Shown: positions 1 to 42,045 of the stretch, in pieces
Layout of the letters: each line of letters opens with the position of its first letter
How positions within the stretch are numbered: the first letter of the stretch is position 1
DNA from: Candidatus Rokuibacteriota bacterium
GTDB lineage: Bacteria > Methylomirabilota > Methylomirabilia > Rokubacteriales > CSP1-6
Direction: 5' to 3'
Assembly (NCBI GenBank): GCA_003220435.1
Contig: QHSL01000095.1
Span: 1 to 42,045 of the forward strand
Length of the DNA: 42,045 nt
Notes under the pieces: generated by a model
Seen by the model: the letters and a program-made list of their open reading frames with translations, nothing else
What the model was told of the DNA's origin: nothing
Database searches by the model: none
Position numbers and translations under genes: made by a program

Positions 1-678
1 CCAGAACCAGCGCGCGGGGCCAAAGGCGTCATAAAGCTGGCGCAGCTTGTCGTGGATGTCGCGGTACGGGTACGGCTGGTCGGAGTAGCTCGGCGCGCCC
101 GTGGCCTTCATCGCGACGTTGGGGTACTTCGCGAGCGCAAGAACTTCCTGGAGATTTGCCCAGCGCTCGTTCGGGCTCGTCACCCCGGAGGGTCGGCCGA
201 GATGATCGAGGATCAGCTTGAGGTTCGGATGCCGGTGCGCGACCTCGCCGACCTTAGGAAGGAAGTTCGCCGCCATCAGCGCGATGGGCAGGCCGGCGCG
301 CTCTGCCGCCGGCCACAGCCAGTCAATGGTCCCGTCCGTCGGCCACTTACTTTGGTGTGGGGGCGGGAACGTGAAGCGGCAGCCGAGCATCCCCGTGCGT
401 TGCTTCCACGTATCCACCAGGGCACGACTCTCGGGCTTGTCGAGCGGGAAGTTGCCGAGGATCGCGAACCGATCGGGGTGCTGGCGCGCGGCCTCGATGG
501 CCAGCTCGTTCGCGTTCGGATCCCACGGCGTGTGCGGGGTGAGCAGGGCGGCATCGACCCCGCCGGCGTCCATCTCCTTGAGCGCGTCGTCCTTCAAGTA
601 GGCGGGCACCTGCCGGTGAGTGGCGCTGGTGGGGTTCCCCGCATTCCAGAGGTGGATCTGCGCGTCGACGATCAGCAT
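1..678 (-). CDS. Amidohydrolase family protein (COG3618-like), N-terminal 226 residues, runs off the window
   Basis: This is a predicted TIM-barrel metal-dependent hydrolase acting on a carboxylate, lactone or similar small substrate in the cytoplasm. The reading frame stays open to base 1, so the C-terminus lies outside the window. It starts at an ATG (678) with AAAGGAG just upstream. The N-terminus reads VDAQIHLW, the HxH metal motif with the first His replaced by Gln, a variant I recall in this subfamily. Later the segment LILDHLGRP carries the conserved strand-end DH typical of amidohydrolase_2 proteins, and the last visible residues are FGPARWFW, just before the usual GTD motif. The substrate cannot be read from sequence. 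Family assignment is firm and specific function unknown. Confidence 0.85.
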   Translation of the reverse strand, partial: MLIVDAQIHLWNAGNPTSATHRQVPAYLKDDALKEMDAGGVDAALLTPHTPWDPNANELAIEAARQHPDRFAILGNFPLDKPESRALVDTWKQRTGMLGCRFTFPPPHQSKWPTDGTIDWLWPAAERAGLPIALMAANFLPKVGEVAHRHPNLKLILDHLGRPSGVTSPNERWANLQEVLALAKYPNVAMKATGAPSYSDQPYPYRDIHDKLRQLYDAFGPARWFW

Positions 679-697
679 GTCCTCTCCTTTACCGGCT

Positions 698-890
698 TTA
701 GTTGCCCTTCTCAAGTTTCTGCAGCCAGTACGTCATGCCCATCTCGCTGTACATCGCCGTCGCGGTAGTGAGGTGCTCCTGGGCCTGCTCGGAATTACCC
801 GTGCGCCGGTAGAGCCGGCCGGGCCGAGGTGGCAGTGGGCCACGAGCGGGCGCATCTCGAGCTCGGAGGCCAGAGTCATCGCGGCAGTGC
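698..890 (-). pseudogene. Tail remnant of a cyclase/AAA/TPR protein, with a one-base deletion
   Basis: On the minus strand the sequence encodes LASELEMRPLVAHCHLG. After a one-base loss it continues in another frame as GRLYRRTGNSEQAQEHL and ends MGMTYWLQKLEKGN before a TAA at 698-700. This matches the C-terminal TPR end of the large cyclase/ATPase at 37487-40840, which has LAELAAMRPLVTRCNLDLGR. No cyclase or AAA part is present upstream, so this is a relic of a lost paralogue. The missing base lies in the LGLGRL-encoding stretch (about 818-835). A sequencing error could explain the frameshift but not the missing 5' nine-tenths of the gene. Confidence 0.7.
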
Positions 891-1236
891 TCGCATGGGC
901 ACCTCGATAGGGGATCGCTGGCGCTGGCGGGAGTCTAGCAGAGCTCTCGACTCTCAACCCAGGCCCCTGGGCAGGAGTCGTGTCGATTGATGTTCCCGGT
1001 GCCGGCGTTTATCCTCATTCCCCTCAGGGGAGGACGCCGACATGAGAGTACCGCAAGCTTATCCTGATCGGCGTGGGTACCAAGTAGCAGCGCGGGCGTA
1101 GGCCGGTGGGGCGTGGAGGAAGTCGGCGAGGTCAGCGAGCAGGTTTACGGTGGTTGGTAGTATGCGAGCAGGCGTGCCAATCGCGCCGCCGGCGGGTGTT
1201 CGTCCCTGAAGGCTCGATGACGAGAGGAGAGCCGCG
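891..1236. other. Intergenic stretch, no gene recognised
   Basis: The stretch lies between the cyclase-tail relic and the molybdenum hydroxylase small subunit. It holds a short CCCCT-C-AGGGG hairpin near 1016-1026, then a ribosome-site-like GGGGAGG and an ATG (1040) that opens only a very short frame. The 3' end carries the GAGGAGAG ribosome site of the 1237 gene. A promoter for the 1237-7809 block is expected here, but I cannot place -35/-10 boxes with confidence. Confidence 0.5.
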
Positions 1237-1704
1237 ATGATCCGACTCGAGATCAACGGCAGGCGACGCGACGTCGACGTGCCCGGAGAGACGCCCCTGC
1301 TGTGGACGCTGCGAGACGAGATGGGCCTGACCGGGACCAAGTTCGGCTGTGGGATGGCGCTCTGTGGCGCTTGCACCGTCCACGTCGACGGTCAAGCCGT
1401 GCGCTCATGCCTCACCCCGATCTCGGCGGTGGCGGACAAGAAGGTCGTCACCATCGAGGGCCTCGGCACGGACTCTATCGGCAAGGCGTTGCAGGCGGCG
1501 TGGATCGACGTGGGCGTGCCCCAGTGCGGCTACTGCCAGGCCGGCCAGATCATGTCCGCGGCCGCGCTGCTCAAGCGCACGCCGGCGCCGACCGACGCCC
1601 AGATCGACGAGGCCATGAGCGGCAACATCTGCCGCTGCGGGACCTACACGCGGATCCGCGCGGCCGTCAAGCAGGCGGTGGCGAAGCAGGGAGGCACGCG
1701 ATGA
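1237..1704 (+). CDS. (2Fe-2S)-binding small subunit of a molybdenum hydroxylase (isoquinoline 1-oxidoreductase alpha type)
   Basis: This 155-residue electron-transfer subunit passes electrons from the molybdenum cofactor of its partner through two 2Fe-2S clusters. The plant-ferredoxin-type cluster is bound by Cys38, Cys43, Cys46 and Cys58 (motif CGMALCGAC). The second, helical cluster is bound by Cys97, Cys100, Cys132 and Cys134 (QCGYC and ICRCG). Length and motif spacing match the xanthine-oxidase-family small subunit. The start is fixed by a GAGGAGAG ribosome site. Its stop overlaps the start of the large subunit (ATGA at 1701-1704), so the two are translationally coupled. No FAD-binding medium subunit is adjacent, which fits the IorAB type rather than the CoxMSL type. 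Confidence 0.95.
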
Positions 1705-3983
1705 ACGCGCTGATCCTGGCCAACGTGAGCCGACGCTGGTTCCTTCACGGCATCTCGCTCGGGGGGCTCGTGCTCGCGGTGGGATATCCGTCGGCGGCAC
1801 GGGCGCAGCAGGCCAAGAAGTACGGTGCGGATGGGATGCCCAACGGCTGGGTCGACAACCCGCTGGCGTTCGTGTCGATCGCCGAGGATGGCACGGTCAC
1901 AATCGTTTGCCACCGGTCGGAGATGGGGCAGGGGGTCAGGACCGGCATGCCCATGATCGTGGCCGATGAGCTCGAGGCCGACTGGAAGCGCGTACGCGTC
2001 GCGCAAGCGCCCGGCGACGAGAAACGCTTCGGCAACCAGGACACCGACGGCTCCCGAAGCACCCGGCACTTCTTCGAGCCCATGCGCCGCTGCGGCGCCG
2101 CGGCACGCACCATGCTGGAGGCGGCCGCCGCGGAACGTTGGAAGGTGCCCGTGAGCGAGGTGCAAGCCAAGAACCACGAGGTCGTGCATCGTCCGACGGG
2201 CCGGCGTCTCGGGTACGGATCACTCGCCAAGGCCGCCGCCCGTCAGCCCGTCCCGGCGCGGGAGACGGTGCGTGTGAAGGATCCGCAACAGTTCCGCTAC
2301 ATCGGCAAGGGGCAGCTCAAGCTGGTCGATGGCCGCGACATCGTGACCGGCAAGGCCCAGTACGGCATCGACACGCGTCTGAACGGGATGCTCTACGCCG
2401 TCGTGGCGCGTCCTCCGGTGTACGGCGGCAAGGTGGGGAGCTTCGACGCCGCCGAGGCGCTCAAGGTTCCGGGCGTGGAGAAGGTCGTGCAGATCGAGGA
2501 CAGTCCGCCCCCGGCCCACTTCAATCCGGTCGGCGGCGTCGCGGTCATCGCGCGCAACACCTGGGCGGCCATGCAGGGTCGCCGGGCGCTCAAGATCACG
2601 TGGGACGATGGCCCGAATGCCGGCTACGATTCGGCGGCCTTCAAGGCCACGCTCGAGGAGTCGGCGCACAAGCCCGGCAAGGTCGTCCGCAACGACGGCG
2701 ACTTCGCCGCCGCCGCGGCCGGTGCCGCGCGTCGTCTCGAGGCCGAGTACTACATCCCGCACCTCGCCCACGCCACCATGGAACCGCCCGCCGCGACCGT
2801 GCGCATCGCGAACGGCAAGTGCGAGGTCTGGGGCTGCTTTCAGTCGCCCCAAGCCGCGCGTGACCTGGTCGCGAAGCGGCTGGGCATGTCCGCGGACGAT
2901 GTCACCGTGCACGTCACGCTGCTCGGCGGCGGCTTCGGGCGCAAGTCCAAGCCGGACTATGCCATCGAAGCGGCCGTGCTCTCAAAGGCGGTGGACGGCA
3001 AGCCGGTCAAGGTGACGTGGACCCGTGAGGACGACCTGCACAATTCTTACTACCACACGGTGTCGGTCGAGCACCTCGAGGCCGGCGTCGATGGACGGGG
3101 CAAGCCGGTCGCGTGGCTGCATCGCAGTGTGGCGCCCACCATCATCTCCACCTTCAATGCCGCGGCGAAGAGCGAGGCACCTTTCGAGCTCGGCATGGGT
3201 GTCATCAACGTCCCATTCGCCATCCCCAACGTCCGTATCGAGAACCCCGAGGCGGTTGCCCACACACGGATCGGCTGGTTCCGCTCGGTCTCGAACATTC
3301 CGCACGCGTTTGCGGTTCAGTCGTTCGTCGCCGAGCTGGCGGCTGCCGCGGGCCGTGACCCCAAGGACTTCCTGCTCGACGTGATCGGCCCGGCCCGCCA
3401 GGTGAGCCCGGAAACACTGGGCGATACCTGGAATCATGGCGAATCGCCCGAGCGGTACCCGGTGGACACCGGTCGGCTGCGGCGCGTGGTCGAGACCGTC
3501 GCGCGCGAGGCCGGCTGGGGTAGGACGTTGGCAAAGGGCCGCGGTCTCGGCATCGCGGCCCACTACAGCTTCGTGAGTTACATCGCGGCCGTCGTGGAGG
3601 TCGCCGTCGACGACAAGGGGGTGGTGACGATCCCGCGGGTGGACATGGCCGTGGACTGTGGCGCAACCGTCAACCCCGATCGGGTGCGCTCGCAGATGGA
3701 GGGCGCGTGCGTGATGGGCGTCGGCGTCGCGACGCTGGGTGAAATCAGCTTCAAGGGCGGGCGTGTCCAGCAGGACAACTTCAACTCGTATGAAGTCACC
3801 CGCATGACCGAGGCACCGCGGGTGATCCGCGTCCACATCATCCCGGGTGACTACAGCAAGCCGATGGGCGGCGTCGGCGAACCGGGCGTGCCGCCGATTC
3901 CGCCCGCGTTGTGCAACGCGATCTTCGCGGCGACCGGCAAGAGAATCCGCCGCTTACCGATCCGCGATCAGCTGAAGGTGTAG
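1701..3983 (+). CDS. Molybdopterin-binding large subunit of an isoquinoline 1-oxidoreductase-like hydroxylase
   Basis: This 760-residue catalytic subunit of the xanthine dehydrogenase/aldehyde oxidoreductase superfamily hydroxylates N-heterocycles or oxidises aldehydes, using water as oxygen source. The N-terminus has a Tat signal (SRRWFLHG, residues 10-17, then a hydrophobic stretch ending near ARAQ), so the complex is probably exported folded with its cofactor. Recognisable features are [12 protein letters not shown] near residue 75, the [11 protein letters not shown] cofactor loop, and the catalytic Glu727 in GVGEPGVPP near the C-terminus. The protein is one fused chain like IorB. The true start is ATG 1701, inside the small-subunit stop; upstream in-frame sequence belongs to the other gene. 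No cytochrome c partner lies next door. Substrate is unknown; the neighbours suggest breakdown of an aromatic or cyclic compound. Confidence 0.93.
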
Positions 3984-4032
3984 GCGGATAGCGGGCGCCC
4001 CGTTGCCCCGGAACTCACGAGAGGAGTTCGCC

Positions 4033-5154
4033 ATGGCGAAACCGATCATCTCGGCCGACTCGCACATCACCGAGCCGCCGAACACGTACGTCGACCGGAT
4101 CGACGCGAAATTCCGCGATCGCGCGCCGCACGTCGTGCGCGATCCGCAGCGCGGTGATCTCTTCGTCATCGAAGGGCTCTCGAAGCCGATTCCGATGGGT
4201 CTCGTGGCCGCCGCCGGGAAGCGCGCGGAGGACCTGACCGTATTCGGCATCCGGTTCGAGGAGCTCCATCGCGGCGGCTGGGATCCGCACGCGCGGCTCG
4301 CCGATCAGGATCGCGACGGCGTGGCCGCGGAGATCCTGTACCCGACCGTCGGCATGATGCTGTGCAACCATCCGGACTTCGACTTCAAGCACGCGTGCTT
4401 CGCGGCGTACAACGACTGGATCGGCGAATATGCGTCGGCGTACCCGGACCGTCTGCTCGGCATCGGGCAGACCGCGATGCGCTCGGTCGACGACGGGATC
4501 CGCGATCTCGAACGGATCAAGGCGCTCGGACTGCGCGGCGTGATGATGCCGGGGAACCCCGCGCTCGCGGACTACGACGATCCGATGTTCGACCCGTTCT
4601 GGGAGGCCGCCGTCGATCTGAAGCTGCCGCTGTCGTTCCACATCCTCACGAGCACGAGCGATACGTTCAAGACGCGCGGGCCGAAGATCAACGCGTTCAT
4701 GTCGATCATCCGCGGCTGCCAGGACATCATCGGAGCGTTCATCTTCAGCGGCGTGTTCGAACGCCATCCGAGACTCAGGCTGGTGTGCGTCGAGGCCGAC
4801 GCGGGCTGGGTGCCCCACTTCATGTACCGCATGGACCACGCGTGGGAGCGCCACCGCTACTGGCTGCCGGGCGGGCCACTCACCAGGCTGCCAAGCGAGT
4901 ACTTCCGCGAGCACGTCTATACCACGTTCCAGGACGACTACGTGGCCTTCCAGGTGAAGGACCTCTGCAATGTCCGCCGGCTCATGTGGGCGAACGACTT
5001 CCCGCATAGCGATTCCACGTGGCCGAACTCGCAGGCCGTGCTGGCGAAGCAGGCCGCGCACCTGACCGAGGCGGAGCGCGACCTCGTGCTCCACGACAAC
5101 GTGGCCGAGCTCTACGGGCTCGGCGCCGCGCAGACGGGCGGAGGCGCATCGTGA
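4033..5154 (+). CDS. Amidohydrolase family protein (COG2159, ACMSD-like fold)
   Basis: This 373-residue TIM-barrel metal hydrolase or decarboxylase belongs to the amidohydrolase_2 family. The N-terminal ISADSHITEPP holds the usual DxHxxE-type metal motif, PLSFHILT carries a mid-barrel His, and MWANDFPHSDSTWP is the C-terminal D-(F)-PH-S-DSTWP signature of this subfamily. The chosen ATG (4033) follows GAGGAGTTCGCC; an upstream TTG at 4003 is in frame but has no family support. Many relatives act on ring-cleavage products in aromatic catabolism. The stop overlaps the GTG of the next gene (GTGA at 5151-5154), so it is co-translated with the flavin oxidoreductase. Family is clear; reaction not determinable. 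Confidence 0.92.
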   Translation: MAKPIISADSHITEPPNTYVDRIDAKFRDRAPHVVRDPQRGDLFVIEGLSKPIPMGLVAAAGKRAEDLTVFGIRFEELHRGGWDPHARLADQDRDGVAAEILYPTVGMMLCNHPDFDFKHACFAAYNDWIGEYASAYPDRLLGIGQTAMRSVDDGIRDLERIKALGLRGVMMPGNPALADYDDPMFDPFWEAAVDLKLPLSFHILTSTSDTFKTRGPKINAFMSIIRGCQDIIGAFIFSGVFERHPRLRLVCVEADAGWVPHFMYRMDHAWERHRYWLPGGPLTRLPSEYFREHVYTTFQDDYVAFQVKDLCNVRRLMWANDFPHSDSTWPNSQAVLAKQAAHLTEAERDLVLHDNVAELYGLGAAQTGGGAS

Positions 5155-6290
5155 AAGTCGGCATCGCCCTCAACATGCTCCAGAAGCCGGGGCTCTCGGA
5201 CGCGGCCGTGTTCGCCGAGCACATGGCGCTCGGCGACCTCGCCGAGCCGCTGGGCTTCGACTCGCTCTTCGCCCTCGAGCACCACTTCACGGGCTATGCG
5301 ATGTCGCCCTCCCCCACGCAGCTGCTCAGCTACTACGCCGGGCGCACGAAGCGCATCACGCTCGGCACCGCCGTCATCGTGCTGCCGTGGCACGATCCGA
5401 TCCGCGTGGCCGAACAGATCGCGCTGCTCGACGTGATGTCGGGCGGCCGCTGTCTGTTCGGCTTCGGGCGCGGCGCCGCGAGCGTCGAATACGCCGGCTT
5501 CCGCATCCCGATGGAGGAGGCCCGGCCGCGGTTCGTGGAGGCCGCGAAGATCATCGTGGCCGCGCTCACCAACGAGTCGTTCGAATGGGAGGGCGAGTTC
5601 TTCAAGATCCCGCGCACGTCGATCCGGCCGCGCCCAATCTCGCATCCCGAGCGCCGCTTCTACGCGTCGTCCGTCAGCCCGGAGTCCGCGGAGATCATGG
5701 CGAAGCTCGGCTTCGGCGTGCTCGTCATCATGCAGAACGAGTGGCCGAAGGCCGCGCAGGACATCCAGCGCTACCAGGAGCTGTCGCTGAGCGTCGGCCA
5801 CGCGCCGCGTCCGCCGATCATCCTCACCAACGTGTCAGTGGCGGAGAGCCGCGCGGAGGCGCAGGAGCGCGCGGAGTGCTACCTCGCGCGCAAGTGGGAC
5901 TCGATCGACACGCACTACCACTTCTCGGACGGGCACCTCGCGCACGTGAAGGGCTACGAGTTCTACGGCGGGATGGCGAAGACGTACTCGAAGATGAAGG
6001 ACGAGAACTACCGCAAGAAGGCGACGGAGTTCTACGTGAAGATCCAGGTGACGGGCACGCCCGACGACTGCGTCCAGCAGGTCGCCGAGCTCCGCCGGCT
6101 CACCGGCCTCGATCACCTCGTCACCGAGTTCGCCTTCGGCGGCATGCCGCACGAGGAGGCCGAGCTCAACATGCGCCTCTTCGCGGATCGTGTGGTGCCC
6201 GTGCTCCAGGGCGACCCCGCGTTCACCCGCGTGGAGACCCCTGTCGGCGCCGCGCCGTCGTCGGCGCCGGGCGTCTTCGCGCCCGCGTAG
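5151..6290 (+). CDS. LLM class flavin-dependent oxidoreductase (bacterial luciferase-like)
   Basis: This 379-residue TIM-barrel monooxygenase uses reduced FMN or F420. It begins VKVGIALNM and carries the luciferase-like landmarks FDSLFALEHHF (residues 33-43), TLGTAVIVLPWHDPIRVAEQ and MSGGRCLFGFGRGA, all characteristic of the family. Length is normal. The start is GTG 5151, overlapping the amidohydrolase stop. The C-terminal segment TGTPDDCVQQVAEL matches the conserved family end, and the last 20 or so residues are Ala/Pro-rich and probably disordered. With the adjacent amidohydrolase and hotdog protein it probably forms a pathway that oxygenates and then hydrolyses an organic substrate. Substrate and cofactor choice (FMN or F420) are not readable here. 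Confidence 0.93.
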   Translation: MKVGIALNMLQKPGLSDAAVFAEHMALGDLAEPLGFDSLFALEHHFTGYAMSPSPTQLLSYYAGRTKRITLGTAVIVLPWHDPIRVAEQIALLDVMSGGRCLFGFGRGAASVEYAGFRIPMEEARPRFVEAAKIIVAALTNESFEWEGEFFKIPRTSIRPRPISHPERRFYASSVSPESAEIMAKLGFGVLVIMQNEWPKAAQDIQRYQELSLSVGHAPRPPIILTNVSVAESRAEAQERAECYLARKWDSIDTHYHFSDGHLAHVKGYEFYGGMAKTYSKMKDENYRKKATEFYVKIQVTGTPDDCVQQVAELRRLTGLDHLVTEFAFGGMPHEEAELNMRLFADRVVPVLQGDPAFTRVETPVGAAPSSAPGVFAPA

Positions 6291-6495
6291 CCCGAAGGGC
6301 GCTGGTCGGCGACCTCGCGCACGCCGAGCCGTCCGCGAGGGTCGTACCACTTGTAGAGCCAGTTCAACACGTCGAGGTTGGCGGTCGAGGCTCGACCGGC
6401 TTGCCGATGGTGTGCGTTTGCTGTATCAGGAGGCGGGCGGGCTACGAAGCCATGCCGCGTTGGGCGGAGCAGCAGGAGCCAGGAGGAACGCACTC

Positions 6496-7359
6496 ATGAT
6501 GACGACGGACGTATATCCGGGCAAGGATCTCGGCACGCTCGAGCTGACGATCACCGACGAGATGGTCCAGCACTACATCAAGGGGCTCGACGAGCCGAAC
6601 CCCTGGTACACGGCGGCGTCACCGTTCGGCGGACCGGTGGCTCCGGTGATCGTCTACCAGCAGGCGGACAGCGAGTTCAAGGGCTGGTACCTCGAGAACC
6701 TGTTCGGCAACCTGTGGCGGCGTCAGGAATGGGAGATCTATGCGCCGACGCGCGTTGGACAGGTCCTGCGCTGCAGCGCCCGGGTGGCCGATCGCTACCG
6801 GAGACGCGATCGCGACATCGTCGCGCAGGAGATGTGGGTGCGAGACGAGGCCGGGCACCTGATCGCGCGCAGCGTCCATCACCAGAGCTTCCTGGCGGAG
6901 CAGACCGGCGGCGAGGTCTCCTTGCGCGATCCGGCGAGCAAGGAAGGCGCGCGGCAGGCGGGTGAGCCCTCGGGGGAGCCGCTGTCGTTCGAGCTCCACA
7001 AGACATTCACCGGCGCGATGTGCGACGAGTTCTTCTACCGCAGCCGGAACTACCACAACGACAAGGCCGCCTCGAAGGAGCTCGGCTTCGGCGACACGGT
7101 GATCGGTGGCCGCATGACGCTCTCGTGCGTCACCGAGCTCCTGACCCGGCATTTCGGCCGCGGCTTCTACCTGGGCGGCCGCCTGGACGTGAAGTTCACC
7201 AACGTGCTGTGGCCGAACGAGCCCTTCACCACGCGGGGGATCATCACGGGCCGTCGCGTGGAGGGCGGCCAGACACGCGCCGAGGCCACGGTCTTTTGCG
7301 AGAAGGCTGATGGAACGAAGATCATCGTGGCCAGCGCGAGTGCTCTTGAAGGTTGTTGA
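6496..7359 (+). CDS. MaoC-like / FAS1-type dehydratase, double hotdog protein
   Basis: This protein of about 287 residues appears to contain two hotdog folds. The N-terminal half (residues 15-135, with YTAASPFGGPVAP) looks like the MaoC_dehydrat_N domain, and the C-terminal half (about 160-285) has YRSRNYHNDKAASKELGFGDTVIGG in shorter pieces, which resembles the hydratase motif with His and Asp near NYHNDKA. Such proteins hydrate enoyl-CoA or related enoyl thioesters. AGGAGG lies 10 bases before ATG 6496; a second in-frame ATG follows directly, so the exact start is ambiguous by one codon. It lies 205 bases after the LLM gene and 39 bases before the VOC gene, consistent with one plus-strand unit. 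Confidence 0.85.
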   Translation: MMTTDVYPGKDLGTLELTITDEMVQHYIKGLDEPNPWYTAASPFGGPVAPVIVYQQADSEFKGWYLENLFGNLWRRQEWEIYAPTRVGQVLRCSARVADRYRRRDRDIVAQEMWVRDEAGHLIARSVHHQSFLAEQTGGEVSLRDPASKEGARQAGEPSGEPLSFELHKTFTGAMCDEFFYRSRNYHNDKAASKELGFGDTVIGGRMTLSCVTELLTRHFGRGFYLGGRLDVKFTNVLWPNEPFTTRGIITGRRVEGGQTRAEATVFCEKADGTKIIVASASALEGC

Positions 7360-7398
7360 CGAGGGCGGGAGGTTCGCGAAGGCGAGTGGAGGACAGAC

Positions 7399-7809
7399 AT
7401 GTTTAAGATCAACGCCATGGACCACATCGTGCTCAACGTACCGGACATTGACCGCTCGCTGGCGTTTTACATGGACGTCTTGGGCCTTGAACCGGAGCGG
7501 CTCGACGAATTCCGCCGGGGAGAGGTCCGATTTCCCTCCGTGCGTATCAGCCCGGACACCGTGATCGACCTCTTTCCCATGAAGCCAGGGGAAGCGCTGG
7601 GAGATGGTCCAGGCCTCCAGAACTTGAATCACTTCACCATGGTTGTGGAGGCTGCCGACTTCGAGGGATTTCAAAAGCATCTCGCCGAGCACGGCGTGAG
7701 GATCGAGGACGGGCCGGGTCGCCGATGGGGAGCTCGTGGGTATGGGCAGTCGGTCTATTTCAGGGATCCCGACGAGAATCGCATCGAGGTTCGGTGCTAT
7801 CCACGCTGA
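7399..7809 (+). CDS. VOC family protein (glyoxalase/bleomycin-resistance/dioxygenase fold)
   Basis: This 136-residue single VOC protein has two beta-alpha-beta-beta-beta modules. The first opens with MDHIVLNVPDIDRSLAFY, carrying the usual His metal ligand (DHIVLNV); the second opens with LNHFTMVVE (His). The C-terminal end VYFRDPDENRIEVRCY is the classic DPDGNxIE metal-ligand motif with Glu. It is probably a metal-dependent lyase, isomerase, dioxygenase or a ligand-binding protein. GGAGG lies upstream of the ATG. Only five bases separate its stop from the stop of the convergent MetE-like gene. It closes the plus-strand catabolic block. Confidence 0.92.
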   Translation: MFKINAMDHIVLNVPDIDRSLAFYMDVLGLEPERLDEFRRGEVRFPSVRISPDTVIDLFPMKPGEALGDGPGLQNLNHFTMVVEAADFEGFQKHLAEHGVRIEDGPGRRWGARGYGQSVYFRDPDENRIEVRCYPR

Positions 7810-7814
7810 AGACA

Positions 7815-8873
7815 TCAGCCGCTGAAGCGCGCGCGCAGGACCCCGGCCGCCTCGACCTCGCTCCGCAACTTCGCGTACGCTTCGTCGACTGGGATCTCCG
7901 CCGCGCTGCTGGGGGCGAAGCCGCAGTCCGGGTTGAGCCAGACGCGCTCCCGCTCGACGTGGCGCAAGGCACGCTCGACGCGGGCGGCGATGACCTCCGG
8001 GGGCTCGACCTGCTCGCCGCGACAGTCCACGCACCCCAGCCCGATCAACCGGTCGTCGGGGAGCTGGCGGAGGACGGCGTAGTCGCCTGCCACGGGGATC
8101 GCGAATTCGAGCACATACTGGCGCACCTGGAGGCGCCGCAGTGCGGGGACGATGGGGTCGTAGCCGCCCTCCCCCACCCACCCCGCTCGCGCCTTGTTGC
8201 GCCGGCACAGATGCACGGCGGTGAGGATCCCGTCCACGCCGTCGACGATGCCGTTGAGAAGATCCACGCACAGCTCGGCTTCCGCGTCGGGGTCCGAGAA
8301 CTGAGCCCGGACCCGCGGATCCACGAGCAGGCACAGGTGCGGGTCGTCGAGCTGGGCGACCGTCACCCCGGCGTCGCGGACGGCGATGAGCTCCCGCCGC
8401 AGGACGGGGATCAGCGCCCGCATGAACGCCTCGCGGGTCGGGTAGGCGTCGCGCGAGCGGGCCGGGTCCCACATCCGCTGGGCGAGGAGGTACGGAGACG
8501 GGAGCGCGACCTTCGTCCCGCGTCGCGTGTGGGCGACGAGGAAGCGCGCCTCCTCACCGAGGAGCTCCGGACAGCGGGGGCGCATGGGCTCGACGACGGT
8601 GTGCCAGGCGAGCCCGTCCCGGACCTCGCGCACGAAGCCCTCCATGATCTCGGCGATCACCCCGATGTAGGAGCGACGCCGCCACTCGCCGTCCGAGATC
8701 ACGTCGATGCCGGCGGCCTCCTGGAGCGCTATGACGTATGCGACGGCGGCGTTCATCGGCCCCTGCCGGGACGGGTCGTCCGTCGGCCGATCCAGCAGGT
8801 CCCGCACGAACGCCGAGCGCGGCATGCTCCCGACGACCGACGTGGGGAAGAGGGGAAGGACGCGGTGGCTCAT
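7815..8873 (-). CDS. Cobalamin-independent methionine synthase-like protein (MetE C-terminal domain family)
   Basis: This 352-residue protein corresponds to the catalytic C-terminal barrel of MetE (usual full MetE is about 750), so it is a stand-alone core-type protein. It begins LFPTSVVGSMPR, the typical start of this family. Apparent zinc ligands are the His and Cys in AVHLCRRNK, a Glu in the YVLEF strand and the Cys in LNPDCGFAP, so it looks catalytically able to activate a thiol for methyl transfer. The ribosome site GGGGAGGA sits inside the end of the upstream nucleotidyltransferase gene (10-base gap), so this is the last gene of the minus-strand run. Stand-alone relatives may transfer methyl groups other than from folate to homocysteine; the substrate here is unknown. 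Confidence 0.85.
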   Translation of the reverse strand: MSHRVLPLFPTSVVGSMPRSAFVRDLLDRPTDDPSRQGPMNAAVAYVIALQEAAGIDVISDGEWRRRSYIGVIAEIMEGFVREVRDGLAWHTVVEPMRPRCPELLGEEARFLVAHTRRGTKVALPSPYLLAQRMWDPARSRDAYPTREAFMRALIPVLRRELIAVRDAGVTVAQLDDPHLCLLVDPRVRAQFSDPDAEAELCVDLLNGIVDGVDGILTAVHLCRRNKARAGWVGEGGYDPIVPALRRLQVRQYVLEFAIPVAGDYAVLRQLPDDRLIGLGCVDCRGEQVEPPEVIAARVERALRHVERERVWLNPDCGFAPSSAAEIPVDEAYAKLRSEVEAAGVLRARFSG

Positions 8874-8883
8874 GCGTCGAGGC

Positions 8884-9642
8884 CTATCCTCCCCGCCGCC
8901 AGCCCAGCCGGGCCAGCTGGTAGTCCTGGGCCGTGTCGATCTCGAAGTAGTCGCCGTGGGTCTCCACGGCTTGCATCTCGACCCCGGCCTCGAGCATGTG
9001 CTGGAGGAGGTCGATCAGGTAGGCCTGAAGGAAGGTCGCGGCGCGCCCGAAGGGCCGGCCGTGGTGGGCGCCGCGGGCGCCGTGGTAATGATCGATGAGG
9101 CAACGGGCGCCCGCCGGGTTGAACTTCGCAACCCCCGTGAACTCCGCTGGCGCCTCATCCGGCGGGATCGCCCGGCTCACCTGGAGGACCCGGCCGCTCG
9201 CGAGGCGGATCTTCTCGCCGTCAGCCTCGGGGTGCTCGGTCCGCAGCCGGTAACGCTCCCGCCAGTCGGTGTCCACGAGGAGCGCCGTGTCGGCCGGCGC
9301 GGCGACGAGCCGTCGGACCGCGTCCCCCGTGAAGAGCGTGTCGGCGTAGGTCGAGACGAAGCCCCGGCCCATCTCGGACTCGGCGCAGAAGAGCGAGGCG
9401 AGGATGTTGTTCTCCGCCCACCCGGCGTTGTGGCAGAAGCGGAGGCCCGGGTAGTCGGCCCGCACCCGGTCGATCAGGTACCCGCCGATGAAGACCACAT
9501 CGCGGACCCCGGCGCCGCGCAGCGCACCGAGCGTCCAGTCCAGGATCCGCCGGCCCCCGATCTCGGCGTAGCATTTGGGCACGTTGTCGGTGAGCGGTCC
9601 GAGGCGCCGACCGCGGCCTGCCCCGATGATGATGCCCGTCAT
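8884..9642 (-). CDS. Nucleotidyltransferase (NTP_transferase family, LicC-like)
   Basis: This 252-residue protein joins an NTP to a phosphorylated substrate with release of pyrophosphate. The N-terminus IIIGAGRGRRLGPLTDNVPK is the nucleotide-binding signature with its Lys. The segment AENNILASLF resembles the N-x-x-SL stretch of LicC-type phosphocholine or polyol-phosphate cytidylyltransferases. TYADTLF supplies the first metal Asp. Its ATG (9642) overlaps the stop of the upstream phosphodiesterase (ATGA), so expression is coupled. Placement beside a phosphodiesterase and a glycerol-phosphate-type importer suggests a phospho-alcohol substrate, but sugar-1-phosphate is an alternative. Confidence 0.85.
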   Translation of the reverse strand: MTGIIIGAGRGRRLGPLTDNVPKCYAEIGGRRILDWTLGALRGAGVRDVVFIGGYLIDRVRADYPGLRFCHNAGWAENNILASLFCAESEMGRGFVSTYADTLFTGDAVRRLVAAPADTALLVDTDWRERYRLRTEHPEADGEKIRLASGRVLQVSRAIPPDEAPAEFTGVAKFNPAGARCLIDHYHGARGAHHGRPFGRAATFLQAYLIDLLQHMLEAGVEMQAVETHGDYFEIDTAQDYQLARLGWRRGG

Positions 9643-10967
9643 CCGTGATGGAGCCGCTCGTCGAGCGCCTCGAGCAACGGCGGGGCCTCCGCGGCCGGCA
9701 GCTCGACCCGAAGGAGTCGCGCCGCCGTCGGTGCGAGGCTGAGCATCGAAGCCGTCTCCAGTTTCACCCCGCCCGCCACGCCCGGGCCCGCCATGACGAG
9801 TCCCGCCGCCATCCGCTCGATGCCCGGGAGGTGCCCGTGAGCCGCGCGGTAGGCGGGGGCTCGGGCGACGGCCGCCGCCGTGGCGTGACCGGTGAAGTAT
9901 ACGTCGGCGGCTGCCGCCAGCATCAGGTCGCCCTGGGTCGAGCCGGGCCCGGGCGCGGGCAGGCCGAGATCCGGGAAGCGCTCGGGCCCGAACACCTCGA
10001 CGCCGGAGAGCGCCGAGAGGCGCTCGCTCAGGCGCTCCCGGGTGGTCCGGGGAGCGCCGTCCAAGACGTAGACATGCGCCGCGCCGCCGTTCCCGGTCGC
10101 CCAGGCGAGGCGGCGCGTCACGGTCCCACCCGCGTCCACCTCGACGAGTCGTTCCTCGCACAGGATCTGGTTGAGGTGGTAGATCCGGTGGACATCCACG
10201 AAGCCGTGGTCGCCGAAGACCAGGAGCGTAGTGGACTCGGCCCGGCCGAGCGCCTCCAGGGTCTCGAGGAGCCGCCCGACGAGCCGGTCCATCTCGGTAA
10301 GGGCCCAGCGGGCTTCGGGGCTCGTCGTCCCGTAATCGTGCTGGAACGAGTCCAGCGTGAGGAAGTGGAGCAAGAGGAGCCGCGGGGGTCGGACGCGCAG
10401 GATGTGGCGCGCCGATTCGAGCGTGAGCCAGTCCTGCATGGGGCCCAGCGCGTGCTCGGCGCTCCAGGGACCATAGCGGGCGATCGGCAGCCCGCGGTCG
10501 GCCAGCTCGGACCAGAGTGGTCGCGACGCGTGGCGCTCGAACAGCTCCTGGTCGTAGAACTCCGGGATGTTGTCCGCCACGGCGGTGACGCCCCGCGTCT
10601 TCGGCCAGCAGACACCCGCCGTGCGCTCGCCGCGCGCGTGGAGTCGATCCCACAGAGTGTCGACAGCGATCGGTACCTCGGTGCGGTCACCGAAGTGCTC
10701 GACGGGCGCGCCGGCCGTTCGGTCGAAGACCATGTTCCCGAGGACGCCGTGCCGGGCGGGCGCAACGCCGGTGACGATGCTCGCGTGGCAGGGCCACGTG
10801 ACCGACGGGAAGATCGGGACGAGCCGCCGCGCGCGGGCACCGCGCGCAACGAGGCTCTGGAGCGCCGGCACCTCGAGCGTCGGGTCGTCCAGGAACGTCG
10901 CCGCCAGCCCGTCGATGCTGAGCATGACGACCAGGTCGGGCGCTACCACAGGCAGGGCTTGTAGCAC
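9639..10967 (-). CDS. Alkaline phosphatase superfamily phosphodiesterase / nucleotide pyrophosphatase (NPP-like)
   Basis: This protein of up to 442 residues hydrolyses phosphodiesters or pyrophosphates with two metals. The active-site set of the NPP branch is visible in order: VVMLSIDG (metal Asp), FPSVTWPCH (nucleophile Thr), LTLDSFQHDYG (Asp and His), FGDHGF (Asp-His) and AAHGHLPG (His of the HGxxP motif). All look intact. No signal peptide is evident, so it is probably cytoplasmic. The longest start is GTG 10967; ATG 10924 (just before SIDG) is possible but would clip the first strand. It lies 73 bases downstream of the ATPase gene and overlaps the nucleotidyltransferase start by four bases. 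The substrate might be what the adjacent transporter imports, such as a glycerophosphodiester; that is inference. Confidence 0.87.
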   Translation of the reverse strand: MLQALPVVAPDLVVMLSIDGLAATFLDDPTLEVPALQSLVARGARARRLVPIFPSVTWPCHASIVTGVAPARHGVLGNMVFDRTAGAPVEHFGDRTEVPIAVDTLWDRLHARGERTAGVCWPKTRGVTAVADNIPEFYDQELFERHASRPLWSELADRGLPIARYGPWSAEHALGPMQDWLTLESARHILRVRPPRLLLLHFLTLDSFQHDYGTTSPEARWALTEMDRLVGRLLETLEALGRAESTTLLVFGDHGFVDVHRIYHLNQILCEERLVEVDAGGTVTRRLAWATGNGGAAHVYVLDGAPRTTRERLSERLSALSGVEVFGPERFPDLGLPAPGPGSTQGDLMLAAAADVYFTGHATAAAVARAPAYRAAHGHLPGIERMAAGLVMAGPGVAGGVKLETASMLSLAPTAARLLRVELPAAEAPPLLEALDERLHHG

Positions 10968-11040
10968 ACGCCCCGGCGTCCCGCAAGCCAGCGGCGGCCC
11001 GCGGGTTCGAGAAACGTGGTCGACAGGCGGCGGACTCCCG

Positions 11041-12126
<1,086 letters not shown>

Positions 12127-12131
12127 CGCGC

Positions 12132-12956
12132 CTAGCCCTTGATGCCCACCATCCCGATTCCCTCCAGCAGCCGCCGCCGCACCAACGCAAACAGGAATAT
12201 CGTGGGCAGGACCGACACCACGGCCATGGCGAAGATGAAATTGAGGGGCTTGAAGTATTCGCTCTGGAACGAAATCAAGCCCACCGGGATGGTCCACAGG
12301 TCGCGGTTCCTGGCAACGATCAGCGGCCAGATCAGGCTGTTCCAGTTGCTCATGAAGGTCAGAATCCCGAGGGCGCCGAGGGCTGGCTTGCACATGGGGA
12401 ATATGATCCGCCCGAAGATCTGGAACTCATTGAGCCCATCAATCCTTGCCGCCTCCGCGTAATCGTTCGGAATGGTCATGATGAACTGGCGCATCCAGAA
12501 CACGCCGAAGGGCGCGATCATCACGGGAATGATCAATCCCCAGTACGAGTTCATCATTTCGAGCTTGCGAACGATGATGAGCATGGGGATGAACGTCACT
12601 TCCAACGGGATCATGAGCGTCATCAGAACCACCATGAAGAAGGCATCGCGACCGAAATATGAGAACTTCGACAGGCTGTAGCCGGCCATCGTGCAGAAGA
12701 TCAGTGATGAGAGCGTCACCAGTCCACCAACGAAGATGCTGTTGGCGATGTAGCCGCCGAATTTGTATCGCGCGAGTGGTTCCGTGTAGTTGTTCGGGCG
12801 AAGGCTATCAAGATTCTCCGGCAGCCATTGCAACGGCACCTTGGTGATCTCTTCGATCGGCTTCAATGATGACAGCACGGCGTAAAGCATCGGCAATACG
12901 AACGCCGCGGCCAAGAGCGCGGCCGCGACGAAGAAGACGATTCGACCGAGGGGCAT
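12132..12956 (-). CDS. ABC transporter permease, UgpE/MalG type
   Basis: This 274-residue inner-membrane permease has about six hydrophobic helices, starting with a long N-terminal segment at residues 5-27. The EAA loop that contacts the ATPase reads EAARIDGLNEFQIFGRIIFP near residue 190, with the conserved G and the following IIFPMCKPAL. N-terminal PLQWLPENL with NYTEPL is typical of UgpE/MalG-like CUT1 permeases. It starts 12 bases after the other permease's stop and ends five bases before the ATPase start, so it sits mid-operon. It imports a sugar or polyol-phosphate-like solute with the neighbouring subunits. Confidence 0.95.
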   Translation of the reverse strand: MPLGRIVFFVAAALLAAAFVLPMLYAVLSSLKPIEEITKVPLQWLPENLDSLRPNNYTEPLARYKFGGYIANSIFVGGLVTLSSLIFCTMAGYSLSKFSYFGRDAFFMVVLMTLMIPLEVTFIPMLIIVRKLEMMNSYWGLIIPVMIAPFGVFWMRQFIMTIPNDYAEAARIDGLNEFQIFGRIIFPMCKPALGALGILTFMSNWNSLIWPLIVARNRDLWTIPVGLISFQSEYFKPLNFIFAMAVVSVLPTIFLFALVRRRLLEGIGMVGIKG

Positions 12957-12968
12957 CGACGAGCTCTT

Positions 12969-13886
12969 CTAGACCTTCCAGCGTAAGGCCCGTTGCTGCA
13001 GCAGGGTCAACGTGAAGATGATCGCCAGCAGGATGACCGACATCGCGCACGCAATGCCCATGCGCAGATTAACCACGCCCTCCTTGAAGATCAGCAGGCC
13101 AATGACCTGCGTGGCGGTGCCTGGGCCCCCGTCGGTCATGACCAGGAACGGGTCGAAACCTTGTATGGTGTTGACGGTACCGACGACCAGGAGGAAAAAT
13201 AACGTTGGCTTGAGCATCGGTAAGGTGACATAGATGAAACGTTGTCGCCCGGTCAGCCCGTCGACGACCGACGCCTCCCAGATGCTCTTCGGGATCGTTT
13301 GCAGGCCGGCGAGCAGAATGATCGAGTAATAGCCGACGCCCGACCAGACCGTCGTGATGAGAATCGCGACCAGCGCCCAATCCTCATGAGTCAGCCAGTC
13401 GATCGGCGGAATCCCCAGCACGGCAGTGAGACTGTCGATGAGTCCGTGCGGCTGAAAGAAGATCTTCCAAACGACCGACGTGACCGCGAGGGGAAAGACA
13501 TAGGGCAGGAAATAGATCGTCTGAAAGACGCCGGCGCCGAGCACGCGGGTCTGCACGATATGGGCCATCAAGAAGGCAATGACAAATATCAAGGACAGGC
13601 GCAGGAATATGTACTTCGCCGTGATGTACAGCGACTCCCAGAAGGCGGGAATGTTCAGGACCGTGACGTAGTTGGCTAGCCCATTGAACTCAGGCGGCGA
13701 AAGAATGTTGTAGCTCGTAAAGCTGAAGACCACCGCAACGGCGATCGGGCCGATCAGAAAAATGAGCGTGAACAGAAGCGCCGGCAACAGGAACAGGAAA
13801 CCCGTCAGCTGCTGGCGAAAGATGTAAAAGGGTGAGCCGGCTGAAATGAGCCGCGTCGCGGAGAGTGCGCCGCGCCCGATGCTCAT
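12969..13886 (-). CDS. ABC transporter permease, UgpA/MalF type
   Basis: This 305-residue permease has about six transmembrane helices (first near residues 28-50, GFLFLLPALLFTLIFLIGP). Its EAA loop is EASVVDGLTGRQRFIYVTLP followed by MLKPTL. The segment FLVMTDGGPGTAT near residue 255 is the very conserved GGP motif of CUT1 first permeases. The ATG at 13886 overlaps the stop of the binding-protein gene (ATGA), which fixes the start; longer frames upstream belong to the binding-protein region. It forms the heterodimeric channel with the permease at 12132-12956. Confidence 0.95.
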   Translation of the reverse strand: MSIGRGALSATRLISAGSPFYIFRQQLTGFLFLLPALLFTLIFLIGPIAVAVVFSFTSYNILSPPEFNGLANYVTVLNIPAFWESLYITAKYIFLRLSLIFVIAFLMAHIVQTRVLGAGVFQTIYFLPYVFPLAVTSVVWKIFFQPHGLIDSLTAVLGIPPIDWLTHEDWALVAILITTVWSGVGYYSIILLAGLQTIPKSIWEASVVDGLTGRQRFIYVTLPMLKPTLFFLLVVGTVNTIQGFDPFLVMTDGGPGTATQVIGLLIFKEGVVNLRMGIACAMSVILLAIIFTLTLLQQRALRWKV

Positions 13887-15184
13887 TTCTTCTTGCCTTC
13901 CTGCAGAATCGCGTCGATGTTCGTTTTCGCGCGGTCCAGCGTCTTCTGAATGTCCCGGTCGAGGAGGAGGATTTCCTCCATGGCTTTCTTCAGGACGTCC
14001 GCCACCCGGCTGTATCGCGGGAAATTCGCCAGGGGACGCGCGAACTGCAGCTGCTGCTCCCAGAACGCCGCCTGGGGGACGGTCCGCGCACCCTCCGTCT
14101 GCGACCAGCCGGCGCGGGGAACAATATCGCCGGTCTCGATCAGGTTGCGCGACGGCTGCGAGGTGAGGAAGTTGGCGAACCGCCACGCGAGGTCCTTCTT
14201 GGTGGAGCGCGCGTAGACCACCCATGCCCAACTGGTCGTGCTGGCCACGGCCGGCTTGCCGGAAAACGTCGGATAGGGAATCGCGAGAAGATCGTCCTTG
14301 CCGACGGTCGCTGCATATTCCTTCCGCCACCGCGGAATGCCCCAGTTGCCGCCTACGATCATCGAGAATTTGCCGGTCGGAAACCCCTGGTTGAAGTAGT
14401 CGAGCCCGGCGGCGATGTTCTTGTCCGACACGCCAAGCTCGAAGCGCTTTTTGACGAGCTTCATCGCTCGGACGCCCGCCTCGTTATTGATGAGGGCCTC
14501 GGTCCGATCGTTGTTCAGGATCGAGCTGCCAAGGTCGTGAATGACGGGTTCGAGCTCGAGCAGAAACCAGGCCGCGTCATGGGTAAACGGAAATGAGAGT
14601 GCCTGACGCGTGATGCGGCCGCTCGCGTCCTTCTGCACGAGCTTCTGCGCGACATGAAACACCTCGTCCCAGGTCTTCGGGGCGTCCTTCGCGGGATCGA
14701 GTCCGGCCTCGCGGAAGTGTTTCGCGTTGATGATGTACGCATAGATGTTGAACTGCCACGGCACCGCGTAGAACGAGTCTCCGACCCGATAGGGGTCAAG
14801 GACTCCGGGCGAATAGGCGGCCTTCAGGTCGTTCACCGTCGAGAAACCCATGCTCCGCAGCGCTTGCGCGTCAATCGGAGACAGGATGCGGTTGTCATGA
14901 AACTCGGAAAAGTTGCGGTAGGACATTCCAAGGATGTCGGGCGCGTCACCGGCCGCCAGCGTCGCCGACAGCATCGTAAAGTACTGCGTGGGGGGCACGC
15001 TGTGGATCTCGATCTTGACGCCTGGATTGGCCGCCTCAAACTCGGTCGCATATTTTTGGAATAGCTTTCCTTGCGCCCCTTCGAGAGGCATGTGGTGCCA
15101 CCACGTCAGCGTTTGGGCCTGGGCCGTCGCCACTGCAAGGCCGATTGCGCCGACTGCTACCAGCGCCAGCGTGAGCGTTTTCAT
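13883..15184 (-). CDS. Extracellular solute-binding protein, family 1 (UgpB-like)
   Basis: This 433-residue periplasmic receptor delivers solute to the permease pair. A clear Sec signal peptide occupies residues 1-24, ending in TAQAQ. The mature start TLTWWHHMPLEGAQGKLFQK with EFEAANPGVKIE is typical of family 1 binding proteins related to UgpB, and SWAWVVYARSTKKDLAWRF is the conserved late segment. GGGAGG lies about 10 bases upstream of ATG 15184. It is the first gene of the minus-strand run, so the promoter should lie in 15185-15498. The similarity suggests glycerol-3-phosphate, glycerophosphodiester or sugar as ligand, but ligand residues were not checked. Confidence 0.94.
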   Translation of the reverse strand: MKTLTLALVAVGAIGLAVATAQAQTLTWWHHMPLEGAQGKLFQKYATEFEAANPGVKIEIHSVPPTQYFTMLSATLAAGDAPDILGMSYRNFSEFHDNRILSPIDAQALRSMGFSTVNDLKAAYSPGVLDPYRVGDSFYAVPWQFNIYAYIINAKHFREAGLDPAKDAPKTWDEVFHVAQKLVQKDASGRITRQALSFPFTHDAAWFLLELEPVIHDLGSSILNNDRTEALINNEAGVRAMKLVKKRFELGVSDKNIAAGLDYFNQGFPTGKFSMIVGGNWGIPRWRKEYAATVGKDDLLAIPYPTFSGKPAVASTTSWAWVVYARSTKKDLAWRFANFLTSQPSRNLIETGDIVPRAGWSQTEGARTVPQAAFWEQQLQFARPLANFPRYSRVADVLKKAMEEILLLDRDIQKTLDRAKTNIDAILQEGKKK

Positions 15185-15498
15185 CACCCGAGGCCTCCCT
15201 TTTGAACGTGTCTGCGATCGCTCGGCGGGAGCCAAGTATCGGCCCTTCTCGGTCGTTTTTCCCGTTCCCCAAGGGGCTGGCGGACGAAAGTAGCCATGAC
15301 CCACTCGGCCTCGATGGTGCGCGGCCGGCGCGGGCAGTGTCAAGGACGGCACCGGGCGGCACCCGTCGCGCCCCGGACTTAGGCATCACCGAGCAGATGG
15401 CGGAGGCGGCGATCGCATTTGCCTCCAACCATTCTGCTTCAGCGGACCGCGCGACGAGGATCGCCTTCAAAGCTTCCCAATGAGGGTGGATTTCTGCG
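15185..15498. other. Intergenic region upstream of the transporter operon
   Basis: This 314-base divergent region lies between the binding-protein start and the next plus-strand gene. The leader of the transporter operon must be here, including the GGGAGG ribosome site at about 15194-15199. On the minus strand a GATACT-like -10 lies near 15235, but no matching -35 is convincing. A minus-strand open frame across 15300-15640 has mildly coding-like residues (RIAEIHPHWEALKAIL) with no ribosome site or family resemblance, so I do not call it. Confidence 0.4.
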
Positions 15499-16152
15499 AT
15501 GCGCTGGGGACTTCTTCGGGGAGAATCAGATGAGGCTCTGCATGAGCGGCTCGGACGACTGCGGGAGCAAACCGGACGCTGGCTACCGAGGACCGACGAG
15601 AGCCGGCCCAGGGGAGGGGGTGTCGTCTTCCATCCTCTCACCCACGCGCTAGTCGGATGGGTTGTCGCCTGTTTCGGGCGGGCCGACCGGCGGACTCGTT
15701 TGTGGTGCCTGGCCGCGAGTCTCGCCCCTGACTTGGACGGCCTTTCCCTTCTCGTTGGCCTCGATGTCTACGCTCACTATCATCATCTGGTCCTCCACAA
15801 CCTGCTTTTCGGGGTCTTCGTCACCCTGGTCAGTGCCTATTGGATCGGTCTCCGGCCGTTCTACCTGGGGCTGGTCCTCCTGGCCTTCCTCTCGCACTTG
15901 GTGGGTGACTATTTCGGTTCCGGGCCTGGGTGGGAGCTGTGGCCATTCCTGCCGTTCTCGGACAGGACTTACGTTTGTGAATGTGCGTGGGACCTTGTCT
16001 CGTGGCAAAACACCCTCATCACCGTTGTCGCCATTGCCGTGACACTCTGGGCGGCGGTGCGGCAAGGTCACACCCCCCTCGAGTTCCTCCACGCCAGGCT
16101 GGAGCAGACAGTCGTGAAGACGCTCCAGCGACGTTGGCGCAGGAATGCTTGA
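15499..16152 (+). CDS. Membrane protein resembling YdjM-type metal-dependent hydrolases (DUF457-like)
   Basis: This protein of up to 217 residues has a core that starts FHPLTHALVGWVVACF and continues ASLAPDLDGLSLL, the two hallmarks (PxTHxLxG and xPDxD) of YdjM/DUF457 membrane-bound hydrolase-like proteins. It also has LLAFLSHLVGDYF, which supplies further His/Asp metal-ligand candidates. Three or four hydrophobic helices follow (residues about 45-60, 85-125, 165-182). The first 40 residues from ATG 15499 do not look like the family. A strong purine tract (AGGGGAGGGGG, 15610-15620) sits directly before the family-like part, yet no ATG/GTG/TTG is in frame after it, so the start is uncertain and a small frameshift is possible. 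Function unknown. Confidence 0.65.
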   Translation: MRWGLLRGESDEALHERLGRLREQTGRWLPRTDESRPRGGGVVFHPLTHALVGWVVACFGRADRRTRLWCLAASLAPDLDGLSLLVGLDVYAHYHHLVLHNLLFGVFVTLVSAYWIGLRPFYLGLVLLAFLSHLVGDYFGSGPGWELWPFLPFSDRTYVCECAWDLVSWQNTLITVVAIAVTLWAAVRQGHTPLEFLHARLEQTVVKTLQRRWRRNA

Positions 16153-16236
16153 AAAGGGGGCCGCTGCGATAACCTCGGCGTGTTGCTGTGTCCTCCTCTC
16201 TTCTTCGCGCAGCGGCGACAATGGTTCTCGTTCGTG

Positions 16237-16479
16237 ATGAATGGCATCCTCTACGCGGTTTGTGTCTTCTCCATCGTCGTCGGTGTCCTCACACTGAGCG
16301 TTGGTGCCGAGGGATGGGCCCTGGGAGTCTTCGCGGTGTTCCCCTGGCTCTTGTGCTTCGCTCATGTTGCAGACGCTCGCCGGCAAGAAAAGGCGCCGGC
16401 TCCACCGCCGGTGTCGCTCAGGAGCCGCGTTCTCGAGAGCATGCTGATCGTCGCCGTGCGGCGAATTCGCAGGGATTGA
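16237..16479 (+). CDS. Small membrane protein, unknown function
   Basis: I do not recognise this gene. From ATG 16237 it encodes 80 residues with two adjacent hydrophobic helices (roughly residues 4-22 and 28-44, ending FPWLLCFAHVADARRQ), then a Pro-rich link and an Arg-rich C-terminus (VRRIRRD), so the tail is probably cytoplasmic. A longer frame from GTG 16180 is open but adds residues of no clear character. It follows the YdjM-like gene by 84 bases on the same strand. The helix pattern and the basic end make it plausible as a real gene, but no ribosome site is obvious. Confidence 0.45.
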   Translation: MNGILYAVCVFSIVVGVLTLSVGAEGWALGVFAVFPWLLCFAHVADARRQEKAPAPPPVSLRSRVLESMLIVAVRRIRRD

Positions 16480-16732
16480 CCGCCGGGCCATTCTTAACAG
16501 AGCTCCCGAGGCCGCCCTGCTGCGGCAGGCTTCAGTACACGTATAACCGCTGGGCCGACGGGCGATACCTCCTTAAGTTTTCTGATCCTTGGGCCAATTT
16601 TCCGACCGTGCTGGAACGTGGGCCCTGATCGTGAGGGACCTAATCGCGCGCACATCCGGGCAGCCGCGGGTGAGCGGCGTGTAGCAGTACTGCACCGCCG
16701 AGGTGTCGAAGGACCTGTAGGGAGGCCCGGCG

Positions 16733-17473
16733 TCACGGACCCGGTGGTTGCTCCAGCATCCCCCCGCACCCGGCCCGTCGCGCCCAGTACTCCCAGGCGC
16801 GCTGGGTCTCCGGCGAGTACGGCTTGTACCCCGCGTTGCGGGCGTCGATCTCGCCGCGCGACAGTGGCTTCACCTCGCCGAGGGCGAGGGCGGCGAGCAG
16901 GGCGCGGGCGTTGCGCGGCGTGTAGACCGACATTCTGACGACCTCGATGAGCGAGCGGGCGGCGGCGGCGAAGCCGTGCCCGCGCATCAGCGCCACGTTG
17001 TGGCGGCCGAGGCAGCGCGCCAGGCCCCGGCCCTGGGCCATGTTGGTCACCAGGAGATTCGTGTCGCCGAAGCGATCGGCGATGTCCCACACTGGCACGT
17101 CGGCACCCGTGAAGCTGCCGGAATGGATGACCGGTCGCAGCGGCGTCTTGGTGATCGTGAATGGCAGCACCGCCTCGGCGTGGGCGTGGACGACGGCCAT
17201 GACGTCCGGCCGCGCCTCGTAGATCGCTCCGTGGATGAAGCGCTCCAGATAGAGCGCCCGCGTCTCCGCCTGGGTGGGCGTCCCGTCGAGGGCGAACTCG
17301 AGGATGTCGCCGCGCTCTACCAGCTCGGGCGCGAGCGAGCGCGCCAACAGGTAGCGTCCTGGATCGTCGGGATGGCGGACGCTCACGTGACCGTACGCGT
17401 CGACGACGTCCTCGTTGGCGAGGATGCGGTTGGCGATCACGAGATCGCGCACCATCCGGTCGAGGTCGCTCAT
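16733..17473 (-). CDS. Class II aldolase/adducin family protein
   Basis: This 246-residue zinc-dependent aldolase-type protein resembles fuculose-phosphate aldolase or ribulose-phosphate epimerase-like enzymes. It starts MSDLDRMVRDLVIANRILA, with DAYGHVSVRHPDDPGRYLLA the family's GHVSxR segment. The zinc ligands are HAHA (VVHAHAEAV, near residue 95) and a later His in LMRGHGF (near 165). The upstream Glu/Asp candidate lies in QAETRALYLERFIH. Length is normal. It lies 31 bases downstream of the flavoprotein stop on the same strand, so the two are probably co-transcribed. Substrate is uncertain; relatives in soil bacteria often act in aromatic or hydroxy-acid catabolism. Confidence 0.9.
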   Translation of the reverse strand: MSDLDRMVRDLVIANRILANEDVVDAYGHVSVRHPDDPGRYLLARSLAPELVERGDILEFALDGTPTQAETRALYLERFIHGAIYEARPDVMAVVHAHAEAVLPFTITKTPLRPVIHSGSFTGADVPVWDIADRFGDTNLLVTNMAQGRGLARCLGRHNVALMRGHGFAAAARSLIEVVRMSVYTPRNARALLAALALGEVKPLSRGEIDARNAGYKPYSPETQRAWEYWARRAGCGGMLEQPPGP

Positions 17474-17504
17474 AGCCCGTCCGCCGGCATGTGACCCTTC
17501 AAAA

Positions 17505-19202
17505 TCATTGGCGGTCGTAGACCTCCGCGACCGCCCTTCCCACGTAGGGCACTTCGGGTTCGGGCACGTCGCGTTCGGGCCCGGTCCAGCGCACGTATTG
17601 CCCAGGAAGGGGCGGACGGACGGCGGCGAAGACGGCCGGTCTGAGCCTCGGCAACAGCCGGAGCAGCAGGGGGCGGATCGTCTCGCTGATCAACCGCGGG
17701 ATCTCCCGGCGCAGGTTCTTGTTTCCGTTCATCGCAAGCAGGCTCCGCCGCATGTCCCGGCGGCGCGCGAACATTCGGGTTACCGCCTTCATCACGTCCT
17801 CACGCGCGCAATCGAAGCGCAGATTGATGAGCGCGTCGAGGTCCGGCCCCCGGTCGAACCCCTCCTGGGAGTATGGGGGGCCGATGGCGGCGCTCGCCTC
17901 CGCGGCGAGAACCCACAGTGATTCTGCGTCCTCGTCGCGATCCCGAAACAGCCGCATGAGGAGCCGGGCGCCTTCGGGGGTCGTGAAGAACCCGTTCCAC
18001 CACAAAGGCAGGAAAGCGTTGAACCAGCCAGTTACGTTGAGGTAGCGCCGCATGCACGCCTGAAAGGGGTCGTGCATGATCTCGTACTGCTCGGTGACCT
18101 CGCGCTGGGCGCGCTCCATGATCCAGAGGCCGGCCGCCTCGAGAGCCGCGACGTCGCCCGGTTTCAGGGTCCCGGCGCGCTGGCGCTCGATGATCTCCGA
18201 AATCTGGCCCACCTGAACCGTGGTCATCGAGATCCCATTGCTGTACAGCGGGTCGACCGCTCGGGCCGTGTCGCCCACAAGGAACCAGCCGTCCTCGGAG
18301 TAAATGCGCTCGCTCCGATAGAAGTAGTCGAGGTACATCTGGGTGTCCACGACTTCGCCGGAGCGGACCATTTCCGCTAGCGCCGGGTGGTCCCGATCGA
18401 CCTGAGCGAGGAAGTCCTCCATCGACAGGATCCGCCGGCCAAACAGGTCCGGCCGGTAGGTGAATCCCATCGAGCACAAATTTTCCTTGCCGATCTCGAG
18501 CGGGATCAACCAGATCCAGTAGCCGCGGCCCAGGAAGTGGTGCGTCGTCAGCCATGGATCGAACTTCCACTGGCGCCGGCGGTGCACTTCGATGTGTTCG
18601 AGGAACGGTTGGAAGTTTTGCAGCCGAAACCAGAACGTGCACCGCTGTTTTTCCGGGCGGATGTACTTCGTCACCTTCTTGCCGATCAGCCGCCTCCGGC
18701 CTGTTGCGTCGACGATCCATCGCGCACGGATCTCGACTTTCTCGCCGTTGATGGTCGCCAACACCCGGTGCTTCGCGCCGCCGGCGTTGATCTCGATCTC
18801 GTCGGCGACGCCGTGCAGCATCCGCGCGCCGAGCGCAACGGCCCGCGCGCGGCATGCGGTGTCGAATTCCTGGCGCCGCATCTGCCGGGCCTTGTGGTAC
18901 AGGATCTCCGGAGCGTGCACCGTGTACGCGCGATCCGCCGGATTGGACAGATCAAATTTGTGATAGAAGGTCAGGCCGTGCTTCAGGACCTGCATCTGGT
19001 CGAGGTGGGGGCCGAGCCCCATCTCGCGGAAGAACAGGATGCCCGGTTCGACCAGCGATTCACCGACAAGCGGCCGCTTCTCCTCGGTGGGCAGGGGTCC
19101 AAGCACGGTCACGTCGAGTCCGGGGTTCCGATGCTTCAGGTTCAGCGTGACCATCATGCCGCTGAGGCTGGAGCCCACCACCAGGACTTCGGTTTCAAGC
19201 AT
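17505..19202 (-). CDS. FAD-dependent oxidoreductase, flavin-dependent halogenase-like
   Basis: This 565-residue flavoprotein begins LETEVLVVGSSLSGMM, a Rossmann FAD motif in which the usual GxGxxG reads GSSLSG. It has GESLVEPG near residue 48, GYWIWLIPLE near residue 240 (a match to the WxWxIP motif of flavin-dependent halogenases) and FLVGDTARAVDPLYSNGI near residue 320 (FAD-contacting GD motif). The start is ATG 19202; the in-frame extension to 19274 has no coding character. It is co-directional with the class II aldolase. Family membership in the tryptophan-halogenase/geranylgeranyl-reductase-like group is good, but halogenation itself is unproven because the active-site Lys was not located with certainty. 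An alternative is a reductase or epoxidase. Confidence 0.8.
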   Translation of the reverse strand: MLETEVLVVGSSLSGMMVTLNLKHRNPGLDVTVLGPLPTEEKRPLVGESLVEPGILFFREMGLGPHLDQMQVLKHGLTFYHKFDLSNPADRAYTVHAPEILYHKARQMRRQEFDTACRARAVALGARMLHGVADEIEINAGGAKHRVLATINGEKVEIRARWIVDATGRRRLIGKKVTKYIRPEKQRCTFWFRLQNFQPFLEHIEVHRRRQWKFDPWLTTHHFLGRGYWIWLIPLEIGKENLCSMGFTYRPDLFGRRILSMEDFLAQVDRDHPALAEMVRSGEVVDTQMYLDYFYRSERIYSEDGWFLVGDTARAVDPLYSNGISMTTVQVGQISEIIERQRAGTLKPGDVAALEAAGLWIMERAQREVTEQYEIMHDPFQACMRRYLNVTGWFNAFLPLWWNGFFTTPEGARLLMRLFRDRDEDAESLWVLAAEASAAIGPPYSQEGFDRGPDLDALINLRFDCAREDVMKAVTRMFARRRDMRRSLLAMNGNKNLRREIPRLISETIRPLLLRLLPRLRPAVFAAVRPPLPGQYVRWTGPERDVPEPEVPYVGRAVAEVYDRQ

Positions 19203-19526
19203 CGGGGCTACCTCGCAGTGCACTGTCTCGGAGTTGCGTCCTATTCTTCTATCATCTGACGGAATCTCCATCAAGCCCCTACCTACCTCGAGCCCATCCG
19301 AATCACGATCGAAAACGAGTTTCAGTGAGACGCTGTCGAAAGTTTCCGTATATCCGGGAACGTGCCCGAGGAGTTGACGACCGTGGCCGCGTCGAGGAAC
19401 GGACGCAGCTGCGCAGACAGGTCGCGCAATTCGAGACCCTCACCCGCGACTGACCATCGTCGACGTGCTGTTTGCTCATCCGCGCAAGCTCTCGAGCAAG
19501 GGCGTGCTCGAGTTGAAGAGCGGCCG
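19203..19526. other. Intergenic region with a possible gene remnant
   Basis: This 324-base gap lies between two minus-strand genes. The part next to the flavoprotein holds its leader, with TGATAGAAGA (minus strand, 19246-19255), a -10-like element also seen near other genes of this window. Around 19325-19460 the minus strand reads LRDLSAQLRPFLDAATVV and then SSGTFPDIRKLS before a stop. It looks like the C-terminal end of a lost gene but I cannot name the family. Confidence 0.35.
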
Positions 19527-20861
19527 TCAGGTCGCGGCGGACGGGGCCGCGCCGCTCAGCGTGACCGGAACCGGTTCCACATCCTTCAGGTCCGCCTCGT
19601 ACCTGAGCGAACCGAGGACGAACACGGCCGCCGCGGCCAGGCAGAAGAGCGGGACCAGCGCGAGCGCGGTCTGCAGGCCGTAGGCGTCGGAGAGCGCGCC
19701 CGAGAGGACGGGGCCCGTCGCGAACCCGAACAGGTTTTGGACCACGATCACCATCGCGGCCGCGCGCGCGCGGAGGCCCGGGTGTACGACATCCATGGCG
19801 ACCGCCGCCACCGGTCCCACGCTGGCGGTCATGACGAAGCCGGCCAAAACGATCAGGAGGAACTGAGCGCCGCCCGGCGGCAAGAGCGCGAAGGCGGCGG
19901 TCAGCAGCGCCCAGGTCGTCACCGCGCACGCCGCCGGAACCCGAAGCTTGTTGCGCGGATTGACGTGGCTCAACCTGTCCGCGACGTGGGCCCACACGAT
20001 CGTCCCCACGCTGCCGACGAGGACCACGATGGCTGCCTTCATGCCGGCCTTGGACCCGGGAAGGCCGTAGGCGCGGTTCAGGAAGCTCGGCAGCCACACA
20101 TAGACCGTCGAGACCACGAACAATTGCATCGCCCCGGCGACGATGGCGGCCACGCCGGAGCGCGCCCGGAACAGCCCCGCCGCCATGCCCGAGCCCCCCG
20201 TCTGCGGGCGGGCGGTGCCCGACGCGCCGCCCGAACGGGCGCCCGCAACGTTCTTGTAATCGCGCACCGAGAGGAACAGCAGGGCAAGGACGAGGCCCGG
20301 CACACCGACGACCCCGAAGCCGGCCTGCCAGCCCCAGCGCGCCGATATCACCCCGCCCAGCACGACGCCGAGCACCGAGCCGATCGAGCCCGCCGCCAGG
20401 AACGCGCCGATCACGGTGCCGCGCAGACGCGCTGGGAAGATGGCGGACAGCAGCGCGCCGGCCGCGGGACCATACCCCGCCTCGCCGAGGCCGACGACGC
20501 TGCGCGCGGCAAAGAGCTGAGCGTAGCTGCGTGAGAACCCGCACGCGATCGTCGCCAGGCTCCAGACCGTCGCCATGACGGCGATGCTCTTGACCCGGCT
20601 CCAGCGGTCCACGATCAGAGCGATCGGGAACGTACCGAGCGCGACCGTAACGGACACCACTGAGACCAGCGCGCCGAGCTGCTTGTCCGACAGGGCCCAC
20701 TCGGCCTTCAGATAGGGGAACATCGAGACGATGACCTGACGATCGACGAAGTCGAAGACCATCAGGAGGAAGGCCATCGAAAAGACAAGCCAGGCGTGCG
20801 GCCTGGACACGAGATAGCCGTCCTGAGCCTCGACCGGCGGAACGGAATGCGCGCTCGTCAT
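19527..20861 (-). CDS. MFS transporter
   Basis: This 444-residue major facilitator protein has about 12 hydrophobic helices. The first helix starts HAWLVFSMAFLLMVFDFVDR, followed by the loop motif IVDRWSRVKSIA (motif A variant, D-R-x-x-R) and ARSVVGLGEAGYGPAAGAL, typical of sugar-acid/anion or hydroxylated aromatic-acid transporters (ACS/AAHS-like, as in SpnS-like families). A cytoplasmic loop rich in Gly/Ser/Arg separates the two halves near residue 210. It is probably an importer or exporter of an organic anion. It lies upstream of the flavoprotein and aldolase on the same strand but 324 bases away, so co-transcription is uncertain. It is divergent from the desaturase gene. Confidence 0.92.
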   Translation of the reverse strand: MTSAHSVPPVEAQDGYLVSRPHAWLVFSMAFLLMVFDFVDRQVIVSMFPYLKAEWALSDKQLGALVSVVSVTVALGTFPIALIVDRWSRVKSIAVMATVWSLATIACGFSRSYAQLFAARSVVGLGEAGYGPAAGALLSAIFPARLRGTVIGAFLAAGSIGSVLGVVLGGVISARWGWQAGFGVVGVPGLVLALLFLSVRDYKNVAGARSGGASGTARPQTGGSGMAAGLFRARSGVAAIVAGAMQLFVVSTVYVWLPSFLNRAYGLPGSKAGMKAAIVVLVGSVGTIVWAHVADRLSHVNPRNKLRVPAACAVTTWALLTAAFALLPPGGAQFLLIVLAGFVMTASVGPVAAVAMDVVHPGLRARAAAMVIVVQNLFGFATGPVLSGALSDAYGLQTALALVPLFCLAAAAVFVLGSLRYEADLKDVEPVPVTLSGAAPSAAT

Positions 20862-20961
20862 GGCTCGCGACTATAGTACGGGTCGCGAGGCGCAGGCCGA
20901 GCGACACTCATTCACGCACCGCTCGACAAACCCACCGGCAACGTGATAACTAAGACCACTT
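20862..20961. promoter_or_regulatory. Divergent promoter region between MFS and desaturase genes, possibly leaderless on both sides
   Basis: On the minus strand, TATAGT ends eight bases before the MFS ATG. On the plus strand, GTGATAACT (from 20943) ends about ten bases before the desaturase ATG at 20962. Neither start codon has a good purine-rich ribosome site. A -10 box this close to the ATG would start transcription at or near the start codon, giving leaderless messages. No clear -35 is seen for either, so this is a candidate only. Confidence 0.35.
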
Positions 20962-21933
20962 ATGAGTGCGCCGACCGTCGAGCCCCTGCATCCGCACTCT
21001 TTCCAGGGCCGAATTCCTGACCGCCTACCGATCCAGGTCATGCGGGAGCTGTCCGTCCTGCAGCCTGGTAAAGCCGTGGCGGCTATTGCGATCGAGTGGG
21101 TGGGCATTCTGGCGGCGATCGCGCTGTGTGAGGCGGTATGGCATCCACTCGTGTATGCCTGCGTCGTCGTGTGGCTTGGGGCGCGCCAGCATGCCCTGAC
21201 CGTGCTGGGACACGACGCGGCGCACTTCCGCCTGCTGCCCAACCGACAGTGGAACGATTGGGTTGCCAATCTGACGACGCAGTGGCCCACCTTTGTGACC
21301 GTTGAAGGTTTCCGCCTCTACCACGGCGAGCATCATCGCTTCACCGGCACCGCCGCCGATGGCAACCGCACGATCTGGAAGACGCACACGGCCGATGGGC
21401 ACATGAGCGCGGAATGGACGTATCCCAAGACGTCCCTGGCACTGGGGCTGAAGATCCTGCGCCGCGCCGTCTTTGTCACCGGTTTGTATTGGATCCTGCG
21501 TGGCATGGTCGGAATGGTGGTCCTCCGGCGTTCCTGGTGGCAAGTCATTGCCCGTCTGAGCTTTTATGGCGTGTGTGTCGGGGGGCTGGCCGCCGCCGGT
21601 CTGCTCCAGGGTTTCTGGCTCTACTGGCTTGTGCCGTACTGCACCTGGCATATGGCCTGTCAGTACATCCGGCTGATCTGTGAGCACAGCGCGGTACACG
21701 GCACTGACCCGGCCTATATGCTGACGCGCACCACACTCGCCCGCTGGTGGGAGCGCTGGCTCATCGTGCCGCGCAACATTCACTACCATATCGAGCACCA
21801 CTGGTACCCGAGCGTGCCGTTCTACAAGCTCCCAGCCCTGCACGCCCATCTGATGGCGCAGCCGGAATTCCGCAAGCACGCCGTAGTCACCACCTCGGTA
21901 CTCGGTTCTCTCCGGCAGTGCATCGCCAGATGA
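20962..21933 (+). CDS. Membrane fatty acid desaturase
   Basis: This 323-residue di-iron membrane desaturase or hydroxylase carries all three His clusters: HDAAH near residue 90, YHGEHHR near residue 118 and HYHIEHHWYP near residue 275. Hydrophobic helices lie around residues 38-75, 165-190 and 195-225. The length and His spacing match the FA_desaturase family, whose members insert a double bond or hydroxyl in an acyl chain at the membrane. The ATG at 20962 has no clear ribosome site. It is the first gene of a plus-strand group with the FMO-like, DarA-like and P450-like sequences. Acyl or polyene/carotenoid substrates are both possible. Confidence 0.92.
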   Translation: MSAPTVEPLHPHSFQGRIPDRLPIQVMRELSVLQPGKAVAAIAIEWVGILAAIALCEAVWHPLVYACVVVWLGARQHALTVLGHDAAHFRLLPNRQWNDWVANLTTQWPTFVTVEGFRLYHGEHHRFTGTAADGNRTIWKTHTADGHMSAEWTYPKTSLALGLKILRRAVFVTGLYWILRGMVGMVVLRRSWWQVIARLSFYGVCVGGLAAAGLLQGFWLYWLVPYCTWHMACQYIRLICEHSAVHGTDPAYMLTRTTLARWWERWLIVPRNIHYHIEHHWYPSVPFYKLPALHAHLMAQPEFRKHAVVTTSVLGSLRQCIAR

Positions 21934-21952
21934 GTGATCGAATCGCTCACTC
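21932..21952 (+). terminator. Hairpin at the end of the desaturase gene
   Basis: The sequence GAGTGATCG-AAT-CGCTCACTC forms a nine-base stem with one mismatch and a three-base loop. It overlaps the desaturase stop codon. No T-tract follows, so it could be a terminator-like or mRNA-stabilising structure, not a classical rho-independent terminator. Confidence 0.4.
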
Positions 21953-22055
21953 GGCCCGTGCAGGCGCGGCCGGCGGAGCGTGATCGTCCCGTTGCTCAGG
22001 CTGAGCCGCCGCGGTTTCCGGAAGACTGGATTTCCCTACACTCCAAAGGAACGTC

Positions 22056-23946
22056 GTGCAAGAGACGAGCGTTGACGTATGCATTGTTGGCGCCGGCTGG
22101 TGCGGCATCTACGCGACAAAACACATGGTCGAATACGGGCTGAGCTGCCTCTGCGTGGATGAGCGGTCTCACACCGGTGGCCTCTGGAAGTTCGATGATC
22201 GCAAAGAGACTGTAAGTATCGCCGACTTTACCTGGACCTCCACTCCCAGGGCGTTCACCGAGGCCTCAGATTTCCCCTGGCCTGCCGACGCGGGCTATTA
22301 CGTGCACGCGAATACGCTCTTTGCGTGGCTGCAGGATTACATCGATCATTTTGGCATCCGGGATCGGTTCAGGCTGCAACACCGTGTCATCGAGTGCCGG
22401 AAGGAACAAGACCACGGCCGGGATGCGCGATGGATCACTGAAGTCGAAACATCCGACGGCGTTCGATCCCGGTTCCTCAGCAAATTTCTGGTGATTGCCT
22501 CAGGCCTGAACCACCGTCGCGTAGATTTTCGCGAGTCGGATCGGTTCAAGGGATTCAGCGGCACGTTCTTACACAGCAGCGCAGTAAAACGGGTGGTCGA
22601 CGCGGATGGCACCTCGATGTTCGACGGCAAAACCGTTGTGGCCTACGGGGGCGGCGAGAACGCCACGGATCTGGCCTACAAGATCTCCGGGCACACCGAC
22701 CGCTTCTTTATGTGCGTGCCCAGGGGACAGTGGATGCAGAATCGCTGCTTTCTTTCCCGGCGGATGCTGTGGGCGTTTAGCGGTTGGAACGGCCTGTTCC
22801 TCGAGACCATGAACGGTCGGGGCGGCAGCGGTCAGACGGCCTGGACACCCACCAGCCCTGTCTATCGGTCGTTTGGCAACAAGGCGGATCTGATCTACCA
22901 CGCCCTGGCGGCCGGGCGAATTATTGCCAAACGCGATGTGGCGCAGGCCCAGGACGACATCGTCGAATTCACCGACGGAAGCCGGACCCGTGCCGACATA
23001 ATTTTGATGTGCACCGGCTTTGCGCCGGATTTGACTATCCTCAACGGGCGAAACTTGAAAAACCCCAGGGATTGGTATCATCAGTGCCTGGACGTCGAGG
23101 ATCCCACGCTACGTCCGCCCGGTACAGGGCTCCATCCCGCAGCTGGCCGAGATGCAATGCCACTATATCGGCATGGTGTGGACGAATCAGGTGGCGCTGC
23201 CCGGCCCCGAAGCGCGACGAGAGCGACAACAGACCGACCAAACACACTGGGAGCGTTATTTTCGCTTCACAAGCAATCGCCTCAAAGGGCTCGTCGATGG
23301 CCGGCTCTATATGAACCACCTTGGCGAGGCTCTTGGTTGGCGCTTTTCACTGCCTCAGGTGCTCCTCAAGTACGGGCCGCGGGTTGCATGGAAGGCGTTG
23401 TGGGCACCCGCGACAATCCACTTGAACTACGCCATGCATCCGCAGAAGGCGGCGCTTTTCAAGAAGCACGTCGAGGCTCAGTACATCACTTCGAACGGGC
23501 TTCCAGCGTTGAACCTGCTCTTTCTGCCCTATGATTTGATCTACTATCAGATTTTGCGCCTGGTCTGGTGGTACCGTGAGCACTTCCATCCCTTCTATCG
23601 CGACCCCATTCCCCCGCGTCTGCGTGGCAAACCGTCCCGGTTCGAGCGTTTTTGGGTGGGACGGATCTGGGAGGCAATGGCGTTTGCCACCATCATTGCG
23701 ATTGTCACGGGCTGGAACACCAGATCGTTCCTCCTTGGCTGGCTTGCCGTCGGCGCTCTTGCTTTGACCTACCGACAAACTGCAGTCACGCTTTTTTCCG
23801 GCCTGAAAAAAATCCAGCAACAGCGAGCCGTCCACAAAAGTCTAAAAAACAAAACGGCGTTTCGGAGAGCGATGTTGCCGGTGGCGATGCGAATGCTGGG
23901 GCTCCTTGCGATTGGCTGGGGATCCGTCTTCTGGATCCTTTTTTGA
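22056..23946 (+). pseudogene. FMO-type flavin-containing monooxygenase with long C-terminal extension, frameshifted near 23105
   Basis: Read through one frame change, this encodes about 630 residues. The N-terminal part (start GTG 22056, after AAAGGA) has the FAD motif CIVGAGWCGIYATKH, then FSGTFLHSS (the FxGxxxHS FMO-type fingerprint) and the second nucleotide fold AYGGGENATDLAY. The frame is good to YHQCLDVEDPTL and continues one frame on as YVRPVQGSIPQLAEMQCHY to the stop at 23944-23946. The late part has conserved-looking aromatic stretches and two hydrophobic helices near the end. The shift (net +1 base, or -2) may be a real mutation or an assembly error. The gene would oxygenate a heteroatom or ketone. 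The 3' end is AT-rich (about 47% GC in 23761-23820 by hand count), unlike the next gene. Confidence 0.8.
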
Positions 23947-23956
23947 TCGAGGTGGC

Positions 23957-24871
23957 ATGACCGCACGACCCCGGGGTGAGGCAGGCATGAAGCGCGTTCT
24001 GCTGGTCTGTTACAGCCAGAGCGGCCAGCTTCGTCGCTGCGCCGACACGCTCGTCGCGCCGATGAGAGAGGCCGGCTGCGAGGTCGACGTGGTGGTGCCG
24101 CAGCCGAAGACTCCCTACCCGTGGCCGTGGGGGTTCTCGGGCTTTCTTTCGGTGTTCCCCGAGTGCGTGAAGGGGACCCCGCCCGAGATGGTGCCCGAGT
24201 CGCTGCAGGCGCCCCAAGAGCAGTACGACCTCGTCGTGCTCGCGTACCAGGTCTGGTACCTCGCTCCGGCGCTGCCGATCGTCGGGTGGCTGCAGAGCGG
24301 GGCCGCGAAGGTGCTCAACGACACGCCGGTGGTGGCGCTGTGCGCGTGCCGCAACATGTGGCAGCGCGCGTTCGTCGCGCTGAAGAAGCTGGTGAGCGCG
24401 AAGGGCGGCCGCCTCATCGACCACGTGGTGCGCGAAGACTCGGGGCCGGCATGGGCGACGTTCTGGTCCACGCCGCGCTGGGTGGTGACCGGCGACAAGG
24501 TTGGCGCCACTGGCCTCTTGCCTCCCGCGGGAGTCAACGACGCCGACATTGCGACGCTCGCCCAGCCCGGAGCGCAGCTCGCCGCGGCGCTGACCGCCGG
24601 CGCGCTCGGCGGCTCGGTGCTCAACGGCAGCGAGGCTCCCATCAAGCGGGAGTTCGTCATTCCCGAGCTGGTGGCCCGCTTCTTCTTCGAGCGGTGGGCG
24701 TCGGTCATCGCGGGCAGCGCCGGCCGCAGCCGCTGGTGGCTCTCGCGCGCCTTCTTTTTCTCACTGTGCTCATCAGTGCCGCTGTTGATCCCCGCGGCCG
24801 TGTTCGCGCTCGTCATTCGGCTCTTCGCGAGAGGCTGGTTCCAGGGCAAGGTGGACGAGCTGACGGCATGA
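23957..24871 (+). CDS. Dialkylresorcinol condensing enzyme-like protein (DarA-like, flavodoxin-like N-terminus)
   Basis: This 304-residue protein starts VLLVCYSQSGQLRRCAD, a flavodoxin-like phosphate-binding loop (YSQSGQ). PYPWPWGFSGFLSVFPE, VVLAYQVWYLAPALP and CACRNMWQRA are features I recognise from proteins annotated as dialkylresorcinol condensing enzyme DarA. A C-terminal hydrophobic helix (around residues 270-292) probably anchors it to the membrane. Start options are ATG 23957 (preceded by GAGGTGGC) or ATG 23987; the family alignment favours the latter, the ribosome site the former. No DarB ketosynthase or acyl carrier protein is adjacent. It lies ten bases after the FMO gene, so the two are probably co-transcribed, and its stop overlaps an ATG that opens the P450 relic. 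Confidence 0.75.
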   Translation: MTARPRGEAGMKRVLLVCYSQSGQLRRCADTLVAPMREAGCEVDVVVPQPKTPYPWPWGFSGFLSVFPECVKGTPPEMVPESLQAPQEQYDLVVLAYQVWYLAPALPIVGWLQSGAAKVLNDTPVVALCACRNMWQRAFVALKKLVSAKGGRLIDHVVREDSGPAWATFWSTPRWVVTGDKVGATGLLPPAGVNDADIATLAQPGAQLAAALTAGALGGSVLNGSEAPIKREFVIPELVARFFFERWASVIAGSAGRSRWWLSRAFFFSLCSSVPLLIPAAVFALVIRLFARGWFQGKVDELTA

Positions 24872-25848
24872 CGATGGCTGCATACACGTTGCTCTTCCGA
24901 GACCCGCCCGAACACACCCGGCTGCGCGCACTCCTGAGCGACGGCTTCACTTCAGTTCACGCACGGTCTCGCGGCTGCGGCCGCGCGTCGAGCAAATCGT
25001 CACCGAGCTCCTCGACCGGGTCCAGGGAACGGGGGCCATGGAGGTCCTCGCCGACTTCGCCTACCCGCTTTCCGTGACGGTGATCTCCGAGCTGCTCGGC
25101 GTCCCGCCGGATGATCACGACTTGATCAAGGGGTGGACGAAGGACATCGAGTTCGGCCTGGAGGCCGTCGGGTCCCCGCATCGTGCGTCTGTCGTGGCGA
25201 GCGGCCGGATCGCCCAAAGGGCGCTCGCCGACTATTTCCGTGGGCTGGTCGCCGAGCGGCGCCGCCATCCCCAGACCGATCTCCTGAGTGTGATCGCGGC
25301 CGACGAGCGAGGCGACGGGCTCACCGAGGGAGAGCTCGTAGGCACGTGCGGCATCCTCTATATGGCCGGCCACGAGACGACGTTCAATCTGATCGGCAAC
25401 GGCCTCTTGGCCTTCCTCCGCCAACCCCGCCGAGCTCGAGCGGATCCGCGCCAATCCGGGGCTGGTCCCGAGCGCAGTCGAGGAGCTGGCGCGCTTCGAC
25501 GGGCCCATTCTCCGCACGTCGCGGATCGCGCAGGCGGATGCGGACATCGATGGCCACCAGATCGCCAGGGACGACATGGTCGTCTTGCTCCTCGGGGCGG
25601 CCAACCGCGATCCCGCGCGGTTTCCCGATCCCGACCGTCTCGACGTCGCGCGCCCAGAAAATCGCCACATTGCCTTTGGCTCCGGCATCCACTTCTGCCT
25701 CGGGGCTCCGCTTGCGCGAATCGAAGTGCAGGCGACCCTCGACGTCCTGCTGCCACGCGTGCCCGGCCTGGCGCTCGCGACCAAGAACCCCGAGAGGCGT
25801 GCGTCCCAGTTGGGACGCGCTCTCAAAGCGCTTCCAGTCACCCTGTGA
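24868..25848 (+). pseudogene. Cytochrome P450, N-terminally truncated and twice frameshifted
   Basis: The P450 landmarks are present in order but spread over two reading frames: DPPEHTRLRALL near 24900, then after a frame change near 24950 RTVSRLRPRVEQIVTELL, the I-helix AGHETT near 25370, a second change near 25425, and finally the heme-binding FGSGIHFCLGAPLAR near 25670-25720 with a normal C-terminus. The first 70-80 residues expected before DPPEHTRLR are absent. The beginning overlaps the DarA-like stop (ATGA, 24868). It is best read as a decaying CYP107-like bacterial P450, unless two assembly errors coincide. Sequence quality is similar to neighbours in GC content. Confidence 0.85.
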
Positions 25849-26061
25849 GGAAGAGGGACGAGACGTTTCGACCCCGCGGAATGCGGTGATGCCGCTACTC
25901 CAGTTCTTCGAGCGCGAACCACCGCCCGCGCGCGACCACTGAGACCCCACCCGACCACACGGACTTCGAGGATTCACCTGAAGAGAGTTCTGTCGTGATA
26001 GGATCGGCGTCGCGTAACGAACCCACGGTGGAGGCCGTCGACTAACAGGAGAGCCCACACC

Positions 26062-27276
26062 ATGTCACAGAAGACTGCGTTAGAGGACGTGAAGGTCCTT
26101 GATCTGACCCAGTTCGAGGCCGGAACCTCATGCACTGAGGCGCTCGCATGGCTGGGGGCCGATGTCATCAAAGTCGAAAATCCCCGGGGCGGCGACCAGG
26201 GGCGCGGTGCGTCCACCGACCAGCAGGGGGTGGATTCGCACTACTTCATGCTGCTCAACGCCAACAAGCGCAGCATCACGCTGAACCTCGGCAGCCCACG
26301 GGGTCGCCAGATCTTCACGGACATGCTGAAGAGGGCCGACGTCATGATCGAGAATTTCGCCCCCGGCGCCATCGAGCGGCTGGGCTTCGGCTATGACGTT
26401 GTGCGGGAGATCAATCCCCGTCTCATCTACGCGCAGGTCAAGGGCTTTGGCGAGGGCCCATACGAGAACTACGTGAGCTTCGATATGATCGCTCAGTCCG
26501 TGGGCGGAGCGCTGAGCCTCACGGGCACCGTGGATACCGAGCCCCTCAAGCCCGGACCGACCATCGGCGACACGGGCACCGGGCTGCACTGCGCCATCGG
26601 CATCCTGGCCGCCTTGCATCAGCGCGAGCGCACGGGCCGCGGCCAGCGCATCAAAGTGGCCATGCAGGACGCCGTGATCAACTTCAGCCGGATCGCCTTC
26701 GCGCGCCAATCTGCCAGCGGCAAGGCGGCGGTGCGCTCGGGCAACCGCAGCGCGCTGGGTACGACCGCCCCCAGCGGGCTCTACAAGTGCAAGGGGGGAG
26801 GGCTCAATGACTATTGCTTCATCTACACCAGCCGCGCCGGCAACCGGCACTGGGACCGACTGCTGAAGGCCATCGGCCGCGACGACCTGATCGGTGACGA
26901 ACGCTTCAACTCGCCGGAGAAGCGCTGGACCAATCACGACGAGGTGGACCGCATTCTCAACGAGTTTACCCAGAGCCGTACCAAGGTCGAGGTCATGCAG
27001 ATCCTTGGCGACGCCGGCGTCCCCGCCGGGGCGGTGTACGATACGATGGAGATCACTCAGGATCCCGCCGTGCAGAAGCGTGAGATGATCGTCACCGTCG
27101 ACCATCCCAAGCGCGGTAAATTCACGCTGCCCGGCTGGCCGGTGAAGATGTCCGACTCCCACGTCGCGGTGGACCGCTCACCACTGCTCGGCGAGCACAA
27201 TGCCAAGATCTATGCCGAGTGGCTGGGCTTGACCGCGCGCGACCTGGAGGATCTCAAGGCCCAGGACATCATCTGA
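26062..27276 (+). CDS. CaiB/BaiF CoA-transferase, formyl-CoA:oxalate CoA-transferase-like
   Basis: This 404-residue class III CoA-transferase moves CoA between carboxylic acids through an enzyme-bound acyl anhydride. It follows the Frc pattern closely: VLDLTQFEAGTSCTEALAWL at the N-terminus, NANKRSITLNL, ADVMIENFAPGAIERLGF, then GDTGTGLHCAIGILAAL containing the likely catalytic Asp, and PLLGEHNAKIYAEWLGL at the end. CAGGAGAG precedes ATG 26062. A -10-like TGATAGGAT lies about 60 bases upstream. Frc is about 428 residues in known species, so this is slightly shorter. No oxalyl-CoA decarboxylase is adjacent, so the acid substrate may differ (for example a succinate or aromatic acid). Confidence 0.93.
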   Translation: MSQKTALEDVKVLDLTQFEAGTSCTEALAWLGADVIKVENPRGGDQGRGASTDQQGVDSHYFMLLNANKRSITLNLGSPRGRQIFTDMLKRADVMIENFAPGAIERLGFGYDVVREINPRLIYAQVKGFGEGPYENYVSFDMIAQSVGGALSLTGTVDTEPLKPGPTIGDTGTGLHCAIGILAALHQRERTGRGQRIKVAMQDAVINFSRIAFARQSASGKAAVRSGNRSALGTTAPSGLYKCKGGGLNDYCFIYTSRAGNRHWDRLLKAIGRDDLIGDERFNSPEKRWTNHDEVDRILNEFTQSRTKVEVMQILGDAGVPAGAVYDTMEITQDPAVQKREMIVTVDHPKRGKFTLPGWPVKMSDSHVAVDRSPLLGEHNAKIYAEWLGLTARDLEDLKAQDII

Positions 27277-27330
27277 GAACTCCGGCGACGGCTTCGCCTC
27301 GCCCAAACCCAAAGGTCGTCGGTGCAACAG

Positions 27331-27367
27331 CGAGGGGTTAGCGGACGCAGGTGCCGCTGACCCCTCG
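27331..27367 (+). terminator. Strong hairpin downstream of the CoA-transferase
   Basis: A 14-base stem (CGAGGGGTTAGCGG paired with CCGCTGACCCCTCG, one G-T wobble) closes a nine-base loop. It lies 55 bases after the CoA-transferase stop. No T-tract follows, so it may act as a terminator in a high-GC organism or as a folded 3' end. Directionality is not determined. Confidence 0.5.
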
Positions 27368-27429
27368 ACCCGGTAGATCACGACCCGCGTTCGCCGGTCA
27401 TGGTCAGATGGTTCGTGTCGTGGCAATTC

Positions 27430-27456
27430 CGTGAGCGGGACTCTGTCCCGCTCACG
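27430..27456. repeat. Perfect 12-base inverted repeat
   Basis: CGTGAGCGGGAC and its exact complement are separated by only TCT, making a perfect stem-loop in the same intergenic gap as the 27331 hairpin. It lies about 105 bases before the NHL-repeat gene start. It could be a second terminator, an operator for a dimeric regulator, or a dispersed palindromic element; nothing in the window repeats it. Confidence 0.6.
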
Positions 27457-27560
27457 TGTTCCTTGACGATATCCCTGTCTCGAGAGCACCATCACCGAGC
27501 GAGTCGGATCAGCGTTGCGCGGTACCTGGCATCTGTGGCAGCTCACTTGGAGAAACGCCC

Positions 27561-28595
27561 ATGCGCTTTGAGATCGGCAAGATCCAGACGGTCGTCGGGA
27601 CGGGAGAGGGAGGCTACGCAGGCGACGGTGGCCCGGCCACGCGGGCGTTGATCGGTGAAGCATACGGGTGTGACTTCGACACGGAGGGCAACCTCTACAT
27701 TTGCGATGGGCGCAACCACACCATCCGCCGCATCGACCAGAATTCTGGGATCATCACGACCGTCGCGGGCAGCGGGCGTCAGGGCTACTCCGGAGACGGC
27801 GGCCCGGCAACCGAGGCGACCCTGAACAACCTGTACTCGCTCCAGGTCGATACCAACGGTGACATCTACATCGTAGACCGGCTGAACGCCGCCATGAGGA
27901 AAGTCGATGCCGCGACGGGCGTCATTACCACCGTGGCCGGAACCGGCGAACCGGGCAACGGGGGCGACGGCGGCGCCGGCGTCCTGGCCCGGTTGCGCGA
28001 GCCGAACGATTGCTTCCTGGACGGTAAAGGCGGTTTGCTCATCGCGGATATCCAGGATCAGCGGATACGCCGTCTAGATCTGAGAACCGGCATCATTACG
28101 ACCTTCGCCGGTAATGGCGAGAAGCGACGGGCCGGGGATGGGAAGCCCGCCACGCAAGCCTCCATCATGGGCGCCCGGGCGGTCTGCATGGATCGCAAGG
28201 GGAACACCTACATCTGCGAGCGCGAGGGCAACGGCGTCCGAAAAGTGGATGCCAACGGTATCATGTCCACCTTCGCCGGTACGGGCGAGCGGGGGTACAG
28301 CGGCGACGGCGGGCCCGCCCTCGCCGCCACCTGGGGTGCGCCCAAGGCCATCCGGTGCGACCATCGGAACAACGTCATCGTCGTGGACACGGAGAACCAT
28401 GCGATCCGCCGCATCGATGCCGAGACCGGCGTCGTGATCACCATCGCCGGCGGGCACCGGGGAGGCGATGGCGACGGTGGCCCCGCCACGAAAGCCGGCT
28501 TAGAGCGTCCGCACGGCTGCGGGATCGACCCCCAGGGTCATCTGTACATCGCCGATGGGATGAACCACCGGGTGCGGGTAGTCGGTATGGGGTGA
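27561..28595 (+). CDS. NHL-repeat beta-propeller protein (six repeats)
   Basis: This 344-residue protein consists of six NHL-like repeats of about 57 residues, each holding a version of VAGTGxxGYSGDGGPATxA. The starts are at residues about 8, 65, 122, 179, 235 and 290, giving a six-bladed propeller. Each repeat also contains a strand such as DRLNAAMRKVD or DTENHAIRRID. No signal peptide is visible, so it appears cytoplasmic as read. It probably serves as a binding scaffold or sugar/peptide recognition module; enzymatic use is possible as in other NHL propellers but cannot be shown. The start is ATG 27561 after GGAGAAACG. Its stop overlaps the next gene (GTGA, 28592), so the pair is coupled. 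Confidence 0.9.
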   Translation: MRFEIGKIQTVVGTGEGGYAGDGGPATRALIGEAYGCDFDTEGNLYICDGRNHTIRRIDQNSGIITTVAGSGRQGYSGDGGPATEATLNNLYSLQVDTNGDIYIVDRLNAAMRKVDAATGVITTVAGTGEPGNGGDGGAGVLARLREPNDCFLDGKGGLLIADIQDQRIRRLDLRTGIITTFAGNGEKRRAGDGKPATQASIMGARAVCMDRKGNTYICEREGNGVRKVDANGIMSTFAGTGERGYSGDGGPALAATWGAPKAIRCDHRNNVIVVDTENHAIRRIDAETGVVITIAGGHRGGDGDGGPATKAGLERPHGCGIDPQGHLYIADGMNHRVRVVGMG

Positions 28596-29926
28596 AGAGC
28601 CCCGATCCAAGTCCAGTCGACAAGCGGCTGGTGCGACTCTTCCGACACCTGGGTCTCGATCGGGTGCATATCGCGGCCCGTGTGGCAGCAGACTGGCGGG
28701 GCCTGGCCGCTACCCATCCCGAGACGATCGCTTCCCTGACGCTCGTATGTCCAACAGGCTTGGAAGCCACGCCGCTCGGTCCACTGGCCTCCCGCGTCCT
28801 GGTGCTGACAGGCGATCAAGGAGCGCCTGCCGGGGCGATATCAAAGGCCATCGCGGCTCTCCCGGAAGTTTCGATCATCACCCTCAACGGCTACTACGGC
28901 CATCCGCGCGCCGACCTCCTCACGGACCGTCCAGAGGATATCGGCGCAGCGATGCTGGCTTTTCTGGCGCGCACGGACCGGCTTCACACGGCCAAGGCCG
29001 TCGCGCTCCCGGCGCCAGAGGGAGAGCTCGACGGCATCTCTTATCGTATCCAGGGCGCTGGCGCACCGCTGGTCTTGCTGCCCTTGGGACTCGCCGCTTC
29101 GCAATGGGAGCCCTTACTCCCGAGGCTCAGCGCTCGGTACTGTACCCTCACGCTGGGCGGCGCCGTCTTGGGGTCGGTCGCCAGTCTCGAAGCACGCGGT
29201 CGGACCACTGGCTACCTGGGGGTGGTGCGGAATCTCGTCGACGCAGTGCACCTGCAGCCGGGTGAAACGATTCTGGATGTGGGGTGTGGCTCAGGCGTCC
29301 TCGACCGCTGGCTGGCGCGGCACACCGGTGGAGCGAATCGGATTATGGCGGTCGACATTCACCGAACCTTGCTGCGCGAGGCCGCTGCCTTGGCCACGAA
29401 GGAGGGCCTGGCCGATCATATCGACTTTCGCGAAGGCAACGCGGAAGTCCTGCCCTTTCCGGACAGTAGCTTCGACGTGACGATATCGGCGACCGTCATG
29501 GAGCTCCTGGACGCTGAACGGATGCTTCATGAAATGGTGCGCGTCACCAGGCCGGGTGGGCGAGTCGGGGTTGTCGTGCGCGCGGTGGATATGCAATCGT
29601 TCGTCAACGTCCCCGTGCGTGCTGAGCTGAAGATGAAGATCGCCGCGCTCCCGAACGGCTTGGCAGGCGCCAAAGGGTGCGCGGATGGCAGCCTCTACCG
29701 GCGCTTCTGTAACGCCGGTCTCCAGAGTGTGCAAATGTTGCCGCAGCTGGCGACCTATGCCGGCGCCCGGGCGCATGCCGCTGACGAGCGCATCGAAGCT
29801 GCGCTCAGCCCGGCAGAGCTCGCGGAATGGCACACGGCGGTATCCCGGGCTGAGGCAGAAGGAACGTTTTTCATCGCCCTGCCATTCCACTGTGCTGTCG
29901 GCCGAGTCCCCCCATCTGGCAGATGA
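28592..29926 (+). CDS. Mosaic protein: alpha/beta-hydrolase-like fragments joined to a class I SAM-dependent methyltransferase
   Basis: This 444-residue protein starts at GTG 28592, overlapping the NHL stop. Residues about 10-140 resemble the C-terminal half of an alpha/beta hydrolase (HPETIASLTLVCP, then RPEDIGAAMLAFLARTD), but the nucleophile elbow reads HIAARVAADW without a GxSxG. Residues about 150-200 resemble a hydrolase N-terminus (YRIQGAGAPLVLLPLGLA). The methyltransferase starts near residue 222 with ILDVGCGSGVLDRWL (SAM motif I), then MAVDIH (acidic motif II), and RVTRPGGRVGVV. The order looks like a hydrolase tail, then a hydrolase head, then a methyltransferase. It may have arisen by fusion or rearrangement. 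It is the second gene of the NHL unit. Confidence 0.75.
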   Translation: MKSPDPSPVDKRLVRLFRHLGLDRVHIAARVAADWRGLAATHPETIASLTLVCPTGLEATPLGPLASRVLVLTGDQGAPAGAISKAIAALPEVSIITLNGYYGHPRADLLTDRPEDIGAAMLAFLARTDRLHTAKAVALPAPEGELDGISYRIQGAGAPLVLLPLGLAASQWEPLLPRLSARYCTLTLGGAVLGSVASLEARGRTTGYLGVVRNLVDAVHLQPGETILDVGCGSGVLDRWLARHTGGANRIMAVDIHRTLLREAAALATKEGLADHIDFREGNAEVLPFPDSSFDVTISATVMELLDAERMLHEMVRVTRPGGRVGVVVRAVDMQSFVNVPVRAELKMKIAALPNGLAGAKGCADGSLYRRFCNAGLQSVQMLPQLATYAGARAHAADERIEAALSPAELAEWHTAVSRAEAEGTFFIALPFHCAVGRVPPSGR

Positions 29927-30308
29927 TCCGCCACTCGTCATCCGAAACTGGCTGGACCGACAGGCGCGGGAGCCTGACCAGCGGCATGCCGGCGAGGCGT
30001 CGGTCCGCCTTGATCTGGTCGAGGCTGACCGGTGTCGGGAGCTTCCGCACCGCGGCGGCGTCGACGGCGCGCCAGGCGGAGTCGGTCGAATCCGGATGCG
30101 CCTCCGCGATCACCCTGACGATGCCGACGATCGCGCGCTCCTTGCCGGTGTGGTAGAAGAACGCCTGCTCGCCCTTCCTCATGGCGCGCAAGTTGTTCTG
30201 GGCCGAGAAGTTGCGGATGCCGGTCCACTCGGCCCCGTCACGCCCTTCGGCGACCTGCTGGGTCCACGACCACTCCTCGGGCTCGGACTTCAGGAGCCAA
30301 TAGGCCAT
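29871..30308 (-). CDS. EVE domain-containing protein
   Basis: This 145-residue protein is a single EVE domain, the PUA/YTH-related pocket that can bind modified DNA or RNA bases. It opens MAYWLLKSEPEEWSW, the family N-terminus, with GIRNFSAQNNLRAM near residue 32, AFFYHTG near residue 50 and VRLPRLSVQPVSDDEW in the second half. The chosen start is ATG 30308, giving the expected length. The 3' end overlaps the convergent methyltransferase gene by 56 bases, so the two genes share coding bases on opposite strands. It is convergent with the preceding unit and divergent from the cyclase gene. No restriction or base-modification gene is adjacent, so its role in defence is not supported here. Confidence 0.9.
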   Translation of the reverse strand: MAYWLLKSEPEEWSWTQQVAEGRDGAEWTGIRNFSAQNNLRAMRKGEQAFFYHTGKERAIVGIVRVIAEAHPDSTDSAWRAVDAAAVRKLPTPVSLDQIKADRRLAGMPLVRLPRLSVQPVSDDEWRIICQMGGLGRQHSGMAGR

Positions 30309-30379
30309 CGCGCTCCCTCGGTTGGTCTCGCCGTAGCGCGTCACGGATGCGGTCCTCACGGGGCCGCGACGAGCCTGGA

Positions 30380-30402
30380 GAGTCCTCGTGGTGTATCGTT
30401 CA
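30380..30402 (+). repeat. Copy A of a 23-24-base direct repeat
   Basis: GAGTCCTCGT is followed directly by GGTGTATCGTTCA. The second copy at 32670-32693 differs by one substitution and one inserted T. This copy lies 84 bases before the ATG of the truncated cyclase-ATPase. It could be a shared promoter (TATCGT as -10) or a recombination scar flanking that gene. Confidence 0.5.
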
Positions 30403-30486
30403 ACAAGCCGCGTTTGGACCGGTCACACCGGCGGCAAAAAGGTAGTCTCGCGGCCCGGTGCGGTCAAGCGATACGGGGGAGTGGGC

Positions 30487-32646
30487 ATGAAGTGTCCTCG
30501 GTGCCAATCGGAGAACCGTGAAGGCGCACGATTCTGCCGAGAGTGCGGGGCGACACTGGGTGCGGCCTGTTCGAGTTGCGGCGCCAAAGTCGAGGCTGGA
30601 AGCAAGTTCTGCGATGGTTGCGGGACGCCACTCGACGCTACGCCAACGGCGGGTCCGCGCGCGTCCCGTTTCGCCGCCCCGGAGTCTTACACCCCGAAGC
30701 ATCTCGCCGAAAGGATTCTGTCGTCGAAGAACGCCATGGAAGGCGAACGCAAGCAGGTCACGGTGCTGTTCGCTGACCTGAAGGGCTCGATGGAATTGCT
30801 CGCCACCCGCGATCCCGAAGAGGCGCGCAAGATCCTGGATCCGGTCCTCGACCGCATGATCGAAGCCGTCCACCGCTACGAGGGCATGGTGAACCAGGTG
30901 ATGGGTGACGGGATCATGGCGCTCTTCGGCGCGCCGCTGGCCCACGAAGACCACGCGGTGCGGGCATGCTTCGCCGCGTTGCGGATGCAGGACGCGATCA
31001 AGGGATACGCGGACGGGGTGTCCCGATCGCACGGCGTGAACGTGCAGATCCGCGTCGGCCTCAACTCGGGCGAGGTCGTGGTGCGCGCGATCGGCAGCGA
31101 TCTCCACCTGGACTACACGGCCGTCGGACAAACGACGCACCTCGCCGCTCGGATGGAGCAATCGGCGAACCCCGGAAGCATTCTGCTGACGGCGTCGACC
31201 ATGAACTTGGTTGAAGGCTACGTCGATGTGAGAGCCCTCGGCCCAGTGCCGATCAAGGGAGTCGCTCACCCGATCGAAGGGTTCGAGGTGCTCGGCGCCG
31301 GTCCGGCGCGGACTCGGTTCCAGGCCGCCGCGCGACAGGGTCTGACGCGCTTCGTCGGCCGCGGCGATGAGATGGCCGCGCTCGAGGCCGGCTTGCGGAG
31401 AGCACTCGAGGGGCACGGTGTCGCGATGGGTGTCGTGGGCGCCGCCGGCGTCGGTAAGACTCGGCTCTGCCATGAGTTCATCGAGCAGTGCCGTTCGCGG
31501 CGCCTGCCGGTCGTCGAAGCGCATTGCCTGTCGCACGCACGGAGCGTTCCCCTGGGCGTGCTGCGCGATCTGCTGCTGGGCGCCCTCGGCGTCGACCAGC
31601 ACGAACCTCCAGAGCTGATACGCGCCAAGATTGCGGAGCGCCTCGTCGCACTCGACCCCTCGCTCGTCGACGCGCTGCCGCTGGTGCACGACCTCCTCGA
31701 CGTGTCCGAGGCATCTTCGCCCGAGCCCGCGCGGGATCCGATCGAGCACGAGCGTGTCATTGCCGACTTTCTCCGACGCCTGCTCCGCGCCCGCGGCGCT
31801 GCCGGTCCGTTCGTGGTCTATCTCGACGACGCCCACTGGATCGATCCGCAGAGCGAGCGGCTGCTCGTCGAGCTCGCCGACGTGGCGAGCACGACGCGTG
31901 CATTTCTTCTGTTGAACTTTCGGCCGGACTTCCACACCACATGGATGGGTCGTTCGTACTATCAACAGCTCTCCGTCGCGCCGCTCGGTCGCGAGGCGAT
32001 GCGCGAGATGCTCAGCGGCCTTCTCGGCGAGGATCCGAGTGTGGGGGAGCTCGCCGCGCTGATCCGCGAGCGTACCCAGGGCAATCCATTCTTCATCGAA
32101 GAGATCGTGCACGCCCTCGCGTCGTCGGGCGCGATGATCGGGGCGCGCGGCGCGTACCGCTGGACCAGGGCATCGGCCGAGCTCGAAGTTCCCGCGACGG
32201 TGCAGTCATTGCTCGCTGCCCGCGTGGACGGTCTCGCGGAAGGCGACAAGCTCGTGCTCCGCGCCGCGGCGGTGATCGGCAAGCGCTTCTCGGAGCGCGT
32301 CCTGCGGCGAATCGTTGGCCTGCCCACCGGAGAGGTCGACCGGTCGCTCGCGACGCTCGAGCGTGAGGAGTTCCTCCACGGCGGCGCGCAGTCCGAGTAC
32401 GTCTTCCGTCACCCCCTCACCCAGGAAGTCGCCTACGGATCGCAACTCCTCGAGCAGCGCGTCGCGCTGCACGCCGCGGTGGCCCAAGCGCTCGAGGAGG
32501 TGTTCGCCGACCGGCTCGGGGAGCGAGCGGCCCTCATCGCGCATCACTGGGAACAGGCACGGCGACCCGGCCAGGCCACGCGCTGGCGACGCCTGGCCGC
32601 GCTCCGGGTAGCACGGATACAGCCGCGTCGGTCGCCGCGCCGCTGA
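30487..32646 (+). CDS. Zinc-ribbon / class III nucleotidyl cyclase / AAA ATPase signalling protein, lacking the TPR half
   Basis: This 719-residue protein begins with a double zinc ribbon (residues 1-50: CPRC, CREC, CSSC, CDGC). A class III cyclase domain follows (about 80-260) with VTVLFADLKGSMELL and VMGDGIMALFGAP giving the two metal Asp residues. It then has an AAA/STAND-like ATPase (Walker A VGAAGVGKTRL near 350, Walker B VYLDDAHWID near 450). The transition-state Asn site reads THLAARM, with Arg kept. The protein stops at 32646 shortly after the ATPase, where the paralogue at 37487 continues with about 400 TPR residues. The final 25 residues are Arg-rich and resemble a frameshifted end. 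It is probably cyclase plus ATPase without its TPR sensor. Confidence 0.85.
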   Translation: MKCPRCQSENREGARFCRECGATLGAACSSCGAKVEAGSKFCDGCGTPLDATPTAGPRASRFAAPESYTPKHLAERILSSKNAMEGERKQVTVLFADLKGSMELLATRDPEEARKILDPVLDRMIEAVHRYEGMVNQVMGDGIMALFGAPLAHEDHAVRACFAALRMQDAIKGYADGVSRSHGVNVQIRVGLNSGEVVVRAIGSDLHLDYTAVGQTTHLAARMEQSANPGSILLTASTMNLVEGYVDVRALGPVPIKGVAHPIEGFEVLGAGPARTRFQAAARQGLTRFVGRGDEMAALEAGLRRALEGHGVAMGVVGAAGVGKTRLCHEFIEQCRSRRLPVVEAHCLSHARSVPLGVLRDLLLGALGVDQHEPPELIRAKIAERLVALDPSLVDALPLVHDLLDVSEASSPEPARDPIEHERVIADFLRRLLRARGAAGPFVVYLDDAHWIDPQSERLLVELADVASTTRAFLLLNFRPDFHTTWMGRSYYQQLSVAPLGREAMREMLSGLLGEDPSVGELAALIRERTQGNPFFIEEIVHALASSGAMIGARGAYRWTRASAELEVPATVQSLLAARVDGLAEGDKLVLRAAAVIGKRFSERVLRRIVGLPTGEVDRSLATLEREEFLHGGAQSEYVFRHPLTQEVAYGSQLLEQRVALHAAVAQALEEVFADRLGERAALIAHHWEQARRPGQATRWRRLAALRVARIQPRRSPRR

Positions 32647-32669
32647 CGTCGGATCTCACCAATCTTCCG

Positions 32670-32693
32670 GAGTCGTCGTTGGTGTATCGTTCA
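32670..32693 (+). repeat. Copy B of the 23-24-base direct repeat
   Basis: GAGTCGTCGTT is followed by GGTGTATCGTTCA, 31 bases before the alcohol dehydrogenase ATG. It matches copy A at 30380-30402 except for one substitution and one extra T. The two copies bracket the truncated cyclase-ATPase, so they may be shared promoters or the scar of a deletion. Confidence 0.5.
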
Positions 32694-32724
32694 GCGAGCT
32701 GAGTCTGTGCCACGGAGGGCAACC

Positions 32725-33777
32725 ATGAAAGGCGTCGTGTTTCTCGGCGATCGAAAGCTCGAGCTCAGAGAGTTCCCCGATCCGACCCCGGGCCCCCGCG
32801 ACGTGATCCTCGAGATCAAGGCCTCGGGCATGTGCGGCAGCGACCTGCACAACTATCGCGCCTCGGCCCAGCCGGCCGGGGCGGTGACCGGCGGCATCAA
32901 GCGCGAGGCCGGTATGATCGCCGGCCATGAGCCCTGTGGCATCGTCGCAGCAGTGGGCGCCGGTGTCTCCGAGCAGGAGGCGCGCGTCGGCCAGCGCGTG
33001 ATGGACCACCACTACGACGGTTGCGGCAACTGCAAGCATTGCCGGGCGGGCTGGACGCAGATGTGCCTCGCGGGCACGGTGGTCTTCGGCTCGGGCGGCC
33101 ACGGCGGCCACGCGAAATACATGAAGGTGCCGGTGTCGACGCTGGTGCCGCTGCCGGACTCGCTCTCCTTCGTCACCGGCGCGGCGATCTCCTGCGGTAC
33201 CGGCACGGCCTGGGGCGCGCTGAAGCGGATCAACCTGCAAGGCGGAGAGACGCTCGCCATCTTCGGCCAGGGCCCGGTGGGCTTGTCAGTGACGCAGTTC
33301 GCCGTCGTCATGGGCGCACGCGTCATCGCCATCGACGTCGCGCCCGAGCGGCGCAAACTCGCCCAGGCGTTCGGCGCGCACGAGGTGATCGATCCCAGGG
33401 CGGGCGACGTGGTGGCGGCGATCCGCAGCCTGACGCACGGCGAGGGCGCGCACAAGACGCTGGACGCCTCCTCGGCGCCGGACGCCCGCGCCGCGGCCGT
33501 GCGCGCGGTGCGCTCGTGGGGCACGGCCTGCTTCGTCGGTGAGCGCGGCCAGGTGACGCTGGACGTGAGCCCTGATCTCTTGCGACGGCAGGTGACCCTG
33601 GTGGGGTCCTGGACGTTCTCGAAACAAGGTCAGGCCGAGTGCGCCGAGTTCGTCGCCGACCGGAAGGTGGACGTGGAGAAGCTGTTCACGCACCGCTGGA
33701 GGCTCGAGCAAGCGGAGGAAGCCTACAAGCTCTTCGACACGCAGACGACCGGCAAGGCCGTCATCCTGCCGTCCTGA
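32725..33777 (+). CDS. Zinc-dependent alcohol dehydrogenase (medium-chain, threonine-dehydrogenase-like)
   Basis: This 350-residue NAD(P)-dependent oxidoreductase of the MDR superfamily has the catalytic-zinc Cys in MCGSDLHNY (near residue 37) and the His-Glu pair in AGHEPCG (near 73). The structural-zinc cluster is DGCGNCKHCRAGWTQMC (near 98-115, four Cys). The Rossmann fold follows with IFGQGPVGLS near residue 181 and VIAIDVAPERRKLA, whose Asp favours NAD. The ATG at 32725 follows GGAGGGC; an upstream GTG-type extension to 32707 is less likely. Substrate class (sugar alcohol or threonine-like) is undetermined. It stands alone between the cyclase gene and a convergent subtilase. Confidence 0.94.
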   Translation: MKGVVFLGDRKLELREFPDPTPGPRDVILEIKASGMCGSDLHNYRASAQPAGAVTGGIKREAGMIAGHEPCGIVAAVGAGVSEQEARVGQRVMDHHYDGCGNCKHCRAGWTQMCLAGTVVFGSGGHGGHAKYMKVPVSTLVPLPDSLSFVTGAAISCGTGTAWGALKRINLQGGETLAIFGQGPVGLSVTQFAVVMGARVIAIDVAPERRKLAQAFGAHEVIDPRAGDVVAAIRSLTHGEGAHKTLDASSAPDARAAAVRAVRSWGTACFVGERGQVTLDVSPDLLRRQVTLVGSWTFSKQGQAECAEFVADRKVDVEKLFTHRWRLEQAEEAYKLFDTQTTGKAVILPS

Positions 33778-33782
33778 GCAAG

Positions 33783-33796
33783 GGGCGCGCGCGCCC
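33783..33796. terminator. 14-base GC palindrome between convergent genes
   Basis: GGGCGCG followed by CGCGCCC forms a perfect palindrome six bases after the alcohol dehydrogenase stop and about 15 bases from the stop of the convergent subtilase gene. Its position suits a bidirectional terminator, but it has no loop bases and no T-tract, so the assignment is weak. Confidence 0.3.
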
Positions 33797-33810
33797 GACG
33801 AGGTGTTCGT

Positions 33811-36258
33811 TCACGGTTTCGGGGACCCGACCCGGAAGGTCACGCGCCCGACTTCGAGCTCTTCGTAGAGTTGCCGGACGGCGATCTCGCCACCGTGCTT
33901 CCGCGCTTCCGGAGGCATATTCACGAGCAGGCGAATTGGGTTCAGCGACCGCGCGGGAAAGAGACCGGACCCGATGCGGCGACAACCATGGGCACCGATG
34001 GGAACGAAGGCCCGGTCTCCCACGATGCGAACGAAGGGCGAGAGCGCGTGGAGTGCTGTGATCAAGCCGACGGGTGCCTCCAGCCAGAGTTGCGCGCCCT
34101 CGGGGAGACGAGCGCAAACCTCGAGGGTGAACGGGCGCGCACGATCGTACGCGCCCGGAGCAAGAAACGAGGCAGCGAAGGGATCGGGGTCCGGATCGGG
34201 ACCGAAGAGCGGAATCGGAAGGGGCTCGGAGAGCGCCCACCCGGGCGAGCCCATTTGCACGACGTCGAAGTTTCTCCACGTGATGTTGTTGTTGTCCCGG
34301 ATCAAGTGGAAGAACGCGTCCCAGTCGGCAAGCCAGATCGGGATGTTCACGGGATCGGGCTGCCGATCGCCGTCTGCTCCGACCAATCCGACGAAGCAGT
34401 AATGCCCGGGCGGCGGGACGTTGGCCTGTAGCCAGCGGAGCGGAGAGGGAACGGTCAGCGCTCCGCCCGCGGGCACCGTGGTGACGCCCGTGGTCCCGAC
34501 CAGCCTCCACGTGTCGGGCCTGACGAGCGTAGCAGCGGGCGCCCAGTACACGGTGGTCTTGGTGTTCTGGGCGCCGACGGCGCCGCGGTTCTTCACCCGG
34601 ACATACACGAAATTGTCCCGGCCGGCAGTGACCGTGTAGCCGATTGCGTCGTTGTTTTCCAGACCGCTGCCTTCGCCGTAGGCGACCTGGCCGTCGGGTA
34701 CCGGAGGGTCCTGCTGCGTCCCCACGGAGGGGAGCACGATGATATCCGGACTCGCTGAGATCGGGCCGGTGTGGGCAGCGCCCGTGTCGATGAGGTTGTC
34801 CCGGAGAAAAACGTCTGGCAAGCTCCCAATCCCGTACGAGTCGATGATCTTTCCGAGATCGGGCATGATGCCGATGCGGGCCGGTACCCCGCCCGCCTCG
34901 TCGACGGGCGGGGTGCCGGTGAGGGGATTGCTCAGCACGTCTCGCATCTGCACCCCGCTCAAGCGGCCCCCCGCGTTCGTCTCCGCCAGGGTTTGCACGA
35001 CGAGCGCGGCGCCCGCGATGATCGCCGACGCCGCCGAGGTGCCGTTGAAGTTGTCGTAGACGCCCAAGCCCCCGTCGAAGTCCGCTGTCCAGACCAGGTC
35101 GCCCCACGCGAAGCAATTCACCCGGCTTCCGAAGTTCGTGCCGATGTTCATGCCGAACGGACTGAACTCGGCCCAGCGCTGTCGCGTGCTCGGGTCGCAG
35201 GCACCCACCAGGAGCGCGCCCGAGTCCCGCACGCCGGGAACGAGCACCGATTGCCCCGTCGATGCGTCGGTATAGGTGTCGAGATCCTCCCGGCGATTGC
35301 CCGCGGGCTCGATCACCACGATGCCCAGCGCGGTGGCGAGACGGATCGTCTGGTAATAGTCGTCGTAGACCTCCACCGGCATCTGGAAACGATCCCGGCC
35401 CATCGCATCCTTGATCGTCGGAATGACGACCTCGAACAGAAGGACCCGGCCATAGGCGACCGCCCCCGGCCGCGTGAAGTGTTTGATGGCCGCCATCAGC
35501 GCGTTGCGGCGTGCCGGGGTCGTCGTGCCGTCGTAGGGCGACGTCCACTGGAAGTCGGCAAGCTTGTAGGCGATCCCGACGCCGCCGACCCCGTTGTCCT
35601 GCATCGCGACAATGCCCAGCACCGCGGTGCCGTGTCCGACCTCCGACCACTGGCCCGTTTGATCGTTCACGCCGGCGAGCGGATTTCCCGGGAACACGAT
35701 GTCCTCGTGCGCCGACATGGCCCGCTCGTAAGAAATCAGGACCTGTCCGGTGCCGTCGCCGCAGTGCGTCCACGCGTACCGTGCGTTGATGCCGCCCGTA
35801 AACGAAGGGAACGAGCCTGCCGGCGCCTCGAGGTAGCTCTGTTTGGGCAGCTCGCCGTTCGCGCCGCCGGGGGTGGCGGCGCCGCCCAAGGGCAGCTCGA
35901 CCCACGCCCGCTCCACGATCCGCCAGTCCCGGAAGGCGCCGGCGAGCGCCTCGGAATCGATGCGCGCCGGACAAAGGACCGCGAAGTAGTTGAGGAAGTT
36001 GGGCGGGCGATAGTCGGGATCGAGTTCCACGGCGCGTCCGACGAGCTCCTGGAACTCATCCGGATTGACGTTCGTCACGTTTCGGATGAGCGTGATGCCG
36101 GGGAAGCTACGGGTCAGGTCGGCCCACGGGCCGAGGTCGCGCGCTTGGATAGAGCGCTCGACTCCGTCCTCCCACGGCAGCTCGACGTCGTCGTGGAACT
36201 TTACGACGACGCGGGCGATTGGGCGGTCTGCTTTTCGGTAACCTCGCGGCTGCGCCAT
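33811..36258 (-). CDS. Subtilase-family (S8) protein with the catalytic Asp replaced by Ser
   Basis: This 815-residue protein has an N-terminal region (1-150) of unknown fold and then an S8 domain. His209 (EVGHGTAVLG), an oxyanion Asn in IEPAGNRRED (near 315) and Ser408 (FNGTSAASAI) are all present. The strand that should carry the catalytic Asp reads VLISYERAMSAHED, with Ser176 where family members have D (V-x-I-x-D-x-E...HEDL). A C-terminal part (about 540-815) has a CARDB-like segment (FVYVRVKNRGAVG). No signal peptide is seen. The start (ATG 36258, AGGAG inside the upstream gene) is two bases after the DUF418 stop, so they are translationally coupled. It may be an inactive or altered protease, or a binding protein. 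Confidence 0.88.
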   Translation of the reverse strand: MAQPRGYRKADRPIARVVVKFHDDVELPWEDGVERSIQARDLGPWADLTRSFPGITLIRNVTNVNPDEFQELVGRAVELDPDYRPPNFLNYFAVLCPARIDSEALAGAFRDWRIVERAWVELPLGGAATPGGANGELPKQSYLEAPAGSFPSFTGGINARYAWTHCGDGTGQVLISYERAMSAHEDIVFPGNPLAGVNDQTGQWSEVGHGTAVLGIVAMQDNGVGGVGIAYKLADFQWTSPYDGTTTPARRNALMAAIKHFTRPGAVAYGRVLLFEVVIPTIKDAMGRDRFQMPVEVYDDYYQTIRLATALGIVVIEPAGNRREDLDTYTDASTGQSVLVPGVRDSGALLVGACDPSTRQRWAEFSPFGMNIGTNFGSRVNCFAWGDLVWTADFDGGLGVYDNFNGTSAASAIIAGAALVVQTLAETNAGGRLSGVQMRDVLSNPLTGTPPVDEAGGVPARIGIMPDLGKIIDSYGIGSLPDVFLRDNLIDTGAAHTGPISASPDIIVLPSVGTQQDPPVPDGQVAYGEGSGLENNDAIGYTVTAGRDNFVYVRVKNRGAVGAQNTKTTVYWAPAATLVRPDTWRLVGTTGVTTVPAGGALTVPSPLRWLQANVPPPGHYCFVGLVGADGDRQPDPVNIPIWLADWDAFFHLIRDNNNITWRNFDVVQMGSPGWALSEPLPIPLFGPDPDPDPFAASFLAPGAYDRARPFTLEVCARLPEGAQLWLEAPVGLITALHALSPFVRIVGDRAFVPIGAHGCRRIGSGLFPARSLNPIRLLVNMPPEARKHGGEIAVRQLYEELEVGRVTFRVGSPKP

Positions 36259-36260
36259 CG

Positions 36261-37484
36261 TCAGGTTCTCCTCGGTTTGGTCAGCGCGGCCGCCGCCGCG
36301 CGCCACGCCCACTCGGCCGGACCAACTCGGAACCGTCTGAGCCAGAGTCGAGACGCGGCCACGTGAACCGCCCACAGGCCGATCACGAGGCCGAGCTGCT
36401 CGGCTCGCTCGACCCTTGCGAACAGTCCAAAACCATGACCGTAGAAGATCGTGGTGCAGATCACGGACTGCAGCAGATAGTTGCTCAGCGCCAGCCGCCC
36501 AACCGCCACCAGCGGCCTGAGAGGACGACCGAGGCTGCGCATCAGGAGCACGAGCCCGGTCCACCCGAACGTGATCGCGAAGCTGCTCCAGTAGGCGAGC
36601 GGGGCGACGACGAGTCGATAGTCCATCAGGTCCCAACCGTGACTGAACGCGCGGTGGATCTCGTAGAAGCTCAGGGGCACTCCGAGTCCGAAGCCGAGGG
36701 CCAGCATCAGAGCGTAGGCCCGTGCTGGTGGTACCGCCCTGAACGTGCCGAGCTTGTAGAGCCCCATCCCGAGTAACATGAACCCCGAGATCTGCCACAC
36801 GAAGCGCAGCGCCACCTCCGAGGTCTGATAATCAAAGGCGCGAGGTGCGCGATACGCTTCCTGATCCAGCCACCCTCCTCGGTACGCGGCGATCTCGGCT
36901 TCGATCGCGCTCGGCGAGGGTGCCCATGCCGCTCGGAGGTGCTCGGCGGTCTCAGGGGGCCACCAGGGTAGCGAGAGGGTGAGCGACACCGACAGGAACG
37001 GGTACACGGCGTAGAGAATCAGCCCGGTCACGATCAGCGGACCCGGCGCCGCCCGACAGTAGTGAAATACGGTGGCGCCGACCAGGGAGAGGATCAGCAG
37101 CCAGTCGCCCCACCACAGAAGATACGCGTGCAAAGCGCCGAGGACGGCGAGCGCCGCCATGCGCCGGTAGTGGGTGGCGGGGTCGGGGACGCGCTCCGCC
37201 CGGGCGGCCAGCCCGGCGCCAAAGACGAGGGCGAATATGCAGACGAACTTGCCGTCCGCGAGGACGTATGTCGCGATCCACGCCCAGAGATTCAGGCCAT
37301 GCAGGTCGCCCCACACCGTCGGGTTGGTCCGTGCCGCGTCCACCGCCGCATAGGCGCGGATGTTGACGGCGAGCCCACCCAGAATCGCCAGGCCCCGCAG
37401 CGCGTCGAGCGCTCGCTCGCGCTCGCCCGACGGGCTCGGAGCCACAACGCGTTCCGGTGTGATAGAAGGAAGGCCGGGGGCCAT
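36261..37484 (-). CDS. DUF418 domain-containing membrane protein
   Basis: This integral membrane protein of 407 residues has about nine hydrophobic segments. It starts ALDALRGLAILGGLAVNI, the acyltransferase-3/DUF418-like N-terminus (RGxAxxG), and contains FALVFGAGLAARAER and GRLALSNYLLQSVIC, both typical of the DUF418 family. Function is unproven; relatives are thought to act in membrane or transport roles. ATG 37484 is adjacent to the ATG of the divergent cyclase gene (37487), with two bases between them. GTG 37445 is an alternative start and neither has a clear ribosome site. The downstream subtilase begins two bases after the stop, so they form one operon. Confidence 0.88.
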   Translation of the reverse strand: MAPGLPSITPERVVAPSPSGERERALDALRGLAILGGLAVNIRAYAAVDAARTNPTVWGDLHGLNLWAWIATYVLADGKFVCIFALVFGAGLAARAERVPDPATHYRRMAALAVLGALHAYLLWWGDWLLILSLVGATVFHYCRAAPGPLIVTGLILYAVYPFLSVSLTLSLPWWPPETAEHLRAAWAPSPSAIEAEIAAYRGGWLDQEAYRAPRAFDYQTSEVALRFVWQISGFMLLGMGLYKLGTFRAVPPARAYALMLALGFGLGVPLSFYEIHRAFSHGWDLMDYRLVVAPLAYWSSFAITFGWTGLVLLMRSLGRPLRPLVAVGRLALSNYLLQSVICTTIFYGHGFGLFARVERAEQLGLVIGLWAVHVAASRLWLRRFRVGPAEWAWRAAAAALTKPRRT

Positions 37485-37486
37485 CA

Positions 37487-40400
37487 ATGAAGTGCGCCAG
37501 GTGCGGCCACGAGAACACGCCCTGGGCCCGGTTCTGCGAAGAATGCGGCACGGTCCTCCAGGTGGCGTGCGCGCGCTGCGGCCAGGCTCGTCCGGCGAGC
37601 GCGAAGTTTTGCCCCGAGTGCGGTCACGCCTCCGGCGTCGCGTCGTATCCGCTTGCGCCTGCTCGTTTCGCTTCGCCCGAGGTGTACACGCCGCGCCATC
37701 TCGCCGAAAAGATACTGACGTCGCGCGGCGCCATCGAGGGCGAGCGAAAGCTCGTCACGGTGTTGTTCGCCGATCTCGAGGACTCGCTGGAGCAGATCGC
37801 ACGGCGTGATCCGGAGGAAGCCCGGCGCCTGCTCGATCCCGTCCTCGAGCGGATGGTGGACGCCGTCCATCGTTACGAGGGCATGGTCAACCAGGTGATG
37901 GGCGATGGCATCATGGCGCTCTTCGGCGCTCCGGTCGCCCACGAAGACCACGCCGTGCGCGCCTGCTATGCGGCCCTCACGATGCAGAAAATGGTCGGCG
38001 AGTTTGCCCGCGTGCCGCGTTCGACGCCGGGCGCCGAGGTTCGGATCCGGGTCGGGCTGAACTCCGGTGAAGTTGTCGTTCGCTCGCTCGGAGGCGACCT
38101 GCGCATGGAATACTCCGCGGTGGGTCGGACGACCCACTTGGCGGCACGTCTCGAGAAGATGGCCGCCCCCGGCACCGTTCTGATCGCGCCCGCGACCCGA
38201 AGCCTCGTGAGCGGTTACGTCCGCGTGAAGCCGCTGGGCGCCATGCAGGTTCGCGGGCTGGACGAGCCGGTCGACATCTTCGAGGTCGTCGGCGCAGAGT
38301 CGGCCCGGTCCCGCCTCGAGGCCCGGGCGGGCCTGTCGCGCTTCGTCGGGCGGGAAGTCCAATTGACCCAGCTCCAGGACGCGTTGACCCTTGCTCGACG
38401 GGGTCAGGGACAAGTTGTGGCGGTCGTGGGCGAGGCTGGGATGGGCAAGTCCCGCCTGTACTGGGAGTTCCTGCGCGCCGCAGGAGGCGAGGGCTGTCGA
38501 ATCCTCGAAACCGGGTGTTTCTCCTACCAGCGAACGGCGGCGTATCGGCCTGTTGTGGATCTGCTCCGGGTCTTGTTCCGTATCAACGACGCGGACGACA
38601 GCACGACGATCCGATCGAAGGTTGCCGAGACGTTTGCGTCGGACCACGACCTGAGCGCTTCCGCGGTCTCGCCTATCCTCTGGCTGCTCGAACTGCCAGT
38701 CGACGACGCGGCGTGGGCCACCCTCGACCCAGAACAGCGCCGACAGCGGGTCGTTGCGGCGGTCACGGGTGCGCTGCTCCTCGGGAGCCGGGCTCGGCCG
38801 CTGATCGTGCTCTTCGAAGATCTGCACTGGGCGGACGCCGAGACGCAAACGCTCCTCGACGCGCTCGTCGAGAACCTGCCGAGCCACGCCGTGCTCATGC
38901 TCGTCAGCTTCCGGCCGGAATACCGGCACCGGTGGGGACTCCGATCCTACTACCACGAGCTGCGCCTTGCGCCGCTGCCGCCGCAGCCCGCCGCCGAGCT
39001 CGTGAGGGACATCGTCGGCACCGATCGGGCGCTCGATCCCCTCAAGAGCCTGCTCGTGGCCAGAACGGACGGCAATCCGTTCTTCCTCGAGGAGATGGTG
39101 CGCACGCTTCGGGAGACTGGGGTCCTCGCCGGCGAGCGCGGCGCTTACTGGCTGGCCCGCGCGGCGGACGCGGTGAACGTGCCGCCAACCGTCCATGCGA
39201 TCCTTGCGGCCCGCGTCGACCGGTTGCCGGAGCCCGACAAGCGCCTCCTGCAATCGGCGGCCGTGGTCGGTCCACATGTGCCGTTCGCCCTTGTCCGAGC
39301 CATCGCCGAGGACACGGACGACGAACGGGTCCGGGCCGGCCTCGCTCGCCTCCGAGACGCCGAGTTCTTGTACGAATCGCGACTGTACCCGGACCTCGTC
39401 TATAGCTTTCGCCACACCCTGACCCACGAGGTCGTCTACGACGGAGTGCTGCACGAGCGCCGTCGGGCGCTTCACGCCGGTCTCGTCCAGGCCATGGAGG
39501 ACATGCACTGGGGTCGCCAGGGCGAGCCTGTCGAGCATCTGGCCCACCACGCGTTGCGCGGTGAGCAGTGGGAGCGGGCCGTCGTGTACCTCCGTCAGGC
39601 TGCCGCCCGGGCCCGCGAGCGCGCCGCCAACCGCGAGGCCGTCGCCTGGCTCGAGCAGGCCGTGGCCGCGCTGGCTCACCTCCGTGAAGCTCCCGCCACG
39701 CTCGCGCAGGCCATCGACGTGCGCCTCGATCTACGGGGCGCGCTGTACGCGCTCGGGGAGTTCGAAACCATGCTCGTGGTGATTCACGAGGCAGAGCGCC
39801 TGGCCCGAAGCCTCGGCGATGCGCGACGGCTCGGCTGGGTGGCGTTCCACCTTGGCGAGAGCTTGCGCTTGGCCGGCCGGCTCAACGAAGGGCGTGAGCT
39901 GCTGGAGCGTGCCCGCAGCACCGCCGATGAGCTGCACGACCTCCCGCTACAGGTGGCGACCAACCAGTATCTCGGCCTCGCCCGCCACGCGCTCGGCGAC
40001 TATGTCGGAGCTGCCGCGAACATGCGGACGGTGGTGTCGCTGCCGCTGGAGAAGGCGGAGACGACGGATTTCTCGCACTCGCTCGCCGGATCGCACGCCG
40101 GCTTCCGCGCCGTCTCGACAGCCTGGCTGGCCCGCTGCCTGGCGGAGACCGGGACCTTCACCGAAGCGATCGCGCTCGGGCGCGACGCGATGCAAGCGGC
40201 CGAGGCGCTCGGGCATCCCTATCCCCACGCGTTCACCCGCTGGGCCCTCGGGTCAGTGCACGCGCTCCGTGGCGACCTCGGCGATGCCGAGGTCCTCCTG
40301 GACGCGGCGCTGACAGGTGCGGAGGCGGCCAACCTCGCGGTCGTGCTGCCGCAGGTCATGCGGATGCTGGGCTGGGTCCGCGCGGTGCGCGGTCGGCTCG

Positions 40401-40840
40401 AAGAGGGTCTCGTTCTCCTCACGCGGGCGCTGGCCGTCGCCGAGTTGATGCGGATCGACATCGCCTACCCGGCCATCTGGGGCCAACTCGGCGAGGTTCA
40501 CATGCTCGGGGGAGGGGTGGAGGACGCCGAACGCTTCGGCCGGCTCGCTGTCGAACGAGCCCACGCGGCCGGGCAGCGCGGTGACGAGGCGCGTGGGCTG
40601 CGGCTGCTCGGCGACGTGTCGGCGTCGCGTGGTGTGGCCGGCGTCACTGCGGCCGAGCGCTGGTACCTCGACGCGATGTCCCTCGCGGAACTCGCCGCCA
40701 TGCGGCCGCTCGTCACCCGCTGCAACCTCGATCTCGGGCGACTCCTCCGCGGCAGCGGGGACGAGGCCCGTGCGGCTGCGCACTTTGCCGCCGCACGCGA
40801 GCTGAGCTACGCGATGGGGATATCGCCAGGCCCCATCTGA
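37487..40840 (+). CDS. Full-length zinc-ribbon / class III cyclase / AAA / TPR signalling protein
   Basis: This 1117-residue protein is the full version of the paralogue at 30487. A double zinc ribbon (residues 1-45: CARC, CEEC, CARC, CPEC) precedes a cyclase domain (about 75-255) with VTVLFADLEDSLEQI and VMGDGIMALFGAP (metal Asp residues). The transition-state Asn site reads THLAARL, so Asn is replaced by His with Arg retained. The ATPase has Walker A VVGEAGMGKSRL near residue 310 and Walker B IVLFEDLHWAD near 440. The remaining 450 residues are TPR-like helix pairs. It probably makes or senses a nucleotide signal in response to ATPase/TPR-bound partners. GGAAGG lies upstream of ATG 37487; a TGATAGAAGG element lies at 37460. 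Confidence 0.92.
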   Translation: MKCARCGHENTPWARFCEECGTVLQVACARCGQARPASAKFCPECGHASGVASYPLAPARFASPEVYTPRHLAEKILTSRGAIEGERKLVTVLFADLEDSLEQIARRDPEEARRLLDPVLERMVDAVHRYEGMVNQVMGDGIMALFGAPVAHEDHAVRACYAALTMQKMVGEFARVPRSTPGAEVRIRVGLNSGEVVVRSLGGDLRMEYSAVGRTTHLAARLEKMAAPGTVLIAPATRSLVSGYVRVKPLGAMQVRGLDEPVDIFEVVGAESARSRLEARAGLSRFVGREVQLTQLQDALTLARRGQGQVVAVVGEAGMGKSRLYWEFLRAAGGEGCRILETGCFSYQRTAAYRPVVDLLRVLFRINDADDSTTIRSKVAETFASDHDLSASAVSPILWLLELPVDDAAWATLDPEQRRQRVVAAVTGALLLGSRARPLIVLFEDLHWADAETQTLLDALVENLPSHAVLMLVSFRPEYRHRWGLRSYYHELRLAPLPPQPAAELVRDIVGTDRALDPLKSLLVARTDGNPFFLEEMVRTLRETGVLAGERGAYWLARAADAVNVPPTVHAILAARVDRLPEPDKRLLQSAAVVGPHVPFALVRAIAEDTDDERVRAGLARLRDAEFLYESRLYPDLVYSFRHTLTHEVVYDGVLHERRRALHAGLVQAMEDMHWGRQGEPVEHLAHHALRGEQWERAVVYLRQAAARARERAANREAVAWLEQAVAALAHLREAPATLAQAIDVRLDLRGALYALGEFETMLVVIHEAERLARSLGDARRLGWVAFHLGESLRLAGRLNEGRELLERARSTADELHDLPLQVATNQYLGLARHALGDYVGAAANMRTVVSLPLEKAETTDFSHSLAGSHAGFRAVSTAWLARCLAETGTFTEAIALGRDAMQAAEALGHPYPHAFTRWALGSVHALRGDLGDAEVLLDAALTGAEAANLAVVLPQVMRMLGWVRAVRGRLEEGLVLLTRALAVAELMRIDIAYPAIWGQLGEVHMLGGGVEDAERFGRLAVERAHAAGQRGDEARGLRLLGDVSASRGVAGVTAAERWYLDAMSLAELAAMRPLVTRCNLDLGRLLRGSGDEARAAAHFAAARELSYAMGISPGPI

Positions 40841-40863
40841 CCCACCCGTGCCCACCCGCGCGG

Positions 40864-41061
40864 CTACGGTTGTCTGTTCCGGCGCTGACCCAGCAACCAC
40901 CCGACCACAAACACGAGAATGATCACGAGCGCCAACAGGAGACACGCACACAGCGCACTCAGCTTGAAAGGTTCTCCCGGGCCCGAGGCGTACGCCGCCG
41001 GGGCGAGCCAGGTGCACAGCGACAAGAGCATGAATCCCAGCGTCACCATGATGTGCGGCAT
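40864..41061 (-). CDS. Small membrane protein with two hydrophobic segments
   Basis: I do not recognise the family. The 65-residue protein has an N-terminal hydrophobic segment (residues 3-24, ending PAAYASG, which could be a signal peptide cleaved after AYA) and a second one (about 34-57, LLLALVIILVFVVGWLL) followed by a basic end (GQRRNRQP). ATG 41061 is preceded by GGGAGGA, a strong ribosome site, which argues that it is a real gene. It faces the cyclase gene with only 23 bases between stops. It could be a small membrane or phage-shock-like protein; nothing more can be said. Confidence 0.6.
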   Translation of the reverse strand: MPHIMVTLGFMLLSLCTWLAPAAYASGPGEPFKLSALCACLLLALVIILVFVVGWLLGQRRNRQP

Positions 41062-41237
41062 GCGGCGTCCTCCCTTCGACAGCCGATGCGTGACGACTGC
41101 GGAAGAACCTATCGATCCCCCTCAAAACCGCCAGTACCATAGCATTCCGATAATCAGTACGCGCGAGTAGTTTCCAGTCCCGCGGGCGGATGAAGGCCGG
41201 ATACCGACTCGCGCGGCGTCTGGTCGTCCCGTCAGGC

Positions 41238-41813
41238 CTACGGCGCGGCCGTGACCGCCGGTTCACCGAGCGAGAGCATCAGGCGATTGGCCCAGTTGAA
41301 GAAGGCCGCGGCGTGGATGACGTCGGCGATCGCCAGATCGTCGAGCCCTGCGCGACGCAGGCGGTCGACGTGCTCCGGCCCGAACGCGCTCGGCGTCGCG
41401 GTCAGCGCCACCGAGGCCGCGACGATGGCATTCCAGCGTTCTCCGAGATCGGCGGTGACGCCGGCGTCGAGTAGGCGCTGAACGTCGGCCTCGCGCTTGG
41501 AGTAGGTCGCGGCGTGGCGCGAATGCACGGAGGCACAGTAGAGGCACCCGTTGAAGCGCGACGTCGCGGCGGCGGCCAGCTCGCGCTCGGCCCGCGGCAG
41601 GCCGGCGTCGGGATTGTAGAAGATGTCCTTGTCGGTTCGCGTCCTGGCCTCCAGCGCATCGGGGTCGCGGGCGAGGAGGCGGAAGTACGGCGATTTCACG
41701 CGTGCGGCGTCCACGAGACTCGCCATGTGGCGCTCGGTCATCGCATCGACGGCGAGCGGCTCGAGCCAGGGGAGCCAGTCGAGCTGAGCTCTCGTGAAGG
41801 CGGTCGGAATCAT
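41238..41813 (-). CDS. Alkylhydroperoxidase (AhpD/CMD) domain protein, Avi_7169-like
   Basis: This 191-residue member of the carboxymuconolactone decarboxylase/AhpD family has the active-site motif CLYCASVHSRHA (CxxC then His, near residue 91), typical of peroxidase-related CMD proteins. It starts MIPTAFTRAQLDWLPWLEP, as in the Avi_7169 family that I recall, with SPYFRLLARDPDALEART and IADVIHAAAFFNWANRL as conserved segments. It would reduce peroxides through its redox Cys pair. ATG 41813 overlaps the stop of the next minus-strand gene upstream (ATGA), consistent with the two-gene pairing reported for this family. Confidence 0.88.
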   Translation of the reverse strand: MIPTAFTRAQLDWLPWLEPLAVDAMTERHMASLVDAARVKSPYFRLLARDPDALEARTRTDKDIFYNPDAGLPRAERELAAAATSRFNGCLYCASVHSRHAATYSKREADVQRLLDAGVTADLGERWNAIVAASVALTATPSAFGPEHVDRLRRAGLDDLAIADVIHAAAFFNWANRLMLSLGEPAVTAAP

Positions 41814-42045
41814 GGATGGCCGGCCAGGGCTCGCAACCCGGTGACTACCCGGATCTGGAAGGACAGGAAGGCGACGATCTGGGAGAGCGTCACGATGTCG
41901 GTCGTGGACCAGCCGGCGTCCAGTAGCGCCTGCAGCGCGGCCGGCGTGGCGTCGCGCGGGTGGAAGACGAGCATGTGCGCGTGCTCGAATGCCGCGGCGA
42001 GGCGCGGACCGAGCGTCCGGCGGGTCACTGCGCCCACGCGACAAA
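41810..42045 (-). CDS. CMD domain protein, Avi_7170-like, C-terminal fragment
   Basis: Only the C-terminal part is in the window; the frame is open to the last base. The visible text reads GPRLAAAFEHAHMLVFHPRDA and then WSTTDIVTLSQIVAFLSFQIRVV, a CMD-fold C-terminus, followed by GLRALAGHP and a stop. The TIVTLSQIVAFLSFQ segment resembles the Avi_7170 family partner of the Avi_7169 protein directly downstream. The four-base stop/start overlap shows translational coupling. The segment shown contains no Cys pair; any such pair would lie in the missing N-terminal part. Confidence 0.75.
   Translation of the reverse strand, partial: CRVGAVTRRTLGPRLAAAFEHAHMLVFHPRDATPAALQALLDAGWSTTDIVTLSQIVAFLSFQIRVVTGLRALAGHP

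Follow-up and report, generated by a model that had tools for sequence, protein, structure and literature searches.

The darABC cluster for dialkylresorcinols (DARs) contains the gene pair darB and darA. In the known systems, DarB, a ketosynthase-type cyclase, turns two fatty-acid-type intermediates into a cyclohexanedione, and DarA then converts the cyclohexanedione ring to the resorcinol. In Table 1 of the Azoarcus study, darA carries the label DAR-aromatase and darB the label DAR-cyclase (PMC3949708). The DAR pathway is described as proceeding through cyclohexanedione intermediates (PMC4414361). In Chitinophaga pinensis, darB and darA for flexirubin are reported to have led to DAR when they were heterologously expressed (PMC3992019). 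The Azoarcus sp. BH72 protein azo0293 is named a "dialkylrecorsinol condensing protein" at NCBI, whereas the authors label it DAR-aromatase. Based on the two enzyme labels and the cyclohexanedione intermediates, DarA is taken here to be a ring-oxidising enzyme and not a condensing enzyme, despite the database name. In the titles and abstract beginnings of the literature matches listed, no DAR cluster with a desaturase, a P450, and a monooxygenase was found.

A locus with a DarA-like protein in a different setting was analysed here. The window is the whole stretch of 42,045 nucleotides, which is contig C140, positions 1-42045. The source genome is a 5.4-Mb draft with 147 contigs and is 95.5% complete.

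Four genes on one strand

The first-pass annotation had described a desaturase, an FMO, a DarA-like protein, and a P450. Open reading frames, Pfam, and relatives place these four genes where they had been reported, all of them on the + strand (Table 1). No tRNA genes were found in the window, and the repeats in the region resemble chance.

Table 1. Features of the darA region and its surroundings in the window
Feature	Positions	Strand	Basis and remarks
Desaturase-superfamily gene (membrane fatty-acid-desaturase superfamily)	20962..21933	+	Open frame, 323 aa; Pfam PF00487
FMO (flavin-containing monooxygenase), N-terminal part	22056..23100 (end approximate)	+	Pfam FMO-like; frame change near end
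FMO continuation, different frame	23152..23946	+	ORF; hydrophobic stretches close to end
Terminator-like hairpin at FMO end, before darA	23918..23940	+	Hairpin search, weak
darA family gene, 294 aa	23987..24871	+	Open; in-frame alternative ATG at 23957; 75% identity to L016, tree, model
Cytochrome P450 remnant	about 24887..25848	+	Lacks about 80 N-terminal residues; frame changes twice
18.7-kb stretch, not present at the equivalent site in congener G005	7370..26041	.	DNA comparison of flanks
CoA-transferase, downstream of P450 remnant	26062-27276		

The desaturase matches Pfam FA_desaturase (E 1.5e-31), and three His boxes (HDAAH, HGEHH, and HIEHH) can be seen by eye in the translation. Its best relative in NCBIfam is an arginine hydroxylase, at 97.6 bits against a model cut-off of 380 bits. 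With a best relative of this kind so far under its cut-off, the family name does not imply a lipid substrate. Only distant protein relatives were found, at 27-37% identity, and 9 of 59 genomes were matched, the source genome included.

The N-terminal part of the FMO matches the FMO-like Pfam family (E 1e-24) and flavin-dependent monooxygenases in the PDB (best E 1.7e-24). A single frame change falls somewhere from about 23095 to 23152, as placed by eye without a full-length relative in the alignment. In the 59 genomes, the source genome included, this part found a match in nine, at 22-26% identity except for the window's own. Relatives of it were also sought in the genomes that hold DarA. Seven of 22 matched at 24-33% (bar one stretch of 37 residues), and these were set aside as generic FMOs. 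The C-terminal part matches no Pfam or NCBIfam model and has no relative on plasmids or among viral contigs. It was found in none of 195 genomes from the phylum of G060, in a search that had no positive control. By sequence, neither this part nor DarA retrieved anything from the PDB better than E 0.04. Six terminator-like hairpins were found in the region, against 3.3 +/- 2.1 expected.

The P450 homology (~24887 to 25845) begins 16 bases past the darA stop. Compared with P450s of related genomes, which are ~400 residues long, the remnant lacks 76 to 98 residues at its N-terminal end, and its frame changes twice, close to 24951 and close to 25425. P450 DNA matches outside the window occur in each of the nine genomes of the genus, mostly at 67-70% identity among the matches listed. 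The remnant is a truncated member of a type that is common in the genus. With one frame change in the FMO, and a truncation and two frame changes in the P450, the earlier statement that two of the four genes are damaged is correct.

DarA family membership and predicted fold

No model in Pfam or NCBIfam matched DarA at E 0.001. Over its full 294 aa, DarA is 75% identical to the protein of L016, a Myxococcaceae MAG locus. Identity to L015 is 48%, and identities to 53 other aligned relatives range from 29 to 48%. A tree of 61 of the 64 DarA loci and the window groups the window with L016 (support 100/100), and then these two with L015 (100/99). L016 and L015 are both Myxococcota. The loci L070, L073, and L076 were excluded from the tree, as they have long fused or unclear frames. 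Judged by its sequence, the DarA-like protein of the window is a genuine member of the DarA family. The identity to L016 and the placement in the tree thus bear out its first label.

The relatives come from 62 genome loci found by a scan of species genomes with two peptide patterns, which captures part of the family. They belong to Myxococcota, Pseudomonadota, Campylobacterota, Bacteroidota, Cyanobacteriota, Planctomycetota, Thermodesulfobacteriota, and Actinomycetota. Three relatives are on Streptomyces plasmids, and a DarA query against viral contigs found none.

Conservation was examined in an alignment of the window and 54 of the 64 loci (L070, L073, L076, L013, L014, L041, L059, L063, L066, and L071 were excluded). 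There are 15 invariant columns in these 55 proteins: Q11, P47-W48, F53, P58, W90, P97, R122-N123-M124-W125, G169, G182, G195, and L260. At 43 columns that are at least 90% conserved in the others, the window departs at three (F46W, F101W, and T117A), L016 at four, and L015 at six, with a family median of 0. The window DarA appears to be a member of a divergent clade and not a decayed member of it. In the pairwise comparison with L016, dN is 0.20 and dS is 0.53. Eleven changes are unique to the window and 17 to L016, with 45 unresolved. The open frame and the lack of faster change disfavour a long decay, and suggest that the gene either arrived recently or still has some role. If it is functionless, it would have to be recent.

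An AlphaFold2 model built with the 55 sequences (pLDDT 93.2, pTM 0.91) has five strands. Its best Foldseek matches are WrbA and flavodoxins. With VIA-align, an archaeal flavodoxin (5wid) gave Z 13.9 over 141 residues at 2.3 A, a flavodiiron protein also gave Z 13.9, and WrbA (4yqe) gave Z 12.9 over 161 residues at 3.0 A. Human receptor chains also appear in the structure-match lists and are presumably flavodoxin fusions. The core of DarA is predicted to have a five-stranded flavodoxin/WrbA-type alpha/beta fold. Outside the core is a helical C-terminal extension with helices from 221 to 293. The fold probably holds for the DarA family generally, because the model was built from aligned DarA relatives.

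Flavodoxins bind FMN after strands 1, 3, and 4. In the DarA model, the invariant stretches around Q11, W90-P97, and R122-W125 come after strands 1, 3, and 4. The model suggests that DarA may use FMN. Catalysis would then go through a flavin bound in the predicted flavodoxin/WrbA-like core. Such a core would fit the label DAR-aromatase and not a condensing enzyme. The first-pass annotation had named a DarA-like family of simple flavodoxins as something that would refute its reading. This applies by half, as the core is predicted to be of flavodoxin type, which is no argument against DarA identity. As a by-product, a confident flavodoxin/WrbA-type fold is predicted for a protein that Pfam and NCBIfam miss.

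Partner genes and neighbours

DarB is encoded in 60 of the 62 DarA genome loci and likewise in the two plasmid loci that were examined, out of three. The two exceptions, L052 and L058, have DarB elsewhere in the genome. L052 is from Capnocytophaga gingivalis. It has darA without detectable darB in 20.8 kb, and a DarB that is 68% identical to the Flavobacterium one is elsewhere in the genome, perhaps on the same contig just past the stretch compared. In seven of the 62 DarA genomes, L052 and L058 included, the Flavobacterium DarB query matched itself once at 833 bits and gave six other matches at 331-550 bits. DarB anywhere in the genome thus appears to be a sharp companion of darA, being found in all seven of these genomes (one as a self-match). 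In the window's own genome, the best match to the same query is a FabH-like gene at only 40 bits, and no DarB was found in the assembly. Queries with two DarBs, FabF, ACP, a KAS III-like protein, and a type III PKS gave no ketosynthase in the window better than E 0.2, so that the group is indeed without a ketosynthase, as had been noted. The best ACP match in the window is at E 0.29, with a single Streptomyces ACP query that also found nothing in the L016 control.

A query with the Myxococcaceae DarB gave one match of 90 bits in the window's genome, a KAS III-like protein on contig C71. In 58 relatives, the other matches to this query reached 46.5 bits. The C71 protein was considered as a DarB and was rejected, because the eleven best DarBs listed share 24-28% identity with it, at roughly equal distances, and it adjoins a type III PKS. 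By comparison, the L016 DarB shares 47-54% identity with its own eleven best. It matches the Flavobacterium DarB query at 27.5 bits. In a tree of 24 DarBs with FabH and C71 proteins, which is spoiled by long branches, its own branch is very long and joins outside the DarB group, with an unsure placement. The protein is part of a separate cluster (L144, G000:C71:38001-57000, at ~2300-13700) with a type III polyketide synthase and a KAS III-like protein identified by Pfam. By eye, two ketosynthases can be recognised there as well, along with crotonase-like proteins, an FMO, and a phosphopantetheinyl transferase. It presumably resembles the dpg-type dihydroxyphenyl pathways.

An intact desaturase-FMO-DarA-P450 order was sought beside other DarAs. 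At E 0.01, none of the 64 loci (62 genomic and two plasmid) has a relative of the desaturase, the FMO, or the P450; the loci compared span 4.5 to 20.9 kb, and cluster genes lying farther out could have escaped notice. In two Streptomyces plasmid loci, ACP and KAS III genes adjoin darA, and a P450 and an FAD monooxygenase are also annotated. They are not detectably related to those of the window; the two P450s, set against each other by themselves, gave E 0.002 over 55 residues. The FMO and a halogenase-like protein of the window were also tried as kin of the Streptomyces FAD monooxygenase, and no significant similarity was found.

The four genes differ in composition and reach. GC is 0.69 in darA, 0.59 and 0.56 in the two FMO parts, and 0.63 in the desaturase. 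In the nine genomes of the genus, with 33 candidates scored per genome, there is no DNA match on the desaturase, FMO, or darA among the matches listed. The desaturase and FMO are probably foreign in origin, as they have no close relatives and, for the FMO, also because of its GC. Together, the four genes do not look like a biosynthetic cluster or a conserved pathway, and appear to be a mosaic. The suggestion that they are the remains of a lipid-derived metabolite cluster holds in part. The setting is damaged and can be called remains, but one former cluster is not supported, given the 64 loci and the differing GC and reach.

Origin of the region and comparison with known systems

darA was found in one of 95 genomes of the phylum, the window's own. 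Its DNA similarity to L016 (78%) covers only 23979-24871, which is darA and eight bases upstream. In congener G005, window positions 4018-7369 are present in three blocks, and the last ends 80 bases from the homologue of 26042-27305, with 90-96% identity. Since these flanks are 80 bases apart in G005, 7370-26041 is either extra in the window or missing in G005. In the genome G006, the CoA-transferase has another upstream neighbour than in the window. The G002 and G008 contigs stop 772 and 480 bases upstream of this gene. Beyond the gene, the resemblance to the window extends for 93 bases in G006 and 69 bases in G008. The site is variable, and the evidence for cleanly joined flanks comes from a single genome, G005.

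Other genes were noted in the window. At 7815-10967 are MetE-like and type I phosphodiesterase genes with a GC of 0.72, and a nucleotidyltransferase-like gene is between them by eye. They adjoin a sugar-type ABC transporter region with a GC of 0.57-0.63, which is a further compositional break within the 18.7-kb stretch. An FAD-dependent protein is encoded at 17505-19274 and is weakly like flavin halogenases/monooxygenases (59.5 of 900 bits with the CmlS model). It is adjoined by a class II aldolase-like gene (16733-17473), for which two congeners show DNA matches of 89% on other contigs. An open frame of 523 residues at 28355-29926 has a methyltransferase as its C-terminal half, and the earlier part looks by eye like a portion of an alpha/beta-hydrolase.

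It is likely that the locus holds a genuine darA that was horizontally gained from a Myxococcota-like donor and is now stranded without darB among acquired, decaying genes. As no DarB was found in the genome, DarA would be without a known substrate. The gene is therefore most likely stranded, and probably functionless or residual. This reading is preferred because it needs the fewest assumptions. The transfer would have run from the donor to this genome, darB would have been lost or never gained, and the protein would at present lack a function or keep a residual one. The neighbours would be unrelated pieces, a desaturase and a broken FMO, both probably acquired, and the truncated P450 of the genus-common type. 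DarB may also possibly be on the missing ~5% of the genome. Points against a stranded gene are the open frame and lack of faster change in darA, and the spacing of 10 bases between the stop of the FMO and the alternative start of darA at 23957, which looks operon-like.

The open frame of darA and this spacing also agree with a real operon that came together recently, in which the desaturase, FMO, and DarA would act on one substrate without DarB. The genes are on one strand, and the consensus departures of DarA are like those of its own clade. DarA would be a flavin-dependent dehydrogenase/aromatase, for which the WrbA-like fold is plausible as that of a quinone/enone redox enzyme, although a shared fold shows no function. 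The frame change in the FMO would be recent or an error. This operon seems rather unlikely, as none of the 64 DarA loci has a desaturase or FMO relative, the FMO frame is broken, GC differs between the genes, and a weak terminator-like hairpin lies between the FMO and darA. It is unlikely, too, that a DarB-free DarA lineage exists in which a DAR aromatase was recruited with the desaturase and FMO to dehydrogenate a ring or enone not made by DarB. A DarB-independent role for the window DarA is not supported by positive evidence.

Two other explanations look outside such an operon. At 23946-23987 and/or 24871-24887, the contig could join sequences that come from different organisms. The genome is a draft in many contigs, and the junctions are abrupt and gene-exact, with shifts in composition. 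Such an assembly artefact is quite improbable, since both outer flanks are ~90% identical to a congener and place the contig in the genus, with the inner junctions outside that comparison. DarA could also cooperate in trans with some other ketosynthase or a type III PKS from this genome, such as those of the C71 cluster, whose KAS III-like protein stands out with the Myxococcaceae DarB query and adjoins a type III PKS. Its distance from the DarBs, its place in the tree, and its low score with the Flavobacterium query count against this. The cluster is also on a different contig from darA, with nothing to link the two. Cooperation in trans is thus very improbable.

The window's darA is a gene of a known kind that occupies an unusual place, with no partner found. 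An orphan darA is not to be taken for a resorcinol cluster, and genes with suggestive names on the same strand need not form a pathway. The window DarA shares its family with the DarA of dialkylresorcinol clusters such as that with azo0293, as judged via relatives in DarB-carrying loci and not from the azo0293 sequence. It differs from them in that no DarB was found nearby or in the genome. The same holds for the Chitinophaga pinensis flexirubin genes, where the darA family is shared and the window's genome is without the darB. With WrbA, an FMN protein, and the flavodoxins, residues 1-206 of DarA share the predicted fold at 10-21% identity in the rows listed, whereas the C-terminal helical extension is DarA's own. 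The closest relatives found are those of the Myxococcota loci L016 and L015. In contrast to the window, darA in these two loci comes after ketosynthase-like genes and has darB directly behind it.

Follow-up and report, generated by a model that had tools for sequence, protein, structure and literature searches.

A subtilase homologue without its catalytic aspartate in a Candidatus Rokuibacteriota bacterium, and the recurrent loss of this residue in its family

In subtilases, the aspartate of the catalytic triad holds and polarises the histidine, and a subtilisin deprived of this residue still works, although orders of magnitude more slowly. The triad Asp alone has been removed in engineered Asp32-less subtilisins (SBT189 D32A, D32G RAS proteases), where Ser, His, the oxyanion Asn and the prodomain are kept: D32G variants are activated by nitrite or azide, and weakly by formate and chloride, and azide occupies the place of D32 in the D32A structure (PMC7935941). 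CspC of Clostridioides difficile shows the opposite pattern of loss (G485/T170/D105), as its Ser and His are gone and its Asp is kept (PMC6636752). CspC and CspA nevertheless have a pro-subtilase fold with a beta-sandwich accessory domain, which in CspC is a jelly roll that interrupts the catalytic domain, and the prodomain of CspC has been shown to remain uncleaved (PMC6636752, PMC12880746). A further described group is the D-x-E S8 family with a CARDB C-terminus, represented by proteins of Massilia, Nitrosospira, Methylocystis, Acidobacteria and Candidatus Rokuibacteriota AR27. Finally, DUF418 membrane proteins, one of which is encoded beside the gene described below, have been assigned to the transmembrane acyltransferase (TmAT) superfamily (PMC12423673).

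The window analysed here, the whole 42,045-nucleotide stretch of contig QHSL01000095.1, comes from a soil bacterium, Candidatus Rokuibacteriota. It encodes on the reverse strand (33811–36258) an Asp-less S8 subtilase homologue of 815 aa belonging to a widespread family, which was defined by translation, Pfam, genome search and alignment, and whose residues are numbered from the MAQPRG start. Its sole Pfam match is Peptidase_S8 (PF00082, 48 bits against a cut-off of 21.8), and begins at profile position 52, i.e. beyond the Asp motif. In alignments with four relatives of the same phylum, and then with 74 relatives from many phyla, Ser176 (TCT, 35731–35733, reverse strand as for all residues and domains of this protein) aligns with the Asp of the family motif D-[LIVM]-E-x-G-W, while His209 (HGTAVLG, 35632–35634), the oxyanion-hole Asn321 (AGN, 35296–35298) and the nucleophile Ser408 (GTSAAS, 35035–35037) lie on invariant columns. 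The protein has no complete Asp/His/Ser triad, as Ser176 replaces the Asp, and the residue assignments of the initial annotation are in this respect borne out. No alternative Asp fits the active site: D168, E178, E185 and D186 also occur in Asp-bearing relatives, so that none of them is a displaced catalytic Asp. The serine is unlikely to come from a single sequencing error, since its codon is two changes away from GAT and three from GAC. The frame is coding-like to its end (GC by codon position 0.67/0.50/0.84). The Ser-Glu-Asp triad of sedolisins (S53) is not matched either, as His209 stands in its HGTAVLG motif with no Glu in place of the His.

The AlphaFold2 model (52 alignment rows, mean pLDDT 81.7) predicts a pro-subtilisin in which the prodomain is in place, followed by a catalytic domain, a CARDB domain and a second beta-sandwich. 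The model falls within the subtilisin fold (Z 29–32 against subtilisins), and its residues 15–473 can be superposed on pro-subtilisin E in its unautoprocessed form (Z 32.2, rmsd 3.4, 335 residues), which assigns residues 15–121 (35896–36216) to an I9-like N-terminal prodomain, and residues 134–479 (34822–35859), where the Pfam match also lies, to the subtilisin-like catalytic domain. Modelled alone, residues 480–815 match the CARDB domain of Pyrococcus furiosus PF1109 (3idu; Z 9.3, rmsd 2.6, 101 residues at 26% identity), pointing to a CARDB-like beta-sandwich at residues 480–669 (34252–34821), followed by a predicted second C-terminal beta-sandwich without a clear family at residues 692–812 (33823–34185). 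The accessory beta-sandwich is thus C-terminal here, unlike the inserted jelly roll of CspC. Neither a signal peptide nor a membrane segment is seen in the protein by hydropathy, the most hydrophobic 19-residue window averaging 1.6 and lying within the catalytic domain; the lack of a signal peptide agrees with the initial annotation. This annotation had also proposed a binding or regulatory module rather than a digestive protease. Efficient digestion is indeed unlikely, given the absence of the Asp, but the regulatory part of the proposal is not supported by the grounds given: Asp-bearing relatives examined by eye also have no signal peptide, and the C-terminal, possibly binding domains are found in relatives whose triad is complete, so that neither feature argues for a regulatory role.

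Compared with the D-x-E S8 family, the query is alignable over its whole length (residues 16–811) at about 40% identity, and shares with it the prodomain, catalytic and C-terminal domains, the lack of a signal peptide, the His, Asn and Ser, and the Glu two residues after the Asp position. At position 176 the family has Asp, with G-W following D-x-E-x in most cases, whereas the query has Ser, then A-M (G180A, W181M) and a one-residue deletion, and a further change near an active-site motif, G322R. It is a variant member of this family, in which the Asp is usual but not universal. Fold and family are both known, and the loss of the active-site Asp is uncommon, yet it recurs.

To survey the frequency of this loss, the set of relatives was extended with those of some 1,200 other genomes and freed of duplicates, which left 132 distinct cores spanning every site, all retrieved by similarity and hence biased toward intact active-site motifs. 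Position 176 is Asp in 123 of them, Ser, Asn or Val in two each, and Leu, His or Glu in one each, i.e. nine Asp-less sequences with the query counted (an in-frame stop interrupts L137, an Asp-less member, and in L125, a distant family member, the acids are swapped, E-x-D instead of D-x-E). By comparison, His209 is kept in 132/132, Ser408 in 131/132 and Asn321 in 131/132, this last count being favoured by the AGN-containing pattern used for part of the retrieval, and the residue two positions after the Asp (Glu178 in the query, 35725–35727) is acidic throughout (Glu in 130, Asp in 2). All nine Asp-less members keep the Ser, the His and the oxyanion Asn. No other catalytic residue of the family varies as much as the Asp, whose loss is recurrent, with at least three separate changes: a quickly built tree of 75 members requires four changes at this site, at least three of which are forced by well-supported branches. 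The same tree groups the query with an Asp-less Myxococcales protein in one clade, which we distrust as a long-branch pair; in a tree of a smaller set, the query lies near the proteins of a congener (G002) and two Chloroflexota ones, without strong support.

A contig from the IMG/VR viral collection (L096, 433–2055) encodes a family member whose active site is intact except for a His in place of the Asp. In a Thermoflexales locus (L024, 1–7590), a full-length Asp-bearing relative lies downstream of a LysM gene and upstream of a Pvc16-type gene and an apparent tail-sheath gene, which suggests that some relatives belong to contractile injection loci. Pvc16 is present in 5 of the 11 genomes carrying the S8 family. 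No Pvc16 was found in the genome of the window or in its congener, and a role as cargo of such a system was rejected for the query.

How could a subtilase without its Asp still work? The reading we prefer to a binding-only pseudoprotease, to decay and to a complex with the DUF418 protein, and to which we give somewhat less than an even chance, is that of a zymogen chemically crippled but with residual or conditionally rescued Ser-His activity, comparable to the engineered enzymes. Ser408, His209 and the Asn321 oxyanion hole would most likely still be used, but with no Asp to orient and polarise His209, turnover would be slower by orders of magnitude. Processing of its own prodomain would be poor, so that the protein would remain mostly in a prodomain-closed, substrate-binding form, its prodomain being expected to stay uncleaved like that of CspC, and its activity would be single-turnover or conditional. 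Help may come from the conserved Glu178, or from a small anion or a water molecule in the vacated Asp cavity, as in the engineered Asp32-less subtilisins, whose residue status the query reproduces in nature. The two differ in that the engineered enzymes are man-made, with Asp replaced by Ala or Gly and a measured anion rescue, while the query is natural and carries Ser. The argument for this slow or conditional protease is that Ser, His and Asn have been selectively retained, which suggests that chemistry still counts: if catalysis were irrelevant, Ser and His would be expected to decay too, yet both are kept. Against this reading, Glu178 is just as conserved in Asp-bearing members, and its role may therefore be structural; the bias of the retrieval toward intact active-site motifs also counts against it.

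The same retention bears on the alternative of a binding-only pseudoprotease, in which the fold would be kept to bind a peptide, a prodomain or a partner protease, as in CspC and CspA. This we regard as rather unlikely, although it survives best among the alternatives. It would account for the loss of the Asp and the changes in neighbouring motif residues, and for the presence of the prodomain and CARDB domains, although these domains are not specific to Asp-less members. It would also fit one Myxococcales genome (G099; L068 2623–7608 and L115) with several S8 paralogues in Asp, Ser and Val versions, two of them in tandem, which suggests a candidate active/inactive pair. However, a binding-only function is weakened by the Ser, His and Asn kept in every Asp-less relative, whereas CspC has neither Ser nor His (PMC6636752). 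The query has neither a replaced nucleophile or His nor, as in CspC-like systems, an active paralogue in its locus or genome: it is the sole member of this S8 family in its genome, which also encodes three S8 proteins of other kinds, so that there is no active paralogue of the family to regulate.

Neutral decay, in which a dispensable gene gained by lateral transfer would be losing its active site and serve no selected function, appears less likely again. The distribution of the family is sporadic, as full-length relatives turned up in only 2 of the roughly 100 genomes searched (relatives and members of the phylum), the query has a long end branch in the trees, and it departs from the family at 13 of 77 strongly conserved columns of the catalytic domain, against a median of 4; these departures, including G180A, W181M and G322R beside active-site motifs, would also fit relaxed constraint, a point against the preferred reading. 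Against decay stand the intact frame of 815 codons with its coding-like codon bias to the end, the retention of all remaining catalytic residues, and a gene order with the upstream DUF418 gene that is kept in the congener G002 at 41–44% identity.

This upstream gene (36261–37487, reverse strand) encodes a DUF418/YeiB-type protein with a PF04235 match of 127.8 bits (cut-off 23.6), a DxxR motif (DALR at residue 28) and many hydrophobic segments by hydropathy. The TmAT superfamily is marked by a DxxR near the first TM helix and a 10-TM fold; the protein shares with it the PF04235 match, the DxxR motif and a predicted polytopic nature (PMC12423673), and is a probable transmembrane acyltransferase. 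Its candidate start is a TTG whose frame overlaps the start of a divergent gene (37487–40840, forward strand) which, from its ORF and domain content, encodes a zinc-ribbon/class III cyclase/AAA_16/TPR protein. Only 2 bases separate the TGA stop of the DUF418 gene from the ATG of the S8 gene, and GAGGAG precedes this ATG; this spacing makes translational coupling plausible, and the two genes are probably co-transcribed. In G002 (L012), the order divergent cyclase, DUF418, S8 is the same, with a 30-bp gap between the last two and a tandem second S8 copy, and both S8 copies keep the Asp. In another congener, G007 (L101), the DUF418 gene overlaps the end of the cyclase gene with no S8 gene near, and no S8 protein of this family was found in its genome. 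A cyclase-like gene thus lies beside DUF418 in L012 and L101 as in the window, which suggests that the link between DUF418 and the cyclase is older than that between DUF418 and S8; the divergent cyclase/AAA_16 protein is probably not part of the S8 function. No DUF418 gene was seen in the fetched flanks of the other S8 family loci, so that this neighbour occurs only in the two Rokubacteria, and none of the papers searched treats DUF418 and subtilases together. Since the pairing is seen in two genomes only, one of which has Asp-bearing copies, it is real in two species but local, and not tied to the loss of the Asp; the functional link that the initial annotation proposed from the coupling is not supported, and TmAT membership (PMC12423673) suggests no role for DUF418 as a protease partner. 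The DUF418 protein is probably a local companion with a probable acyltransferase function of its own, its partnership with S8 being putative.

Other features of these loci can be mentioned. The second tandem S8 copy of G002 (L012, 2402–6288) ends after the catalytic domain, without the CARDB part, and in G007 (L101, 6616–11503) the DUF418 and cyclase-AAA genes are on the same strand. The window itself encodes a second zinc-ribbon/cyclase/AAA_16 protein of 752 aa (30388–32646), without the TPR region of its paralogue at 37487–40840 and with an arginine-rich tail end, apparently cut short or shifted out of frame immediately before the gene for a zinc-dependent dehydrogenase at 32707.

A last alternative, in which the S8 protein would serve the membrane acyltransferase in the cytoplasm as a binding or regulatory subunit, or would process its acceptor, draws on the 2-bp and 30-bp spacings and the divergent cyclase gene common to both loci, but is very improbable in view of the DUF418-less flanks of other family loci, the G007 arrangement without S8, the Asp-bearing congener proteins, which leave the loss unexplained by the pairing, and the expectation from PMC12423673 that TmAT enzymes would act on extracytosolic acceptors without such a subunit.

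Taken further, the slow or conditional protease we prefer could be one of a set of natural cofactor-gated subtilases, in which a small physiological anion or the +2 Glu would fill the Asp cavity on cue. Drawn purely by analogy, this extension has little probability, and would be striking if true. A search of the genome for nitrite reductase of the Cu type, with a local nitrite supply in mind, found none.

The best-studied bacterial subtilase pseudoprotease, CspC, has lost Ser and His, whereas here it is the Asp alone that has been lost, repeatedly. If the protein is dead, it is one more decayed protease. A family in which the Ser, the His, the oxyanion Asn and the +2 acid are kept raises direct questions, and would also connect what evolution has done with the anion-switched subtilisins made by protein engineers. 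What does a natural Ser-His subtilase still do? Does the +2 Glu, or a solute, replace the Asp? If the gated reading were true, the Asp-less members would be switchable proteases that arose several times, like the D32 mutants engineered later.
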